Shown piece by piece: positions 1-64,000 of a stretch of 64,000 nt of DNA (positions are counted from its first letter, which is position 1; each line of letters begins with the position of its first letter). The stretch comes from Bordetella parapertussis. GTDB lineage: Bacteria; Pseudomonadota; Gammaproteobacteria; Burkholderiales; Burkholderiaceae_A. The translations under genes were made by a program, and so were the position numbers. The notes under the pieces were generated by a model. The model was not told the DNA's origin. It did no database searches and worked only from the letters and a program-made list of their open reading frames with translations. The stretch spans positions 186,001 through 250,000 of the forward strand of contig CAMDMC010000001.1 of assembly GCA_945901825.1 (NCBI GenBank). The letters are read 5' to 3'.

Positions 1-665
1 CCCACCCCAAGAACAAACATAAGAAGTAAGAGTCCCACAACAGGGCCCTCAACGACTCCCTGCAAAATACCTCCGTGGGTGAAGGCGAGGGTTCCCGTCT
101 GGCTATAAACATAGAACATGGCAGGCAGAAGCAGGCCGATTGACGTCCCAAGCAAAATACCAAGGTAAATTCGTGCCTGCCGCATGGAGTGCTCATTGCC
201 CTTGTGCGCAACAAGTGGGTAGGTTGAGAGGGTGAGAACCTCGTAAAAAATAAACAGCGTCAGAAGGTTTTCCGCCATGGCGATACCCATCGCTGCGGAC
301 AAGGCAATTGCAAAGCAGATGTAGAAGCGGGTCTGATGTTTCTCGTGGTTGCCACGCATGTAGCCGATGGAGTAGATCGAGTTCACAAGCCAGAGTCCAG
401 AGGCAAGGCAGGCAAACAAAATACCTAACGGTTCAAGCCTTAGTGCAATATCAAGACCCGGCATAAATTCGAACAGGTGAACATAGGGCCGTTCACCCTG
501 AAGAACAAGGGGCACCCAGGCGAAGACCAGTGCAATAAGGATGGTGGCTGTTGCTAAGGTGACGGCCTCACGCATGTTCGGCCAGCGCCCGGTGAGGCTA
601 ATGCCAACTGCCCCAATAAGGGGGGTGGCAATCGCCCAGACGAGGGACTCGTGGCCGAGGCTCAT
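1..665 (-). CDS. MnhD/NuoN-like proton-conducting antiporter subunit (partial, C-terminus outside window)
   Basis: This is the last visible gene of the minus-strand Mrp-like operon and it runs off the window, so only about 221 N-terminal residues are seen. The translation begins MSLGHESLVWAIATPLIGAV and shows several hydrophobic helices. It then has a segment resembling the conserved core of the proton-conducting NuoL/M/N and MnhA/D family (NLLTLFIFYEVLTLSTYPLV followed by MRQARIYLG). Its ATG overlaps the stop of the preceding MnhD-like gene in an ATGA arrangement, which points to translational coupling. A second D-type subunit next to the first is known from Mrp-like clusters that lack a full-length MnhA. 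The exact subunit role (MnhD-2 or MnhA-like) is uncertain because the C-terminal half is missing. Confidence 0.85.
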   Translation of the reverse strand, partial: MSLGHESLVWAIATPLIGAVGISLTGRWPNMREAVTLATATILIALVFAWVPLVLQGERPYVHLFEFMPGLDIALRLEPLGILFACLASGLWLVNSIYSIGYMRGNHEKHQTRFYICFAIALSAAMGIAMAENLLTLFIFYEVLTLSTYPLVAHKGNEHSMRQARIYLGILLGTSIGLLLPAMFYVYSQTGTLAFTHGGILQGVVEGPVVGLLLLMFVLGV

Positions 666-2164
666 TCGGTTAGACCGTCAAAAAGAAGTTCGACTTCTGC
701 CTCGGCCAGCCCCATGGGTAAGGAGGGATCAATTCCAAAATAAAGGTTGGCCAGAGCAAGTGCCCAGAGAATGAGAATCATGGGCATTGGGGCTTCTTGG
801 GGGCTGGTCGCTGCATGCTTTTCACTGAGCTTTCCAAAATAGGTCACCTCGACGACTCGCCAAATGTAGACCACAGCCATTAGTGAACTCAGCAAAACGA
901 AGCCAAGCAGAACAATTCCGAGGGTTCCAAGCTCGAGCAAGGCCTGAATCAACATGACCTTACTAATAAACCCAGCGGTCAGGGGCACACCAATAAGTGA
1001 GAAACCTGCCAATACGAACCCTGCCATAGTGAGGGGCATCTTTTTTGCTGTACCTGCGAGGTCGTTGAGGTTGGAGCTTCCAAACCGCCATACGAGACAA
1101 CCCACTGCCATAAAAAGTGCCGACTTCATCAGGGCATGGTTAAAGACGTGAACAATGGCAGCCGTTAGACCCGCAGTACTTACAATACTTAAGGCTAAGA
1201 GTATGTAGCCCATTTGTGCAACAGATGAATAGGCGAGCATGCGCTTGAGGTCTTTACTGAAAATGGCAAGCGTCGAGCCAACAAGGAAGGCAAGAACAGC
1301 CAGCGGCATAAGTACAGCCGAGAAAAGAGATGCATGGTCGGGGAGGTTGGGCTGAAGAACAGCAAAGTCAAACTTAATAAGTAGGTAGATGGCAACCTTG
1401 GTTGAGCATGCAGCAAGAAAAACCGTGACCGGTGTTGGCGCGAACTGATACGCGTTGGGTAGCCAGGCGTGCATGGGGAAGATGGCCGCTTTAAGCGCGA
1501 GGCCCAAAATAATGAAGCCTGAGGCAATCAGCACGGGTGTGGTTTCAGAGACTTCAGAAAGGCGTGTTGCCAGGTCATCGAAGTTTAGTGTCCCTGTCAT
1601 CATGTACAGGTAACCAACGCCAATAAGGTAGAAGGTTGCCCCGAGTGAACCCGTGACCAAATACTTGAATGAGGCTGTCAAAGATTGTCGCTTTGGCCCG
1701 GCCGCAACCAGAACGTAGGATGCAAGCGAAGAGATCTCCATGAATACAAAGGCATTGAATGCATCTGCGGTAACAACAATGCCCAGAAGGCCCGAGCTTG
1801 CAAGAAGCCAGCAGGACAGAAACAGTGCGTGATGCTCTCGCCCCATTTCACTCTCGAGGCTTTTGGCTCCCCACAAAAGGGCGACAAAGGAACCCCCCGA
1901 AATGATCAGCGCCATGACGGCCGAGAAGGGTGTTACCAAGAGCCCAATTCCAAAGGGAACAGGCCAGCTACCCATCTCGTAGGGCATAGATCCCTGACTT
2001 GCCACCTGGTTAGCAAGAAGAACCGCAATAACAAAGGTAAGCCCAGCCGTTAGGGTTGCAAGGGCATAGCCGAGCCTTGAGCGTGAGGGTAATACCGCAA
2101 TGAGTGGCGCAACAGCCATTGGCACCACGACAAGCAGAGCAGGCAGATGGCTAAAGAAGGTCAT
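662..2164 (-). CDS. mnhD: Monovalent cation/H+ antiporter subunit D (MnhD/MrpD-like)
   Basis: This encodes a 500-residue polytopic membrane protein of the NADH-quinone oxidoreductase subunit N/MrpD family, the proton- or cation-conducting subunits of multisubunit antiporters. Hydrophobic helices fill the whole length. Family hallmarks include VFMEISSLASYVLVA, LKAAIFPMHAWLPNAY (lysine and histidine in the conducting channel), and YSSVAQMGYILLALS with VHVFNHALMKSALFM (the conserved lysine-containing helix). Length is typical for MnhD. The ATG overlaps the stop of the upstream mnhC by four bases, so subunits C, D and the second D are coupled. The role in Na+/H+ exchange or pH homeostasis follows from the family. 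The ion carried cannot be read from the sequence. Confidence 0.92.
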   Translation of the reverse strand: MTFFSHLPALLVVVPMAVAPLIAVLPSRSRLGYALATLTAGLTFVIAVLLANQVASQGSMPYEMGSWPVPFGIGLLVTPFSAVMALIISGGSFVALLWGAKSLESEMGREHHALFLSCWLLASSGLLGIVVTADAFNAFVFMEISSLASYVLVAAGPKRQSLTASFKYLVTGSLGATFYLIGVGYLYMMTGTLNFDDLATRLSEVSETTPVLIASGFIILGLALKAAIFPMHAWLPNAYQFAPTPVTVFLAACSTKVAIYLLIKFDFAVLQPNLPDHASLFSAVLMPLAVLAFLVGSTLAIFSKDLKRMLAYSSVAQMGYILLALSIVSTAGLTAAIVHVFNHALMKSALFMAVGCLVWRFGSSNLNDLAGTAKKMPLTMAGFVLAGFSLIGVPLTAGFISKVMLIQALLELGTLGIVLLGFVLLSSLMAVVYIWRVVEVTYFGKLSEKHAATSPQEAPMPMILILWALALANLYFGIDPSLPMGLAEAEVELLFDGLTE

Positions 2165-2526
2165 TCGTCGCGATCCGCCCGTAGGGTGTCCGACTCCTCG
2201 ATCGACCCATACTCCTCTTTGATTCGTATTGCGAGGGAAAGCCCAAGCGCGGTGACAGCAATGCTCACGACAATGGCGGTAAGAATAAGAACCTGAGGAA
2301 GCGGGTTGGCAAAGATTGTTGTTGCATCTTGGGCGATGCTAAAAATGGGCCCCGTGCCCCCATCGACCTTGTCCATACTAATAAATAAAAGGAAAACAGC
2401 CGCCTGGAAAATGCCAAGCCCGATCATGCGCTTGATGTAGTTACCTTTAAGTAAAACGGCGTAAAGGCCAACGACCAGCAGGCCCACGTAAATCCAGTAG
2501 TTGTAGAGGCCAAGAAAGGTATCCAT
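2161..2526 (-). CDS. mnhC: Cation:proton antiporter subunit C (MnhC/MrpC, NuoK-like)
   Basis: This is a small hydrophobic protein of 121 residues with three predicted membrane helices, matching the MnhC/NuoK-like family. The conserved core is visible as YIKRMIGLGIFQAAVFLLFI, and the third helix contains LPQVLILTAIVVSIAVTALGLSLA. I chose the ATG at 2526 (MDTFLGLYNYW) rather than the TTG at 2553, because the longer form would overlap the upstream gene and add an unusual polar leader. No strong Shine-Dalgarno site precedes either start. It lies between the DUF4040-MnhB fusion and mnhD in the usual Mrp gene order. Confidence 0.88.
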   Translation of the reverse strand: MDTFLGLYNYWIYVGLLVVGLYAVLLKGNYIKRMIGLGIFQAAVFLLFISMDKVDGGTGPIFSIAQDATTIFANPLPQVLILTAIVVSIAVTALGLSLAIRIKEEYGSIEESDTLRADRDE

Positions 2527-2530
2527 AGGC

Positions 2531-3517
2531 TTAGTAGGTGTCCCTTCCTGCAAAAGCGTTAAAAACCATAACCAAGACAGAGGCCACGGTTAGGCCAACT
2601 CCAAATTCAATGAGAAGGATGCCCAGCTGTTGACCTGCCACCGGGTTGGAGGAGAACACGCTGTAGTCAAGAAAATTACTGCCAAGGAGAATGCCAAAAA
2701 TACCAACGAAGATATAAATACTGGCTCCGAGTGCCGCCAGGCGCAGCATGATGAGCTGGGGCATGGCCCTTATGGAACGATCAGCGCCTTCCAGAATGCC
2801 GTAGAGCATCACTGCTGAGGCAAACAGTGCGCCTGCAGAAAATCCTCCGCCGGGGCTGTATTCGCCATGGAACTGCACAACCAAGGCGAACAGCATAATG
2901 ACTGGAATGAGAAGCTTGCCTACAACCCTGAGAATTAGGTGATCACGGATTCGGACCGTTCTACGAGATACCTGAGCCGCCGTGACCACAGCCTTTCGTT
3001 TTGGTCGAAAGCCAAGCACGGAGAGCACCCCGATGCCTGCCGTAAAAACAACCAACGTCTCGCCCAACGTGTCATACCCTCGAAAGGATGCAAGCACCGC
3101 AGTGACAACATTGGGAATGTCGATAAGAACCGGGGTCTCCGACAGGTACCAAGGAGCAATGTGCTGGTGAACGGGTGCTGAGGGGTCGCCTAGCCTGGGG
3201 TGCTCAAGGCTAACAACGATAAGCACCACAGCAAGCGTGAAAAGGGCAGCCGAGGGCAATACTCGGTAAACACGCTTGCCCGACTCCTTCTCGCCGGTGA
3301 GGGCAAGCGCGCTTAGGAATAAAACGGTGGATACACCGGCTCCCACAGCCGCCTCGGTGATGGCCACATCGGCGGCATCGAGAATAAAAAAGTTCGTCGC
3401 CATCATGAGGCTAAAGACGCTAAGCCAGATCGTTGAGACAAAGAGGTCCCGGGCATGCACGGCAAGAACTGCCGAGATAAGCACAAAGCTCAGGGTAAAA
3501 AAGAACAAAAAACTCAC
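2531..3517 (-). CDS. Fused DUF4040/MbhE-MnhB antiporter subunit
   Basis: This is a 328-residue membrane protein that joins modules often encoded separately. Residues ~1-75 form a DUF4040/MnhA-C-terminal-like unit (FFILDAADVAITEAAVGAGV with conserved acidic residues). Residues ~145-170 resemble the MbhE motif (YDTLGETLVVFTAGIGVLSV). Residues ~190-325 are an MnhB domain (VQFHGEYSPGGGFSAGALFAS is typical). In canonical Mrp systems these parts are the C-terminal end of MnhA plus MnhB, so this fusion, together with two MnhD-like proteins, replaces the large MnhA. The ATG overlaps the end of mnhG by four bases. It is an integral inner-membrane component of the complex. Confidence 0.88.
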   Translation of the reverse strand: MSFLFFFTLSFVLISAVLAVHARDLFVSTIWLSVFSLMMATNFFILDAADVAITEAAVGAGVSTVLFLSALALTGEKESGKRVYRVLPSAALFTLAVVLIVVSLEHPRLGDPSAPVHQHIAPWYLSETPVLIDIPNVVTAVLASFRGYDTLGETLVVFTAGIGVLSVLGFRPKRKAVVTAAQVSRRTVRIRDHLILRVVGKLLIPVIMLFALVVQFHGEYSPGGGFSAGALFASAVMLYGILEGADRSIRAMPQLIMLRLAALGASIYIFVGIFGILLGSNFLDYSVFSSNPVAGQQLGILLIEFGVGLTVASVLVMVFNAFAGRDTY

Positions 3518-3858
3518 GCCGATACTCCGCCTGTACTGTCTTTCACGACAACAGGTTTTTGACCTGCAATGAGGGCCGTGTTTACCAAGGCGTAGGTGCT
3601 CACCGGTGAGGTAAACAACAAAAACAAGGCAATAGCAAAGAGCTTGACGGTGGCCAGGGTAAAGCCCGAGAGAATCATAAGACCTGCAAGTACAAACAAA
3701 GAACCCGTGGTCTCGGTGACGCTGCTTGCATGCATGCGTGTGAAGATTTCAGGCATGCGTAGCACCCCAATGCCGCCAATAACAATAAAGGCTGAACCAA
3801 TGACCATGGATGCGTAGGCAAGCAGTCTGGGCAGGCTTTGAAGGAACTCGGTCTCCAC
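3514..3858 (-). CDS. mnhG: Monovalent cation/H+ antiporter subunit G (MnhG/MrpG)
   Basis: This is a 114-residue protein with three predicted membrane helices and the MnhG family signature GGIGVLRMPEIFTRMHASSV followed by ETTGSLFVLAGLM. MnhG is an accessory membrane subunit required for assembly of Mrp-type antiporters. The start at 3858 coincides with the last base of the upstream mnhF stop codon. The 3' end overlaps the start of the DUF4040-MnhB gene, so the genes are tightly coupled. Nothing in length or composition departs from the family. Confidence 0.9.
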   Translation of the reverse strand: METEFLQSLPRLLAYASMVIGSAFIVIGGIGVLRMPEIFTRMHASSVTETTGSLFVLAGLMILSGFTLATVKLFAIALFLLFTSPVSTYALVNTALIAGQKPVVVKDSTGGVSA

Positions 3859-4160
3859 TAGGCCTCCTTTGAATTGTCCTGGCTAACAGGCTCATTGGAA
3901 GGCGGATTCCGAAGCGCCTTATTTTGTACGAACTGCAGGATGGCCATGACCCCGATAAAGTTAATAAGGGCATAGGCAAGGGCTAGATCGAGAAAGTCGG
4001 GCCGGTCGTAGAGAAAGGCAATAACAGCAAGCAGTAGCACCGTTTTGGTGCCGATCATGTTGACTGCAAGCACTCGGTCAAAAATGGAAGGCCCCAATAC
4101 CCCTCGTCCAAGGGCAAGCCCCATGGTGACAACAAGCGCTAAGCCACAGACTTCAAGCAT
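3858..4160 (-). CDS. mnhF: Monovalent cation/H+ antiporter subunit F (MnhF/MrpF)
   Basis: This is a 100-residue membrane protein with three helices and the MnhF-type core GPSIFDRVLAVNMIGTKTVLLL and FLDLALAYALINFIGV. I place the start at the ATG at 4160 (MLEVCGLALVVTMG). The open frame extends nine codons further to a TTG at 4187, but that form would overlap mnhE by 35 bases and add a non-hydrophobic leader. With the chosen start, mnhE and mnhF overlap by eight bases. The C-terminus is a short charged cytoplasmic tail (NPPSNEPVSQDNSKEA). Confidence 0.88.
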   Translation of the reverse strand: MLEVCGLALVVTMGLALGRGVLGPSIFDRVLAVNMIGTKTVLLLAVIAFLYDRPDFLDLALAYALINFIGVMAILQFVQNKALRNPPSNEPVSQDNSKEA

Positions 4161-4638
4161 GCTTCTCGGACCGATCAAGTAGGGCAACCTTCAGATTCAT
4201 TGGGCCCTGCAAGACGCCGTCTGCGCCGTCTTGCGTGAGGGCATGAACCGTGACGTCTCCGCTTTCACTGATGGACGAGGTCATGGTGCCAGGGGTAAGG
4301 GTAATGGAGTTCCCAAAAATAACCTGGCCCACATCACTGCGCGCGCGCGATTTCACCGTAATGAACTGCGGTTGTATCTGGAGTTTCGGTGAGAGGATGA
4401 TTCGGCTGACTTGAATGGAAGAGACAACGATTTCTTTAAGAAGCCAGGCCCAGTAGGTCAGCACAGAGAGGCCCAGGTGCACAGGCACGGACTCGTGGTC
4501 GATGGATTGAAATTGGCGAGCAAGCCAGACCACAAGAAGACATGAGGCCACCCCAAGCGACATAATCAGAGGGGTGTAGAGGCCTGACCAGAGCAGCCAG
4601 ATGAGTATTAGGGCAATGAGTAAGGCAAAGGTTCGCAT
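4153..4638 (-). CDS. mnhE: Monovalent cation/H+ antiporter subunit E (MnhE/MrpE)
   Basis: This is a 161-residue protein and the first gene of the minus-strand antiporter operon. Two N-terminal hydrophobic helices (LIALILIWLLWSGLYTPL and SLGVASCLLVVWLA) precede a soluble domain with the MnhE motif ANSITLTPGT-like (here FGNSITLTPGTMTSSI). That domain ends in a cytoplasmic tail. Length matches the family. The operon promoter should lie in the 101-base divergent region 4639-4739 shared with the metallophosphoesterase gene, but I could not pick out a convincing -35/-10 pair there. Confidence 0.9.
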   Translation of the reverse strand: MRTFALLIALILIWLLWSGLYTPLIMSLGVASCLLVVWLARQFQSIDHESVPVHLGLSVLTYWAWLLKEIVVSSIQVSRIILSPKLQIQPQFITVKSRARSDVGQVIFGNSITLTPGTMTSSISESGDVTVHALTQDGADGVLQGPMNLKVALLDRSEKHA

Positions 4639-4739
4639 GAGGATTGTAAAAAATTAAGTGGATCGTGGCCCCAAAAAAGGTCAAAGCGCTGTCCTTCACC
4701 TGTGGGTTTGAGGACCCCACATGATTGTAAACTAGGGTT

Positions 4740-5558
4740 ATGCATATTCATTTGGCATCCGATCTTCACCTAGAGTTCCTTCAAAAGCGTTTTCCTGAGT
4801 ATCTTAGGGTCGACCGGCTCTACACCCCTTGGGCGGACGTTTTGGTTCTTGCCGGCGATATTCATAAAGAAACCGAAGCAATACGATGTTTTGCCCAGTG
4901 GCCACATCCGGTTCTTTATGTTCTGGGCAACCATGAGTTTTACGACCATACGGTTGCGCAGACCATTGCGGCGATCCGTCAAGCCGCGAAAAATACTGCG
5001 GTCATCATTCTTGATCGTGACGAGTTTATCTACCTTGGTGTGAGGTTCTTAGGCTGCACGCTGTGGACAGACTATTGCCTTGGTGGGGATAGGCAACGCC
5101 AGCGGTCCATGCAGGTCTGCGAGTCAAGACTTGCCGACCACCGAAAAATTCTGGGTGTTGATCGCCCGGGTGAGAAATTTGGTGCCCAGCAGGCGGCCGA
5201 GCTGCATGAGCGCGACCGGGCTTGGCTAACAGCGAAACTGGCTGAGCCCTTTGATGGGCCTACGGTGGTGATTACCCACCATGGCCCCCATCCGGGAAGC
5301 GTTCATCCTCGCTTTATGGATGACCCTTGTAATGCTGGCTTTATCTCCGACCTTGGCCCCTTGGTTGAGAAGCCTCAGCTTTGGATTCATGGGCATGTTC
5401 ACGACAGTTTTGACTACAAAGTGGGGGGCTGCCGCGTCGTAACAAACCCGGGTAGCTACGCCGCCGGGCTCTCCAAGGCGAAATCACCGGGTGACTTGGC
5501 TTGGGAGAATCCTTTGTTTGACCCGCAGTGTACCGTTGAGATTGCGCAGCCCGTTTAA
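4740..5558 (+). CDS. Calcineurin-like metallophosphoesterase
   Basis: This is a 272-residue cytosolic phosphoesterase with the five metal-binding motifs of the calcineurin-like fold in order: D-x-H near the N-terminus (SDLHLEF, D8 and H10), GDIH (~residue 40), GNHEFYD (~residue 64), a THHGPH motif in the middle, and GHVHDSFDY near residue 220. There is no signal peptide. The substrate cannot be deduced, since this family includes nucleotide and protein phosphatases. It stands alone between the divergent antiporter operon and a tRNA gene. The ATG at 4740 follows an A/T-rich leader without a clear ribosome binding site. Confidence 0.85.
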   Translation: MHIHLASDLHLEFLQKRFPEYLRVDRLYTPWADVLVLAGDIHKETEAIRCFAQWPHPVLYVLGNHEFYDHTVAQTIAAIRQAAKNTAVIILDRDEFIYLGVRFLGCTLWTDYCLGGDRQRQRSMQVCESRLADHRKILGVDRPGEKFGAQQAAELHERDRAWLTAKLAEPFDGPTVVITHHGPHPGSVHPRFMDDPCNAGFISDLGPLVEKPQLWIHGHVHDSFDYKVGGCRVVTNPGSYAAGLSKAKSPGDLAWENPLFDPQCTVEIAQPV

Positions 5559-5614
5559 TGCCAGGAGGCAGGCGGAGCTGGGGTAACATCTAAAAAAACC
5601 GTCGTTTTGTGCCT

Positions 5615-5699
5615 GCCCGGATGACGAAATAGGTAGACGTACGGGACTTAAAATCCCGGGCCGCAAGGCGTGCGGGTTCGATTCCCGCTCCGGGCACCA
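5615..5699 (+). tRNA. tRNA-Leu (anticodon UAA)
   Basis: An 85-base sequence starts GCCCGGATG and ends CCGGGC followed by an encoded CCA. The acceptor stem GCCCGGA/TCCGGGC pairs. The anticodon stem and loop read around GGGACTTAAAATCCC, giving anticodon TAA (UAA). A long variable arm (CGGGCCGCAAGGCG region) is present, as expected of a class II leucine tRNA, and the T-arm GGGTTCGATTCCC is perfect. Confidence 0.97.
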
Positions 5700-5718
5700 T
5701 TGCAGATTGGTAAAGACC

Positions 5719-5889
5719 ATGCGAGACCCATTCTTCGTTGCCATTGCAGGAATTGCGCTCATCGCTATTTTTGTGTTTCTGTTGGCAACGCCCAACGAGG
5801 CCATGCTTGTTACTTTAATGGCGCTTGCCGTCTGCATTGTGTTGTTAGGTCTTTGGAAGGCCACGCGCGGCCCGGGCGACGGGGGTTAG
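5719..5889 (+). CDS. Small two-helix membrane protein of unknown function
   Basis: This is a short frame of 56 residues with two hydrophobic stretches (FVAIAGIALIAIFVFLLA and MLVTLMALAVCIVLLGLW) and a charged, glycine-rich tail. It begins 20 bases after the tRNA-Leu gene. I prefer the ATG at 5719 to the TTG at 5707. The clean hydrophobic pattern favours a real protein over chance, but I recognise no family, and the alternative frame over the same DNA is also open. Possibly it is co-transcribed with the tRNA. Confidence 0.5.
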   Translation: MRDPFFVAIAGIALIAIFVFLLATPNEAMLVTLMALAVCIVLLGLWKATRGPGDGG

Positions 5890-5955
5890 CGCGGTCAATG
5901 GCCTACCAGATGGGCCAGCCTGCAAGGCCAGAGCCAGAGTTAACCTTCACTGTTT

Positions 5956-6315
5956 TTACTGAGGAACGGGCTGGCCAAGCTGGGCTGCCAAGGCGATAAG
6001 GCTTGCGCACCGCCCACCTGAGCGACAGTAAGAAAGAATGGGAGTTGGCAGGCTGTTAATAAGGCGTCCCATCTCAAGGGCTTGCTCGGGGGTATGGCCT
6101 ACTGAATTCACGGGATGATAGGCCACTTCAAGGCCAAGGGCCTTGGCCGTCTCAAGAACCTCGTTCTGACTTGGCTGACTGGGTCCCTCTTCGCCATCAG
6201 GGCGGTTGCAAATAACGGAACGAAACCCGGCCTCATGGGCCTCGCGCATGTCGGTTGCACTGAGCTGGCCAGCCACAGCAATTTTGGGGGTGAGCCAACG
6301 GTAATCAATGGTCAT
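5956..6315 (-). CDS. TIGR01244-type phosphatase-like/sulfurtransferase protein
   Basis: This is a 119-residue cytosolic protein of the dual-specificity-phosphatase-like fold known as TIGR01244 (the N-terminal module of Blh fusion proteins). Diagnostic features are the opening LTPKIAVAGQLSATDM, the segment VICNRPDGEEGPSQPS, and the active-site loop CRSGGR at residues 97-102 (the Cys-x5-Arg pattern). The family is annotated as a sulfur transferase or phosphatase, and its true substrate is not settled. It lies 58 bases downstream of a CbbR-type regulator on the same strand and may share its transcript. A role in sulfur handling fits the host's sox genes but is only inference. Confidence 0.8.
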   Translation of the reverse strand: MTIDYRWLTPKIAVAGQLSATDMREAHEAGFRSVICNRPDGEEGPSQPSQNEVLETAKALGLEVAYHPVNSVGHTPEQALEMGRLINSLPTPILSYCRSGGRCASLIALAAQLGQPVPQ

Positions 6316-6373
6316 ACATGCTCCTGAACACGTTGAGGTTCTTGGTCAATTGGGCAAAAAAGTGAGTCTTATT

Positions 6374-7321
6374 TTACGGTTTTGGCGGCATCTCGATATT
6401 TCGGAGTGGGCTGAACATCTCCTCAAGAAGTGTGTTGCCTCTTTCAAGTATGAAATACCGGAACGCCTCGGCTGCCAGAGACAAGGTTCGATTGGTTAAA
6501 TTGACCACATGCCAAAGCCGCATGACGGGCGTGTCTTGAACGGGAAGGATTCTTAGAACCCCGTGGCGGAGTTCAAGTGCAATGGTGTGGAGGGACACAA
6601 ACGAGATTCCCAGCCCGGCCATAACGGCCTGCTTAATGGTTTCATTGCTGGACATCTCGATGGTTGAAAGGGGTCGAAAACGATGCTCGTTGAAGAAACC
6701 CTCCATGACAGCTCGCGTGCCCGACCCTTGCTCACGAACCATAATCTCGTGCTGTTCGAGTTGTTCGATCGAGATTGCAGAGCTTGCGGCCAAGGTATGA
6801 TCAGGCGCCGCAATAAATCCGTGTGGATGGGGGGAAAACGATTCTGACCGGGTATCAAGGTCTTTGGGGGGGCGACCCATAATGGCAATGTCGATCTCAC
6901 CATCCCTAAGCAGTACCGTAAGTTGATCACGGTTACGCACCTGGATGATCACCTGAATGCCTGGGTGCTCCTTGCGAAACGCTGCAAGCAGTTTGGGAAT
7001 GATGTATTTAGCTGTGCTTACAAGGCCTATGGTTAACGTTCCTGTCTCGATGCCTCGTAATTTGGCCATCATGTCCTCAGCCTCGCGTAGCGCTGTGAGC
7101 ACCCGTCGGGCGTAGACCAGGAAGTATTCACCAGCGCTGGTAAGGGTGACCCCTCGCCCCTTCTTTGCAAATAAAGAGATCCCCAGATCTTCTTCGAGAT
7201 CACGCATCTGCATCGAGACCGCGGGTGCCGTAAGGTGCATTTCTTCCGCAGCCTTAGCAAAGCTGGAATGTCTTGCGGCAGAGACGAAAATCCGTAACTG
7301 CCTGAGCGTCAAATTCCGCAT
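6374..7321 (-). CDS. LysR-family regulator, CbbR-type (copy 1)
   Basis: This is a 315-residue LysR-type regulator. A winged helix-turn-helix occupies residues ~1-60 (LRQLRIFVSAARHSSFAKAAEEMHL, then VSMQMRDLEEDLGISLFAKKG). A periplasmic-binding-protein-like effector domain follows (TIGLVSTAKYIIPKLL, VRNRDQL). The effector domain resembles CbbR, the RuBisCO-operon activator. The start is the ATG at 7321, because the sequence immediately upstream contains a strong GGGAGGAG ribosome-binding site that would otherwise lie inside the reading frame. It is a close paralogue of the third regulator at 24215-25240 and much less like its neighbour at 7391. Which operon it controls cannot be read from position alone. 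Confidence 0.85.
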   Translation of the reverse strand: MRNLTLRQLRIFVSAARHSSFAKAAEEMHLTAPAVSMQMRDLEEDLGISLFAKKGRGVTLTSAGEYFLVYARRVLTALREAEDMMAKLRGIETGTLTIGLVSTAKYIIPKLLAAFRKEHPGIQVIIQVRNRDQLTVLLRDGEIDIAIMGRPPKDLDTRSESFSPHPHGFIAAPDHTLAASSAISIEQLEQHEIMVREQGSGTRAVMEGFFNEHRFRPLSTIEMSSNETIKQAVMAGLGISFVSLHTIALELRHGVLRILPVQDTPVMRLWHVVNLTNRTLSLAAEAFRYFILERGNTLLEEMFSPLRNIEMPPKP

Positions 7322-7390
7322 GGGGTCTCCTCCCATACTTTTTTAGTGTTCTAGCCCGAAGGATTACAGATATTGGTGGTGTCCACAAGC

Positions 7391-8326
7391 CTAAGGGCTT
7401 GTCTTTTTTCGCGTGGGTAGGGCCGCGCCCTTGGACCGATAGGCCTTAAGCCAGGCCTTAAAACGTGTTGCGGCAGGAGAAAGACGCCTGCCTGAGGGAT
7501 AGACCAGGTTCCACTGCCGCATGAGGGGAAAGCCTTCGAGCTTCACGACGGCGAGCTCTCCAAGGGCCACCTCGGAGGCAACCGTACTTGATGATAAGAC
7601 GGCAACCCCAAGCCCGCCCGCCACAATATGTTTAACGGCCTCATTACTTACAACCTCAAGCCTTGTCTGTATTCGCACCCGATATTTTTTGAAGAAGCTC
7701 TCGGTGGTGAGCCGAGTTCCGGAGCCTGCCTCGCGAACGATGAAGAGTTCGTTCGCGAGGTCGGCGGGCTTAACTAGCCGCTTTTTCGCAATTGGGTTAC
7801 TGGGGTGAGCAACGAGAACCAGGGGGTTTGGCGCGAATTGTTCAGCGACGACATTAAGCTCGTCAGGGGGCTGCCCCATGACATAGAGATCGTCTTCATT
7901 CTTGCGCAGGCGATCGAGGAGGGCCTCGCGGTTACCAATCCAGAGTGAAATAGTAATGCCAGGGTAGTTGACGCAGAAGGACCCGACAAGCCTTGGCACG
8001 GTGTACTTAAGGGTTGTAAGAATAGCAACCTTTAGTTCGCCTTCTTTAAGCCCCTTAAGGCCTGCAATTTCCTGTGATAGCTCCTCAATTCGGGCTTCAA
8101 CATCTTGTGCGCAGCGCAACATAAGTTCGCCCGTGGATGTGAGATAAAGCTTTTTTCCAAGCATCTCAAAAAGGGGGGCACCTGCTATCTCGCTCAGCTT
8201 CTTGAGCTGTAAAGACAGTGTTGGGGTAGACAGGCTAAGAGCCTTAGCAGCCTTCACTAGGCTGCCATGACGCGCTACAGCAAGAATGAACTTGAGCTGA
8301 TGCAGTGTCATTCCGGAGAGATTCAT
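7391..8326 (-). CDS. cbbR: LysR-family regulator divergent from cbbL (CbbR)
   Basis: This is a LysR-type regulator of about 311 residues, transcribed away from cbbL across a short divergent region. That arrangement is classical for CbbR, which activates the cbb operon. The N-terminal helix-turn-helix is visible (LHQLKFILAVARHGSLVKAAKAL, LSLQLKKLSEIAGAPLFE), followed by a CbbR-like co-inducer domain (GELKVAILTTLKYTVPRLVGSF, WIGNREALLDRL). The start is uncertain. A GTG at 8371 opens the frame, but the ATG at 8326 (MNLSGMTLHQL) or the ATG five codons further matches the family's N-terminus. No clear Shine-Dalgarno is seen. The C-terminus ends in a basic tail. Confidence 0.85.
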   Translation of the reverse strand: MNLSGMTLHQLKFILAVARHGSLVKAAKALSLSTPTLSLQLKKLSEIAGAPLFEMLGKKLYLTSTGELMLRCAQDVEARIEELSQEIAGLKGLKEGELKVAILTTLKYTVPRLVGSFCVNYPGITISLWIGNREALLDRLRKNEDDLYVMGQPPDELNVVAEQFAPNPLVLVAHPSNPIAKKRLVKPADLANELFIVREAGSGTRLTTESFFKKYRVRIQTRLEVVSNEAVKHIVAGGLGVAVLSSSTVASEVALGELAVVKLEGFPLMRQWNLVYPSGRRLSPAATRFKAWLKAYRSKGAALPTRKKTSP

Positions 8327-8328
8327 TG

Positions 8329-8342
8329 TTAGTTTTTTGTAA
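8329..8342. promoter_or_regulatory. Candidate CbbR operator half-site cluster in the cbbR-cbbL divergent region
   Basis: The 133-base region between the cbbR start and the cbbL start contains TTA-N8-TAA at 8329-8342. This has the general T-N11-A/TTA-N7/8-TAA form of sites bound by LysR-type CbbR proteins. Its place next to the regulator's own start suits autoregulation plus activation of cbbL. No good sigma-70 -35/-10 pair was found upstream of cbbL, which is compatible with activator dependence. The match is short and could be chance in an A/T-rich stretch. Confidence 0.3.
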
Positions 8343-8459
8343 ACGTTTTCATCAAAATATTTTACTTTCACATGGGTATCATGTCGATCAGAATTGCAGC
8401 AGTGATAGAAAAGATTTTAGTTTGTTTGTCTCGTGACACATAGAGGAAGAGGAGCTTTC

Positions 8460-9881
8460 ATGGCCGCAAAAACATACAGTGCTGGCGTAAAAGATTATCG
8501 CCAGACCTATTGGATGCCGGAGTACACACCCCTTGATACCGACATTCTTGCCGTATTCAAAATCACGCCTCAGCCTGGGGTTGATCGCGAAGAGGCCGCA
8601 GCAGCAGTGGCTGCCGAATCATCAACAGGAACCTGGACAACTGTCTGGACCGACCTGCTGACCGATCTCGACTACTACAAAGGCAGGGCCTATCGCATTG
8701 AAGACGTACCTGGCGACGATTCCTGCTACTACGCTTTTGTCGCCTACCCCATCGACCTTTTCGAAGAGGGTTCGGTTGTTAACGTCTTTACATCCCTGGT
8801 GGGTAACGTTTTTGGCTTTAAGGCGGTTCGTGCCTTACGCCTTGAGGATGTTCGTTTTCCCCTGGCCTACATCAAGACCTGCGGTGGCCCGCCCAACGGC
8901 ATTCAGGTTGAGCGCGATGTCATGAATAAGTACGGCAGGCCCATGCTGGGCTGCACGATTAAGCCCAAACTTGGTCTTTCGGCAAAGAATTATGGCCGCG
9001 CTGTTTATGAGTGCCTTCGTGGTGGGCTTGATTTCACGAAGGATGACGAGAACATTAACAGCCAGCCTTTCATGCGATGGAGGCAACGTTTTGACTTTGT
9101 CCAAGAAGCCACGCTCAAGGCTGAGGCCGAGACGGGCGAGCGCAAGGGCCATTACCTGAACGTAACTGCTCCGACACCCGAAGAGATGTATCGCAGGGCG
9201 GAGTACGCCAAGGAAATTGGTGCCCCCATCATCATGCACGACTACATCACAGGTGGCTTTTGTGCGAACACGGGCCTTGCCAACTGGTGTCGTGAGAATG
9301 GCATGCTGCTTCACATTCACCGTGCTATGCACGCCGTGATCGACCGAAACCCTCACCACGGAATTCATTTCCGCGTACTCACCAAGATCTTGCGTCTTTC
9401 GGGTGGAGACCACCTTCATACCGGAACGGTGGTTGGCAAGCTCGAGGGCGATCGTGCCTCAACCCTTGGATGGATCGACCTTCTGCGTGAGTCCTTCATT
9501 CCCGAGGACCGATCCCGCGGACTCTTCTTTGACCAAGACTGGGGTTCGATGCCAGGCGCTTTTGCTGTCGCCTCGGGTGGTATTCACGTCTGGCACATGC
9601 CTGCCCTTGTCACCATCTTTGGCGATGACTCGGTGCTTCAGTTCGGTGGCGGAACACTTGGCCACCCCTGGGGTAATGCGGCCGGGGCCTGTGCAAACCG
9701 CGTTGCGCTTGAGGCCTGTGTTCAGGCCCGTAACGAGGGTCGACAGCTTGAAAAAGAGGGCAAAGAAATTCTCACCGCTGCAGCTCAACATTCACCAGAA
9801 CTCAAAATCGCTATGGAGACCTGGAAAGAAATTAAATTTGAGTTTGACACTGTTGACAAGCTCGACATTTCTAACAAATAA
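8460..9881 (+). CDS. cbbL: Ribulose-1,5-bisphosphate carboxylase/oxygenase large subunit, form IA
   Basis: This is the catalytic subunit of RuBisCO, which carboxylates ribulose-1,5-bisphosphate in the Calvin cycle. The 473-residue length is exactly that expected for form I proteobacterial enzymes. Active-site features are present: T-I-K-P-K with K168 and K170, and [10 protein letters not shown] with the carbamylated lysine K194 and metal ligands D196 and E197. The later loop with GKLEGDR and the phosphate-binding [11 protein letters not shown] are also visible. The start is the ATG at 8460, preceded by the purine-rich AGAGGAAGAGGAG. The frame extends nine codons upstream without support. As first gene of the carboxysome operon, followed 17 bases later by cbbS, it belongs to the carboxysomal IA(c) type. 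Confidence 0.98.
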
Positions 9882-9898
9882 GTTGAAGGGAAACGAAC

Positions 9899-10225
9899 AT
9901 GACTGTTCAAGCCTATAAGTCGTCGCAGAAATACGAGACCTTTTCATACCTACCGCCTATGACGGCCGATCAGGTGAATCGCCAAATTGCCTACGCCATC
10001 AGCCAGGGCTGGAATCCCGCCGTTGAGCACACCGAGAAGGGAACGGCCTCGACCAGCAATTTTTGGTACATGTGGAAACTGCCCCTGTTCGGTGAGCAGT
10101 CTGTTGAGGCAGTACTTGGGGAGTTAAGCGCCTGCCACAAAGAGTTTCCTAATCATTTGGTGCGGTTTGTCGCTTATGACAACTACTCCCAGAGCCAAGG
10201 AACGTCGTTCGTCGTTTATCGATAG
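9899..10225 (+). CDS. cbbS: RuBisCO small subunit, form IA
   Basis: This is the 108-residue small subunit that caps the L8S8 enzyme. Recognisable features are the N-terminal [12 protein letters not shown], the segment [31 protein letters not shown] and the C-terminal [23 protein letters not shown]. Small subunits in carboxysomes also form part of the groove bound by CsoS2 N-terminal helices. The gene starts 17 bases after cbbL with AAGGGAAACGA upstream and is followed nine bases later by csoS2. Confidence 0.97.
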
Positions 10226-10234
10226 GGTGGTCCT

Positions 10235-11797
10235 ATGTCACTTTCCGAATCGCAAACCTACACAGTGACCTTATCGGGTCGAGAACTTGCACTGCGCCGC
10301 AGACAGGCCATGTCGAGCTTGGGCAAGTCGGCTATTCGAGGCGCCTCCCAGAAGAGTTCAACGGGGTCAGAGCATCGGAAAAAGTCGGCCCAACACGTCG
10401 ATCGGGCAGGGGGCCAAGACTGGCCTTTTAGTCCAATGCCTGCGAGCGCAAGTCAGGACCATGAAGCCTGCGGGCCTGAGTGTGGGTGCGATACAAAAAA
10501 ACCAGAGCTCCCTGCTGGCGCTTTGGGTAACCTTGTACGCGGTGACATCTCCTCCCGAACACTTGCTCGGATGCGCCGTGAGGCCGCTTCGAAGTCGGGT
10601 AAGGCGGGCCAACAAAGGGTGGCAAAGGCCGTTCAGGTTGCCCAACACCTTCCCGCCTCCCAGCTTTTTTCTGCCTTGTCCTCCGGGCCCAGTGGCCGTC
10701 AAGTGGCCATGCAACGCCGTCTGGAACAATCCCTTTTAGGCCGAGCCAGCCATAGGCATGCGTCCAGTTCTTCAGCCTATTCAGGCCAGTCCAGCGCCAC
10801 CATGCCGGCAGCCAAAGTCGAAATCGGTCATACCCTTTCGGGGCAGCTTGTCACAGGGCAGTTGCCCGACAACGATCCCAAGGTCACGGGTAATTTCCCC
10901 GGTCTATGCCAGCGGGTAACGGGAACCGAGTATTTAAGCGTGGAGCCTTTCAAGACCTTTTGTTCGCAAACGCCCAATCCAAAGCCCAGGAAGGTCAGTG
11001 TGATGTCCATTCGCCAAGACCTCTCGGTAACCGGTGCCGACGCCAGTAGCGAGAACCGAGTCACAGGTGATGCACGAAACTTTTCGGTTAGCGTTACTGG
11101 AACAGACCACATGTCCTTGGCAAAAACCAGTCCTCGTCAGTCGGCATTTCAGGCTCAATCGGTGACGTCAATCAGGCCTACCCATGCAACCATTCCTGCA
11201 TCGTTTGTAACTGGCGAGCGGCCTGGTGCGGGTGGGGAAGGAATTACGGGCGATGAGCGAGGAGCCTGCCAGCCCATCTCTGGAACGCCTTACCTTGGAG
11301 ACGACAACCGTCCTAGTTATTGTGGTCCTAGTGCTTCGGCCGGCGCCGCAATGCCAAAAGGGTCTCGTGAGCAGGCAGACAAGAAGGTTATTACAGGGTC
11401 GTCGTTTCAGACCGAACGGATCACTGGGGCACTCACCAAGGCCGATGGGGTCATTACAGGCACGCCTGAGTTTCGCCATGCCGATCCCGCGCCGCGCGCT
11501 GCGGCGGACACCTCCGCTCTTCAGGCTGCGCAGCGTGTAACGGGCGAGGGTAGCCAGGCGGGCAGACAGGTTACAGGTGATGCCTGGCATTCTCAGAGTC
11601 GCGTTACTGGAACAGAGGGTGGCTCCGCGATGGGTCGCAATCCCTCCATGCGTGGACAGTCGCGCGGACAAGGAATGAATGCAAGTCAGTTTAAGGGCGT
11701 CGAGCGACAGACAGCTCCACAAAGCCCAATGACGGGGTCGGCGGGCAACACGGGCCGTGGGGCTGTTGTTACAGTCTCGGGCGGTGCTCGAGGCTAA
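10235..11797 (+). CDS. csoS2: Carboxysome scaffold protein CsoS2 (compact form)
   Basis: This is the disordered scaffold that links RuBisCO to the shell in alpha-carboxysomes. The protein has 520 residues against roughly 700-900 in well-studied CsoS2 proteins. Three N-terminal RuBisCO-binding helices are visible (about residues 13-33, 106-126 and 153-173, each with an SGR/SSR-x-L/V-A-x-x-RR-type pattern). The middle region has only about two M repeats: one canonical with Cys225 and Cys243 around VTGN/VTGT motifs, and one without cysteines (~262-290). The C-terminal domain (~324-520) keeps a Cys345/Cys363 repeat, further ITG/VTG triplets and the conserved end MNASQFKGVE...VTVSGGARG. The region is low-complexity but in frame throughout. 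I see no basis to claim a programmed frameshift. Confidence 0.95.
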   Translation: MSLSESQTYTVTLSGRELALRRRQAMSSLGKSAIRGASQKSSTGSEHRKKSAQHVDRAGGQDWPFSPMPASASQDHEACGPECGCDTKKPELPAGALGNLVRGDISSRTLARMRREAASKSGKAGQQRVAKAVQVAQHLPASQLFSALSSGPSGRQVAMQRRLEQSLLGRASHRHASSSSAYSGQSSATMPAAKVEIGHTLSGQLVTGQLPDNDPKVTGNFPGLCQRVTGTEYLSVEPFKTFCSQTPNPKPRKVSVMSIRQDLSVTGADASSENRVTGDARNFSVSVTGTDHMSLAKTSPRQSAFQAQSVTSIRPTHATIPASFVTGERPGAGGEGITGDERGACQPISGTPYLGDDNRPSYCGPSASAGAAMPKGSREQADKKVITGSSFQTERITGALTKADGVITGTPEFRHADPAPRAAADTSALQAAQRVTGEGSQAGRQVTGDAWHSQSRVTGTEGGSAMGRNPSMRGQSRGQGMNASQFKGVERQTAPQSPMTGSAGNTGRGAVVTVSGGARG

Positions 11798-11826
11798 AGG
11801 GCTCATAGGGTCCCATAGGTCTAGCC

Positions 11827-13314
11827 ATGAGCCGCTCGATTAGCCATCATCCCGTCTTGCGTCGGCAGGCAGCCGTTGCGCAGAGGCGAGGTGAGCTTGC
11901 GAACCCCGCCTGCCAGATCGGGCCAGGCCAGACCTGTCGACATCCCTTGGTTGACGAGGCACTTAACACGGAGCTTCATCGCTACGAGACCACAATTAGC
12001 CAGCGCTTTTTGCTTATAGAATCGGCCCTGAAGAAAATCTCGGCCATTCAGCACGATGATTCGTTTGTTCGGAGTGCCCAGGACATTTGTCAGGCCATGC
12101 TTGGTTATCGTCTGCCCGAAGATAAACTTGCCAGTGCCTGGGTCAATGGTCTCGATATGCCCGACCTTCATGCCTACTGCGTTTTCCAAAGTCTGGTCTT
12201 GTCGGTTCAAAAGGCCAACGAGGATCGCGCGATATGGCTTGAGAAACTGCCGCTTAGCGCCCCCGTGCTTCGCGACATGGGCTACCACACTGTTAACATA
12301 AGCCCCTGTGCAGATGGTCGTCTGCAGGGTCTTCTGCCTTTTATCCTCCGTATCTCCCCCGCCCCTGAAATCTCAGTGAAGGCCTTTGCCGGCGCAAGAT
12401 TTGATATTGAAGATGACATTGCTGACTGGACCCAGGCCGAGCTGCAGCGGTTTGCAAATGAGCAAGGGTACGACGCGTCACTTAATTATTTAAAGTGTGT
12501 TGTCTACCACTACAGCAGTTCCGTCCCTTGTGGTGAGGGCTGTGCAGCTCATGGCAGTAACGATGACATGGCGGTCGACTGTGCAATTGAGGGGTTATCG
12601 AACCTTCAGTCGGCCATACGGAATTTGTATGGCCTGGGTGCCGAGCCCGATGGTCTGGTTCTTGGTGTCGATACCGATACCGATGCCCTTCGCGTTCATT
12701 TGCCGGATGGTTCCGGAACCATTCATGCTCACCAATTTTTAGACAGTGCCCAGCTTTTTGCAGATACGCTGCCCTTAAGTGGCGCCCAGGCCGAGCACGT
12801 GCTTATCGACCGTGTTCGGGCTGCCTGCTCAAACCCCGATGCCAATACTGTGGCCTTGGCAATAGGACTTCTTCGTGCCAATTTCTCACAGCTGCAGTAT
12901 GTCATCGAGCATCACAATGGCCGGTATACAGACGTGGGCCACGACGAAAAATTTATCTGTGCAGGTGAGGCTGTTGCCTCTCTGCACCTTCGTAATAAGT
13001 ACTACTTCGCTCACCTCTCCACGGTGGAAGAGGGGGCGGCCGACCTCGACGTTGGCATAAAGATCTTTACCTCGCTTAATTTGTCGCGAGGGCTCGCCAT
13101 CCCAATTCTGGTGCACTTCTTTTTTGATGCAAGGGTTTCAGGCGCCCGCCAGCGGGCCGAGGAGCGTTGCCATCGGGTTAAGCAGGCCATTCAGTCACGC
13201 TATCAGGCTCTGCATGAGCGCCATCAAATCAGATGCTTTCTTGCCGTGTCCGATATCGGAGGAACAGAAAACGTGACTCCCGTTCCATCAAGTTACTCGG
13301 CAGCTGTTCACTGA
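11827..13314 (+). CDS. csoSCA: Carboxysomal carbonic anhydrase CsoSCA (epsilon/beta-type)
   Basis: This is a 495-residue luminal carbonic anhydrase that dehydrates bicarbonate to CO2 for RuBisCO. The zinc and catalytic residues of the family are identifiable. The motif CADGR places Cys161, Asp163 and Arg165 (equivalents of the Cys-Asp-Arg set of the characterised enzyme). A second cluster AAHGS...VDC gives His242 and Cys252. The N-terminal ~45 residues are basic and cysteine-containing and match the RuBisCO-binding, disordered N-terminal peptide known for this protein (inference). The gene follows csoS2 by 29 bases without a clear Shine-Dalgarno site, so translation may be coupled or weak, consistent with low copy number. 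Confidence 0.95.
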   Translation: MSRSISHHPVLRRQAAVAQRRGELANPACQIGPGQTCRHPLVDEALNTELHRYETTISQRFLLIESALKKISAIQHDDSFVRSAQDICQAMLGYRLPEDKLASAWVNGLDMPDLHAYCVFQSLVLSVQKANEDRAIWLEKLPLSAPVLRDMGYHTVNISPCADGRLQGLLPFILRISPAPEISVKAFAGARFDIEDDIADWTQAELQRFANEQGYDASLNYLKCVVYHYSSSVPCGEGCAAHGSNDDMAVDCAIEGLSNLQSAIRNLYGLGAEPDGLVLGVDTDTDALRVHLPDGSGTIHAHQFLDSAQLFADTLPLSGAQAEHVLIDRVRAACSNPDANTVALAIGLLRANFSQLQYVIEHHNGRYTDVGHDEKFICAGEAVASLHLRNKYYFAHLSTVEEGAADLDVGIKIFTSLNLSRGLAIPILVHFFFDARVSGARQRAEERCHRVKQAIQSRYQALHERHQIRCFLAVSDIGGTENVTPVPSSYSAAVH

Positions 13315-13335
13315 CCGGCGGAGGCTCTTAGATTC

Positions 13336-13590
13336 ATGAAGATTATGCGGGTCGAAAAAACATTAGTGTCGACGAATCGAATTGATGCCTTTGGCCATCG
13401 GCCTTTATTGGTTGTCCAGGAGCGTGTGGGTGGCAGCTACAGCGTGGCTGTGGATGCGGTGGGTTGCGTGCCCGGCGATTGGGTGATTTGCGTAGGCTCT
13501 TCGGCGGCACGCGATGCTGCAGGCGCGAGGGATTTTCCTTCCGATCTTACGATCGTCGGGATCATCGACCGTTGGGAGGCACAGGCCTAA
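13336..13590 (+). CDS. csoS4A: Carboxysome vertex protein CsoS4A (BMC-P pentamer)
   Basis: This is an 84-residue CcmL/EutN-type pentameric shell protein that caps vertices of the carboxysome. The fold's signatures are present: MRVEKTLVSTNRIDAFGHRPLLVV at the start, a central VDAVGCVPGDWVICVGSSAARDA and the closing DLTIVGIIDRW. The ATG at 13336 is used, and an internal ATG at 13345 is possible. It begins 21 bases after csoSCA and is followed two bases later by csoS4B. The pair of paralogous vertex proteins is usual in alpha-carboxysome operons. Confidence 0.95.
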   Translation: MKIMRVEKTLVSTNRIDAFGHRPLLVVQERVGGSYSVAVDAVGCVPGDWVICVGSSAARDAAGARDFPSDLTIVGIIDRWEAQA

Positions 13591-13592
13591 CC

Positions 13593-13835
13593 ATGGAAAT
13601 TTACAAGGTTAGCCAAGAGCTTGTCTGCACCAGGCGTACGCCCGAGCTTGGGCATCATTCGCTTCGCGTGCTTGAGGCGGCCGATGGGAGCCTTTCTGTT
13701 GCAACCGATCCTGTCGGTGCGCCAGTGGGGAAATGGGTCTTTACAACCATTGGGACGGCGGCGCGCTTTGCCATGTCCGACCCAACTGTAGTAACCGATC
13801 TCACAATTTGTGGGCTTATTGATAACTGGGAGTAG
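13593..13835 (+). CDS. csoS4B: Carboxysome vertex protein CsoS4B (BMC-P pentamer)
   Basis: This is an 80-residue paralogue of CsoS4A that begins MEIYKVSQELVCTRR and ends DLTICGLIDNWE. It has the same central pattern (TDPVGAPVGKWVFTTIGTAARFA) as pentameric BMC-P proteins. The start at 13593 lies two bases after the csoS4A stop. The frame is open further upstream inside csoS4A, but the family N-terminus begins here. It is a minor shell component closing the icosahedral vertices. Confidence 0.94.
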   Translation: MEIYKVSQELVCTRRTPELGHHSLRVLEAADGSLSVATDPVGAPVGKWVFTTIGTAARFAMSDPTVVTDLTICGLIDNWE

Positions 13836-13866
13836 TTTTTTTCTTTTTTAAAAAAGGAGTAGTGAA

Positions 13867-14163
13867 ATGGCAAGTGTGACTGGTATTGCTTTAGGAATGA
13901 TCGAAACGCGTGGTCTTGTTCCCGCCATTGAGGCTGCTGATGCCATGACCAAGGCTGCCGAAGTTCGCCTGGTCGGCCGTCAGTTCGTTGGTGGTGGTTA
14001 TGTCACGGTCTTGGTTCGTGGCGAGACAGGCGCCGTGAATGCTGCAGTTCGTGCGGGTGCTGATGCCTGCGAGCGTGTGGGCGATGGACTTGTTGCCGCC
14101 CACATTATTGCTCGTGTGCATCAGGAAGTTGAAGGCATTCTTCCTTCAGCCCCAAGCGCCTAA
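13867..14163 (+). CDS. csoS1A: Carboxysome shell hexamer CsoS1 (copy 1)
   Basis: This is a 98-residue single-domain BMC-H protein, the main facet tile of the alpha-carboxysome shell. The sequence is typical CsoS1: [20 protein letters not shown], the pore-region segment around [17 protein letters not shown] and the final [20 protein letters not shown] strong AAGGAG site sits just upstream, preceded by a run of T followed by A. The letter suffix is nominal, since CsoS1A/B/C cannot be told apart by sequence alone. Confidence 0.96.
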
Positions 14164-14176
14164 TTGTTGAAAAAAT

Positions 14177-14196
14177 CGCGCCTGAGGTTTGGCGCG
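14177..14196 (+). other. Intercistronic stem-loop between the two csoS1 genes
   Basis: CGCGCC at 14177-14182 pairs with GGCGCG at 14191-14196 across an eight-base loop, immediately 5' of the AAAGGAGG ribosome-binding site of the second csoS1. There is no following T tract, so it is not an intrinsic terminator. A GC-rich stem here could protect or process the shell-protein mRNA; that role is inference. Confidence 0.45.
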
Positions 14197-14213
14197 CACA
14201 AAGGAGGTAGTAA

Positions 14214-14552
14214 ATGGCTACAGTATCCGGAGTTGCACTTGGCATGATAGAAACACGTGGTCTTGTTCCTGCTATTGAGGCCGCCGATGCAATGACGAAG
14301 TCTGCCGAGGTGCGTCTGGTCGGCCGCGAGTTTGTGGGCGGTGGGTATGTCACGGTGCTGGTGCGTGGCGAGACCGGCGCTGTTAACGCGGCGGTTCGCG
14401 CCGGAGCTGACGCCTGCGAACGTGTTGGTGATGGCCTTGTTGCTGCCCATATTATTGCGCGCGTGCACCAGGAAGTGGAAAGCATTCTTCCGTCGAAGCC
14501 GACTGCCGTGGGTGGTGGAAGAGATGGTGAACTCTCAACGATTCAGAGCTAG
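14214..14552 (+). CDS. csoS1B: Carboxysome shell hexamer CsoS1 (copy 2, with C-terminal extension)
   Basis: This is a 112-residue BMC-H protein almost identical to the preceding CsoS1 through residue ~95. It then has an extra tail of about 15-17 residues ([19 protein letters not shown]). The N-terminal core [19 protein letters not shown] and the pore segment are conserved. The ribosome-binding site AAAGGAGG is the strongest in the operon, in keeping with the need for thousands of shell subunits. CsoS1B-type proteins in other alpha-carboxysome operons also carry a short C-terminal extension, so the copy letter is a reasonable but unproven label. Confidence 0.96.
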
Positions 14553-14597
14553 GCAATCATGGGTCTCGCCTAAGGGCATCCCGTTCGGGGAGTAGAT

Positions 14598-14852
14598 ATG
14601 GCGGATACAGAGATTGAAGGCTGGGATTACAGAGCAAAGCCAAGCTCGCTGTCGCGACGCTTTGAGTTTGAGAGTTATGCTCAGACTCGAGACTTTCTCG
14701 ACCGTCTCGACCAGTTAAGTCAAGAGACTGGGCTCTATCCACACAGCACGAACTTTGGTACGAGTTATGTCAACCTAACGATCGACCTCGACACCGACTC
14801 CGAGGCCTTTCGAGCCTTCGCAGTGAAGGTTAGCCAGCTTTACCGTGCATGA
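14598..14852 (+). CDS. acRAF: alpha-carboxysome RuBisCO assembly factor (PCD-like)
   Basis: This is an 84-residue protein of the pterin-4a-carbinolamine-dehydratase-like fold. Members located in alpha-carboxysome operons are known as acRAF, a RuBisCO assembly chaperone. The visible pattern is SLSRRFEFESYAQTRDFLDRLDQLSQETGLYPHSTNFGTSYVNLTID. The spacing and the region SxRFEF...FL..L..LS are shared with this family. Its stop codon overlaps the mcdA start (ATGA), so acRAF and McdA are translationally coupled. A metabolic pterin dehydratase function is unlikely in this context, but this rests on location. Confidence 0.85.
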   Translation: MADTEIEGWDYRAKPSSLSRRFEFESYAQTRDFLDRLDQLSQETGLYPHSTNFGTSYVNLTIDLDTDSEAFRAFAVKVSQLYRA

Positions 14853-15484
14853 AGATTGTTGCGGTGGTTAATCAAAAGGGAGGCGCTGGAAAGACAACCT
14901 TGGCGATGAATCTGGCTGGGGGCTTAAACCGGCAAGGCCAGACTCTGGTTCTCGATCTTGATCCTCAGGGTTCTGCTGTGCAGTGGGCAAGCCAGGGCAG
15001 CACGCGATTTCCTGCTGTGGTTAAAAGGCCCATGCCTAAGTTCGATGGTGCGTCCATTCGAAAGACCTACAGCGAATTCGACTACGTCGTGATGGACTGT
15101 CCACCTTCTTTAGAAAGTGGTGCAACCCTGGCGGCATTGAGGGCTTGTCATCTGGCAATCATCCCCGTCCTGCCGTCGCCTGTTGATCTCTGGGCAAGTC
15201 TTCGCCTTCCATCGGAGCTTGAGCTTGCCAGGCAGATCAACCCAGGTCTTCGCAGTCTTATGGTAATTAATCAGTTAGAGCCAGCAAGTGCCTTGTCCTC
15301 GGCCATGCATGGAGCGCTTGAAGAGTTTGGACTACCAGCAGCAAAGACAGCCATTCGACGCCGTGCCATTTATCGCACTGCAGCCCTCGATGGCGTAACC
15401 GTGTATGAACTCGGTCGTCGCGCCGAGGCCGCAGTTAACGAATTTGAATCGCTACTCGAGGAGGTGGGCCATGAGCTCGCTTAA
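14849..15484 (+). CDS. mcdA: McdA: ParA-type ATPase for carboxysome positioning
   Basis: This is a 211-residue ParA/MinD-family ATPase with a deviant Walker A motif KGGAGKTT (residues 10-17, signature lysine K10). It also has a Walker A' segment (DLDPQGSAVQWA) and a Walker B-like VVMDCPPSLESGA. In alpha-carboxysome operons such proteins (McdA) bind the nucleoid and, with McdB, distribute carboxysomes along it. The gene overlaps the end of acRAF by four bases and its own 3' end is overlapped by mcdB. A general chromosome-partition ParA role is less likely because a larger ParB is absent and a small McdB-like protein follows. Confidence 0.93.
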   Translation: MKIVAVVNQKGGAGKTTLAMNLAGGLNRQGQTLVLDLDPQGSAVQWASQGSTRFPAVVKRPMPKFDGASIRKTYSEFDYVVMDCPPSLESGATLAALRACHLAIIPVLPSPVDLWASLRLPSELELARQINPGLRSLMVINQLEPASALSSAMHGALEEFGLPAAKTAIRRRAIYRTAALDGVTVYELGRRAEAAVNEFESLLEEVGHELA

Positions 15485-15710
15485 ATCAAAGCTTACAGCC
15501 AGCGTGAAGCAGGCAAAGGCATCGACCGGCAAGGCGACGCCACAAACCCAGACCGTCTCTTCAAAGGCACGAACCGAGGCCGCCTCTGCAAAGCCGCAGA
15601 AAAGGCCAGAGACGCCGAAGAGGGGGCCTTCGTCCATCAATTCCTCTGTCAACGCGAATGTCGTTGCGAGTCATCGTGAGCTCTTCCCGTCCCGGGTCTG
15701 GCCCGATTAA
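15471..15710 (+). CDS. mcdB: McdB: carboxysome positioning adaptor (alpha type)
   Basis: This is a 79-residue, low-complexity, basic protein, rich in Ser, Lys, Ala, Thr and Pro. It ends in a short ordered-looking tail containing FPSRVWPD. Alpha-type McdB proteins are small, disordered and carry a conserved tryptophan at or near the C-terminus, which fits here. The ATG at 15471 is preceded by GAGGAGGTGGG and overlaps the last 14 bases of mcdA. Identification rests on position directly after mcdA plus the terminal tryptophan, because sequence conservation in this family is low. Confidence 0.82.
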   Translation: MSSLKSKLTASVKQAKASTGKATPQTQTVSSKARTEAASAKPQKRPETPKRGPSSINSSVNANVVASHRELFPSRVWPD

Positions 15711-15720
15711 GGTCTGAGGC

Positions 15721-16641
15721 ATGAAGACCTACAGGCCTCGTCAGGCAGGGTTTGTTTCCCCAGAGGCGCCGAGCTCCACAAGGTATTCCTCTGGCCCTAC
15801 AGACGTAAGGCCAGCAAACGATCGCTCTGCCGTAAGCCATGCGTCGGAGCTGACTGAATACCTTATTCCAACAGAGCCCTACTACAGGCCTGTCTCCGAC
15901 GAGGTAAGCCTGTTTGAGGCGGCCTACTCGGTTCGCATGCCCATGATGCTTAAGGGCCCCACGGGTTGTGGAAAGACACGGTTTGTTGAGTACATGGCCT
16001 GGCGCTTAGGAAAGCCACTGATCACGGTGGCCTGTAACGAGGATATGACTGCCTCCGATCTTGTAGGCCGCTACCTGCTCGATGCGGACGGAACCCGTTG
16101 GCAGGATGGTCCGTTGGCACTTGCCGCGCGATACGGGGGCATCTGTTACCTTGATGAGGTGGTCGAGGCCCGCCAGGACACCACTGTTGTCATTCACCCC
16201 TTAACCGATGCACGACGTATCCTTCCGCTTGAGCGCAAGGGCGAGGTGATTGAAGCCCATCCCGATTTTCAGGTTGTTATTTCCTACAACCCGGGCTACC
16301 AGTCCTTAATGAAAGACTTAAAGCAGTCGACCAAGCAACGGTTTGGCGCGCTCGACTTCTCCTACCCTGAACACGAGGTTGAGGCCGAAATTGTGGCCCA
16401 TGAGTCGGGCGTCTCAACCCAGGATGCTGCAAACCTTGTTCATATTGCTGAGCGGGCACGGAACCTAAAGGGCCATGGTCTTGATGAGGGCATATCAACA
16501 CGCATGCTGATTTATGCAGGCTCGCTTATGGCCGCTGGGGTGCCGGCGCTTTCGGCCTGTCGCGTTGCCTTGGTTAGGCCCATTACCGATGACCCTGATA
16601 TGCGGGATGCACTTGATGCCGCCGTAAGTACCTATTTCTAG
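15721..16641 (+). CDS. cbbQ: CbbQ: MoxR-type AAA+ RuBisCO activase subunit
   Basis: This is a 306-residue AAA+ ATPase of the MoxR/CbbQ group. With CbbO it remodels inhibited RuBisCO. Walker A is GPTGCGKT at residues 79-86, and Walker B is CYLDEV around residue 140. The C-terminal half has the CbbQ pattern VISYNPGYQSLMKDLKQSTKQRF. About 43 residues precede the usual CbbQ beginning (EYLIPTEPYYRPVSDEV). No in-frame ATG, GTG or TTG exists between the ATG at 15721 and that point, so the extension seems genuine. The gene sits 11 bases after mcdB and six bases before cbbO. Confidence 0.95.
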   Translation: MKTYRPRQAGFVSPEAPSSTRYSSGPTDVRPANDRSAVSHASELTEYLIPTEPYYRPVSDEVSLFEAAYSVRMPMMLKGPTGCGKTRFVEYMAWRLGKPLITVACNEDMTASDLVGRYLLDADGTRWQDGPLALAARYGGICYLDEVVEARQDTTVVIHPLTDARRILPLERKGEVIEAHPDFQVVISYNPGYQSLMKDLKQSTKQRFGALDFSYPEHEVEAEIVAHESGVSTQDAANLVHIAERARNLKGHGLDEGISTRMLIYAGSLMAAGVPALSACRVALVRPITDDPDMRDALDAAVSTYF

Positions 16642-16646
16642 TCCCT

Positions 16647-18992
16647 ATGGCTCAAGCCTTATCCGATTTTCTTAGCCCGGACGACGACTGCTCTGAATCG
16701 TTACGGCTTGCGCTTGAGGAACAATGGGTAAACCTTCCACGTGTCTTTAGCTCACGCGGCATTGATAACTACCTAAAGGGCTGCACGGCCCTCGACCAGC
16801 TCGGGCGTTCCGAGGAACTTCCACTTGCCTTTGCGGCTTGCATGCCCGAGGTCGCACGTGCCATCGGTGAGGACGTGTTACCTGACATTGTCAATTTTTT
16901 GTTGAGTATGGCCTCTAAGACCTCGGGTCAGGTCTTAGCAGCCATCGTTCATGCAGCCCCAATTGTTGCCCGTCGACTCGGCGACCCCGAGTTGTTTCGA
17001 CAGTTTTTACAGGTCTTGGCCAATATGCTTGCCCAGGTGCCAAGGGGCGTGCGACCCATGCTGGAGCAGTTGGACACCCTGCTTTCGCAGCTTACGCTCG
17101 GAGGGCTTCGGCGTTGGGCCTTATGGGGTGCCCAGGCCTACAAAAATGATCTTGAAGGCCAGGTTCTCTATTTCTCTTTGCAAAGCGAAGATGCCCGGGC
17201 CATGCTGCAGGCTGAGCGAAAGGGAACCCTTTTTGTCGATGTTCAAAGGCGCCTGTTGATTTATTTAAGGGCCATCTGGGGCCGTGATTTTTTCTTGCGA
17301 CCAACCTCCGGAGACTACGAACACCGCGAGGGACTTAAGCCTTACATTGATCGGTTTGTTATTCACATTCCCGATGCCTTTGATGACTGGTCCGACGCAG
17401 GTGAGAAAAAGACCGTTTCTGGGCTTGATGTTTATCGCGCGGTTGTGAACCATTGTGCCGCGCATCTTCAGTTCGGGCGTGAGCCTCTTACGGACGAGGG
17501 GCTGACCCCCCTGCAGCGCCATCTTGTTGAGTGCATTGAAGATGCCCGTGTTGAGTACTTGGCAGGCCAGGCCTTCCCCAATATGCGCGATTCCTGGGCA
17601 GTTTTTCACGCCGAGTCTCTTGGTGAATCGTCGCCGTTACGAATAGCCGATCTTCTAAGGCGATTGGCCCTGCGTTTGACGAACCCTAAGGGCCGCGATA
17701 GTCATGAATGGGTGGAGTACGCCGCCCATTGTTTCTTTAGCCATCCCGACCTGACACAAGGCCTTGCAAGCGTGTCCATTGCCCTTGCCATTGATGCGAA
17801 GCTAGGCCAGTTAGAGCTTCCTTCTTTTGACAGTCGTCTTGATAGTTTTACTTTGTTTTATCGCGACGACAACCGTGTTATTTGGCAGCCTGATAGCCAA
17901 GACGAGCAGGATGCACTTGCCTTGACCTGGCAGCAGAAGCAGGTTCGGAAAAAGGTAAGCATTATGGAAATGGTGAACGAGGTGAATAACGAGTTTGCCG
18001 GTGATGATGCGCAGGAAATCTGGGTCCTTCCCACCGAGTTCTTTCTTGACCAAGAAGGGGTTTCCATCAACTCGCTCGAGGGCCGTGAGCCTGTCTCAAG
18101 CCCGTTTTATTACGACGAATGGGATTATCAAATACAGCTCGATCGTCCAGCCTGGGTTACCCTTTACGAAAGGGCTGCACCTCGTGGAGATGCAGCAGTT
18201 ATCGATGCCTTGCTTGCCGAGCACAAGCCTGTTGTGTCTCGGCTTAAGTACCTTATTGAGTCGATGGTTCCTCAGGGTCTCAAACGGATACGTCGCCAGG
18301 AAGAGGGCGATGAAATTGACCTTAATGCGGCAGTCAGCAGCTTTATTGACCTGCGCATGGGGTATCAGCCTGACCCTCGAATCATGACTCGCTACAAGCG
18401 GTCTGAGCGTGATGTCTGTGTTCTGGTTCTGCTCGATCTCTCGGAATCCTCAAACGACACCGTGCGGGGGCAGGACTTCACCGTTATTGAGCTTACCCGG
18501 GCGGCTACCGTTCTTATGGCAGACGCCCTTAGTCGTGTGGGCGATGCCTTTGCTATACACGGGTTTTGCTCAAATGGGCGTGATGATGTTCATTACTATC
18601 GAATGAAGAACTTCGATGAGCCTTATGAGAAAGAGGCGAAGGCAAGGCTTGCAGGGCTCTCGGGGTCTTATTCAACACGAATGGGTGCAGCCATTCGGCA
18701 TGCATCAAGCCTGCTCGCTCAACGATCCGAGCGAAAAAAGTTAATTTTTGTTGTCACTGATGGCGAGCCTGCCGATAACGATGTCCGTGATCCCCAATAC
18801 CTAAGGGCCGATACCAAGAAGGCGGTCGAGCAGGCCGGGCGTTTGGGTGTTAACTGTTATGCGCTTTCGCTTGATCCCTACGCCGATCAATACGTTTCAA
18901 GTATTTTTGGTGCTGGCCGTTTTACAGTTCTTGACCATGTTGAGCGCCTGCCCGAAAAGCTCCCTATGCTCTACCTTGGGTTGACACACTAG
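16647..18992 (+). CDS. cbbO: CbbO: VWA-domain RuBisCO activase adaptor
   Basis: This is a 781-residue partner of CbbQ. The N-terminal part is a helical repeat region that binds the AAA+ hexamer. The C-terminal ~190 residues are a von Willebrand factor A domain with an intact metal-ion-dependent adhesion site ([11 protein letters not shown] near residue 595) and a later ITDGEP-like strand (here [11 protein letters not shown]). In CbbQO activases the MIDAS domain contacts RuBisCO. Length and domain order match the family. It begins six bases after cbbQ, indicating co-translation. Confidence 0.95.
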
Positions 18993-18999
18993 GTTCGTC

Positions 19000-19641
19000 A
19001 TGACGATTAGCCTTCGAACCTTTATTCTCATCGACTCGTTGCAGCCTCAGCTTGCGTCCTATCTGGGAACCTCCTCGCAGGGCTTTCTTCCTGTTCCCGG
19101 CGATGCCTGCCTCTGGATTGAGGTGGCACCCGGAATGGCGGTGCATCGACTCTCCGACATTGCCTTGAAGCGAACCAATGTTCATATGGGTGAGCAGGTG
19201 GTGGAGCGGTCGTTTGGGTCGATGGAAATTCATTACCGCAATCAGAGCGAGGTGCAGGAGGCTGGTCGCGTTATTCTGGAGCAGCTTGCAAGCTCACCAG
19301 AGGACCGCATGGGCTGCTCAATTGAATGGGCTGAGGTTATATGTGCAGTGACCCCCGATCATGCAACCCTTATCAACCGGCAGATGCGTCGTGGATCGAT
19401 GCTCTTGCCTGGTAAGAGTATGTTTATTATGGAAACAGAGCCTGCCGGTTACATTGTCTATGCAGCCAATGAGGCAGAAAAGGCCGCTAACGTTAGCCTT
19501 GTTGACCTCAAGCCTTTTGGTAGCTTCGGGCGCCTGACCATGATGGGAACGGAGGCCGAAGCGGCAGCAGCTGCTGCGGCCGCTCAGGCAGCGATTGAGG
19601 CCCTAAACCGCCATGCGCGCCCAATCGGGTATAAGGGATAA
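19000..19641 (+). CDS. csoS1D: CsoS1D: tandem-BMC trimeric shell protein
   Basis: This is a 213-residue protein made of two BMC-like halves (residues ~1-100 and ~105-205). The second half ends in an alanine-rich helix ([18 protein letters not shown]) before a short tail. CsoS1D pseudohexamers stack and form large gated pores for bigger metabolites such as RuBP. This copy is somewhat shorter than the cyanobacterial protein, which carries an N-terminal extension. It starts seven bases after cbbO and ends two bases before the protease gene, so all three are in one transcript. Confidence 0.9.
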
Positions 19642-19643
19642 CG

Positions 19644-20471
19644 ATGGATATCAATTCGCCTACCAAGCGACTGTTATTTAATACCGTTCGGGTCGACACC
19701 GAGCTCGACGATGGCAGTCGTGGCTCGGGAACCGCTTTTATTGTGAGTCATCGCCACGGCAGTAAGGCCACAGCCTTCGTGGTCACGAACCGCCACCTTG
19801 TTGAAGGCGTGCGTCGAGGTGGCCTCGTTTTTACCGTCGGCCAGCAAGGCAAGCCTCTTATTGGCCAGAGGTTTCAGCTCGATATCGATGAATTCCCCCA
19901 GGCCTGGTTCTTGCATCCCGACCCATCCATCGACCTTGCCGTTATTCCTCTTGCACCCCTTGAGCAGGCTGCTAATGAGCGAGGGGTGGATATTTATTAC
20001 CAGCTGATCGATACCAGCCTCGTTCCCGAGGCCACGGATGAGCTTGCCTTTGATGCACTTGAGGAGGTTCTTTTTGTTGGCTATCCAAGTGGCGTCTGGG
20101 ATCAGGTGAACCTCATGCCCATTCTTCGTCGCGGAACGACAGCGACGCCACCACAAATTAATTTTGAAGGCCGACGAGAGTTTCTTATTGATGCTGCTGT
20201 CTATCCTGGTTCAAGTGGCAGTCCGGTTTTTTTCTGCGCCTCCGATGGCCTGGCAAGTCGCATCACAAGTGACACGAAGTTCTTTTTTGCGGGCGTCGTT
20301 GCGGCCGTTTTCTTCCGTCAAGAGCAACAGCAACTGGTACCTGCCCCGGTACCTGCAAACAATGGGCATGCGTCGGTGATGGGCTCCGAGATGATTGACC
20401 TGGGACTTGTTATTAAGTCGTCCCAGGTTGTTCATTTAATCAACGCCTACCTAAGCACCTGGAAGGTCTAG
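19644..20471 (+). CDS. Cytosolic trypsin-like serine protease encoded in the carboxysome operon
   Basis: This is a 275-residue chymotrypsin/trypsin-fold peptidase (Trypsin_2-like). A catalytic triad can be placed: His51 in TNRHLVEG, Asp97 in PSIDLAVIPL and Ser191 in YPGSSGSPVF. The oxyanion-loop sequence G-S-S-G-S-P is intact, so the enzyme should be active. There is no signal peptide, membrane anchor or PDZ domain, so it is neither a DegP type nor periplasmic. It begins two bases after csoS1D and is followed nine bases later by an unknown gene leading into sbtA. I know of no described carboxysome function for such a protease. A processing or quality-control role on CsoS2, RuBisCO or shell proteins is a hypothesis. 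Confidence 0.85.
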   Translation: MDINSPTKRLLFNTVRVDTELDDGSRGSGTAFIVSHRHGSKATAFVVTNRHLVEGVRRGGLVFTVGQQGKPLIGQRFQLDIDEFPQAWFLHPDPSIDLAVIPLAPLEQAANERGVDIYYQLIDTSLVPEATDELAFDALEEVLFVGYPSGVWDQVNLMPILRRGTTATPPQINFEGRREFLIDAAVYPGSSGSPVFFCASDGLASRITSDTKFFFAGVVAAVFFRQEQQQLVPAPVPANNGHASVMGSEMIDLGLVIKSSQVVHLINAYLSTWKV

Positions 20472-20480
20472 CCCAAGTCT

Positions 20481-20777
20481 ATGAATACACGTTATGCAGG
20501 TTTTTTTAATGATTCACACGGCATAACCCAGCTTGGTCGAATTGTGCTTGACGCATGGGCCTTTGGAATTCTCCCGCGCGAGGAGGATTGCGAGCAGTGG
20601 GACCTCGGGCGCATGCAAAACCTGATGCAGCAGGTGCAAGAGTTCTGGGATGCTCATGGCGGTCTGCCTAGCCGCTTGCCCGCTGAGCTTAGTAAGGAGC
20701 ATCAGGCAACTTACAGCTGGGCGATGGATCGTGCCCGAACATTAGGATGGTCCTCCGCCTTAGGCGAGGACGACTAA
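20481..20777 (+). CDS. Unknown 98-residue protein between protease and sbtA
   Basis: This is a small acidic soluble protein with many aromatic residues (DSHGITQLGRIVLDAWAFGILP, WDLGRMQNLMQQVQEFWDAHGGLP, YSWAMDRARTLGWSS). It has no membrane segment, signal peptide or recognised motif. The clear codon structure and its fit between the protease (nine bases before) and sbtA (24 bases after) argue that it is a real gene of the CO2-concentrating operon. I do not recognise the family. It could be a regulatory or adaptor protein for the protease or for bicarbonate uptake, but this is only guilt by association. Confidence 0.75.
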   Translation: MNTRYAGFFNDSHGITQLGRIVLDAWAFGILPREEDCEQWDLGRMQNLMQQVQEFWDAHGGLPSRLPAELSKEHQATYSWAMDRARTLGWSSALGEDD

Positions 20778-20801
20778 GCCTTCACCGGCTGGGAGTGTTT
20801 T

Positions 20802-21746
20802 ATGGTTTTTGACCCTATCGTTTTATTTTTCCTACTTGGCGTAATTGCTGGAATCGTTAAGTCCGATCTGAAAATGCCCTCGGCTCTTTACGAGGCCTTA
20901 TCGATATTTCTTCTGCTTGCCATCGGCCTTAAGGGAGGCGTAGAGCTCTCAAAGTACAACATCCTCGAGCTACTCCCCAGCACTTTTATTGTGATTCTTA
21001 TTGGTGTCCTTATTCCTTTAATTGCCTTTCCCATTCTTAAGTTCGTTGGCAAATTGAATCATTTCGATTCCGCCTCAATCGCGGCACACTATGGATCGGT
21101 AAGTGTGGTCACCTACTCGGTCGCACTGGCTGCTCTTGCTGAAAGGGGCATGACTCACGAGGGTTACATTGTTGTTTACCTTGTTTTGCTTGAGATGCCG
21201 GCCATTATTGTGGGTGTTGCTCTGGCGCGTATGGCTCCCGACGCCACCAAAAAGGCAGCAGGCTGGGGTAAGTTAATGCACGAGGTTTTCTCAGGCAAAA
21301 GCATTCTTTTGCTAACTGGGGGTCTTGTGATTGGTTGGATTGCCGGTGAGAAAGGGTTTGCCCCCATTGAACCGATGTTCGGCGGGCTTTTTAAGGGCGC
21401 ACTTGCTTTGTTCTTGCTCGAGATGGGGCTCGTCGCTGCCTCACGGGTGGCGGCGTTTCGCTCCTACGGCATGTTTTTGGTGGTCTTTGCCATGGTTATG
21501 CCAATGATCTCTGCAGCAATTGGCATCTTTACCGGCTTCATGCTGTCACTGTCTCCGGGCGGAACTGCGCTGCTTGCCACTCTTTATGCCAGCGCCTCCT
21601 ACATTGCAGCGCCTGCGGCTATGCGAATTGCGGTTCCTAAAGCCAACCCATCGCTATCGATCGGCGCATCTTTAGGGGTAACCTTCCCATTCAATCTTTT
21701 TGTTGGGATACCCTTATACTTTGGAGCAGTCGAGCGATTCTTCTAG
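20802..21746 (+). CDS. sbtA: SbtA-type sodium-dependent bicarbonate transporter
   Basis: This is a 314-residue polytopic membrane protein with about ten helices, starting VFDPIVLFFLLGVIAGIVKSDLKMP. It has the SbtA-type sequence ALSIFLLLAIGLKGGVEL and the second-half repeat LFLLEMGLVAASR. The SbtA family imports bicarbonate with Na+ in autotrophs with a CO2-concentrating mechanism. It is shorter than cyanobacterial SbtA, mainly in the central cytoplasmic loop. Position after the carboxysome genes and before sbtB supports bicarbonate as substrate. The gene is preceded by TGGGAGTGTTTT as a possible ribosome-binding site. Confidence 0.93.
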   Translation: MVFDPIVLFFLLGVIAGIVKSDLKMPSALYEALSIFLLLAIGLKGGVELSKYNILELLPSTFIVILIGVLIPLIAFPILKFVGKLNHFDSASIAAHYGSVSVVTYSVALAALAERGMTHEGYIVVYLVLLEMPAIIVGVALARMAPDATKKAAGWGKLMHEVFSGKSILLLTGGLVIGWIAGEKGFAPIEPMFGGLFKGALALFLLEMGLVAASRVAAFRSYGMFLVVFAMVMPMISAAIGIFTGFMLSLSPGGTALLATLYASASYIAAPAAMRIAVPKANPSLSIGASLGVTFPFNLFVGIPLYFGAVERFF

Positions 21747-21753
21747 GGATTCC

Positions 21754-22044
21754 ATGCAAGTCAAACCGTTTAAGCTGGTGACCGTCTTTTGCGAGGCCAT
21801 TTTAGAGTCTCTGGTTATAACAGAGCTCGATGAATTAGGAATTGTGGGCTATACGGTAAGCGACTGCCGCGGTCGAGGAACCCATGGCGTGCGCAGCGGT
21901 TCTTGGAGATTGAGCTCCAACATTCGAATTGAGGTTATGTGCGATGAAGAAGTCGCTGAAAAGCTCGCCTCTGCGCTCAGTCAAAAATACGACAAAGACT
22001 ACGGGTTGCTTATTGTTGCAAGCAATGTCGATGTTTTGAATTAA
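21754..22044 (+). CDS. sbtB: SbtB-type PII-like regulator of bicarbonate uptake
   Basis: This is a 96-residue PII-superfamily protein starting MQVKPFKLVTVFCEAILESLV. It has a ferredoxin-like beta-alpha-beta repeat and a T-loop region YTVSDCRGRGTHGVRSG. SbtB proteins bind SbtA trimers and sense adenine nucleotides. The C-terminus ends VASNVDVLN and lacks the cysteine-containing redox R-loop known from some cyanobacterial SbtB proteins. The ATG at 21754 lies eight bases after sbtA. The frame is open further upstream inside sbtA but without family support. Confidence 0.88.
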   Translation: MQVKPFKLVTVFCEAILESLVITELDELGIVGYTVSDCRGRGTHGVRSGSWRLSSNIRIEVMCDEEVAEKLASALSQKYDKDYGLLIVASNVDVLN

Positions 22045-22075
22045 ATTGTTTTCCGGCTAAGGCAAAGAAAAAGAT

Positions 22076-22960
22076 TTACTTGCCGTCTGTTAGCTTTCGT
22101 CGCTTTTCCATCATGCGCCAGACAAAGGGCGTAAAAATAAGCTGCATAGCCAACTCCATCTTTCCTCCTGGAATAACAATGGTGTTCGCTCGACTCATCC
22201 ATGACGAGTTAATCATGTTTAGCAGGTACGGGAAGTCAATGCCTTTGGGGTTGGCAAATCGAATGACCACCATGCTTTCATCGGCAGAGGGAATGTCTCG
22301 GGCAATAAACGGGTCGGACGTATCGACAATAGGAACCCGCTGAAAATTCACATGCGTGTGCGCAAACTGTGGAACGATGTAATGCACGTAATCGGGCATA
22401 CGACGAAGAATGGTGTCGGTCACGGCCTCGGTGCTGTACCCCCTCTGGTGCTTGTCGCGCCAGAGCTTTTGAATCCACTCCAGGTTAATTACGGGTACAA
22501 CGCCAATACGAAGGTCGGCATATTGGGCAACATTGACGTTGTCGGTCACCACTGCCCCATGTAACCCTTCATAAAACAACATGTCGGTTCCTTGGGGCAG
22601 GTCTTCCCAGGGCGTAAATGTTCCTGGCTCTTGCTTATAGGGCTCAGCCTCTTCATGGTTGTGAAGATACTTCCTCGACTTTCCCTGGCCAGTTTCCGCG
22701 TAGGTTTTGAACAGAGCTTCCAGTTCGGAAAAAAGGTTGTTATCAATGCCGAAGTGGCTAAAGTTCTTGTCGCCCAGTTTCTCGGCATCGCCTTGCCGCT
22801 TACGCATCTCGAGGCGGTCGTAGCGGTGAAAGCTGTCGCCTTCAATGATGGCGGCCTTGACCCCCTCTCTACGGAATATGTTCTGAAAGGTACGCGTAAC
22901 GGTTGACGTACCCGCTCCCGAGGAGCCTGTAATTGCAATAATTGGATGGCGATCAGACAT
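22076..22960 (-). CDS. cbbP: Phosphoribulokinase
   Basis: This is a 294-residue proteobacterial-type phosphoribulokinase that makes ribulose-1,5-bisphosphate from ribulose-5-phosphate and ATP. It has an N-terminal P-loop TGSSGAGTST (residues 11-20), the sugar-phosphate region EGDSFHRYDR, and the segment LFYEGLHGAVV, which is a family marker. It is co-directional with the fructose bisphosphatase gene 14 bases upstream. The two therefore form a cbbFP unit that converges on the carboxysome operon, with only 31 bases between its end and sbtB. Confidence 0.96.
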   Translation of the reverse strand: MSDRHPIIAITGSSGAGTSTVTRTFQNIFRREGVKAAIIEGDSFHRYDRLEMRKRQGDAEKLGDKNFSHFGIDNNLFSELEALFKTYAETGQGKSRKYLHNHEEAEPYKQEPGTFTPWEDLPQGTDMLFYEGLHGAVVTDNVNVAQYADLRIGVVPVINLEWIQKLWRDKHQRGYSTEAVTDTILRRMPDYVHYIVPQFAHTHVNFQRVPIVDTSDPFIARDIPSADESMVVIRFANPKGIDFPYLLNMINSSWMSRANTIVIPGGKMELAMQLIFTPFVWRMMEKRRKLTDGK

Positions 22961-22974
22961 GGGCGTTTCCTGTG

Positions 22975-24087
22975 TTAATCACGAAAGAGACTACGGGTGG
23001 CGAAAAGTGGGGAGGGGTCGTCCTGGCGAGTGCCTTGCGGCGGATCGTTATGGTAGCGCTCAATAAGCTCAACCTCTTCGCGAGACCCAAAGACCAGCCC
23101 GATTCGTTGGTGAAGGGCGCTTGGCTTAACCGTTAATACTTGCCCGTAGCCCGTGCTTGCCCGACCGCCTGCCTGCTCCATAATCATGCCAATTGGGTTG
23201 GCCTCGTACATCAGTCGCAGACGCCCCGGCTTGGTTATATCTTTGGTGTCTTTGGGGTAGAGGAAAACGCCACCGCGCATAAGAATGCGGTGGGCCTCTG
23301 CAACCATCGAGGCGATCCAGCGCATGTTGAAGTCTTTGCCGCGGGGCCCTGTCTGACCCGCCAGGCACTCGTCGACATAGCGCTTAACGGGTGGCTCCCA
23401 GAACCGAGCATTTGAGGCATTAATGGCAAACTCTTTGGTTGTCTCGGGCACTTTAATATTGGGGTGCGTGAGTATGAATTCACCGAAGTTTGGGTCAAGA
23501 GTAAAACCGTGCACCCCCCGCCCAACGGTAAGAATGAGCATGGTCGTGGGCCCATAAAGTGCATAGCCTGCGGCTACCTGCTCGGTTCCCGGTTGCAGAA
23601 AATCTTCTGCTGTTACGTTTCGTCCGTTGTGGGCACTCTCCGGTGCTCGCAAAACGCTGAAAATACTTCCGACCGATACATTGACATCGATATTCGATGA
23701 GCCATCGAGTGGGTCAAAGACAAGAAGGTAGTGGCCCCGAGGCTGGCCTTCAGGAAGGTTGTAGGGCTCATCCATCTCCTCAGAGGCCATGCCCGCCACG
23801 TGTCCGGCCCACTCGTTCATCTTGATGAAAACCTCATTACTTATGACATCAAGCTTTTTTTGAACTTCACCCTGAACGTTAATGGTCTGACTGTCAGAGG
23901 AGTCCCCGGTGAAGTTGCCATGCAGCCCCGCGAGCTCACCAAAAGCAACGGATTTTGCGATGGCCTTACAGGCCATGGCAATATCAAGAATAAGGGCGTT
24001 GAATTCGCCACTGGCGTCTGGGAAGCGACGTCTTTCCTGAATAAGAAATTGCGTCAGCGTACGGCTCATCATCGGGCTCAGTTCCAC
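22975..24087 (-). CDS. cbbF: Class I fructose-1,6-bisphosphatase
   Basis: This is a 370-residue class I FBPase that hydrolyses fructose-1,6-bisphosphate in the Calvin cycle. Metal-binding motifs are present: DEPY-type [28 protein letters not shown] (the DPLDGSSN core) and the C-terminal [14 protein letters not shown]. The start is a GTG at 24087, preceded by a GGGAGA ribosome-binding site. The promoter should lie in the 127 bases between this start and the end of the cbbR copy upstream, where I saw no unambiguous elements. It heads the cbbF-cbbP pair. Confidence 0.95.
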
Positions 24088-24214
24088 GGTAAGTCTCCCT
24101 TAATTACGTGAACAGTTGATTTTTGTCTTCACTCCGTACTCTATTCAATAAAACCGGCCTAAGTCTTCAGATATCGTGAGCAATGGGTATAAGGATCGCT
24201 GAATAAAGCGGTTT

Positions 24215-25240
24215 CTATGGGGCATAGTTAACCCCGGTTAATTCCGCGGCCTTGGCGCGGGTGCTCAGGCCCTTGGACGGCGGAATATTTTTTTCGGGAT
24301 TCGGGGAATCTGGAACAGCTGCCTGGGGGCTTGCAAAGAAGGCCTCAAGAAGGGAGCCACCTTGGGCAAGTACAAAGTCCCTAAAGTCTTGCGCAGCGCG
24401 GGACATGGTCTTGGTCCGACTGACGACATACCAGGTTCGAATAATGGGGGTGTCATGCACGTTCAGCACACAAAGCTCCCCATGAGCAAGCTCTAAACCC
24501 ACTGTGTGCAGGGAGACGAATGAAATACCCAGGTCTGCCATAACGGCCTGCTTGACGGTTTCATTGGAGGACATCTCAATGGTGGAAAGTGGGCGGAAGC
24601 GCACCTGATCGAAGAACTGATGCATCATCAAGCGTGTTCCTGAGCCTGCCTCTCGAACAATAATTTCCTCTTGATCAAGCATGTCCAGCTTAAGAGTGCT
24701 ATGCGAGGCGAGGCGATGGCTTGGCGAGGCAATAAATGCATGAGGATGATCGGCGAAGGCCTGAGCAACAACGTCGAGATCTTTTGGAGGCTTGCCCATG
24801 ATGGCGATATCAATCGTGTCTTCTCGCATCAGCTTGATAAGGTCTTCACGGTTCCTAACCTCAATCACGACGCTCACACCCGGGTGGGTTTTGCGAAAAC
24901 CTGCCAGAAGTTGCGGGAGGATGTAAATGGCAGTGCTGACAAGACCAATTGAAAGGTTTCCCGTCTCGACGCCTTGAAGCTTCGTCATCATTGACTCAGC
25001 TTCTTTGAGAGCACTTAAGATTCGACGGGCGTACACTAAAAAGTATTCCCCAGCGCTCGTAAGGCACACACCTCGACCCTCGCGCGTGAACAAAGAAATA
25101 CTAAGATCAGCTTCAAGATCTTTCATTTGCATCGAAACCGCGGGGGCCGTCAGATGCAATTCCTCTGCCGCGCGTGCAAAGCTATTATGACGCGCTGCAG
25201 AAGTGAAAATACGAAGCTGCCGTATTGACAAGTTTTTCAC
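24215..25240 (-). CDS. LysR-family regulator, CbbR-type (copy 3)
   Basis: This is a 341-residue LysR-type regulator, highly similar to the protein at 6374-7321. Shared segments include LTAPAVSMQMKDLE and SAGEYFLVYARRILSALKEAE in the helix-turn-helix and linker, and VRNREDLIKLM in the effector domain. It has a proline-rich tail of about 35 residues not present in copy 1. It lies between the cbbF-cbbP pair (same strand, 127 bases downstream) and the divergent cbbZ-cbbA-cbbY genes. It is therefore well placed to control both. Confidence 0.87.
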   Translation of the reverse strand: MKNLSIRQLRIFTSAARHNSFARAAEELHLTAPAVSMQMKDLEADLSISLFTREGRGVCLTSAGEYFLVYARRILSALKEAESMMTKLQGVETGNLSIGLVSTAIYILPQLLAGFRKTHPGVSVVIEVRNREDLIKLMREDTIDIAIMGKPPKDLDVVAQAFADHPHAFIASPSHRLASHSTLKLDMLDQEEIIVREAGSGTRLMMHQFFDQVRFRPLSTIEMSSNETVKQAVMADLGISFVSLHTVGLELAHGELCVLNVHDTPIIRTWYVVSRTKTMSRAAQDFRDFVLAQGGSLLEAFFASPQAAVPDSPNPEKNIPPSKGLSTRAKAAELTGVNYAP

Positions 25241-25283
25241 TTAGCCCCTCCCATACCGCTGATTAAGTCGGTCTTATAGGTAT

Positions 25284-25312
25284 TTATCAGCAAAACTTAC
25301 TTTACCTGATAA
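25284..25312. promoter_or_regulatory. Inverted-repeat operator candidate in the cbbR-cbbZ divergent region
   Basis: TTATCAG (25284-25290) and CTGATAA (25306-25312) form a perfect seven-base inverted repeat with a 15-base spacer, in the 115-base region between the divergent cbbR copy and cbbZ. LysR regulators bind interrupted dyads of this kind near their own promoters. The element is centred between both genes, so it could control cbbZAY and cbbR together. Binding by this CbbR is inference. Confidence 0.5.
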
Positions 25313-25355
25313 CCCCGTTTGCAAAAAATGGGGGTCACTTTCGTTAGGAGACACC

Positions 25356-26051
25356 TTGAATCTGGTCATCTTTGATCTCGACGGCACGTTGATTGAAACG
25401 GCAGGCGAGATTGGTCTTGCCGCAAACCGCACACTCGAGGACTTCGAGCTTGGGCCGGTGAGCGACTCCGATGTTCGTCGTTGGATCGGCCATGGAACGG
25501 GCTGGTTGATGAAGCAGGCCTGGTTGGATAAGGGGCAAGACCCAGACGCTGACAGCACCCAGTGGGATCGGGTTATGGAGCGTTTCATTCATCACTATTT
25601 CGAGACAGCGGGAACGCAGAGCTACCCTTACCCGCATGTCATGGAAACCTTAGTGAGGCTTGGGGAGATGGGCGTTCACCGGGCAATTCTTACAAATAAA
25701 GAAGGCCGCTTCACAGATCGTGTTCTTGCCGCCCATGGCCTTGATAAGACGCTTCTCGATGGGGTGGTTTCTGGCGACACCTTACCGGTTAAAAAGCCGA
25801 ACCCGGCTGGCATTCATCATCTGCTGACCCAATTCAATGTTGAAATTCAAAACGCCTTGTTCGTTGGTGATTCAGAGACCGATATCAAGACTGCTAAAGC
25901 TGCCAAGGTAGCCTGCTGGGCGGTACCTTACGGGTATAACCATGGCAGGCCAGTTGCTGACGAAAATCCGGATCGCGTCGTAGAGGATATTCGTCCGGTT
26001 ATCGAGTATTTTTCCGCGCTGCAGACCATTTCGAGAGCGCAACAACACTAA
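25356..26051 (+). CDS. cbbZ: Phosphoglycolate phosphatase (HAD family)
   Basis: This is a 231-residue HAD hydrolase with motif I DLDGT (Asp7 and Asp9), motif II around LTNK and motif III/IV GDSETDIKTAK. The pattern and length fit Gph/CbbZ, which removes the 2-phosphoglycolate formed when RuBisCO oxygenates. The start is TTG at 25356, seven bases downstream of a TTAGGAG site. No ATG lies nearby. It is followed 12 bases later by the aldolase gene and belongs to the cbbZ-cbbA-cbbY unit. Confidence 0.9.
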   Translation: MNLVIFDLDGTLIETAGEIGLAANRTLEDFELGPVSDSDVRRWIGHGTGWLMKQAWLDKGQDPDADSTQWDRVMERFIHHYFETAGTQSYPYPHVMETLVRLGEMGVHRAILTNKEGRFTDRVLAAHGLDKTLLDGVVSGDTLPVKKPNPAGIHHLLTQFNVEIQNALFVGDSETDIKTAKAAKVACWAVPYGYNHGRPVADENPDRVVEDIRPVIEYFSALQTISRAQQH

Positions 26052-26063
26052 AAGGGAAGACCT

Positions 26064-27128
26064 ATGGCACTTATTTCACTGCGACAACTTCTTGACCACG
26101 CAGCCGAGCATGGCTACGGACTGCCTGCTTTTAACGTTAACAATATGGAGCAGATTCACGCCATCATGCAGGCAGCCCATGAGGTGGATAGCCCCGTGAT
26201 TCTTCAGGCCTCCGCAGGAGCCCGAAAATATGCGGGCGAGCCATTCCTTCGTCGTCTTGTTGAGGCAGCAATTGAGCAGTACCCCCATATTCCCGTTTGC
26301 ATGCACCAAGACCATGGTGGGTCCCCCGCTGTCTGTCAGGCTTCCATTCGAAGCGGCTTCTCAAGTGTCATGATGGACGGTTCGTTGAAGGAAGACATGA
26401 AGACGCCTTCCGACTACGACTACAACGTCAATGTCACCAGTCGGGTCGTCGAGATGGCCCATGCCGTTGGCGTTTCCGTAGAAGGCGAGCTTGGCTGTCT
26501 GGGCTCGCTTGAAACGGGAACAGCCGGTGAAGAGGACGGCGTTGGGGCCGAAGGAGTGCTCGATCATTCCCAGTTGTTAACCGACCCGGATGAGGCGGCC
26601 GATTTTGTTGCCAAGACCCAGGTCGATGCGCTTGCCATTGCCATTGGTACAAGCCACGGCGCCTACAAGTTCAGTCGCCCACCCACAGGCGATATTCTTG
26701 CCATTGGACGCATTAAAGAAATTCATGCACGCATACCCAATACTCATTTGGTGATGCACGGCTCCTCTAGCGTTCCCCAGGAGTGGCTTGAAACCATTCG
26801 TAGTTACGGGGGCGAAATTAAAGAGACCTATGGCGTACCTGTTGAGGAGATCGTTGAAGGCATCAAGCACGGCGTGCGCAAGGTAAACATTGATACCGAT
26901 ATTCGCCTTGCCATGACAGGCGCAATGCGCAAGCTTATGCATGCAACCCCCGAGGAATTCGACCCAAGGGCGTTTTTCAAGGCGGCAACAGCTGCTGCAA
27001 AGGGCATCTGCAAGGCACGTTTTGAGGCCTTCGGGTCCGCAGGCAAGGCATCGACGATTCGTGTCATCCACATGGACACGATGGCCAGTCGTTATATAAA
27101 GGGCGAACTTAAGGCGGTCGTGCATTAA
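26064..27128 (+). CDS. cbbA: Class II fructose-1,6-bisphosphate aldolase (Calvin-cycle subtype)
   Basis: This is a 354-residue zinc-dependent aldolase. In the Calvin cycle it joins triose phosphates to fructose bisphosphate and also makes sedoheptulose bisphosphate. Hallmarks are the start [22 protein letters not shown], the metal-binding QDHGG (Asp83, His84), [13 protein letters not shown] and [10 protein letters not shown] with a second zinc histidine. Further along are HGSSSVP and the final [15 protein letters not shown]. The GGGAAGACCT sequence precedes the ATG. Position between cbbZ and cbbY supports the Calvin-cycle subtype. Confidence 0.96.
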
Positions 27129-27135
27129 GTCAGCC

Positions 27136-27822
27136 ATGCTCCTTAACAATGTCCTTCCCAAGGCAGTCTTGTTTGATGTTGATGGAACCCTGGCCGAGAC
27201 CGAGCAAGATGGCCACCTAGTGGCCTTCAATCGTGTCTTTCGCTTGCTTGATATTCCTTGGACCTGGACCGATGACGATTACCAATGGCTGCTCAAGACC
27301 ACGGGGGGCCTTGAGCGTATGCGGGTCTACGCCGAGCATTGCGGGCAGTTGCAGTTCTTAGAGGGTGAAGGCGCAGAGCGTCTTCAAGACGCCCATCGGC
27401 TGAAGAACAAGGTATACGCAGAGCTTGTTGAGCAGGGTGCCGTCAAGCCTCGGCCTGGTGTGGTGGCTTTTATTCAGACTCTCTTGCAGCAGGGGGTCAC
27501 CTGGGCGGTTGTAACAACAACCAGCCGCGGTAATTTTGAGGCGCTTTATGCGGCCTGCCTCAGACCCTCAGGTATTCCTCCGCCCAGGCTTGCAATATGC
27601 GGGGAGGATGTTGAACGCAAAAAGCCTGACCCAGAGGCCTACCTGCAGGCGCTTCATGGTCTTGGCCTTCACCCATCGGATTGCCTAGCCGTTGAAGATG
27701 CTCCCAACGGGCTTAAGGCCGCGCGAGCCGCTGGTATTGCCTGCCTTGTGGTTCGCTCGGTCTATTTTCAGGCGGGTCCTTGGGACGGTGCCTATGAGGT
27801 ACGCGACAGCTTTCTAACTTAA
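27136..27822 (+). CDS. cbbY: CbbY: xylulose-1,5-bisphosphate phosphatase (HAD family)
   Basis: This is a 228-residue HAD hydrolase with motif I FDVDGTLAETE (Asp14, Asp16), TTSRGN in motif II and EDAPNGLKAARAAG in motif IV. CbbY-type proteins dephosphorylate xylulose-1,5-bisphosphate, a RuBisCO by-product inhibitor, to xylulose-5-phosphate. The segment TTGGLERM is shared with characterised CbbY proteins. It starts seven bases after cbbA and closes the plus-strand Calvin unit, converging with the DUF3422 gene. Confidence 0.9.
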   Translation: MLLNNVLPKAVLFDVDGTLAETEQDGHLVAFNRVFRLLDIPWTWTDDDYQWLLKTTGGLERMRVYAEHCGQLQFLEGEGAERLQDAHRLKNKVYAELVEQGAVKPRPGVVAFIQTLLQQGVTWAVVTTTSRGNFEALYAACLRPSGIPPPRLAICGEDVERKKPDPEAYLQALHGLGLHPSDCLAVEDAPNGLKAARAAGIACLVVRSVYFQAGPWDGAYEVRDSFLT

Positions 27823-27828
27823 CCTGGC

Positions 27829-29187
27829 TTAGTCGATTGAAAAACGTTTGCGCGCCTGTCGGAGCGCAAGCAGCAGGGCGATGGCGATGATGGGCACAGC
27901 CAATGCGGTGATCAGGTCGATGGGCACCGCGAAGCCCATTTCCCTTACACCCTTTGCAAGATACTGAATAAGCCCAACGCTGTAATAGGTGAGAACAACC
28001 AACGAGAGTCCTTCAACGGTCTGTTGGAGCTTCAACTGCAGTTGCGCCCGGCGATTCATGCTTGCTAGCAAGGCCTGGTTCTGACGTTCGGTCATAAATT
28101 CAATGCGAGTTCGTAGGATCTGGGTCGTGCGCGAGACACGGTCTGAGAGTTCACGCAGCCGGCGTTGTGTCCATCGGCAGGTACGCATTGCAGGCTCGAA
28201 TCGACGGTCCATGAACTCGGAGAGGGTCTGAACGCCGGTGATCGGGGTTTCTTTAAGCTCAACTAGTGCCCGGCGTACGAGCTCGGAATAGGCCTCACTT
28301 GCCGTAAACCGAAGGCCATGAATGGAGATCCAGTCCTCTACCTTTGAGGCGAGGCTTGACAGGCCGTTTAGCAGCTGCTCATGAGGGGTTGCCTCGTTCT
28401 CAGGCAGCGAGGTCTGGTGCTGGGCCATTGCATTCGCCCAGTGAGAGAGTTCGTTCTCGGCGCGCCTCAGAGGCTCTGACAAGCCCTTAGCATGAGGCAA
28501 GGACAGCATCGACATCATTCGATAGGTGTCCGTGTCGATGAGCCGTTGAGCAACACGTCCAGCCTGACGGGAGCCGATACCCTGATGCTGCACCAGTAGA
28601 CGAACAAACCCGCTTGAATCAAGCTGAAGGTCTGTCCAGACCTGCGCATTCAGTGATCCAAGAATGCTTGAGCCAATAAGCGTGTTGCCAGAAAAGAGAG
28701 GGGAAAGGGCTGCAGCATCGTCGACTCGGGGGCCTGGGCGAATGATTAAGTCGCTCGCCGCAATTCGATTCTGAAAGCCGTTCTCAGGAATTGGATGACC
28801 TAAGTTCTTGAGCAGGAGCTGGAAATCTTGGAGCAATAACTGTCTGCTTGTCGACCAGTCGTGGCTATCGTCTTTTGTGCTCGCCTGATGGAAGAGGCAA
28901 AGCGTTGAGAACTCCCCATGCAGTTCCCAGCGCAGCAACAAGCGGGCAGGGGGTTCGGCCATTTGAATGAGCTTATAGCCCGGGCTGCTTGCAAGTCGTG
29001 AGGCCTCCGGGGTGCTGGCCACGACCTGACTAATCCAATGAAGCTGCACCTCGCGCTCGTCTTGGCCTGAGACAAGAAAGGCTTGGCTGCATATGCGCTC
29101 CTCGGGCCATAGGGCAATGGGCGGCCGCGCGTGCACCTCGTGGTGGAGGCTCGAGCGCTGAGAATAATCTTGGAGGAGATGATTCAT
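27829..29187 (-). CDS. DUF3422 membrane-anchored protein
   Basis: This is a 452-residue protein of the DUF3422 family, recognised by the start YSQRSSLHHEVHARPP, which this family shares. The large N-terminal part is soluble with coiled-coil-prone segments (ELSDRVSRTTQILRTRIEFMTERQNQ). Two C-terminal helices (LSLVVLTYYSVGLIQYLA and LITALAVPIIAIALLLAL) would anchor it in the inner membrane. No function is established for the family. It stands next to a thioredoxin-like gene on the same strand, 42 bases downstream of it. Confidence 0.85.
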   Translation of the reverse strand: MNHLLQDYSQRSSLHHEVHARPPIALWPEERICSQAFLVSGQDEREVQLHWISQVVASTPEASRLASSPGYKLIQMAEPPARLLLRWELHGEFSTLCLFHQASTKDDSHDWSTSRQLLLQDFQLLLKNLGHPIPENGFQNRIAASDLIIRPGPRVDDAAALSPLFSGNTLIGSSILGSLNAQVWTDLQLDSSGFVRLLVQHQGIGSRQAGRVAQRLIDTDTYRMMSMLSLPHAKGLSEPLRRAENELSHWANAMAQHQTSLPENEATPHEQLLNGLSSLASKVEDWISIHGLRFTASEAYSELVRRALVELKETPITGVQTLSEFMDRRFEPAMRTCRWTQRRLRELSDRVSRTTQILRTRIEFMTERQNQALLASMNRRAQLQLKLQQTVEGLSLVVLTYYSVGLIQYLAKGVREMGFAVPIDLITALAVPIIAIALLLALRQARKRFSID

Positions 29188-29229
29188 ACGTGTCCTTCAG
29201 GCATTAGCAAAGTCTTGGGCGGTAAGGAT

Positions 29230-29673
29230 TTATCGGGCCTTTGCCCAATAGTTAACCGCCTCAGTAATTTGTTCTTCGAGATAGGCGCCATAGAAATCTG
29301 CGGAGCTGTAGCCGACCAGCGGCGGGCGTAACGGTGTGAGCTGACGGTTGACTGCTGTAACGGTGGGTACAACGCGAATGTTGTGGGCCTTCGCCCAGGC
29401 AAGCGGCGACAAGTTTGATGGCAGCCTAAGCCCTTCTGAGTGCGGGTTGCCAGCAGAGGTAAGCGTTGTTGGGTCGTTGATATCAAACTCCACAATGGCG
29501 ATCTTCGCCAAGCCAGGGGTTCTCAAGCGCGGCAGAAGTTGGTCATTCGACACGAGCCCGCACCAGGGGCAGTGTTTTGAACTTGCGAAAACCAAGAGCC
29601 CGGCAAGACGGCCTTCTTGAAGCTGCCTAGAGGTCGCTGAAAGTTGATTGGGTTGGACGAGTTGGGTGTTCAT
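29230..29673 (-). CDS. Thioredoxin-fold protein with CPWC motif
   Basis: This is a 147-residue thioredoxin-like protein with the redox motif C35-P-W-C38 (SSKHCPWCGL) and a cis-proline context VVPTVTAVN about 80 residues later. There is no signal peptide, so it should work in the cytosol, unlike periplasmic SoxW or DsbE proteins. The divergent neighbour is an ArsR-family regulator followed by the sox genes, so a role in persulfide or disulfide reduction during sulfur oxidation is plausible inference. It is probably expressed from the 95-134-base divergent promoter region. Confidence 0.75.
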   Translation of the reverse strand: MNTQLVQPNQLSATSRQLQEGRLAGLLVFASSKHCPWCGLVSNDQLLPRLRTPGLAKIAIVEFDINDPTTLTSAGNPHSEGLRLPSNLSPLAWAKAHNIRVVPTVTAVNRQLTPLRPPLVGYSSADFYGAYLEEQITEAVNYWAKAR

Positions 29674-29731
29674 GGTTCATACCGGCCGGTTTAAAAAAGC
29701 CCGTGCTTGTGCAGTGCATCACAAGATGCTG

Positions 29732-29760
29732 TTGACTATATGCGATTTAAGGCATATTTT
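29732..29760 (+). promoter_or_regulatory. Sigma-70-like promoter of the ArsR-family regulator with embedded operator
   Basis: TTGACT (29732-29737) and TATTTT (29755-29760) are separated by exactly 17 bases. The spacer carries a perfect inverted repeat, ATATGC (29738-29743) and GCATAT (29752-29757), with an eight-base centre. A repressor bound there would block RNA polymerase, as ArsR-family autoregulators do. The predicted transcription start near 29767 supports translation from a downstream ATG. Confidence 0.6.
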
Positions 29761-29807
29761 CCTAACTCATGTCGAAAGCGCTTTCTACCAACCGCATGGA
29801 TGAACAA

Positions 29808-30191
29808 ATGTCAGAGGCAAATTTAAGTACGTCTTTCACCGCCGAAGCCTCCTACGAGCCTTGGGTAAGTCCAGATCAGGCCGAAGTTTATTTTATTCTA
29901 GAGCGCGCCTCCCGCTATTTTTCTCTGCTCGCTGAACCCGCAAGGCTTCGTATTCTTCAGGCCGTATGCGACAAGGAATGCTCCGTTCAGGAAATTGTTG
30001 GGCAGACAAGTCTGCCCCAGCCTAATGTTTCGCGGCACCTTAGTCTTTTATTCAATGCAGGCGTTTTATCGCGTCGACGCGACGGGACTTTCGTTTTTTA
30101 CAAGGTCTCAGATCCGCTTGTGACTCAGTTGTGTCGTACGGTCTGCGTGCATCTGGCAACGTCTGCACTTGCCAAACCATCGGTCGTCTAG
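29808..30191 (+). CDS. ArsR-family regulator upstream of sox genes
   Basis: This is a winged-helix repressor of the ArsR/SmtB family, 127 residues from the ATG at 29808. The recognition region is FSLLAEPARLRILQAV...EIVGQTSLPQPNVSRHLSLLFNAGVL, with a wing RRRDGTFVFYKV. Four cysteines are present (C54 and C58 before the DNA-recognition helices, C109 and C113 at the end). Cysteine pairs sense persulfide in related regulators (BigR/SqrR, and SoxR of Paracoccus), so sulfur sensing is plausible. The frame also has ATGs at 29769 and 29796. The promoter's predicted start at about 29767 favours the later one. It lies 156 bases before soxC. Confidence 0.85.
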   Translation: MSEANLSTSFTAEASYEPWVSPDQAEVYFILERASRYFSLLAEPARLRILQAVCDKECSVQEIVGQTSLPQPNVSRHLSLLFNAGVLSRRRDGTFVFYKVSDPLVTQLCRTVCVHLATSALAKPSVV

Positions 30192-30347
30192 CCGGGGTGA
30201 TGCGCACATTCGTTTTGGTGAGGTGAGTACAAGGTTTTTCGTGGTTTTGATGTTGCAGTTATGTCGTATGCCCGTTTGAGCCGTGCTTTCCAAGTTTAAG
30301 CATGGCATCGAAGGGGCCAAAAAAATAAGATTATTCGGGAGAAAAAT

Positions 30348-31691
30348 TTGAGTAAAACCATTGCCATGTCTGGGCGTATCGTAAAGGCGCCTGAAAACTT
30401 CCTGGTTAGGGAGGATGCAAAATCCCCCGAGACCATGCGCCGAAAGTTCTTGGCGGCAACGGCTGCTGGTGCAGGGCTTGGACTTGCTGCTGCAGCAAAG
30501 GCCGCTTCAAACCCTGTTTCTGGTCAGGGTGATCCCAACATTCTTGAGCTTCCCATGCACACAACGGGTCTTGGTATGCCGGTTGCTGCCAATGGGTATG
30601 GTGTTCCTTCTCAGTATGAGAAGGGTCTGCAACGTCGCGAAAGCCCCGGGCTCACTCGTGTCTCAGCAGCTTCCGTTGCTTTCACACCGCTCCAAGGGAC
30701 TTTTGGCATCATCACCCCCAGTGGCCTGCATTTTGAGCGTCACCACCAGGGCTGGTGGGACATTGACCCCTCCAAGCATCGCCTCATGATCAACGGCATG
30801 GTCAAGACCCCCAAGGTTTACACCATGGATGACATCATGCGACTGCCCTCGGTCTCGCGCATCCATTTCATCGAGTGCGGCGCAAATACTGCCATGGAGT
30901 GGGGTAATGTCGCGGTGCCAACGGTGCAGTACACCCATGGCATGGTCTCTTGTTCCGAGTTTACTGGCGTTCCTTTGTCTGTTCTTCTTGAGCATGCAGG
31001 CTTTGACAAGAAGAAGGGTAAGTACATTCTTGCAGAAGGGGCCGACGGCTCTGGCATGACCCGCACCATTCCTCTTGATAGGGCGCTTGATGACGTCATC
31101 GTTGCCTACGGCATGAATGGCGAGATGCTGCGGCCTGAGAATGGCTACCCCCTCAGGCTGGTCGTTCCGGGTGTTCAGGGTGTGTCGTGGGTGAAGTGGC
31201 TGCGTCGTATTGAGGTGGGCGATATGAAATGGGCTACGAAAGACGAGGCCATTCACTATGTTGACCTTATGCCCGACGGTACTCATCGTCAGTACAGTGG
31301 CATGCAAGAGGCCAAATCGGTCATCACCTCGCCCTCGGGTGGTCAAATATTGCTCGACAAGGGTTTTCATAATATTTCAGGTCTTGCCTGGTCGGGTCGC
31401 GGCAAAATTAAACGTGTCGATGTCTCCGTTGACGGTGGAAAAAACTGGCGCACTGCGCGTCTTGAGGGGCCCGTTCTTTCGAAGGCCTTCACGCGCTTTA
31501 ATATTGACTGGTCGTGGAACGGCAAGAATGCCTTCCTGCAGTCGCGTTGCATCGATGACTCGGGCTATGTGCAGCCAACGGTCCATCAACTGCGTGAGGT
31601 TCGGGGTACACGTTCCATCTATCACAACAACATGATTCAGACCTGGCGTATTGCCGAGTCGGGGGAGGTAAGCAATGTCCAAGTGGGTTAA
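30348..31691 (+). CDS. soxC: SoxC: sulfane dehydrogenase molybdoprotein subunit
   Basis: This is a 447-residue molybdenum-cofactor protein of the sulfite oxidase family. With SoxD it oxidises the sulfane sulfur bound to SoxY in the periplasm. A twin-arginine signal is visible (M-R-R-K-F-L-A-A-T-A at residues ~30-39). The molybdenum-ligating cysteine lies in RIHFIECGANTAMEW (Cys177). The start is a TTG at 30348 preceded by GGGAG with six-base spacing, and the first ATG six codons later lacks such a site. The 3' end overlaps soxD by 17 bases. The presence of SoxCD implies complete oxidation of thiosulfate without obligatory sulfur globules. Confidence 0.95.
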   Translation: MSKTIAMSGRIVKAPENFLVREDAKSPETMRRKFLAATAAGAGLGLAAAAKAASNPVSGQGDPNILELPMHTTGLGMPVAANGYGVPSQYEKGLQRRESPGLTRVSAASVAFTPLQGTFGIITPSGLHFERHHQGWWDIDPSKHRLMINGMVKTPKVYTMDDIMRLPSVSRIHFIECGANTAMEWGNVAVPTVQYTHGMVSCSEFTGVPLSVLLEHAGFDKKKGKYILAEGADGSGMTRTIPLDRALDDVIVAYGMNGEMLRPENGYPLRLVVPGVQGVSWVKWLRRIEVGDMKWATKDEAIHYVDLMPDGTHRQYSGMQEAKSVITSPSGGQILLDKGFHNISGLAWSGRGKIKRVDVSVDGGKNWRTARLEGPVLSKAFTRFNIDWSWNGKNAFLQSRCIDDSGYVQPTVHQLREVRGTRSIYHNNMIQTWRIAESGEVSNVQVG

Positions 31692-32412
31692 TACAGTTTT
31701 AGCGGGCCTTGCCCTTGCAGTGGTTGGGTCCTCCGTGGTGGCCTTCGAGGGAGTGGGTCGAAAGGCAACCCCCGATGAGATTAAGGCCTGGGATATTGAC
31801 GTTCGGCCCGACTTCAAAGGGCTTCCAAAGGGTTCTGGCTCGGTTGCTAAAGGCATGGAAGTCTGGGAGGCGAAGTGCGCGTCCTGCCATGGTGTGTTTG
31901 GCGAGAGCACCGATGTCTTCACACCCATTGCTGGGGGCACCTCCAAAGAGGATATGAAGACAGGCCGGGTTGCAAACCTGGCCCGGCAAGACTTTCCTCA
32001 GCGCACAACCATGATGAAGGTGGCAACCGTATCGACCTTGTGGGATTACATCAACAGGGCTATGCCATGGACCAATCCCAAGACCTTAACGGTTGAGGAG
32101 GTCTATGCAACCGTTGCCTACATTCTTAATCTGGCAGAGGTGGTCCCCGAAGATTTCGTGCTGTCCGACAAAAATATTGCCGAGGTTCAGGCCAAGATGC
32201 CCAATCGCAACGGCATGACCACGAGCCATGGGCTCTGGGACCTCAAGGGTAAACCTGATGTTCAAAATGTGGCGTGTATGAAAGACTGCAAGCCAGAGGT
32301 GAAGGTCACTTCGTTTTTGCCAGGGTCTGCGGTTGATAGCCACGGGAATCTCATCGAGCAGAACCGTCCTATCGGTCCAGCTCGGGGTTTGGATACAACT
32401 AAAAAGCAGTAG
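31675..32412 (+). CDS. soxD: SoxD: cytochrome c subunit of sulfane dehydrogenase
   Basis: This is a 245-residue periplasmic c-type cytochrome that takes electrons from SoxC. An N-terminal signal sequence (VLAGLALAVVGSSVVAFEG) precedes the haem-binding motif CASCH (Cys68, Cys71, His72). Only one CxxCH is present, whereas some SoxD proteins are dihaem. A later CMKDC pair is not a haem site. The ATG overlaps the last codons of soxC, with GGGGGAGG upstream as ribosome-binding site. Confidence 0.93.
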   Translation: MSKWVNTVLAGLALAVVGSSVVAFEGVGRKATPDEIKAWDIDVRPDFKGLPKGSGSVAKGMEVWEAKCASCHGVFGESTDVFTPIAGGTSKEDMKTGRVANLARQDFPQRTTMMKVATVSTLWDYINRAMPWTNPKTLTVEEVYATVAYILNLAEVVPEDFVLSDKNIAEVQAKMPNRNGMTTSHGLWDLKGKPDVQNVACMKDCKPEVKVTSFLPGSAVDSHGNLIEQNRPIGPARGLDTTKKQ

Positions 32413-32425
32413 TTCTCCTCTTATT

Positions 32426-32475
32426 GTCTTCGAGAGGTGGGTTATCGAAGACGTCATGCAGGTCACCCACATCTC
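32426..32475 (+). other. Two mutually exclusive stem-loops between soxD and soxY
   Basis: GTCTTCGA (32426-32433) pairs perfectly with TCGAAGAC (32445-32452). Alternatively, bases 32432-32442 pair with 32465-32475 over ten base pairs with one mismatch, which would break the first stem. No T tract follows. The AAAGGAG site of soxY just downstream stays free in both forms. The structure may tune soxY mRNA stability; this is inference by hand pairing. Confidence 0.4.
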
Positions 32476-32493
32476 ATTTGAAAGGAGCTTTAA

Positions 32494-32961
32494 ATGAAAG
32501 TAGAACGCAGAGACGTATTGAAAGTTGGTGGCGGCGCAGCTGTTTACTCAGCCCTTGCCTCCATGGGGTTTTTTGCTGCTAATCCGGCTATGGCCTCGTG
32601 GAACAAGGACTGGTTTGCAACCAAGTCAATTGCTGACACCCTGAAGGCAATGGGTGTGGGTTCTACCACTGAGTCGTCAGAAATCAACATCACCTCGCCT
32701 GACATTGCCGAGAACGGTGCCGTTGTTCCCGTTGGCGTTGCAAGCAACCTTCCACAGACCCAGATGGTTGCTGTCATGGTCGAGAAGAATCCTTCCATGA
32801 TGGCGGGCTTGTTCGAGTTCACAGATAACGCAGTTCCTGACGTATCCATGCGTGTGAAGATGGGTCAGAGCTCCGATGTCTATGCCCTTGTGAAGGCTGA
32901 TGGCAAGTTCTATATGGCCAAGAAGGAAATCAAGGTCACTCTTGGTGGTTGCGGCGGCTAA
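32494..32961 (+). CDS. soxY: SoxY: sulfur-carrying protein
   Basis: This is a 155-residue periplasmic carrier. Its C-terminal motif GGCGG ends the protein, with the swinging-arm cysteine at position 153 to which thiosulfate is conjugated. A twin-arginine-like signal VERRDVLKVGGGAAVYSAL starts the protein, so it is exported folded, normally with SoxZ as a hitch-hiker. The ATG is preceded by AAAGGAGCTTTAA. All Sox enzymes act on the sulfur bound to this arm. Confidence 0.96.
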   Translation: MKVERRDVLKVGGGAAVYSALASMGFFAANPAMASWNKDWFATKSIADTLKAMGVGSTTESSEINITSPDIAENGAVVPVGVASNLPQTQMVAVMVEKNPSMMAGLFEFTDNAVPDVSMRVKMGQSSDVYALVKADGKFYMAKKEIKVTLGGCGG

Positions 32962-33028
32962 TTCTTTACCAACTCGGCTAACGCCTTAGAAGGTATTTTT
33001 TCGATTCAAGATTGAAAGGAGTTTCACC

Positions 33029-33340
33029 ATGGCAAGTCCAATGAGAATTCGTGCCCGTATGGCAGGCGACATAGCAGATGTTCGCGTTCTAATGGCCCAC
33101 GAAATGGAAACTGGAACCCGCAAAGGGTCCGACGGCAAGGCAATTCCTGCCTGGTTCATCAGCGAGGTTACAGCGCAGCACAACGGCAAAACCGTCATGA
33201 CGGCTCAGTGGGGACCCGCTGTTTCAAAGAACCCTTACATGCAGTTCAAGGTGAAGGGCGCCAAGGCAGGTGACAAGGTTGCCGTAACCTGGAAGGACAA
33301 CAAGGGCGGGACGCGAACCGACGAGGCTGCGATTGCCTAG
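33029..33340 (+). CDS. soxZ: SoxZ: SoxY-binding chaperone-like carrier partner
   Basis: This is a 103-residue partner that forms the SoxYZ heterodimer. The sequence MRIRARMAGDIADVRVLMAHEMETGTRKG is the family start. The later WGPAVSKNPYMQFKVKGAKAGDKVAVTWKDNKG fits the immunoglobulin-like fold. It has no signal peptide, as expected if it is exported together with SoxY. AAAGGAG lies upstream of the ATG. It sits 67 bases after soxY. Confidence 0.96.
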   Translation: MASPMRIRARMAGDIADVRVLMAHEMETGTRKGSDGKAIPAWFISEVTAQHNGKTVMTAQWGPAVSKNPYMQFKVKGAKAGDKVAVTWKDNKGGTRTDEAAIA

Positions 33341-33347
33341 TAGCGGT

Positions 33348-33389
33348 GCATGAATAGGGGCGGATCAACTTGTCTGCCTCCCTTCATGC
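33348..33389 (+). other. Long stem-loop between soxZ and soxA
   Basis: Bases 33348-33364 pair with 33373-33389 in a 17-position stem with two mismatches and two G-T wobbles, around an eight-base loop. The outer seven pairs (GCATGAA/TTCATGC) are perfect. No T tract follows, so this is not an intrinsic terminator. It could be a processing or stability element that separates soxCDYZ from soxAX levels; this is inference. Confidence 0.5.
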
Positions 33390-33466
33390 TGCAGTTACCA
33401 CCCTCGTTTGCTTTAGAGGCATAGCTCGAAGTAATTAAGACCATAGGCTTAAAAAAGGGGACAGAC

Positions 33467-34282
33467 ATGAACAAACAACCATTGCGTACCGGATTTTTAT
33501 CCGCGTTTTTCGCTCTGGGCTTCGCTATGCATTCAGCGCAGGCCCTGGAGACTAAGACCGAAGCAGAGAAGGGTATTGATCGTTATCGCGAGCTTATCGC
33601 AGACGGCAACCCGGCAGAACTTTTTGAGATGGCGGGAGAGGAGCTCTGGAAAAAGCCCGCGGGCCCTAAAAATGTTTCACTTGAAAAATGTGACCTTGGC
33701 CTTGGTCCTGGTGTCATTAAGGGGGCTTACGTTGCACTGCCAAGATACTTTTCTGACGCGGGTAAGGTTATGGATCTTGAGACCAGACTCGCTCACTGTA
33801 TGAGGACAATCCAGGGTATTGAGGTAAAAGATGGCGCTTACAATAAAGACGATCACAAAAGTATCATTGCTCTAGTAACCTACGTGGCAACCCAGTCAAA
33901 GGGCATGCCAGTTGCAGTCCCTCAGGGGCATGCAGAAGAAAAGCGTCTTTACGAGGTTGGTAAACGCGTCTTCTTTTACCGAGCGGGTCCTTACGACTTT
34001 GCCTGTGCCACATGCCACGCGGCGGACAATACACGTATCCGTCTTCAGGGCCTCCCAAACCTTACTGCCAACGAGCCCGCAGGAAAGGCCTTTACGTCTT
34101 GGCCTGCTTACAGGGTTAGTAACGGCCAGCTCTGGCCTATGCAACAGCGCCTAAACGACTGTTTCCGGCAGCAGCGTTTCCCTGAGCCTATTTATGGATC
34201 CGAGGCAACCGTTGCTCTGCAGGTCTACATGGGTGTTAACGGTAAGGGTGTGGCCTCGCTTGCACCCACCATCAAGCGATAA
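33467..34282 (+). CDS. soxA: SoxA: L-cysteine S-thiosulfotransferase, monohaem type
   Basis: This is a 271-residue c-type cytochrome that, with SoxX, attaches thiosulfate to SoxY. A signal peptide ends near MHSAQA. One haem motif CATCH is present (Cys180, Cys183, His184). The distal active-site cysteine that becomes a persulfide ligand is Cys232 in LNDCFRQQRFPEP. A Cys75/Cys111 pair may form a disulfide. It lacks the second N-terminal haem found in dihaem SoxA, so it belongs to the monohaem class. AAAAGGGGACAGAC precedes the ATG. Confidence 0.95.
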   Translation: MNKQPLRTGFLSAFFALGFAMHSAQALETKTEAEKGIDRYRELIADGNPAELFEMAGEELWKKPAGPKNVSLEKCDLGLGPGVIKGAYVALPRYFSDAGKVMDLETRLAHCMRTIQGIEVKDGAYNKDDHKSIIALVTYVATQSKGMPVAVPQGHAEEKRLYEVGKRVFFYRAGPYDFACATCHAADNTRIRLQGLPNLTANEPAGKAFTSWPAYRVSNGQLWPMQQRLNDCFRQQRFPEPIYGSEATVALQVYMGVNGKGVASLAPTIKR

Positions 34283-34298
34283 CCAGGAGGGTAAGCGA

Positions 34299-34931
34299 AT
34301 GAAGAAACGTATTTACTTGGCTGCGGCAGCTGCCTCTGTTGTTCTTGCTGGCTGCGCAGGGTCCTATTCGGCCTCAGTTGATTACGACAAGATGGCGAAG
34401 GACGTCATCATGAAGTCCTTCAAGGAGCGAAATCAGGCAAAGATGGAATGGCTGAACCAAGACTCCGTTAACGTGGCCTGCACCGAAGCCGACGTCAAAG
34501 GTAAAGACATCGACTCCACTCTTCGCAAGAAGGTGGAAGAGGAGAATATGAAACTTGTGAAGCTTCCCTCCGATGGAAAGTACTTCGGTGACTGGAAGGC
34601 GGGCGAAAAGCTTGCTCAGAGTGGTCGCGGCGGAACCTGGAGTGACAAGCCAGGAGTGGCTAATGGAGGCAACTGTTACAACTGCCATAAGATTTCCAAC
34701 ACTGAAATTTCCTACGGAACGCTCGGACCAAGCCTGTACCAGTACGGCAAGCTTCGTGGCGATTCAGAGGCGGTTCTTAAGTACACCTGGGGAAAGATAT
34801 ACAACGCCAAGGCTTATAACGCCTGCACCAATATGCCTCGATTTGGGTCTGAAAACATTCTTACTGAAGCGCAGATGAAAGACCTCATGGCGCTTCTGCT
34901 TGACCCCAATTCGCCGGTTAACAAGAACTAA
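34299..34931 (+). CDS. soxX: SoxX: cytochrome c partner of SoxA, predicted lipoprotein
   Basis: This is a 210-residue haem protein and the electron-accepting partner of SoxA. It carries a lipoprotein signal, AAASVVLAGC, with the lipidated cysteine Cys19 instead of the cleaved signal of soluble SoxX proteins. The haem motif is CYNCH (Cys126, Cys129, His130), with a C-terminal methionine ligand candidate in NMPRFGS. A longer-than-minimal N-terminal region of about 100 residues precedes the cytochrome domain. The ATG at 34299 has a strong CAGGAGG upstream. The frame is open further 5' inside soxA without support. Confidence 0.92.
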   Translation: MKKRIYLAAAAASVVLAGCAGSYSASVDYDKMAKDVIMKSFKERNQAKMEWLNQDSVNVACTEADVKGKDIDSTLRKKVEEENMKLVKLPSDGKYFGDWKAGEKLAQSGRGGTWSDKPGVANGGNCYNCHKISNTEISYGTLGPSLYQYGKLRGDSEAVLKYTWGKIYNAKAYNACTNMPRFGSENILTEAQMKDLMALLLDPNSPVNKN

Positions 34932-34943
34932 GGTTGTGAAGGT

Positions 34944-34975
34944 GTTTCGGGTAGAGGCTAGGCTCTACCCGAAAC
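34944..34975 (+). other. Perfect 13-bp stem-loop downstream of soxX
   Basis: GTTTCGGGTAGAG (34944-34956) and CTCTACCCGAAAC (34963-34975) are exact reverse complements with a six-base loop. Only TTT follows, so it would be at best a weak terminator, and it more likely protects the soxX 3' end. It lies just upstream of an unused ribosome-binding-like AAGGAGG (34981-34987) and the terminator at 35027. Confidence 0.6.
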
Positions 34976-35026
34976 TTTAGAAGGAGGCGGCCTGGCTTTG
35001 CGTTCTTGCCAACCTGCCTTATAGCC

Positions 35027-35051
35027 AGCCGTCTTTGACGGCTTCTTTTTT
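35027..35051 (+). terminator. Intrinsic terminator between soxX and soxB, possibly regulated
   Basis: AGCCGTC (35027-35033) and GACGGCT (35037-35043) form a seven-pair stem with a TTT loop, followed by TCTTTTTT. This is a textbook Rho-independent terminator, ending 13 bases before the soxB ATG. An alternative pairing of 34986-34997 with 35023-35033 (11 pairs, one bulged C) would take over its 5' arm and prevent termination. See the finding for details. Confidence 0.65.
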
Positions 35052-35064
35052 AGGGAATGGACGT

Positions 35065-36783
35065 ATGAGTTTGAATCGGCGTGAGTTTATGGGGGTTATG
35101 GCGGCAGCCACAGCCAGCGGTATGTTTGGCAGCTGGCAGGAGGCAAATGCTGCTGCGGCCAAAGGTGAAAAGCTGTACGAGATTCCTAAGTTTGGCAACG
35201 TCAGCTTTCTTCACTTTACCGACTGTCATGCTCAGCTTTTGCCGGTTTATTTTCGTGAGCCCAGCGTAAACCTGGGGCTTTCTGAAATGTTGGGCAGGCC
35301 GCCACATTTTGTGGGTGATGCCCTGCTTAAGCACTTTAATATTCCCTCCAACTCGGCCTGGGCCCATGCCTACACCTTCGTCGGCTTTGAGAAGGCTGCT
35401 CGTACCTACGGTAAGGTTGGGGGCTTTGCCCACATGGCCACGCTGGTCAAAATGATGAAGGCCTCCCGCCCACAGGCCTTCTTATTTGACGGCGGTGATA
35501 CCTGGCAGGGCTCTGCTACTGCGCTCTGGACCAAAGGCCAAGACATGGTGGATGCCACCAAGCTTTTAGGGGTTGACATGATGTGTCCCCACTGGGAGTT
35601 CACCTACGGGGCCGATCGCGTCATGGAGATTATTGAGAAGGAGCTCGCAGGGAAAATTGAGTTTCTTGCGCAGAATGTGAAGACAAACGACTTTGGTGAC
35701 CCAGTCTTCAAGCCCTATGTGATTCGTGAGCAGAACGGTATTCCGGTGGCGGTTATTGGCCAGGCCTTCCCCTACACCCCCATTGCGAACCCGCGCTACT
35801 TTGTGCCCGACTGGACCTTTGGCATTCAAGACGACAACATGCAGAAGATGGTGGACGAGGTTCGTTCCAAGGGGGCTAAGGTGGTCGTGGTCCTTTCGCA
35901 CAATGGTATGGACGTCGATCTTAAAATGGCCTCACGCGTGCGTGGCATTGACGCCATTATGGGCGGACATACCCACGATGGCGTACCCCAGCCCGTCAAA
36001 GTGAAGAATGCAGGCGGCGTAACCCTGGTAACCAATGCCGGCTCAAATACCAAGTTTCTTGGCGTGCTCGATTTCGATGTGAAGGGCGGCAAGGTTGCCG
36101 ACTTCCGCTACAAGCTGCTTCCAGTCTTCGCCAATCTTCTGCCGGCAGACAAGGAGATGCAGGCGTTCATCGACCGCGTGCGCGCGCCGTACAAGGCCAA
36201 GCTCGAAGAGACTCTGGCCATGACCGAGGGGCTTCTTTATCGGCGCGGTAACTTCAATGGGAGTTTCGATCAGCTTATTGTTGATGCGCTTATGGATGTC
36301 AAGGGCGCTGACCTTGCCTTCTCACCGGGATTCCGTTGGGGAACCAGCCTGTTGCCGGGCCAGGCCATTACCCGTGAGCATGTTATGGACCAAACGGCCA
36401 CCACCTATTCCTACAGCACGCTTACCGAAATGTCGGGCGAGATGATTAAAACGGTTCTTGAAGACGTCTGTGACAACTTGTTTAACCCAGACCCTTATTA
36501 CCAGCAAGGCGGAGATATGGTTCGCGTGGGTGGGCTTCAATACACCTGCGCACCCCTTGAGAAGATGGGCAGTCGAATTCAGGACATGCGCCTCAAGGGT
36601 AAGCCTATTGAAGCCAGCAAGAACTACAAAGTTGCTGGCTGGGCGCCTGTGGCGGAAGGCGCTTCGGGGGAACCGGTCTGGGATGTGGTTGAGACCTGGC
36701 TTAAGGCCAAGAAAGTGGTGCCACCGCTTAAGCTCAACACCCCAAGACTTTTAGGTGTAAAGGGCAATCCTGGTATTGCTTAG
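35065..36783 (+). CDS. soxB: SoxB: sulfate-releasing thiosulfohydrolase
   Basis: This is a 572-residue dimanganese enzyme that hydrolyses sulfate from SoxY-bound thiosulfonate. It has a twin-arginine signal, LNRREFMGVMAAATASG. The metallophosphoesterase-like catalytic motifs follow: FTDCHAQLLPVY, the typical SoxB loop GGDTWQGSATALWTKGQDM, and GHTHD near residue 310, with a nucleotidase-like C-terminal domain. The start is the ATG at 35065. The frame opens ten codons earlier inside the terminator stem, which cannot be the real start. soxB is the last of the soxCDYZAXB series. Confidence 0.96.
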   Translation: MSLNRREFMGVMAAATASGMFGSWQEANAAAAKGEKLYEIPKFGNVSFLHFTDCHAQLLPVYFREPSVNLGLSEMLGRPPHFVGDALLKHFNIPSNSAWAHAYTFVGFEKAARTYGKVGGFAHMATLVKMMKASRPQAFLFDGGDTWQGSATALWTKGQDMVDATKLLGVDMMCPHWEFTYGADRVMEIIEKELAGKIEFLAQNVKTNDFGDPVFKPYVIREQNGIPVAVIGQAFPYTPIANPRYFVPDWTFGIQDDNMQKMVDEVRSKGAKVVVVLSHNGMDVDLKMASRVRGIDAIMGGHTHDGVPQPVKVKNAGGVTLVTNAGSNTKFLGVLDFDVKGGKVADFRYKLLPVFANLLPADKEMQAFIDRVRAPYKAKLEETLAMTEGLLYRRGNFNGSFDQLIVDALMDVKGADLAFSPGFRWGTSLLPGQAITREHVMDQTATTYSYSTLTEMSGEMIKTVLEDVCDNLFNPDPYYQQGGDMVRVGGLQYTCAPLEKMGSRIQDMRLKGKPIEASKNYKVAGWAPVAEGASGEPVWDVVETWLKAKKVVPPLKLNTPRLLGVKGNPGIA

Positions 36784-36886
36784 CGCGCAAAATTGCGACC
36801 CCGAAGGTATTGAATTAGGGCAGAAATACGCTTAGGTTATTCTTTGCGTTGATCAAGGCTTGATACTTTTGAAGGGGGGACCGTTT

Positions 36887-37246
36887 ATGAATCAAAAACC
36901 GTTACGTCGTGTGTCGCATGTTGGTGTGGCTGCTGCCGCAATTCTGTTGGGTCTTGGGCTTTCGCTTGGTTCAAACAGTGCTCATGCGTTGTTGTTTGCG
37001 AAGGGCAATGCCGAACTTGGTGCGAAGCTGCATGCAAAGACCTGCGCTTCTTGCCACAACTCCATGATGCCCGACGGTAAAGGCGAAGAACTCTATTCGG
37101 AAGATTTTCGAAAAGTAACAGATGCCGGCAGGCTAAAGACCATGGTTCAGTTCTGTGCCACCCGCACCAACTCGGGATGGTTCGACGAAGAGCTTGAGCA
37201 TGTCGCGCGCTACCTGAACGACAACTTCTATAAGTTTAAGAAGTAG
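36887..37246 (+). CDS. Small monohaem cytochrome c, likely Sox electron carrier
   Basis: This is a 119-residue secreted protein with a signal sequence (AAAAILLGLGLSLGSNSAHA) and one haem motif CASCH, followed by a short class I cytochrome c domain. It lies 103 bases after soxB on the same strand. The natural role would be to accept electrons from SoxAX or SoxCD and pass them to a terminal oxidase, but this is inference from location. GAAGGGGGGA is the ribosome-binding site for the ATG at 36887. Confidence 0.88.
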   Translation: MNQKPLRRVSHVGVAAAAILLGLGLSLGSNSAHALLFAKGNAELGAKLHAKTCASCHNSMMPDGKGEELYSEDFRKVTDAGRLKTMVQFCATRTNSGWFDEELEHVARYLNDNFYKFKK

Positions 37247-37308
37247 CGCAGCCTTGCGCTCTGGGACAGAGCCTAAACCGCGGCTTGCCTGCAAAGGCTC
37301 TGCCAGCG

Positions 37309-37950
37309 TTACCGGCGGTCTTGCAGGGCGAAGTGGCCCGTGAATTTACCCGCAAAGGTAATCAGCATTTCGGCGCCTTCAGGGTCTGAATGCACAGTGA
37401 CCCCCGGTTGGGCAAGAGGGTCACTTGCCTTCATCTGAAGCAGCCCAGGCGGCCAGTTCACCTTCAGCCTAGCTGACATGGGCAGGTAGCCGTCAAAATA
37501 GCGACGCATCAGGGGGCCAGCCTGCAGCTTGAAGACCCCTTTTTCTTCTGTGAGGTCGAGCGCTTTTGAGCGCAGAGTAATGCAGATCTGGGCGCCTTTC
37601 TTAACATTGCTAAGCGTGACACTGTGCTTGTCTTGGGCAATTGATTCAATGCCAGAATGACTCCCGACGGCGAGACTCTGCAGCCTGTCGGGGTTAAAGG
37701 CAATGACAACCTTACGAATGGGGTCGAGCCGGTAATGGCAGGTTGATAACGAGACGATTCCATCTTGAAGGGACGACTCGGTAAGAAAGACTCGAGATTC
37801 ATAGTGGTAACTGTTGGGCTCAGGATGCTTCTCTAAATAGACAAGCTCGCCTTCTTTTGCAATATCACTGAAGTCCAAGGCCCAGGCCGGCATATGCAGG
37901 CCAAGACTTAATAGAAGTGTGGCAAGACGTTGGGCAGAGGGCTTAGTCAT
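37309..37950 (-). CDS. Secreted protein of unknown function
   Basis: This is a 213-residue protein with an N-terminal signal peptide (LATLLLSLGLHMPAWA). The mature part is predicted to be beta-rich, with two cysteines. It has no lipobox or haem motif and I do not recognise the family. It lies on the minus strand between the convergent cytochrome gene and the esterase gene, ten bases after the latter. It is probably co-transcribed with the esterase. Confidence 0.7.
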   Translation of the reverse strand: MTKPSAQRLATLLLSLGLHMPAWALDFSDIAKEGELVYLEKHPEPNSYHYESRVFLTESSLQDGIVSLSTCHYRLDPIRKVVIAFNPDRLQSLAVGSHSGIESIAQDKHSVTLSNVKKGAQICITLRSKALDLTEEKGVFKLQAGPLMRRYFDGYLPMSARLKVNWPPGLLQMKASDPLAQPGVTVHSDPEGAEMLITFAGKFTGHFALQDRR

Positions 37951-37960
37951 TCGGGGTCTT

Positions 37961-38635
37961 TCATAGAAGCGGGCTTACGGACTTCCAGATGGTCTCAAGA
38001 ATAATGGGCTGGGCCTTTGCGTTGGGGTGAATCTGATCTTCTTGAAAATAGCTTAGGTCTTCAGCAAATCCTTTAAGCATGGCGGGCACCGCCTGAACCT
38101 GAAGTTCTTTTGCCAGGGAGGGCACGATAGCGTCAAATTCCTTCAAATAGGTCTCGCCCAGATTCGGTGGAAGTCGCACGCCAACAATGACCACCCTTGC
38201 TTTTGCATCCAGTGACTTTTGAATCATGGCCTTTAAATTAGCGCGGGATGTTCGAAGGTCAAGTCCACGAAGCCCATCGTTAGCACCAAGCTGCAACACT
38301 ACAAGCCTTGGCTTAACCTGTGCCAGCGCACGGGGAAGGCGCTCGAGCCCGCCAAACGTGGTCTCACCCGAGAGGCTTCGATTTTCTACGTTGTACTTCA
38401 GATTATTTGAATCAAGGCGTCTTTGAAGAAGACTCACCCATCCTTGATTTCTTGGCAGTCCATAGGCCGCCGATAGGCTGTCGCCAAAAATAAGTATGTT
38501 TGTTTTCTGGGAAATGGCCGATGCGGTAGGGTTGTTTGGGCTACTTTGCGCTGCCACGCAAAGACCAGTGAGTAGAATCAGGCCAAGAAGATATTTTGTA
38601 AACCGAAGGAGTGGTATGACAGACGGTGAAGGCAT
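37961..38635 (-). CDS. tesA: Periplasmic GDSL arylesterase/acyl-CoA thioesterase (TesA-like)
   Basis: This is a roughly 224-residue SGNH/GDSL hydrolase with a signal peptide (YLLGLILLTGLCVAAQS). The catalytic blocks are FGDSLSAAYG (nucleophile serine), QLGANDGLRG (block III) and the C-terminal DQIHPNAKAQ with the catalytic Asp and His. This order is the TesA/arylesterase pattern. I use the ATG at 38635, since the frame continues upstream to 38728 with a non-signal-like leader. The 5' end overlaps the start of the divergent ABC ATPase gene by 20 bases. Confidence 0.88.
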   Translation of the reverse strand: MPSPSVIPLLRFTKYLLGLILLTGLCVAAQSSPNNPTASAISQKTNILIFGDSLSAAYGLPRNQGWVSLLQRRLDSNNLKYNVENRSLSGETTFGGLERLPRALAQVKPRLVVLQLGANDGLRGLDLRTSRANLKAMIQKSLDAKARVVIVGVRLPPNLGETYLKEFDAIVPSLAKELQVQAVPAMLKGFAEDLSYFQEDQIHPNAKAQPIILETIWKSVSPLL

Positions 38636-39314
38636 GGCAACAACCGAGAAATCCGTTGCGATTGAGGCCAAGGGTTTAGCAAAGTGGGTTTCAGATGGCA
38701 ATGACAAACTCTCAATTCTCCAAGACATTAATCTTCAAGTGCAGACGGGCGAATCGCTGGCCATGGTGGGGCCTTCAGGCTGCGGTAAGTCTACGCTGCT
38801 CGGGCTTTTAGCCGGTCTCGATACGCCCTCCGAAGGCGAGGTTTATTGGGCAGGGGAGGCCATCGCCTCGCTGTCTGAGGAGCAACGCAGTCTGCGCCGT
38901 AACGGCCGTTTTGGGTTTGTCTTTCAGTCGTTCCAGCTTCTTCCTCAACTCAATGCGCTCGAAAACGTCATGTTACCTCTTGAGCTTCGAGGGGATCGTG
39001 ATGCTAAGCAAAAGGCTCAGTCCATGCTTTCAGAGGTTGGCCTTGCGGGTCGGGAGCGGCACTTTCCCGCAACCCTGTCGGGAGGGGAGCAGCAACGGGT
39101 CGCACTGGCTCGAGCATTTGTCGTGACGCCCGACCTTCTCTTTGCCGATGAGCCCACTGGCAGTCTGGACTATGAGAGTGGGGCTCGGGTGATGGAGCTT
39201 TTCTTCAACCTGCAAAAAAGCCTGGGTACGACGCTTATCATCGTCACCCACGACGAGAGCCTTTCAAAGGCTTGTAGCCGCCGTTTACGTATGCAGGCGG
39301 GCCGGATCGTATAA
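38616..39314 (+). CDS. ABC transporter ATP-binding protein (LolD/YbbA-like)
   Basis: This is a 232-residue ATPase with Walker [17 protein letters not shown], signature [14 protein letters not shown] and Walker [13 protein letters not shown]. The GSLD ending is usual for the MacB/LolD/YbbA class. The ATG at 38616 has a GAAGGAG site six bases upstream. The frame is open further 5' over the divergent tesA without support. No permease gene follows, as purL starts nine bases later, so the membrane partner is encoded elsewhere or lost. Confidence 0.85.
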
Positions 39315-39322
39315 TCGGGCTT

Positions 39323-42300
39323 ATGTCAGAAGTCAGCTTTTTCCCGGGCGCAAGCGCCATCTCGGCCTTCCGTCGCGACCGGATTCGTTTGGCTTTAGAG
39401 GGCGCAGACTGCGCTGTTAAAGACCTGTCTTGCTCTTGGGCGTACCTTGTTCATTGCGCTCCCAGGGTCCTTGCGCCCCCCTCGTGTTCGAAGGACCCGG
39501 TCATATCTTCGGTGTTTGAGAATCTATCACCCTTACTTCAGCTTCAAGGGGCAAGCTTTCCCCCGGTGGGTCGCGACAGTCTTCGTCTGTGGGTCTTCCC
39601 TCGCCATGGCACCCTGTCACCCTGGGCCTCGAAGGCCATCGATATTGCCCAGCGCTGTGGCCTTACAAGCCTCAATCGACTCGAACGGGGTCGTTGTTTT
39701 GAATTTCAGTTTGGCAAGGGGACCTTGAGCCGGGCATTTGAGGCACTTCAGGCTTTCATTCAGAGTCAAAAGGGTCAGTTCTTCTTTTACGACCGGATGA
39801 CGGAGGAGGTCTTCTTTAACAGTCCTCCCGTCCATCTTATTGAGCAGCCCCCCGTAAAGCCGCTTGAAATCATTGAGCTCTCGGGCGATCCCAGCCAGAG
39901 GTTGTCTGAGCTTCAGTCGTTCAACGCAAGGCTGGGGCTTGCGCTGTCGGCTGAAGAATTGAATTACCTTAGTGAGGCTTACCAGGCCATGGGCAGGCAG
40001 CCCACGGATGTCGAACTGATGATGTTTGCCCAGGCCAACTCCGAACACTGCCGGCACAAAATTTTCAATGCCTCGTTCATCATTAATTCACAGCCTCAAG
40101 AGCAATCGTTGTTTCAAATGATTCGCCATACCCATGCGGTGGCAGGCCAGGGTACGGTCTCGGCCTACGAGGACAATGCGGCTATTTTGCAGGGTCGCCC
40201 GGCCATCCACTTGCAGTCGTCCGTGTCAAAGCCTGGGCCTTATCGAGAGGTGCACGGCCTGATGCATACGGTGCTGAAGGCTGAAACGCACAACCACCCT
40301 ACCGCAATCTCGCCTTTTCCGGGCGCGGCAACTGGGGCCGGTGGCGAGATTCGTGACGAGGGCGCGACGGGCCGGGGTGCAGAGCCTCGGGCAGGTCTTG
40401 TCGGGTTTTCTGTATCGACCATCGACTTCTCGGGCCATTTCGATGGTCCATCGCGTCAGGCCTCCCCCCTGCAGATCATGCTCGAGGGACCCATAGGCGC
40501 TGCGGCCTTTAACAACGAATTCGGGCGGCCAGGTCTGTTGGGTTATTTCCGAAGTTTTGAGCTTGCATTCGATCAGCGTCGCTGGGGTTATCACAAGCCC
40601 ATCATGCTTGCTGGTGGCGTGGGCGTGATTCACGATGCCCTAAGCTTTAAGAAGCCTATTGCCGAGGGTGCCTTGCTGCTTCAATTGGGTGGGCCGGGCA
40701 TGCGCATTGGCCTTGGTGGTGGGGCAGCGAGCTCGGTTGACTCGGGTGCAAACTCTGCCCAACTCGACTTCGACTCGGTTCAGCGGGGCAACCCCGAAAT
40801 GCAGCGCCGCGCCCAAGAGGTCATTGATGCCTGCGTGGCCCTGGGCCCCGACAATCCCATCCTTTCTATTCATGACGTCGGTGCGGGCGGCTTGTCGAAT
40901 GCCCTGCCTGAGCTGGTGCATGGTGCAGGCATGGGCGCAGACTTTCAGCTCAGTCAGGTTCCCATTGAAGACTATTCCATGTCGCCTGCCGAAGTCTGGT
41001 GCAACGAGTCGCAAGAGCGCTACGTGCTTGCGATTGCCCAAGAGCATCTGCCACTTTTTGAGTCTGTCGCTCGGCGAGAGCGGTGCCCCTTTGCAGTGGT
41101 TGGTCGTGCCCTTTCGCAAGACCGTCTTAGGCTTTTAGCCCCGTCGCCGGTCGCCACAGGCCCCACTGAGGGCGTCAGGCAGGCATTGACTGATCAGCTT
41201 AATCCGGTTGACATGCCGTTGTCGGTGCTTCTTGGTAAGCCACCTCGGATGCAGCGCGTTGTTGAGCGTTATCAGGCCAGCTCGCAGCCGCTTGACCTTG
41301 TTGGCCACGCCCTTGATGAGCTTGCTCACAAGGTGCTTGCCCATCCCACTGTTGCAAGTAAAGAGTTCTTAATCACCATTGGCGATCGAACCGTCGGAGG
41401 GCTTACCGCCCGCGACCAGATGGTTGGTGCTTGGCAGACGCCCGTTGCAGACGCGGCAATCACCTTGTGGGACTTCAAAGGGTATGCGGGTCAGGCCATT
41501 GCCTTGGGTGAGCGTCAGCCACTTGCCGTTACCGATTCGGTGGCCTCGGTGCGTATGGCCCTGGGCGAGGCACTGACCAATTTATTCAGTGCTCCCGTTC
41601 ACGACCTTGCCGCCGTAAAGCTTTGTGCGAACTGGATGGCTGCCTGTGGGGAGAAGGGTCAAGACGTAGCCCTTTACGAGGCCGTGCAGAACCTTGCCAT
41701 GGAGCTCTGCCCCCAGCTGGGTCTCTCCATTCCCGTTGGAAAAGACTCCTTAAGTATGCGAACCGGCTGGGACGAAGCAGGCCAGAAACATTCGGTGATC
41801 TCGCCCGTATCACTGGTGCTTACGGCCGTAAGCCCGGTTGACGATGTCCGTCATGCCTGGACACCGGCCTTGCGTGCCGACCTTGGCGACACCGTGCTTG
41901 TTCTTATCGACCTTGCAGCCGGCAAGCAGCGTATGGGCGGGTCTATTCTTGCCCAGCTTCTTGGTGAGTTTGGGGGCGAGACGCCAAACCTCGAAGACCC
42001 GCAAAGCCTGCGTCGCCTTCAACAGGTCTGCCATGAAGCGCGAAGTCATGAGGGCCTAGTGCTTGCCTATCACGACCGTTCAGACGGAGGGCTTTTTGCC
42101 TGCCTTGCCGAGATGGCCTTTGCAGGCCGCTCGGGCCTAACCCTTAATCTCGATCTTCTCACCATCGATCCTTTTGCTGCCGACTGGGGCGATTTTAAAA
42201 TTCGACCTGAACAGGTGGCGGTTCAGCGTGATGAGTTAACACTGAAGGCGCTTTTCAATGAAGAGCTTGGCGTGGTTGTTCAGGTTACCCGCGAGCGACG

Positions 42301-43423
42301 TTCGGAGTTTATGGACATTCTTCGCAAGCACGGCCTCTCCTCGTCTGCGCATGAAATTGGATATGCCAATCCGCGCGATCAAATTGAAATCTATCGCGAT
42401 GCCAAATGTGTCTTTCAACAGCCCAGGTCGCGGCTGCAAGAGAGCTGGTCAAAGGTTAGCTTCGAGTTTGCATCGCGCCGGGACAACCCCGCTTTGGCCA
42501 GGCAGGCCTTCGAAGCCTTGCATCAGACAAAGGCTCCGCAAGCGTATCTTCCCGAGGCATTGGTAAGGCGGCTTTCGGAGCTCACTGAGCAAACGGGTTC
42601 TACCCGGACGGGCGAGAGTTCAGCCTCTCCCAAGTCTGCTGCCCTTGCCCTTAGCCGCCCGCGCATCGCCATTCTTAGAGAGCAGGGCGTTAACGGTCAA
42701 ATTGAAATGGCTGCCGCTTTTGAGGCGGCAGGCTTTGAAGCCTGGGATGTCCACATGACGGACCTGCTTGACCAGCGTATTGGCCTTGACTCCATGGCGG
42801 GCCTGGTTGCCTGTGGCGGTTTTTCGTTTGGCGATGTCTTGGGTGCGGGTAACGGCTGGGCAAGTTCAATTCTTCACAACAATAGTCTTCGCGATACCTT
42901 TACGGCGTTTTTTGAACGCCAAGACCGTTTTGCCTTGGGTGTCTGCAATGGCTGCCAGATGATGGCGAGACTGCACTCGATTATTCCGGGCACGCAAGGC
43001 TGGCCTACTTTTCTGCCAAATGCCTCCGAGCAGTTCGAGGCCCGGCTCTCCATGGTTGAAGTGCTCGAGTCAAACTCCATCTTTTTTAAAGATATGCAGG
43101 GTGCGCGTCTTCCGGTGGTTGTCTCACACGGGGAGGGCAGAGCCTTCTGGGGTGAGGGGCAGGCTGCGTCGCTTGCGGCTCTCCGGTACACCGATGCGGG
43201 AAAGCCCGCCCAGCTCTATCCTGCCAATCCGAACGGCTCTCCCGAAGGACTTACAGGCTTTACGAATGAGGATGGTCGGGTACTTGTTCTGATGCCCCAC
43301 CCCGAAAGGGTTTTTAGAAATGTTCAGTTGTCTTGGATTCCTGAGCCTTTCAAAACAAACAACGATTTTTCACCATGGGCGGTTTTTTTCAAGAATGCCT
43401 ATGAATGGGTAAGGAAGGTTTAA
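39323..43423 (+). CDS. purL: Phosphoribosylformylglycinamidine synthase (PurL, large type)
   Basis: This is a 1366-residue single-chain FGAM synthase that converts FGAR, glutamine and ATP to FGAM in purine synthesis. The N-terminal PurS-like and linker regions lead to the synthetase core ([37 protein letters not shown]). The C-terminal glutaminase domain has the nucleophile cysteine in [11 protein letters not shown] and the His-Glu pair in MPHPERV. Length is standard for proteobacterial PurL. Its TAA stop overlaps the ATG of the ABC-F gene. Confidence 0.97.
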
Positions 43424-45039
43424 TGCTCTCAACTGCAAATATCACCATGCAATTTGGGGCCAAGCCCCTTTTTGAAAACGTTAGTGTCAAGTTTGGAAAC
43501 GGTCACCGCTACGGCCTTATCGGGGCCAACGGATGCGGCAAATCCACCTTCATGAAGATTCTTGGAGGCGACCTCGAGCAGAGCTCAGGGGAAGTGATAA
43601 AAGAGCCCGGTGTTCGTCTTGGAAAGCTTCGTCAGGACCAGTTTGCTTACGAGGATCACCGCGTGATTGATGTGGTCATGATGGGCCACGAAGAGATGTG
43701 GGCTGCCATGACCGAGCGCGATGCAATTTACGCGAACGCCGATGCCACCGAGGATGACTACATGCGGGCCGCCGATCTCGAGGCGAAGTTTGCAGAGTTC
43801 GATGGCTACACCGCCGAGGCCCGTGCGGGCGAATTACTCCTGGGTGCGGGCATTGCACTTGATCAACACAATGGTCCCATGAGCGAGATTTCCCCGGGAT
43901 GGAAGCTGAGGGTTCTTCTTGCTCAAGCCCTTTTTAGCGACCCCGATGTGCTCTTGCTTGATGAGCCAACCAACAACCTAGATATTGACACCATACGCTG
44001 GCTTGAGGGCCTTCTTAATGATCGTGATTGCACCATGATCATCATTTCCCACGATCGTCATTTTCTTAACTCGGTATGTACGCACATGGCCGATGTCGAC
44101 TATGGGGATATTCGAATCTATCCCGGCAATTACGACGACTACATGCTGGCATCGTCGGAGGCGCGTGCGCGGCTTATGGCGGCAAACGCCAAGAGCAAGG
44201 AGCGTGTTTCTGAGTTGCAGGAGTTTGTTCGCCGTTTTTCGGCCAATAAAAGCAAGGCCAAGCAGGCGACATCCCGTCGTAGGCTTATTGAGAAAATCCA
44301 GTTTGAATCGGTGGAGGTGCGCCCATCATCTCGGCAGAACCCCTACATTCGTTTTGAGCAGACCAAGCAGCTTTACCGCCAGGCTGTTCACCTTCAGAGC
44401 ATTTCGAAGGCTTACGACAGTCAGCCTGTTCTTAAGAAACTCTCGTTAATGGTGGAAGCCGGCGAAAGAATTGCCGTGGTGGGCCCCAACGGTGCCGGAA
44501 AATCCACCTTAATTAAATGTCTGGTTGGCCTGGATCACAAGGGCATAGATGTCGACGAGGGGCTTGTGAAATGGGCAGAAAATGCGCAGATTGGTTACAT
44601 GGCCCAGGACGTCTATCCGGAGTTTGAGAAAGACTCCACCTTAACCTCTTGGCTTCAAAACTACGGGCAAGAGGGTGACGATGATCAGGCGTTGCGCTCT
44701 ATTCTTGGCAGGCTTTTGTTTTCTGGCGATGACGTTGCAAAGCAGGTCAGGGTGCTCTCGGGAGGTGAGAAGCACCGCATGAGCTTTGGCCGACTTATGC
44801 TTGAGCGCTCCAACGTACTGGTTCTCGATGAGCCCACGAATCATCTGGACATGGAGTCCATTGAGTCGCTGCAGCTTGCCCTTGAGAAATACCAGGGCAC
44901 GCTATTTGTGGTGAGCCACGACCGTGAGTTTGTCAATGCCATTGCCAATCGCATCATCATTTTGAAGGGCGACGGCAGTCTTATTGACTTCAAAGGGTCC
45001 TACGATGATTACCTAAGCAGCGAGGGGCTTGAGGCCTAG
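43423..45039 (+). CDS. ABC-F family ATPase (YbiT-like)
   Basis: This is a 538-residue soluble protein with two ABC domains: Walker A GANGCGKS near residue 40 and GPNGAGKS near residue 350, each followed by a signature motif and the [14 protein letters not shown] or [14 protein letters not shown]alker B. A charged linker lies between them. ABC-F proteins act on ribosomes, in translation fidelity or protection, rather than in transport. The start is the ATG at 43423, preceded by GGTAAGGAAGG and overlapping the purL stop by one base. Sequence pattern points to the YbiT subgroup. Confidence 0.93.
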
Positions 45040-45045
45040 GGGGTC

Positions 45046-45999
45046 TTAGGCGCGCTGCTTCAGGCAATCCAGCAGGCTATCAAGGTCAGCAAAGTTAAAC
45101 TGAAGGGCTGCCTGATTGGCCACAACAGGCTTTGCCCGGTAGGCAAGGCTTAGGTGAACCTGGGTCATCATGGGAAGATCGTTTGCCCCATCCCCAATGG
45201 CAATGGCCTGTTGGTTTGCATTAATTCCCAGGGCACTTGCGGCCTTAAGCACGGCAGCCTGCTTTGCGTTTCCATCCACAATGGGGCCAACAACCTCGCC
45301 GGTAAGTTTCCCGTTTTCCATCCCCAGCCTATTACAGTGAATCTCGTCAAACCCAAGGGTCTGAGCAACATGGCCGGTGAAGGGTTGAAAGCCGCCAGAC
45401 ACCAAGAGGCAGTGTAGGCCCGCAGATTTTGCCGCGGCCACCAGCTCCTTTGCGCCAGGGTTAAAGCGCAGTCGCTCGGTTAAGACGCTTTGCAAGGCAC
45501 CGGTTGAAAGGCCTTTCAGAAACGCAACCCGTCGACGCAGGCTCTCGGCATAGTCGGTGATTTCGCCGCGCATGGCGGCCTCGGTGATGCTTGCAACCTC
45601 TGCCTTTTTACCGCAAAAGTCGGCGACCTCATCGAGGCATTCAATGGAAATAACAGTGGAGTCCATGTCCATGGCAAGCAGCTTGTAGCTTGCAAGGCCT
45701 CTGGGCTTGGCCATAGCTACAAGGTCGATCGACTGCGCCGTGCATTGCATACGAAGCGCTTGAATCGCGGCTCGACCTAGAGCCTTCGGAGCAGTGCCTT
45801 CAAGCTTGGCATAGGCAGGCCGATGCTGTGGGCTGACCACGGAAAGATCGTCCGGGCGATGCTCGAATGCATGAAGCAGGGCTTTCACTTTTAGCAGAAG
45901 GTCGTCTGCATTCCGGCTTTGTTCACCGTTTGCACCGGCGCCTGCCTGCAGAAAATAGAGTTCGGATTCGGCGTTGAGGTCGTCGTTTAAGGCGTGCAT
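45046..45999 (-). CDS. serB: Phosphoserine phosphatase SerB
   Basis: This is a 317-residue enzyme with the HAD motif LAMDMDSTVISIECLDEVADF near residue 110, which is diagnostic for SerB. It also has LLVSGGFQPFTGHVA and AIGDGANDLPMM. It makes serine from phosphoserine. The N-terminal ~90 residues form the extra regulatory-like domain found in SerB. It converges with the ABC-F gene, only six bases apart, and its start lies 14 bases downstream of the end of mfd. Confidence 0.95.
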   Translation of the reverse strand: MHALNDDLNAESELYFLQAGAGANGEQSRNADDLLLKVKALLHAFEHRPDDLSVVSPQHRPAYAKLEGTAPKALGRAAIQALRMQCTAQSIDLVAMAKPRGLASYKLLAMDMDSTVISIECLDEVADFCGKKAEVASITEAAMRGEITDYAESLRRRVAFLKGLSTGALQSVLTERLRFNPGAKELVAAAKSAGLHCLLVSGGFQPFTGHVAQTLGFDEIHCNRLGMENGKLTGEVVGPIVDGNAKQAAVLKAASALGINANQQAIAIGDGANDLPMMTQVHLSLAYRAKPVVANQAALQFNFADLDSLLDCLKQRA

Positions 46000-46013
46000 G
46001 GCATCGGTCTAAC

Positions 46014-49000
46014 TTAAGGGCTGGTCGGGTTGGAATCAAGAACCTGCTGAAAAACTGTTTGCAGAACCGCAAGCCGCTCAGGCAGTTTCGAAGACGCAAT
46101 GTCTGCTCGTAGGCGATCGTTGCCTTGCAGTCGAAACCTTGAGTCGGTCTGAATAAGCTTGATAACTTTTGCTGGATTCACAGGTGCATTGGGGCCGAAC
46201 TGAACCGCAACGCGCTCGGGGCCGGCATCAATCTTAATCACGTTCCAGGCCTTGCAGCGAAGACGAAGCCTATGGGTCTCAAGAAGCGCCTTGGCGGGGT
46301 CGGGCAGTTTCCCAAAGCGATCGATCAGCTCTTCTTGCAGGTCCGAGAGGTCTTCTTGGGTGGTTGCACTTGCCATTCGTTTATACAGAGAGAGCCTCTC
46401 GCGAATGTCCTGGCAGTAGTCTTCGGGCAGTAGCGCGGGAAGATGCAGCTGAATTTCGGTAACGCTTGTTAAGGGTGCGTCGAGGTCGGGCTCGCGACCT
46501 GCCTTCAGAGCACTTACAGCCTCTTGAAGCATATCGGCATAAAGCTGAAAACCAACCTCGGTCATGTTGCCCGACTGGTTATCGCCCAAGACCTCGCCTG
46601 CACCCCGAATCTCCAGGTCGTGCATCGCAAGAAAAAAGCCGCTTCCAAGCTCTTCCATGGAGGTAATGGCGTCGAGCCGCTTCTTGGCATCACGGGTAAT
46701 GGACTCCTCATCGGGCACTAGCAGGTAGGCGTAGGCCTGGTGATGGGATCGACCCACTCGGCCCCTTAACTGATGCAGCTGCGCCAGGCCAAACCGGTCG
46801 GCGCGGTAGATGACGATGGTGTTCGCAGTGGGGACATCGATACCAGTCTCAATAATGGTTGTGCACAAAAGCACGTTAATACGCTGCTGGTTGAAATCAC
46901 GCATGACCTGCTCAAGTTCGCGCTCGGGCAGCTGACCGTGGGCCACGCCAATACGGGCCTCAGGTAGAAGTGCCCTGAGCATTTCGACCCGATGTTGCAT
47001 GGTCTCCACCTGGTTGTGCAGCACATAGGCCTGGCCTCCCCGCCGAAGTTCACGCAAGAGGGCCTCACGCACGGTGCTATCGGAGTCTTGTCTCACCATG
47101 GTTTTAATGGCCAGACGTTTCTGCGGTGCGGTTGCAATTATGGAGAAGTCGCGAATGCCCTCCATGCTCATGGCAAGCGTGCGAGGAATGGGTGTGGCGG
47201 TTAAAGTCAGAACGTCCACCTCGGCCCGCAGCGTTTTTAGTACCTCTTTTTGTCGCGCACCAAAGCGATGTTCTTCATCAATAATAATTAAGCCAAGCCT
47301 TTTAAACTGTGTGCGGGCCGAGAGCAGCTGGTGGGTCCCAATAACAATATCAAGGCGTCCCTCGGCCAGTTCTTCAAGCGACTCGTTCACTTCTTTGCCC
47401 GATTTAAAGCGTGAAAGCTCTGCAAGTTTCACTGGCCATGACGAGAAGCGATCTTGGAAGGTCTGAAAGTGCTGCTCGGCAAGAAGCGTGGTTGGGCAGA
47501 GCACGGCAACCTGCTTGCCGTCCATTACAGCGACAAAGGCGGCTCGCAGAGCTACTTCGGTCTTACCAAAGCCCACATCGCCGCAGACAAGACGGTCCAT
47601 GGGTTTGCCTGAGATCATGTCCTGAACCACTGCATGAATAGTGGCGAGCTGGTCCGGTGTCTCTTCAAATCCGAAGCCGTCGGCAAACCGCTCGTAGTCC
47701 GAGGCCTGAAATGCAAAGGCATGACCTTCGCGGGCCGCACGCCTCGCATAGAGGTTGAGCAGTTCGGCCGCGGTGTCCTTAGCCTGTTTTGCAGCCTTTG
47801 ACTTCGCCTTATCCCACTGCCCCCCGCCAAGACGATGAAGCGGGGCGGAGTCGGGGTCGCTGCCGCTGTAGCGACTTATCAGATGAAGCTGAGCCACTGG
47901 CACATACAAGAGGGCGTTCTCGGCATAAACCAAATGCAGAAACTCATTGGGGCCATCGCCGAGGTCCATGTTGATAAGGCCTTGGTAGCGGCCAACGCCA
48001 TGCTGAAGGTGCACAACGGGGTCGTTGATCTTAAGCTCGGAAAGGTCACGGATAATGGCGTCGACGTTGGTTTGTTTGGCCCGTTGGCCATGCCGTTGAC
48101 GCCTTTGAAGGTCGGCAAAGAGCTCAAACTCGGTAATAAGGACCAGCCCGAGGGCAGGGGCTCGAAAGCCCTGATGAAAGGGACTCACCGTAAGCAGGCA
48201 GCTCGGCTCGGCTCCTTGGCTCCCGGAGGCATTGGTCTTATGGAGAAGGCCGGGGATCTCGGTGAGTTCGCACCGATCGAAGTGAATACCCGAGCCCTCA
48301 AGCATCTCTGCCAGCGTCTCTCGTCGTCCATCGGTGTCGACGCAGACCACGGTGACCAGGTTCTCTTTTGCTGCCTCTGCAACAGCTAACTGCAACCTTG
48401 CCAGTACAGGTGTGGCCTGGCGGTCGGCGCGAACGTCGGGTGCCGTTTGGGTAAGAGTCTGCTCACGGGCCTCTGACAGCAGTGTCTGACCCCAAACACT
48501 AAGGGTCTGATTGAACCGGGGGACAGGCACGAGAATGTCCTCGGGGGGAAGCACGGGGCGCTCGATGTCATGACGCAGAAACTCCCAGCGGGTTTTGACC
48601 TCGCTGAAGGTCTGTTCGAAGCTGCTCTGAACATCGCCGACCAGAAGAATCTGTGCATCGGGGTGAAGGTAGGCAGACAAATCGGCAAGCTCATCAAAAA
48701 GCAAAGGCAGGTAGTACTCGATACCGGGTCCGAAAAGACCGTTGCCTGCGTCTTTGTAGAGCGAGCAGCGAGAGGGATCACCCTCGAAGGTCTCGCGCCA
48801 TCGGTTGCGAAGCCGAGAGGCTGACTCGGCATCGCGTGGGTATTCCCGTCCAGGAAGAATACGAACCTCGCGAACCGGATGCACGCTGCGCTGGCTTTCA
48901 GGGTCGAAGACCCGAATGGAGGCGATTTCATCATCAAAAAGCTCGATACGATAGGGAAGGCTAGAGCCCATGGGGTAGAGGTCGATGAGTCCACCGCGAA

Positions 49001-49622
49001 TCGCGTATTCGCTGGGTGAGAAGACCTGACCCACAGGGCTGTACCCAGCGGTCTGAAGTTGCTGGCGTAGACGATCCACCGAGAGGGACTGACCGGTTCG
49101 AAAGAAGAACGTATTGGCGGCCAGGTAATTGGGTGGAGGAAGACGTTGCAGGGCCGTGGGTGCTGCGACAACCAAAAGGTCCAGCTGACCGGTAATGGCT
49201 AGGTATAGGCTGTTCAGGCGCTCTGAGATGAGGTCTTGATGGGGTGAGAAAGCCTCATAGGCAAGCGTCTCCCAGTCCCCAAGGCCCGCAACGCGCAGTT
49301 CGGGCTGCCAGGCTTGGACTTCTTGCAAAAGCCGCTGAGAGCGGGCGGCATTCTCGGCAATAACAAGGGTTAAGGCGCCCTTGTGGTCGGATGCCGAAGG
49401 CCTTGTCCGAAGACTCTGTGCCTGCTCCAATGCCCAGCAGGCAGTGAAAAGACTGTCGGCAGACCCCACAGGAAGGCCTGTCAGGTGCCGTTGGCCAGGA
49501 GCCTGAGGACGATTCCCCGGACCGGGCCATGACCATTGCAGCGTCGGGACTGAGGCGGGTGGCGGGTTTGGCGTGGATGCGGCCTCGGAAAGTTCTGGAC
49601 TGCTGTCGATCATCTCTGTCAT
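46014..49622 (-). CDS. mfd: Transcription-repair coupling factor Mfd
   Basis: This is a 1202-residue SF2 translocase that removes stalled RNA polymerase and recruits UvrA. An N-terminal UvrB-like module is followed by a CarD-like RNA-polymerase-interacting domain (DPVVHLQHGVGRYQGL). The helicase motifs follow (DRLVCGDVGFGKTEVALRAAF, IIDEEHRFGARQKE, LTATPIPRTL) and then the C-terminal TRCF domain. Length is normal. Only 16 bases separate its ATG from the divergent ispDF start, so its true start may be somewhat further in, since the first ~25 residues are low-complexity. Confidence 0.96.
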   Translation of the reverse strand: MTEMIDSSPELSEAASTPNPPPASVPTLQWSWPGPGNRPQAPGQRHLTGLPVGSADSLFTACWALEQAQSLRTRPSASDHKGALTLVIAENAARSQRLLQEVQAWQPELRVAGLGDWETLAYEAFSPHQDLISERLNSLYLAITGQLDLLVVAAPTALQRLPPPNYLAANTFFFRTGQSLSVDRLRQQLQTAGYSPVGQVFSPSEYAIRGGLIDLYPMGSSLPYRIELFDDEIASIRVFDPESQRSVHPVREVRILPGREYPRDAESASRLRNRWRETFEGDPSRCSLYKDAGNGLFGPGIEYYLPLLFDELADLSAYLHPDAQILLVGDVQSSFEQTFSEVKTRWEFLRHDIERPVLPPEDILVPVPRFNQTLSVWGQTLLSEAREQTLTQTAPDVRADRQATPVLARLQLAVAEAAKENLVTVVCVDTDGRRETLAEMLEGSGIHFDRCELTEIPGLLHKTNASGSQGAEPSCLLTVSPFHQGFRAPALGLVLITEFELFADLQRRQRHGQRAKQTNVDAIIRDLSELKINDPVVHLQHGVGRYQGLINMDLGDGPNEFLHLVYAENALLYVPVAQLHLISRYSGSDPDSAPLHRLGGGQWDKAKSKAAKQAKDTAAELLNLYARRAAREGHAFAFQASDYERFADGFGFEETPDQLATIHAVVQDMISGKPMDRLVCGDVGFGKTEVALRAAFVAVMDGKQVAVLCPTTLLAEQHFQTFQDRFSSWPVKLAELSRFKSGKEVNESLEELAEGRLDIVIGTHQLLSARTQFKRLGLIIIDEEHRFGARQKEVLKTLRAEVDVLTLTATPIPRTLAMSMEGIRDFSIIATAPQKRLAIKTMVRQDSDSTVREALLRELRRGGQAYVLHNQVETMQHRVEMLRALLPEARIGVAHGQLPERELEQVMRDFNQQRINVLLCTTIIETGIDVPTANTIVIYRADRFGLAQLHQLRGRVGRSHHQAYAYLLVPDEESITRDAKKRLDAITSMEELGSGFFLAMHDLEIRGAGEVLGDNQSGNMTEVGFQLYADMLQEAVSALKAGREPDLDAPLTSVTEIQLHLPALLPEDYCQDIRERLSLYKRMASATTQEDLSDLQEELIDRFGKLPDPAKALLETHRLRLRCKAWNVIKIDAGPERVAVQFGPNAPVNPAKVIKLIQTDSRFRLQGNDRLRADIASSKLPERLAVLQTVFQQVLDSNPTSP

Positions 49623-49638
49623 CTGCTAATTTTAGGGG

Positions 49639-51009
49639 ATGAATATGCAATCCCCTGCAAGTTACCTCTCTTCTCTTGACCTGGCCGACCTCAGGCTGAG
49701 GTCCTTTCTGGCCAGCCTGCATGGCCAAAAGGGCAGGGCCGCGAGCCCCCCACTCTGGCTTGTTGTCCCCGCGGCAGGCGCTGGGACGAGGGCTGGCCTG
49801 GATAAGCCCAAACAGTATTTTGAGAGTCATGGGCAGACCGTCTTGGAGCGCTGTCTGGTTGCGCTTGGCAAGGGTACTGCGGGCATCGAGGCCTTTGCTG
49901 GCATTCTGGTGCTTTTATCGCCCAAAGACACGCATTGGCAGAGCCTGCAGATTGATCAAGGCCTGCAACGCCATCTGGGGGCCGAGTTTCCTCTCGTGGC
50001 CCTAAAAATAGGGGGCGCCGAACGCGCGCAGACGGTGATGGCGGGTCTTGACTGTCTGCAGCGGGTTCTTGGCGTGGAGGCTCAGAGGCACTGGGTGATG
50101 GTGCATGATGCCGCGAGGCCCTTCATTACCGCAGAGGCAATTGAACGTCTCTGGTTCGAGGGCCAAGGCGAGGACGGAGCGCTTCTGGCCTTGCCCGTGG
50201 CCGACACGCTCAAACGTGCCCAGCCCCAAGACGCCGGCCACCCTAGCGGAGCCTTCGAGAAGAATCCCCAGGTGAAGGTTCTTGAAACGGTTCCCCGCGA
50301 CCACCTCTGGCGGGCACAGACCCCGCAGCTTTTTCGTCTTGGCTTGATCCACAAGGCCCTCTCGGTTCAGCCACTTGCCACCGATGAGTCCCTTGCCATG
50401 GAGGCGCTTGGTTACAGGCCTCGGCTTGTCATGGGTGAGGCCAGTAACATTAAGCTCACCTTTGAACAAGACTTTGAAAAGGACCTTCTTTCCATGCCCC
50501 ACTCGTCGGACCCACTGAAGGCTCGCGCCCAGGAGCCTGCAATTCGTGTTGGCCAGGGGTTTGATGTCCATGCCCTCGTCAAAGGTCGCCCGCTTGTTTT
50601 AGGGGGGGTTCGCATTGCGCATGAGACAGGCCTGCTTGGGCATTCCGATGCCGATGTCCTGTTGCATGCCATTGCCGATGCCCTCTTAGGCGCGTTGGGG
50701 CTTGGCGATATCGGGCGGCATTTTCCGGACACGGACGATGCATTTAAGAACATCGACAGTCGTGTTCTGCTTCGCAGGGTGGTTAAGGTTATTCAAGAGC
50801 AGGGCTTTCGTGTTGCTCAGATCGATGCAACCCTCATTGCCCAGCGTCCTAAGCTCATGCCATACATAGACAGCATGGTTGTGAACATTGGTGAGGACTG
50901 TCAGTGCGACTTTGTGAACGTTAAGGCAACTACGACAGAAAGGCTTGGGTTCACAGGTCGTGAAGAAGGCATTGCAGCGCAGGCAATTGCCAGTCTCGTT
51001 CGAGCCTAA
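49639..51009 (+). CDS. ispDF: Bifunctional IspD-IspF enzyme (MEP pathway)
   Basis: This is a 456-residue fusion of two isoprenoid-precursor enzymes. Residues ~30-280 are 2-C-methyl-D-erythritol 4-phosphate cytidylyltransferase ([18 protein letters not shown] nucleotide-binding loop, VHDAARPF). Residues ~297-456 are the 2-C-methyl-D-erythritol 2,4-cyclodiphosphate synthase ([39 protein letters not shown]). IspDF fusions are common in alphaproteobacteria and epsilonproteobacteria. The linker between domains is short. Its stop overlaps the start of tsaB-rimI (TAATG). Confidence 0.94.
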
Positions 51010-52295
51010 TGAAGGGGCTAAAACTTAGCGCGCCTGTCTTGGCCATTGACGCCTCCGAGTCGGCGAGCCTTACGCTTGCCCTGCCTGATCGACCTTGGCA
51101 AGGGGTGTCAATCGATGTGGGCAAGGGTCGAGCCTCTGAACTTCTGGACGCATTGAATGCGGTTTTGCATGCTGAAGGTCTTCAGGCGAAGGATATTGGT
51201 TCCCTGGTTCTTTGTTCCGGACCGGGTTCATTTACTGGGCTGCGTATTGCGGCTGGCCTGGTTCAAGGTCTTGCCCGTGGACTGCAGCGCAGTGTTGCTG
51301 TTGTCTCAGCCTTCGAGGCCTATGCCCTTGCATGGCTTCTAGGGTCTTCGCGCCAGGCCTGGGTTGAACCGCCGCATGACCAGCCCGGTGGGGATGAGTC
51401 GAGGCAATGGGCAGGCCAGTCCGTGCACCGCTCGTCGGTGGACGTTTTATTGAATGCCCGACTCGGAGAGTTCTACAAGGCCCAGCTGCGATTCAACCCG
51501 CAGTTTTTTCAATACGAGTTTGTGGAGCCGCCTTTTATTGTTCAACAAGAGTTGCTCGGCGACGAGCAGTCTTTGGCTACTGAGGAGGCCGTTAATACTT
51601 CCCGTTCTACGCAACTTTTTGAGCCTTGCATTCGAGACTATTGGCTGCCCTTCGGTCTAAATGAAACAGCAGCTCAGCCGTCCTCACTTCAGACGCTTTC
51701 CTATTGGTCCTTGGCAGCGGCCGCCCTCTCGCACGACCCATCGCGCTTTGGACCGGTCGTGCATGCACAGCCGCTTTATGTGCGCGAGAAGGTTGCCCTG
51801 ACTCGTGAAGAGCGTCTTAAGGGCCCCACCATGGGCTTGCAGACCCTTAGTCCAGCAGACCTTGCCTCCGTGATGGTCATTGAGAATCAGTCTTATGAGG
51901 TACCCTGGACTTCGGGTAATTTCCGCGATGCCTTTGCCTCGGGCTATGAGCTGCTTAAGCTTGTCGACCAAGGGGTCATGGTTGGCTATTTGGTTTGCAT
52001 GCGTGTGCTCGACGAATGCCACCTTTTAAATTTCACCATTGCTCCTGCACGCCAACGACGTGGGGCAGGGCAGTTTATGCTTGACCAATTGGTTAAGAAA
52101 CTTTTTGCTGAGAAGGTGGGTGTCGTGATGCTTGAGGTTCGGCCATCAAACCAGGCCGCCATTCGACTTTATGAGCGCAACGGGTTTCAAAGGGTGGGAC
52201 TGCGCAAAGACTACTACCCAACACGCCATGGTGAGGCGGTACGTGAGGACGCCGTTTTGATGAACCGCAGTCTATTAAGTGGGAGTGCGTCGTAA
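51009..52295 (+). CDS. TsaB-RimI fusion (t6A synthesis and ribosomal S18 acetylation)
   Basis: This is a 428-residue protein of two units. Residues ~1-270 are TsaB, the partner of TsaD for tRNA threonylcarbamoyladenosine (AIDASESASLTLAL and LCSGPGSFTGLRIAAGLVQGLA). Residues ~275-425 are a GNAT acetyltransferase of the RimI type (MVIENQSYEVPWTSGNF, the acetyl-CoA loop ARQRRGAGQFML, LEVRPSNQAAIRLYERNGFQRVGLRKDYYP). The two genes are neighbours in many bacteria, and here the join is in one frame. The ATG overlaps the ispDF stop. Confidence 0.93.
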   Translation: MKGLKLSAPVLAIDASESASLTLALPDRPWQGVSIDVGKGRASELLDALNAVLHAEGLQAKDIGSLVLCSGPGSFTGLRIAAGLVQGLARGLQRSVAVVSAFEAYALAWLLGSSRQAWVEPPHDQPGGDESRQWAGQSVHRSSVDVLLNARLGEFYKAQLRFNPQFFQYEFVEPPFIVQQELLGDEQSLATEEAVNTSRSTQLFEPCIRDYWLPFGLNETAAQPSSLQTLSYWSLAAAALSHDPSRFGPVVHAQPLYVREKVALTREERLKGPTMGLQTLSPADLASVMVIENQSYEVPWTSGNFRDAFASGYELLKLVDQGVMVGYLVCMRVLDECHLLNFTIAPARQRRGAGQFMLDQLVKKLFAEKVGVVMLEVRPSNQAAIRLYERNGFQRVGLRKDYYPTRHGEAVREDAVLMNRSLLSGSAS

Positions 52296-52299
52296 AAGC

Positions 52300-52851
52300 A
52301 TGAGGGTTTATGGATACGCGGCCGAGATACTTGGCCTTTCACCTTATTGGCAGCGACGTCCTCGGCTGCAAAAGCTGATGGTCGTGTATGAGGCATTCGC
52401 AGCAGACGGGCAAGTGGTCGCGGTACCCGGGGCGGGCTTGTTGTCAACGTCTTGGGCTGCGGTTCACAGCTACTTTAGTCAATACCTTCAAGCCCGTGGC
52501 CGGCGCCAGAGCGCTCTGGGGCCTTTATTTTTCACCCTGGAGATTTGCGCGGCTAAAAACAATGAGGTCTTTGAGGCCCGTCTTCGAGAAGGCCTTACAG
52601 ACCCAAGTCTTATCGCTCTTCTTCTGGTCTGCTCCTCCGCAAGCAAGACAGGCCCGCTTGAGCAGGTGTTTGAACCGGCAAACCCCGCGCTCGTTGTTGA
52701 CCGAATTGCCTGCGACGACCCAGCTAATCCAGTTGCTGCCGCAACGCGCAGGCAGGTTTACTTAAGTCTGCTTAACAGCCTGCCTGCAAGCGCAGGTCCA
52801 AGCCAGGAAAACAGTAACTTGCCTTTGCCTCATTCAGGCGTACCTGTATGA
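52300..52851 (+). CDS. Unknown protein between tsaB-rimI and alr
   Basis: This is a 183-residue soluble protein starting MRVYGYAAEILGLSPYWQRRP that shows no motif I recognise. Many related bacteria carry a uracil-DNA glycosylase gene after rimI, but the motifs of that family are absent here. A moderately hydrophobic segment (LIALLLVCSSASKTG) is too short and too mixed for a membrane helix. It begins five bases after tsaB-rimI and its stop overlaps the alr start, so it is likely a real operon member. The GTG at 52279 is an alternative start. Confidence 0.65.
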   Translation: MRVYGYAAEILGLSPYWQRRPRLQKLMVVYEAFAADGQVVAVPGAGLLSTSWAAVHSYFSQYLQARGRRQSALGPLFFTLEICAAKNNEVFEARLREGLTDPSLIALLLVCSSASKTGPLEQVFEPANPALVVDRIACDDPANPVAAATRRQVYLSLLNSLPASAGPSQENSNLPLPHSGVPV

Positions 52852-54047
52852 GTTCCTTGTCTGATCGAGCCCAGCGCCCCATCCTGCTTGAGGTGAGCAC
52901 CGCAAGGATGCAGGCGAACCTTAAGGCGCTTCGTCGAATGCAGCCCAGTCAGAGCATCTGGGCGGTTGTTAAGGCCAGAGGCTATGGGCATGGCCTAGAT
53001 GCCGTGGTGCAAGGCTTTGAGGATGCTGATGGCCTTGCGTTACTTGAGCTCGAGGAACTTTTGCAGGTGCGCAGTCTTGGCTGGCGCAAGCCGGTGCTTC
53101 TTCTTGAGGGGCTCTTTGCCGAGGCAGGCCTTCAAGAGGCCGCGGAGTTTCAGGCCGATATTGTTGTTCATTGCAAGGACCAGCTTCAGTGGCTTCTTTC
53201 AAACTCTAAAAATGCACAGGGCTTTCAGCGGGCCTCAGGCCGTGTATGGATCAAGCTCAATACCGGCATGAACCGGCTTGGTTTTAATGCCTGTTCATCG
53301 TCCGCCTCAAATGCAGTGGAGACCATGGTCAACGACCTTGCAAAGTTAAGGAGCCTTCTAGGCTCGGGTCGGCTTGGGTTCATGATGCACTTTGCGCAGG
53401 CCGAGTCGCGCTCCGAAAGCTACCAGTCCCTTTCCCTCTTTCAAAAGGCCCTGACCTTGCTGGACCATAGGCCTGAGCTCGAGCCCATCAGTCTTGCGAA
53501 CTCTGCTGCAATTCTCTCGCAGCCGCTTGCCTGTTCAGGCTGGCTGCGCCCTGGCATTCTGTTGTACGGCTCAAGCCCTTTTCAGTGGCAGGTGTCTTCT
53601 GGCGACTCTCAGCAGAACTGGCCTTCCGTTCCTAAGGACATTCAACTCGCCTCCAGGTTAACCACACGCCTTTTGTCCATTCAAGAGCTCACTGTTGGCG
53701 ATCGTGTTGGCTACGGTCTTCGATACCAGGCAACAAGGCCGATGCGTATTGGTGTTGCAGCCATCGGTTATGCCGATGGCTATCCACGAACCGCGCCCGA
53801 CGGAACGCCCATGGTGATTCATGGCAGGCGTTGCCCCATTGTTGGACAGGTATCCATGGACCTCATTACGCTTGATCTCTCGCAGCAGCCCGAGGCAGCC
53901 GTAGGCAGCCTGGTGGAGGTCTGGAGCGATAACCTTGGCGTTGACGAGCTTGCGGCAGGCCTTGGCACCCTGGGCTACGAGCTGCTCACCTGTCTAACCC
54001 CGCGGGTTTCCCGCAGACTTGTTGACGGCTTAAGCGTCGCGCCCTAA
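52848..54047 (+). CDS. alr: Alanine racemase
   Basis: This is a 399-residue PLP-dependent alanine racemase that provides D-alanine for peptidoglycan. The PLP-binding lysine is Lys42 in WAVVKARGYGHG (most homologues have KANAYGHG, so Arg and Gly replace Asn and Ala). Other landmarks are VWIKLNTGMNRLGF, GVAAIGYADGYPR and GQVSMDLITLDL. It overlaps the preceding unknown gene by four bases and is followed four bases later by radA. Confidence 0.95.
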   Translation: MSSLSDRAQRPILLEVSTARMQANLKALRRMQPSQSIWAVVKARGYGHGLDAVVQGFEDADGLALLELEELLQVRSLGWRKPVLLLEGLFAEAGLQEAAEFQADIVVHCKDQLQWLLSNSKNAQGFQRASGRVWIKLNTGMNRLGFNACSSSASNAVETMVNDLAKLRSLLGSGRLGFMMHFAQAESRSESYQSLSLFQKALTLLDHRPELEPISLANSAAILSQPLACSGWLRPGILLYGSSPFQWQVSSGDSQQNWPSVPKDIQLASRLTTRLLSIQELTVGDRVGYGLRYQATRPMRIGVAAIGYADGYPRTAPDGTPMVIHGRRCPIVGQVSMDLITLDLSQQPEAAVGSLVEVWSDNLGVDELAAGLGTLGYELLTCLTPRVSRRLVDGLSVAP

Positions 54048-54051
54048 GCCA

Positions 54052-55482
54052 ATGGCAAAAGACCGACTAAGTTTTGTCTGTGAGGCCTGCGGGCAAGGCT
54101 ATAGCAAGTGGCAAGGGCAGTGCACCGAATGCAGTGCATGGAATACCCTGGCGCCGGGCCAGCGGCACGACTTAACAGAGGCCCCAACAGCGGCTGCAGG
54201 TGCGCGCGCCGGACGTATGGCAAGCCTGGCGCCTGCCTCTAGCCTACAGGCCTTGTCCGACATTGCCTTTGAGGACATGCAACGACAGCCGACGGGCATT
54301 GACGAGTTTGATCGTGTTCTGGGGGGGGGTCTTGTTCCTGGCGCAGTGGTTCTGCTGGGAGGTGACCCGGGCATTGGAAAGTCAACGCTCTTGCTGCAGG
54401 CCATGGCCTCTATTCTTAAGGTCTCCGCGCAACAGTCTGTGCTTTATGTTTCGGGCGAGGAGTCTGCAGGCCAGCTTGCAATGCGCGCGCGGCGGCTTGG
54501 GTTTGACGGTCCCGAAAGCCAACAGCTTAAGGTTCTCTCGGAGACCTCGCTTGAAAAGGTCTTGCAGGCCATTGAACTGGCACAGCCCAATGTACTGGTT
54601 GCTGACTCCATTCAGACGCTCTACACCGAAATGGCCTCGGGCGCGCCAGGTTCGGTCTCTCAGGTTCGCGAGGTGGGCTATCAGTTGACACAGTGGGCAA
54701 AGCGCACTGGGAACGCTGTTTTCATTGTCGGTCATGTCACCAAGGAGGGTGCCCTTGCGGGACCGCGCCTACTGGAGCACATGGTCGACACTGTGCTTTA
54801 TTTCGAGGGGGATGCGCAGGCCAGCTTTCGGGTTGTTCGTGCCGTCAAGAACCGTTTCGGTACGGTGAACGAGCTCGGTGTCTTTGCCATGACCGAGCGC
54901 GGCCTCAAGGCCGTAACCAACCCTTCGGCCATGTTTTTGTCGGAGGCCCAGCTTTCGGGGGCGGATACGGGCAGAGTGCATGAGCCTGTTTCGGGCACCT
55001 GCGTCACCGTCTCCCTAGAAGGCAGTCGCCCCTTGCTTGTGGAACTTCAGGCGCTTGTCGATGACAGCCAGGTCCCCAACCCAAGGCGGCTGGCTGTTGG
55101 CTTTGACGGTCAGAGGCTTGCCATGCTGCTGGCCATTCTTCATCGCCATGCTGGCATTGCCTGTTTTGATCAGGATGTCTTTGTGAATGCCGTGGGCGGC
55201 GTTCGCATTCAAGAGACGGCGGCCGACCTGGCTATTTTGGTTGCCGTGGTGTCGTCCCTGCGTAACCGGCCTTTTGCCAAGGGCTGCGTGGTCTTTGGAG
55301 AGGTTGGTCTTACCGGTGAGGTAAGGCCTGCAGCCCGCGGGCTCGATCGTCTTAAGGAGGTGGCAAGGCTTGGGTTTAACCGTGCCATTGTGCCGGCTGC
55401 CAATGCTCCGAAAACAGGTATCAAGGGCATCGAAATCATTGGTGTAAGGCGGCTCTCCGAGGCGCTTGCCCATATAAGCTAG
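54052..55482 (+). CDS. radA: DNA repair protein RadA (Sms)
   Basis: This is a 476-residue RecA-like branch-migration helicase. The N-terminal zinc motif is C-x2-C...C-x2-C (CEACGQGYSKWQGQCTEC). Walker A is GGDPGIGKSTLLLQ, the RadA-specific KNRFG motif is present, and the C-terminal ~140 residues are a Lon-protease-like domain (FVNAVGGVRIQETAADLAIL, FGEVGLTGEVRPA). It lies four bases after alr. Confidence 0.96.
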   Translation: MAKDRLSFVCEACGQGYSKWQGQCTECSAWNTLAPGQRHDLTEAPTAAAGARAGRMASLAPASSLQALSDIAFEDMQRQPTGIDEFDRVLGGGLVPGAVVLLGGDPGIGKSTLLLQAMASILKVSAQQSVLYVSGEESAGQLAMRARRLGFDGPESQQLKVLSETSLEKVLQAIELAQPNVLVADSIQTLYTEMASGAPGSVSQVREVGYQLTQWAKRTGNAVFIVGHVTKEGALAGPRLLEHMVDTVLYFEGDAQASFRVVRAVKNRFGTVNELGVFAMTERGLKAVTNPSAMFLSEAQLSGADTGRVHEPVSGTCVTVSLEGSRPLLVELQALVDDSQVPNPRRLAVGFDGQRLAMLLAILHRHAGIACFDQDVFVNAVGGVRIQETAADLAILVAVVSSLRNRPFAKGCVVFGEVGLTGEVRPAARGLDRLKEVARLGFNRAIVPAANAPKTGIKGIEIIGVRRLSEALAHIS

Positions 55483-55547
55483 GCGCGCAGCAGCAGCCGT
55501 CTCTTAGAGATGGACGCAGGGTTACGTAACTGTGTTTGAGAACCACG

Positions 55548-57032
55548 TTATACAAGGCCCAGGTGTTGATGAACGCGTCTTGCGCTCGCCTGGCCCGAGC
55601 GAACCGCTGCCTCAATGCAGGCAGGATAGCCATAGGTAAGGTCATCGGCTGCACGGTAAAGCCCAGAAACCCCTGTAAGCGAGGCATCGTCCAAGTCGGT
55701 CGGTGCATAGCCCGCCGCATCAGTGAAGGTAGCCGTACAGGCCCAGGTGGCTCGTGGGTCATCGGTGAACCGGTAGGGTAGGGCCTTTAAATTGTCGATG
55801 CCCAGTGGTCTGAGGTAGTGCTCTGCCGCCCGCCAGAGTGAATCAGCAACCACCGATCGATCGTCCTGCGAGCAAAGCCCACTTGCCACCATTGAGACCA
55901 CCTGTGAGCCATTTTCAGAGGGGCTACGGGCAAGGCCAACATGGGTTCGGTCACCGAGCCCGGGCAGGCTGCAAAGCCACTGGGTGGCGGGTCCAAGCAA
56001 GGCGGCCTGGGCTTGATTTAAATGAATGTAGAGCGTCATGACACCACGCCAGTCCAGTGACCGTGCGCGCCCAATGGCAGGGGTCTCTTGCAGGCCGCTT
56101 TGACGCCAGAGCCGATCTGCTTCGTAGGCGGGCGTTGCCAGCACCACCGCGTCAAAGGTCTGGTCCTTCAGGCCAAAGGTGAGCGACTTGTCTTGGCTGG
56201 AAGGATGCACCTGCAGCTGCCATCTGCTTGGGCCAGAGCTAGAACCAGGGCTTGCGGGGGTACTGGGCCTAAGGGCTGCGATACGACAACGAGAAACGAC
56301 CCTGGTCTGTCTGGTCTCGAGCCATCGCAAAAGAGGCTCAATGGCATTCTGGCTAAGGTCTGCCTTGGGGTGCCAACAGTTGGTTGAGCCTGCTGGGCCC
56401 GTGAGGCTGTCCTTGATGACCCGCAGGCAGATCGAGGCACTTGCCTGCCTCCAGTCGGTGTTTAGGGCGCCCTCAATAAGAGGCCGCCAGAACTGCAGGC
56501 GCACCCTCTCGGGCATGGCAAGCTGGCTTAGCCAGTGAAATACCGTGCCCGTGGCCTGCCAGTTCGACTGAATGGCATGACGCAGCAGGTTGGCAAGCGA
56601 CAGCCTGCTAAGAAGGCTCCAGGGCTGCGCAAGTCTTCGGTCGGTAAGAGGGGGAAAGCTCTGACCCAAGAAACGCCAGGGCCAGGCCTGCGGCGGGATA
56701 CGCAGAAGCGCATAGCCTGTGGCTTGGTCGGGCGTGTAAGCGGCCCAGTGCAAGGCGGAGTCTGACCATGCCTGGTCAAGCGGAACGCCAACAGTCCGAA
56801 GAAGCTTCCAGGTCTGGCTGTAGGCCCCGATAAGAAGATGCTGGCCATTGTCGATGGGGGTTTCACCCAGCGATGTCTCCCAGCGAATGCCGCGGGCCCT
56901 TCCACCCGCATGCGGGCTTGCCTCAAAGAGCCATATTTCAGCGGGCTCACGGGCCTGCTGGCAGGCTTCGGTTAAACCATGTGCGCAGGCAAGACCCGCC
57001 CATCCGCCTCCAATAATGGCCACTCTTTTCAT
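55548..57032 (-). CDS. hpnE: HpnE: FAD-dependent hydroxysqualene dehydrogenase-type amine oxidoreductase
   Basis: This is a 494-residue FAD protein of the phytoene-desaturase/amine-oxidase superfamily that converts the hydroxysqualene made by HpnD and HpnC to squalene in hopanoid synthesis. A dinucleotide-binding motif VAIIGGGWAGLACAHGL starts the protein. The C-terminal FAD motif lies around SGLYRAADDLTYGYPACIEAAVRSG. I take the ATG at 57032, so that the GxGxxG fold is at the N-terminus. The frame opens at 57107 inside hpnD. The order hpnC-hpnD-hpnE fits the three-enzyme squalene route. Confidence 0.92.
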   Translation of the reverse strand: MKRVAIIGGGWAGLACAHGLTEACQQAREPAEIWLFEASPHAGGRARGIRWETSLGETPIDNGQHLLIGAYSQTWKLLRTVGVPLDQAWSDSALHWAAYTPDQATGYALLRIPPQAWPWRFLGQSFPPLTDRRLAQPWSLLSRLSLANLLRHAIQSNWQATGTVFHWLSQLAMPERVRLQFWRPLIEGALNTDWRQASASICLRVIKDSLTGPAGSTNCWHPKADLSQNAIEPLLRWLETRQTRVVSRCRIAALRPSTPASPGSSSGPSRWQLQVHPSSQDKSLTFGLKDQTFDAVVLATPAYEADRLWRQSGLQETPAIGRARSLDWRGVMTLYIHLNQAQAALLGPATQWLCSLPGLGDRTHVGLARSPSENGSQVVSMVASGLCSQDDRSVVADSLWRAAEHYLRPLGIDNLKALPYRFTDDPRATWACTATFTDAAGYAPTDLDDASLTGVSGLYRAADDLTYGYPACIEAAVRSGQASARRVHQHLGLV

Positions 57033-57064
57033 TGCGCGAGGGACCAGGGCATTCTGCGAGGCAC

Positions 57065-57931
57065 CTAGCGCGGCATACGGCCAAGCGCAGCCAAGAGAGC
57101 AACCCAAAGCTTGCGCAAGGGGCCAAGTCGTACGCGTTGATTCAACACGTCGTAGTCAAGGCTAGCAATACTGCGAAGGAGATCGCGATAGATTGCGGTC
57201 ATGACAAGCCCGGGTCGTTGGGCCCGTCGTTCTTGGGTGGGTAAGCTTGCAAGCGCCCGGTCGTAGGCCTGTTCGGCGAGCTGATGAAGCTCGCCAAGCA
57301 CGCGGCGCAGCTCTGGGCTGTCTTCCAGGTTGAGAATGGAACCGGGCTTAGCCCCTTGGGCTTCAAGCATGCTGGTTGGAAGGTAGATTCGCGCACGTCG
57401 GGCATCTTCGCCGATGTCACGCAGGATGTTGGTGTACTGAAAGGCAAGTCCAAGCTCGCTTGCATAAACGAGGGTCTGGTCGGAGCAGACCCCAAAAATA
57501 CGCACCGAGAGCCGCCCCACCGCACCCGCAACCCGATCGCAATAAAGGTTCAGCTCATCAAGGCTTTGAAAGGCGGTGTGAGGAAGATCCATGCCAACGC
57601 CATCCAAGACAGCCTCGAAGTCGACCAGGGGAAGGGCGTAGGTTTTAATTGGGCCCTTAAGGGCAAGGCTTATGGGGTGTTGCGCGGTGGAAGGGTCTTT
57701 CGGGGTGCCAACTTCTGCAAAAAGTCGATGGATTTCCTCACGCCACCAGGCCAGCTTGACCCGGGCCAGGGCAGGGTCTGCGATTTCATCGGCAATGTCG
57801 TCCACTTCACGGCAAAAGGCATACAAGGCTTCCATGGCCTGCCTGCGAGCCGGAGGTAAAAGTCGGAACGACAAGGTGAAGCTTGAGCCCGCCTTGGCCG
57901 TAATCTGGCGACAGAAGGCTTCGGGAGTCAT
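57065..57931 (-). CDS. hpnD: HpnD: presqualene diphosphate synthase
   Basis: This is a 288-residue trans-isoprenyl diphosphate synthase-like enzyme that couples two farnesyl diphosphates. The two aspartate-rich motifs are AFCREVDDIADE and YTNILRDIGEDARRARIYLP. The start is the ATG at 57931, which overlaps the hpnC stop in an ATGA arrangement. A longer frame begins nine codons earlier. Hopanoids made by this pathway rigidify membranes, and the cyclase gene itself is outside the window. Confidence 0.93.
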   Translation of the reverse strand: MTPEAFCRQITAKAGSSFTLSFRLLPPARRQAMEALYAFCREVDDIADEIADPALARVKLAWWREEIHRLFAEVGTPKDPSTAQHPISLALKGPIKTYALPLVDFEAVLDGVGMDLPHTAFQSLDELNLYCDRVAGAVGRLSVRIFGVCSDQTLVYASELGLAFQYTNILRDIGEDARRARIYLPTSMLEAQGAKPGSILNLEDSPELRRVLGELHQLAEQAYDRALASLPTQERRAQRPGLVMTAIYRDLLRSIASLDYDVLNQRVRLGPLRKLWVALLAALGRMPR

Positions 57932-58974
57932 CGATCGTCGGGCTGCGTAAGGCGCCAAAAGTGGACAGGAAGCCTATTCATAAGGCTTAAAAAAAGCCAG
58001 GCGCGTGAGAGGCGAATGGATCGACGCCAGGCCATGCCAGGGTTTCGCAGCAGGCGCTTGGCAATGGTCTGGCCGCCCTCGAGAATCAGGGTAATTTCAA
58101 GCGCAAGCCGAAGCCCGTGAGGGCGAACGTTTTTGTAGAGGTGCCTGGGAAGATTCTCGCCACGGGCAAGCTGATTACTTCCACGAATAACAAGGGATCG
58201 GGCAATGGCCAACCGTTCTTCCGAAGAAAGCGCCTCCACGCCAAGCAGTTCGCCCCTGCGTTGCCCGGCCCCAGTGGCGTTGCACTCAGACGTCCAGGTC
58301 AGTGCGGCGGGCCAGTCTGATTTTGGCAGCGTTGGCCGGTGTCGCCCCATGTCCTGATGAAGGTCTTGTCCAAAATTAACAAGCTGAAGACCCGCACAGA
58401 TGCTGTCACTTGCGAAGAACATCTGGTCACGCATGCCGCTGTCGACCTGCCTGGGAGCGGGGTCCTCAGGCGAGGAGTGAAGGCCAAATAATCCAAGAAG
58501 AATGCGGCCCACAGGAATGGCCGAGTACTGGCAGTAGGTCAAAACGTCAGGCCAGGTCTCAAAGGGCTCAAACTGAGCATCGTAGTCAAAGGCTTTGAGC
58601 AGCTGCAGTCCCCAGTCGGCATTCAAGCCATGGGCCGAAAGCTGAGTCCTGGCCTGCCTGCCTATGGCTTCAAATTCCAAAATCGCCTCATCTGACCAGC
58701 CTTTCTGGTCTGGCTCGCGGGGTAAGCCTTCTTGGTTAGGGGCCTGATCCTGAGAATCGCTAAGGCCTCGGCGCAGGGCGGCAAGGCCTGCAAGTCGTTG
58801 GTTGATCGTGAGGTCCCCTTCATCTGCCAGGTCATCGCCCGTGCGGGCTAGCCGGTAGATCGAAACCACCGCCGGGCGCACAGCCGCGGGCAGGAGCCAG
58901 GAGGCCACTGGAAAGTTTTCGTAATGCCCCCCCGCATGGAAGGCCTTGACAAGACCTTGGTCGAGTTGGCGCAT
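57928..58974 (-). CDS. hpnC: HpnC: hydroxysqualene synthase
   Basis: This is a 348-residue protein of the squalene/phytoene synthase family. With HpnD it makes hydroxysqualene. The first aspartate motif is YRLARTGDDLADEGD, and the second region contains ICAGLQLVNFGQDLHQDMGRHR. It is rather long for HpnC because of a charged insertion around residues 80-110 (SQDQAPNQEGLPREPDQKG). It is the first gene of the minus-strand hopanoid set. Its start at 58974 lies 91 bases from the divergent tRNA gene. Confidence 0.92.
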   Translation of the reverse strand: MRQLDQGLVKAFHAGGHYENFPVASWLLPAAVRPAVVSIYRLARTGDDLADEGDLTINQRLAGLAALRRGLSDSQDQAPNQEGLPREPDQKGWSDEAILEFEAIGRQARTQLSAHGLNADWGLQLLKAFDYDAQFEPFETWPDVLTYCQYSAIPVGRILLGLFGLHSSPEDPAPRQVDSGMRDQMFFASDSICAGLQLVNFGQDLHQDMGRHRPTLPKSDWPAALTWTSECNATGAGQRRGELLGVEALSSEERLAIARSLVIRGSNQLARGENLPRHLYKNVRPHGLRLALEITLILEGGQTIAKRLLRNPGMAWRRSIRLSRAWLFLSLMNRLPVHFWRLTQPDDR

Positions 58975-59065
58975 GGGCCTAATTGTAGACGCGGCTTCTG
59001 CCTATTCCAGGTCATCGGGTCTGGGTTGAGGCCTTGTCTTAAGTACAATGGACGAGGTTTAAAGC

Positions 59066-59150
59066 GCGAAGGTGGCGAAATTGGTAGACGCACCAGGTTT
59101 AGGTCCTGACGCCGCAAGGTGTGCGGGTTCGAGTCCCGCCCTTCGCACCA
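59066..59150 (+). tRNA. tRNA-Leu (anticodon UAG)
   Basis: An 85-base sequence starts GCGAAGGTGGCG and ends CCTTCGCACCA with encoded CCA. The acceptor stem GCGAAGG pairs with CCTTCGC. The anticodon loop reads around CAGGTTTAGGTCCTG, giving TAG (UAG). A long variable arm and a perfect T-arm (GGGTTCGAGTCCC) confirm a leucine tRNA. It precedes tig, an arrangement common in betaproteobacteria. Confidence 0.97.
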
Positions 59151-59178
59151 TCTAATTACGAACAGATTGGCTGTACTT

Positions 59179-60495
59179 ATGACAACAGAGACAACCGTGG
59201 CCTCGAGTCTCGAGCGCCGTATTACCCTTCACCTCTCCTCTGAAGATATCGAGCAGGCGACCATGCGTCAGCTTCAACAAATGGGTCGCAAGGCCAAGCT
59301 TCCCGGCTTTCGGCCCGGGAAGATTCCTTTAAAGGTTCTTGAGAAGTCGTTTGGAGCCCAGGCCCGATCCGAGGCTTTGGGCGATGCGCTTTCAAAGGTC
59401 TATGCGGAGCAGTTGGCAGCCCAGAAAATCAGGCCAGCAGGTCCTCCTAAAATTGCTCCCTTGAACCAAGACGGTGCCGATCCCGCCGCTCAGGCACTTG
59501 ATTTCGAGGCCACGATCGAGGTCTATCCCGAGGTCCCCATTCCGGACCGGTCAAGTCTTTCGGTGGTGCGCACCGTCTGCGAGGTGACCGAGGCCGACCT
59601 CGACAAGACCATGCAGACGCTGCAAAAGCAGCGCGTTGTCTACACAAAGGCTGACCGTGCAGCGCAGGTTGACGACCAGGTTCTTATTGATTTTGAAGGC
59701 CGGTTGGATGGTGAAGTCTTTGAAGGGGGCAAGGCTGAGGGCTTCGAGTTTGTTGTTGGTAACGGAAGCATGCTTACAGACTTTGACCAGGCCGTGCGTG
59801 CAATGGCAGCAGGCGACACAAAGACCTTCACCGTTCAGTTCCCCGAGAATTACCATGCAACGAATCTTGCCGGCAAAGCCGCGGAGTTCACGGTAACCCT
59901 GCACGAGACACGCAAGCCCGAACTTCCCGCACTCGATGATGAATTTGCCAAGGCCTTTGGTGTTGGTGATGGGGGTCTTGCAAAGCTACGCCAAGACGTT
60001 GAGAAGAACCTGCGTCGCGAGGTGGCTACGCGCTGCAAGAATAAAACCAAGCGCTCGGTTATGGATGCACTTGTTGAGCAGGCCGGTTTTGACCTGCCCA
60101 CAGCCCTTGTTCAGGCAGAAAGCGAGCGCATGTCGGACGAAATGCGCCAACAAATGGCAAGCCGCGGTATGAAGGTTGACCAGGCCCCTCTGCCGCCCGA
60201 CCTCTTTAAGAACCAAGCAGCCAAGCGCGTGCGGCTTGGGCTTTTGGTGGGCGAGATTGTTTCGAAGGAAAAGCTCAACCCAACCGAAGAGGCGATTCGT
60301 GACATGCTCGGTGAGATGGCCCAGGCCTACGAGAACCCAGAAGAATTCATTCAATGGTCCATGGCGAACAAAGAGCGCCGCTCCGAGGCTCAGTCGGTCG
60401 TGCTCGAAGACAACGTCGTGAACTGGGTTCTGCAAGAAGCTAAGGTTGAAGACAAATCCGTCGATGTTGAGTCGTTAATTAAGGAAACCGAATAA
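59179..60495 (+). CDS. tig: Trigger factor
   Basis: This is the 438-residue ribosome-associated chaperone and peptidyl-prolyl isomerase. The ribosome-binding signature GFRPGKIP lies in the N-terminal domain ([19 protein letters not shown]). The FKBP-like domain around residues 150-240 contains [36 protein letters not shown], and a helical C-terminal arm follows. The start is the ATG at 59179, since the frame runs back into the tRNA gene. Its stop overlaps the clpP ATG. Confidence 0.96.
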
Positions 60496-61154
60496 TGGGC
60501 AGATACTTCAGGGCATCAGGCCCAATGGATTCAGATAGCCACGACAGTGGTGCCTTGGGCACCCAAGCCCTCGGCCTTGTGCCTATGGTGGTTGAACAGT
60601 CGGGCCGCGGTGAACGGGCTTACGACATCTATTCTCGACTTCTTAAAGAGCGGGTGGTCTTTTTAGTGGGCCCTGTCAATGACGGCTCGGCAAATCTTAT
60701 TGTGGCTCAGCTGCTTTTTCTCGAATCCGAAAATCCGGACAAAGACATTTCCCTCTACATCAATTCGCCGGGTGGGTCGGTCTCCGCCGGACTCGCCATT
60801 TTTGACACCATGCAGTTTGTAAAGCCAGCGGTAAGCACGCTTTGCATTGGTATGGCTGCCAGTATGGGAGCCTTTTTGCTTGCGGCAGGCGAGAAGGGTA
60901 AACGGTTTGCACTGCCCAATAGCCGCGTCATGATTCACCAACCGCTTGGAGGTGTTCAGGGCCAGGCCTCGGATATTGAAATTCATGCCCGTGAAATTCT
61001 TAAGCTTAGAGACACGCTTAATTCCATTTTGTCCGAGAGGACGGGCCAGCCACTTGACACGATTGCAAGAGACACCGACCGCGATAACTTCATGTCCTCG
61101 GAAGATGCGTTAAAGTACGGCATAGTCGATCGCGTTCTTTCCAGTCGCGATTAG
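60495..61154 (+). CDS. clpP: ATP-dependent Clp protease proteolytic subunit
   Basis: This is a 219-residue serine peptidase that forms the ClpXP tetradecamer. Landmarks are [20 protein letters not shown], the nucleophile serine in [11 protein letters not shown] and the catalytic histidine in [10 protein letters not shown]. The first ~25 residues are extra to the core ([18 protein letters not shown]). Initiation at a later ATG is possible, but 60495 overlaps the tig stop in TAATG form. It is followed 36 bases later by clpX. Confidence 0.95.
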
Positions 61155-61190
61155 TTTCTCTGAACTAAGTCGGTTCATCCGGAGGCAACG

Positions 61191-62471
61191 ATGGCAGAGA
61201 AAAAGGGAACAGGCGAGAAGCTTCTTTACTGTTCGTTTTGCGGTAAAAGTCAGCATGAGGTTAAAAAACTCATTGCCGGGCCTTCGGTATTCATCTGCGA
61301 TGAGTGCATCGACTTATGCAACGACATCATTCGTGACGAGCAGTCCGAGGCAGCAACAAGCGAGTCAAGCCGCGACGCGTTACCCACGCCTCAAGAAATC
61401 TCCTCCATCCTGGGCCAATACGTCGTGGGCCAGGATCGTGCAAAGCGTAACCTCTCGGTAGCTGTTTACAACCACTATAAGCGGCTTCGTCAGCACGGCA
61501 AATCCGGTGAGGTGGAACTTTCCAAAAGCAATATTTTGCTCATCGGCCCAACCGGTTCGGGTAAAACGCTTCTTGCGCAGACCCTTGCCAGACTGCTGAA
61601 CGTACCCTTTGTTATTGCTGATGCCACAACATTAACCGAGGCGGGTTATGTGGGCGAAGATGTCGAGAACATCATCCAAAAGCTCTTGCAAAACTGCAAT
61701 TACGAGGTTGACCGGGCGCAGCACGGCATTGTTTACATTGACGAGATCGACAAAATATCTCGGAAATCCGATAACCCGTCCATTACCCGAGACGTCTCGG
61801 GCGAGGGCGTGCAGCAAGCCCTCTTAAAGCTCATTGAGGGCACGGTGGCCTCGGTGCCCCCTCAGGGCGGACGCAAGCATCCCAACCAAGATTTCGTTCA
61901 AATCGACACCACCAACATTTTGTTTATTTGTGGTGGGGCCTTTGATGGGCTTGAAAAGGTCATCCGTGACCGAACGGAAAAAACCTCCATTGGTTTCGGA
62001 GCTGAGGTTCGCTCGGCCTCAGAGCGAAAGTTGTCCGAGCTCTTTCAAGACGTTGAGCCCGAAGACCTTATTAAATTTGGGCTTATACCCGAGCTTGTGG
62101 GTAGGCTGCCGGTGGTGGCCACCCTTGATGAACTCGATGAACCAGCCCTCATTGAAATTCTTACAGGCCCTAAAAATGCCCTGGTAAAACAGTACCAGAG
62201 CCTTTTTCAAATGGAGGGGGCCGAACTCGAGATTCGCACAGCCGCCCTTTCAGCCATCGCGAAAAAGGCCATTGCACGTCGAACAGGGGCCAGGGGCTTA
62301 CGCTCGATTATCGAACAGACCTTGCTCGATACCATGTACGATCTGCCGAGCTTAAAGAACGTAACCAAGGTGGTGTTAGACGAAAACAACGTGACCGAAG
62401 CGGTGAAACCCTTACTGATTTATGGGGAAACGCCCAAGGCTGCCACAAGCAAACGAAGCGGAGCCGCTTGA
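61191..62471 (+). CDS. clpX: Clp protease ATP-binding subunit ClpX
   Basis: This is a 426-residue AAA+ unfoldase. The N-terminal zinc-binding domain has four cysteines ([12 protein letters not shown]...CDECIDLC), Walker A is [15 protein letters not shown], Walker B is [10 protein letters not shown], and the pore loop is [11 protein letters not shown] strong CCGGAGG precedes the ATG. It recognises tagged substrates for ClpP and is in the standard tig-clpP-clpX-lon order. Confidence 0.97.
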
Positions 62472-62484
62472 TTTTTGCTTTTTT
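62456..62484 (+). terminator. Intrinsic terminator at the end of clpX
   Basis: AAGCG (62456-62460) pairs with CGCTT (62465-62469) around a GAGC loop, overlapping the clpX stop codon. It is followed by GATTTTTGCTTTTTT, a long T-rich stretch. The stem is short, so termination is probably partial and lon may be read through or have its own promoter. Confidence 0.45.
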
Positions 62485-62551
62485 GTCCCCATTTCATTTA
62501 GAAATCACCTCCTTCTACCGATTCCTGACTTAGGAAAGGTTGTCACTGCCC

Positions 62552-64000
62552 ATGTCGAAGCCCGAAATTCTCCCTGTTGAGCCTGTTCATCTGCCCATGC
62601 TGCCATTGCGGGACGTTGTTGTCTTCCCGCATATGGTGATTCCCCTCTTTGTTGGCCGACCTAAGTCGATTCGGGCCATGGAAAAGGCTATGGAGTCGGG
62701 TGTTCACGTCTTACTTGCGGCCCAGCGTTCGGCCACTCAAGACGAACCCAGCGGTAACGACATTTACTCCATCGGCTGCCTTGCAAGCATTCTTCAGATG
62801 CTCAAGCTTCCCGACGGTACGGTGAAGGTATTGGTGGAAGGCGTTCAGCGGGCTGAGCTTATTGAGCTTGTTGAAGAAGATGACCATCTTCAGGCGGTCT
62901 GCTGCCCGCTGCCCCTTGACGAGCACAAAGGCCCCGAGGTAGAGGCTCTGCGTCGCACCATCCTTGGACAGTTCGACCAGTTCGTCAAACTGAATAAGAA
63001 GATTCCGGCCGAAATTTTAAATAGCCTGGTAAGCATGGAAGAGCCAGGCCGTCTTGCCGACACCATCGCTGCTCACCTTCCCATGAAGCTCGAGGAAAAG
63101 CAGGCTGTCCTTGAGATTCTCCCCGTGGGAGAGAGGCTTGAGAAGCTTCTTGCCCAGATTGAGACTGAGCTTGACATTCTCCAGGTTGAAAAACGCATTC
63201 GAGGCCGCGTAAAGCGTCAAATGGAGAAGAGTCAGCGCGAGTACTACTTGAATGAGCAGGTTAAGGCCATTCAAAAAGAACTTGGCGAGGGCGAGGACAA
63301 CGAGCTTGATGAGATTGATAAAAAAATCAAGGCCGCCCGTATGCCCAAAGAGGCAAAAGACAAGGCCCTCACCGAACTCAAAAAACTGCGCATGATGTCC
63401 CCGATGTCGGCTGAGGCCACTGTGGTCCGCAACTACGTGGATGCCCTGGTTGGCCTTCCCTGGAAGAAAAAGAGCAAGGTCAATGGCAACCTTGGCGCGG
63501 CCGAGGAGGTGCTTGAGCAGGAACACTTTGGCCTTGAGAAGGTGAAAGAGCGCATTCTTGAATACCTCGCTGTTCAGCAGCGAGTCGAGAAAGTGAAGGC
63601 TCCTATTCTCTGTCTTGTTGGCCCTCCGGGTGTTGGTAAGACCTCCCTGGGCCAGTCCATTGCTCGTGCAACGAATCGTAAGTTTGTTCGTATGGCCCTT
63701 GGCGGCGTGCGTGACGAGAGTGAGATTCGGGGGCACCGGCGTACCTACATTGGCTCGATGCCCGGCAAAATTCTTACGAGTCTTACGAAGGCGGGGGTTC
63801 GCAACCCACTCTTTCTTCTTGATGAAGTCGACAAGATGGGGATGGACTTCCGGGGTGACCCAGCGAGCGCACTGCTTGAGGTTTTGGACCCCGAACAGAA
63901 CAACAGCTTCACCGATCACTACATCGAGGTGGAGTACGACCTGTCGGACGTGATGTTTGTCGCCACAGCGAATTCCATGAACATTCCGCCCGCGCTTCTT
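62552..64000 (+). CDS. lon: ATP-dependent protease Lon (partial, 3' end outside window)
   Basis: The first 483 residues of Lon are visible. The N-terminal substrate-binding domain starts [30 protein letters not shown] coiled-coil region ([20 protein letters not shown]) precedes the AAA+ module with Walker [16 protein letters not shown] and Walker [11 protein letters not shown]. The serine-lysine protease domain lies past the window edge. The start is the ATG at 62552, and the nearest purine-rich upstream site (TTAGGAAAGG) is rather far from it. A long antisense frame exists here but is a shadow. Confidence 0.95.

What the first reader, a model, noticed from the sequence alone, without database searches (positions are those of the whole stretch)
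19644..20471. Active-looking trypsin-like protease embedded in an alpha-carboxysome operon
A cytosolic S1-type protease with complete His51/Asp97/Ser191 triad sits two bases after csoS1D and nine bases before a small unknown gene and sbtA. It has no signal peptide, PDZ domain or membrane anchor. The alpha-carboxysome gene sets I know (RuBisCO, CsoS2, CsoSCA, CsoS4, CsoS1, CsoS1D, CbbQO, McdAB, acRAF, sometimes bacterioferritin) include no such enzyme. It might process CsoS2 or other assembly proteins, or degrade misassembled RuBisCO.
Basis: partly seen in the sequence, partly recalled or inferred. Interest (0 to 1): 0.75.

Follow-up and report, generated by a model that had tools for sequence, protein, structure and literature searches.

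The report
Carboxysome-linked serine protease of one lineage
A gene for an intact-looking cytosolic serine protease sits in a carbon-fixation (carboxysome) gene cluster and is inherited with one particular lineage of carboxysomes across distantly related bacteria, which suggests an unrecognised protein-cutting step in the building or upkeep of these organelles.

Summary
ORF 19644-20471 (+) encodes a 275-aa Trypsin_2 protease, 2 bases after csoS1D and 9 before a 98-aa gene and sbtA. The predicted fold is the HtrA/Deg protease domain without PDZ domain, signal peptide or membrane segment. The triad is intact in all 77 locus rows and 120 listed database proteins aligned (some rows are the same record twice). 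Of 70 related loci, 54 hold carboxysome shell or assembly genes, all on its strand; 12 of the other 16 genomes carry CsoSCA. Among 159 sampled carboxysome genomes on a CsoSCA tree, one branch holds 31 genomes plus the window; 30 of the 31 have the protease, against 0 of 128 others. A named-record tree places Nitrobacter, Nitrosomonas, Thiobacillus, Thiomonas and Thioalkalivibrio together, so protease and carboxysome probably travelled together. Ten paper searches showed no report of it, with most listed papers unopened. Most likely it is a dedicated protease of this carboxysome lineage that trims or removes a core carboxysome protein; the substrate is unknown. Bicarbonate transporters are common neighbours too (49 of 70 loci). 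CsoS1D is not obligatory.

The parts
19644..20471 (+). Serine endopeptidase, PDZ-less HtrA/Deg-type (S1C) protease domain; H51, D97, S191
19000..19641 (+). csoS1D, pseudohexameric shell protein, immediately upstream
   Evidence: BMC domain, NCBIfam CcmP model below its cut-off; immediately upstream (<200 bases) in 29 of 70 loci
20481..20777 (+). sm98: 98-aa three-helix protein of unknown function
   Evidence: immediately downstream of the protease in 42 of 70 loci; no Pfam/NCBIfam hit, no fold match at E <= 0.001; in 49 of 68 CsoSCA genomes and 63 of 301 others, so not protease-specific
20802..21746 (+). sbtA, Na+-dependent bicarbonate transporter
   Evidence: Pfam Sbt_1 E 2e-117; within 1 kb downstream in 25 of 70 loci
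21700..22044 (+). PII-like protein (sbtB-like); ORF as listed from a TTG overlapping sbtA, true start not determined
   Evidence: Pfam P-II
16647..18992 (+). cbbO, VWA subunit of RuBisCO activase
   Evidence: VWA domain; within 10 kb upstream on the same strand in 53 of 70 loci
15721..16641 (+). cbbQ, AAA+ subunit of RuBisCO activase
   Evidence: CbbQ_C, AAA_5
8433..15710 (+). Core alpha-carboxysome genes: cbbL, cbbS, csoS2, csoSCA, csoS4A, csoS4B, csoS1 x2, acRAF, mcdA and an mcdB-position ORF
   Evidence: ORFs, partly named by eye; homologues in related loci in the same order; acRAF (just under its cut-off) and mcdA by Pfam; csoSCA used for the trees

Best explanation
It is a dedicated, PDZ-less, HtrA/Deg-fold serine endopeptidase belonging to one lineage of proteobacterial alpha-carboxysomes. 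It is encoded at the tail of the carboxysome operon, stays in the cytosol or carboxysome lumen, and cuts a core carboxysome protein during assembly or turnover. By elimination the likeliest substrates are CsoS2, RuBisCO (presented by CbbQO) or misassembled shell and cargo. Shown: the gene, the intact triad, the fold prediction, the position in the locus, and co-inheritance with one carboxysome lineage. Inferred: co-transcription, catalytic activity, location and substrate. The S1 pocket probably accepts small aliphatic residues: counting back from Ser191 puts Ala185 and Val186 where trypsin has Asp189 and Ser190 (recalled numbering), much as in DegP (recalled).
For: Linkage: 54 of 70 loci carry shell/assembly genes in the held DNA, with 236 of 236 such best hits on the protease's strand; 12 of the other 16 genomes carry CsoSCA. 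Specificity: in 369 class-level genomes, orthologues (E < 1e-130) occur in 4, all with CsoSCA, and in 0 of 301 without it. In 117 genomes of one family, 25 of 27 protease genomes have CsoSCA. Lineage: 30 of 31 sampled genomes on one CsoSCA branch (SH-aLRT 100) have it, 0 of 128 others; 26 of the 31 come from the one family sampled densely, 5 from elsewhere. Within one genus G627 has it and G411 does not, and their CsoSCA lie on and off the branch. Active site intact in 77 of 77 locus rows and 120 of 120 database rows (some duplicates). Conserved: mean pairwise distance 0.27, like CbbO (0.27), less than CsoSCA (0.41) and SbtA (0.40), more than CsoS1D (0.22), CbbQ (0.19) and CsoS4A (0.19); its distances track acRAF (0.80), CsoSCA (0.78), McdA (0.77) and CsoS1D (0.75) (gene sets differ in size).
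Against: No substrate, cleavage or localisation evidence exists. 128 of 128 sampled carboxysome genomes outside the branch do without it, so it is not needed for an alpha-carboxysome as such. Distance correlations are uneven: sm98 0.67, CbbQ 0.62, PII-like 0.61, SbtA 0.55, and the shell protein CsoS4A only 0.54, CbbO 0.46. A Ci transporter (SbtA, SulP or DabA) lies within 5 kb in 49 of 70 loci, almost as often as shell genes occur in the held DNA. Three loci (L005, L030, L052) show no shell gene in held DNA and no CsoSCA in their genomes; L005 and L052 match the draft genomes G687 and G770, 89% and 87% complete; the completeness of the third is not shown. G762 lies on the branch without a detected protease (84% complete). 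The fold is shared with generic stress proteases.
Confidence: 0.54

Rival explanations
1. It controls inorganic-carbon uptake: it cleaves or turns over bicarbonate transporters or their regulators (SbtA and its PII-like partner, SulP family, DabAB) when CO2 is plentiful.
For: A Ci-transporter homologue lies within 5 kb in 49 of 70 loci: SbtA 33, SulP 25, DabA 4, overlapping. sbtA is within 1 kb downstream in 25 of 70. An LCIB_C-type carbonic-anhydrase homologue lies within 5 kb in 19 loci (Pfam). DabA lies about 5 kb upstream in L011.
Against: The neighbouring transporter type changes from locus to locus. 21 of 70 loci have none within 5 kb; 11 of these have at least 5 kb of DNA on both sides, including Nitrobacter Nb-311A, Nitrosomonas Nm51 and Thiomonas bhubaneswarensis. 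Distribution follows CsoSCA type. The distance correlation with SbtA is modest, 0.55.
Confidence: 0.17
2. It is a working partner of the CbbQO activase: the AAA+/VWA motor remodels RuBisCO and the protease removes damaged or wrongly placed subunits or activase.
For: cbbO within 10 kb upstream on the same strand in 53 of 70 loci; less than 200 bases upstream in 11, as in G107 where csoS1D is absent.
Against: Many carboxysome loci with cbbQ and cbbO lack the protease. The distance correlation with CbbO is the lowest of the set, 0.46.
Confidence: 0.14
3. It is a general cytosolic stress protease that was captured by an ancestral carboxysome locus and travels with it without a carboxysome-specific role.
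For: Cousins at 30-45% identity lie in unrelated contexts; the fold is that of housekeeping HtrA proteases.
Against: Retention in 30 of 31 sampled lineage members, conservation and an invariant active site argue for a role tied to this system.
Confidence: 0.12
4. It is catalytically dead and acts as a binding or regulatory protein.
For: None found.
Against: Triad and the residues checked around it are conserved in the 197 orthologue rows examined (some rows duplicate each other).
Confidence: 0.03

Closest known systems
HtrA/Deg (S1C) serine proteases: Deg2, Deg9, DegQ, DegS, HhoA
   Different: No PDZ domain, signal peptide or membrane anchor; 22% identity or less in the rows shown; PGSSGSP where HhoA has PGNSGGP; a loop at 224-251 of low model confidence flanked by strongly conserved residues.
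Accessory genes of chemoautotroph carboxysome loci (acRAF, CbbQO, ParA/McdA, bacterioferritin) as listed in PMC4207490 and PMC12918739
   Same: Accessory gene co-inherited with alpha-carboxysome core genes, downstream of them on the same strand.
   Different: No protease is named in the section read of PMC4207490; term searches for protease, peptidase and the like in the main texts of PMC12918739, PMC9164163 and PMC8217296 gave none. It is confined to one carboxysome lineage.
Peptidase in glycyl-radical-enzyme microcompartment loci (mentioned in PMC4207490)
   Same: A peptidase encoded in a microcompartment locus, role called unclear by the authors (passage).
   Different: A different microcompartment type; its peptidase family was not checked here.

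Membership tests
Trypsin_2 / S1 chymotrypsin-fold serine protease | Pfam PF13365 match above curated cut-off | tested here: met
   45.1 bits against 27.6
Trypsin_2 / S1 chymotrypsin-fold serine protease | Intact His-Asp-Ser triad | tested here: met
   H51, D97, S191 in the window and in all 197 orthologue rows aligned
Trypsin_2 / S1 chymotrypsin-fold serine protease | Proteolytic activity | not testable with these tools
   needs a biochemical assay
HtrA/Deg family | HtrA-type protease domain fold | tested here: met
   top Foldseek and VIA-align matches are DegP/DegQ/Deg2/DegS; a predicted model, pLDDT 80
HtrA/Deg family | C-terminal PDZ domain(s) | tested here: not met
   no PDZ hit in Pfam; the protein ends with the helix 259-273 after the last strand of the protease domain
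HtrA/Deg family | Curated HhoA/HhoB/HtrA model (NF041521) cut-off | tested here: not met
   12.7 bits against 450
Accessory component of the alpha-carboxysome locus | Conserved position with core cso genes across genera | tested here: met
   54 of 70 loci with shell genes in held DNA, 236 of 236 best hits on the same strand
Accessory component of the alpha-carboxysome locus | Present in alpha-carboxysome genomes generally | tested here: not met
   0 of 128 carboxysome genomes outside one CsoSCA branch
Accessory component of the alpha-carboxysome locus | Physical presence in purified carboxysomes | not testable with these tools
   needs mass spectrometry

The most novel reading that the evidence does not exclude
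One lineage of alpha-carboxysomes, spread by horizontal transfer across Alpha-, Beta- and Gammaproteobacteria, has its own maturation protease: a limited cut in a scaffold or cargo protein controls carboxysome assembly, closure or disassembly, as prohead proteases do for phage capsids (recalled).
Probability: 0.2. Interest if true: 0.87.

Novelty: new variant of a known kind. Interest (0 to 1): 0.63.

Why it matters
Proteolysis has no stated part in alpha-carboxysome biology in the passages examined here; protein turnover and assembly control of these organelles are open questions. A dedicated protease that marks a whole carboxysome lineage gives a directly testable handle, and it may matter when carboxysomes of Nitrosomonas, Nitrobacter, Thiobacillus, Thiomonas or Thioalkalivibrio are rebuilt in other hosts. 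The usual model organism, Halothiobacillus neapolitanus, is not among the 70 records (it was not tested by name); if it truly lacks the gene, that would explain why it has been missed.

Tried and rejected
CsoS2 processing in place of ribosomal frameshifting: csoS2 genes of 30 protease-positive and 39 negative loci were scanned for in-frame slippery heptamers; no clean difference (5 of 30 against 11 of 39 with the listed types). Inconclusive, and many positive csoS2 genes are cut by the locus edge.

sm98 as the protease's private partner: rejected. It occurs in 63 of 301 class genomes without CsoSCA; in G107, G264 and G359 it lies away from the protease. Its model (pLDDT 86) has no PDB match at E <= 0.001.

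CsoS1D as obligatory partner: rejected by G107 (one contig), which has the protease but no CsoS1D match at E <= 1e-10. Nine of the ten other protease-positive genomes... are not needed for this point; ten of eleven protease-positive genomes asked do have CsoS1D.

Trees: one search used preselected positives (33 positive, 39 negative rows) and is superseded for counting by the sampled set. One search dropped 16 rows that my script had cut wrongly and kept two more wrong ones (L132, L133); it is superseded. In one search, rows L083_G494 and L111_G159 are still wrongly extracted (branch 4.1); both genomes are protease-negative and lay among the negatives. Three rows are short (L013, L148, L188). 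One CsoSCA genome of 160 (G270) was not fetched. Trees are quick searches (LG+G4) with SH-aLRT only, no bootstrap, midpoint root.

Contrary cases: G762 lies on the branch but shows no protease (84% complete); its fetched contig carries the cso genes through csoS1D but no protease. G687 and G770 have the protease but no CsoSCA (89% and 87% complete); they appear to be the genomes of L005 and L052. Cousins (E 1e-63 to 1e-33) occur in three carboxysome genomes of the class sample, G022, G278 and G192; the fetched stretches show no carboxysome gene beside them, and that of G192 aligns Ala at the Ser position (L080). Ten genomes of the class sample have cousin-level matches; eight were fetched (L074-L081), G146 and G149 were not.

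Overlap: some sampled genomes are the same records as some of the 70 loci (for example L082 and L001, L124 and L018, L126 and L021), so the locus counts and the genome counts are not independent.

Papers: ten searches; searches returned nothing. One search found 33 papers with carboxysome, protease and csoS2, 30 listed; only two of these were opened (PMC4633670, PMC9040747). No title or abstract start seen reports this protease. Read: one section and passages of PMC4207490; passages of PMC9164163, PMC4633670, PMC5248467, PMC12918739, PMC9040747; a term search without hits in PMC8217296. All other papers were seen as search listings only. Supplements and papers outside the held library were not seen.

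Full report

Linkage. A scan of GTDB species genomes returned 70 loci, 60-100% identical, in records labelled Thiobacillus, Nitrosomonas, Thiomonas, Hydrogenophaga, Nitrobacter, Thioalkalivibrio and others. In the held DNA, 54 of 70 have shell or assembly genes, and all 236 such best hits are on the protease's strand. csoS1D is immediately upstream in 29, cbbO immediately upstream in 11, sm98 immediately downstream in 42 and sbtA within 1 kb downstream in 25. Of the 16 loci without shell genes in held DNA, 12 genomes carry CsoSCA elsewhere. Of the remaining four (L005, L019, L030, L052), L019 has mcdA, cbbQ and cbbO beside the protease.

Specificity. In the same 369 class-level genomes CsoSCA occurs in 68 and the orthologue (E < 1e-130) in 4, all among the 68; ten further genomes have weaker matches, E 1e-89 to 1e-10. 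The neighbourhoods of eight of these ten cousins (L074-L081; 30-45% identity) were fetched and show none of the window's carboxysome genes. A phylum-level sample of 294 genomes gave one orthologue, G001; the next match was E 7e-40. In 117 genomes of the family of G627, chosen because G627 has the protease and its family mate G411 does not, CsoSCA occurs in 64 and the protease in 27, with 25 in both (Fisher p 4e-6). In the order-level sample, 4 of 32 CsoSCA genomes have it (the other 268 genomes were not searched for it).

Lineage. CsoSCA from 159 of the 160 carboxysome genomes in the three samples, plus the window, was put on one tree (DNA; tree). One branch with SH-aLRT 100 holds 31 of these genomes and the window. 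Of the 31, 30 have the protease; the exception, G762, is 84% complete. None of the 128 genomes outside has the orthologue (Fisher p 3e-32 with the window counted). These genomes are not independent: 26 of the 31 belong to the one family sampled densely. A second CsoSCA copy of G764, which also has an on-branch copy, lies outside. An earlier tree with named records places Nitrobacter, Nitrosomonas, Thiobacillus, Thiomonas, Hydrogenophaga and Thioalkalivibrio on the same branch. Within one genus, G627 (protease) and G411 (none) have CsoSCA on and off the branch. The simplest reading is that protease and carboxysome form one transferred unit. The tree is a quick search without bootstrap, with two wrongly extracted rows, and the root is a midpoint, so 'branch' is safer than 'clade'.

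Which partner. CsoS1D is dispensable: G107, a one-contig genome, has cbbO-protease-sbtA and no CsoS1D match. sm98 is a wider gene (49 of 68 CsoSCA genomes, 63 of 301 others). Ci transporters are frequent but changeable neighbours: SbtA, SulP or DabA lies within 5 kb in 49 of 70 loci. 21 loci have none, 11 of them with at least 5 kb of DNA on both sides. Pairwise distances of the protease track acRAF, CsoSCA, McdA and CsoS1D (0.75-0.80) better than SbtA (0.55), but also poorly track CsoS4A (0.54) and CbbO (0.46). This is weak evidence, since all genes share history and the gene sets differ. I put the substrate among core carboxysome proteins, CsoS2 or RuBisCO first, without direct evidence.

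Literature. Ten full-text searches of the held library showed no title or abstract start that reports a protease in alpha-carboxysome loci. The locus surveys and reviews whose passages were examined do not mention one. Most listed papers were not opened, and supplements and papers outside the library were not seen, so the claim is limited to these searches.

Verdict. Its biochemical role is open and directly testable.

Noticed in passing
   Followed up: partly
L027:8688-9833 (-) and relatives in 18-19 of 70 loci: A conserved gene of about 381 aa, antisense to and near the protease, matches Pfam LCIB_C_CA, the limiting-CO2-inducible carbonic-anhydrase family.
   Followed up: partly
window 20481-20777: sm98 is an unnamed 98-aa three-helix family without Pfam or fold match, enriched in carboxysome genomes (49 of 68 against 63 of 301 others).
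   Followed up: partly
window 8433-22044 against relatives of G001: The four genomes of the same genus and the four others of the same family as the nearest genome G001 in the order sample have no CsoSCA match, which suggests that this carboxysome was acquired horizontally.
   Followed up: no
window 662-4638 (-) and 30348-36783 (+): By reading of the ORFs, an Mrp-type Na+/H+ antiporter cluster lies upstream and sox-like sulfur-oxidation genes downstream of the carboxysome locus; named by eye, not searched.
   Followed up: no
L129 and L188 (genome G764): One draft genome (92% complete, 6% contamination) carries CsoSCA copies on and off the branch; the on-branch copy shares a contig with the protease, the other lies on a 5.4-kb contig.
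   Followed up: partly
L080 (genome G192): A cousin in a carboxysome genome aligns Ala in place of the catalytic Ser; alignment not checked further.
   Followed up: no
L074 (genome G200): The nearest cousin (45% identity) sits beside an AAA+/peptidase M41 protein, a protein kinase with WD40 repeats and, further on, a kinase with an FHA domain.
   Followed up: no
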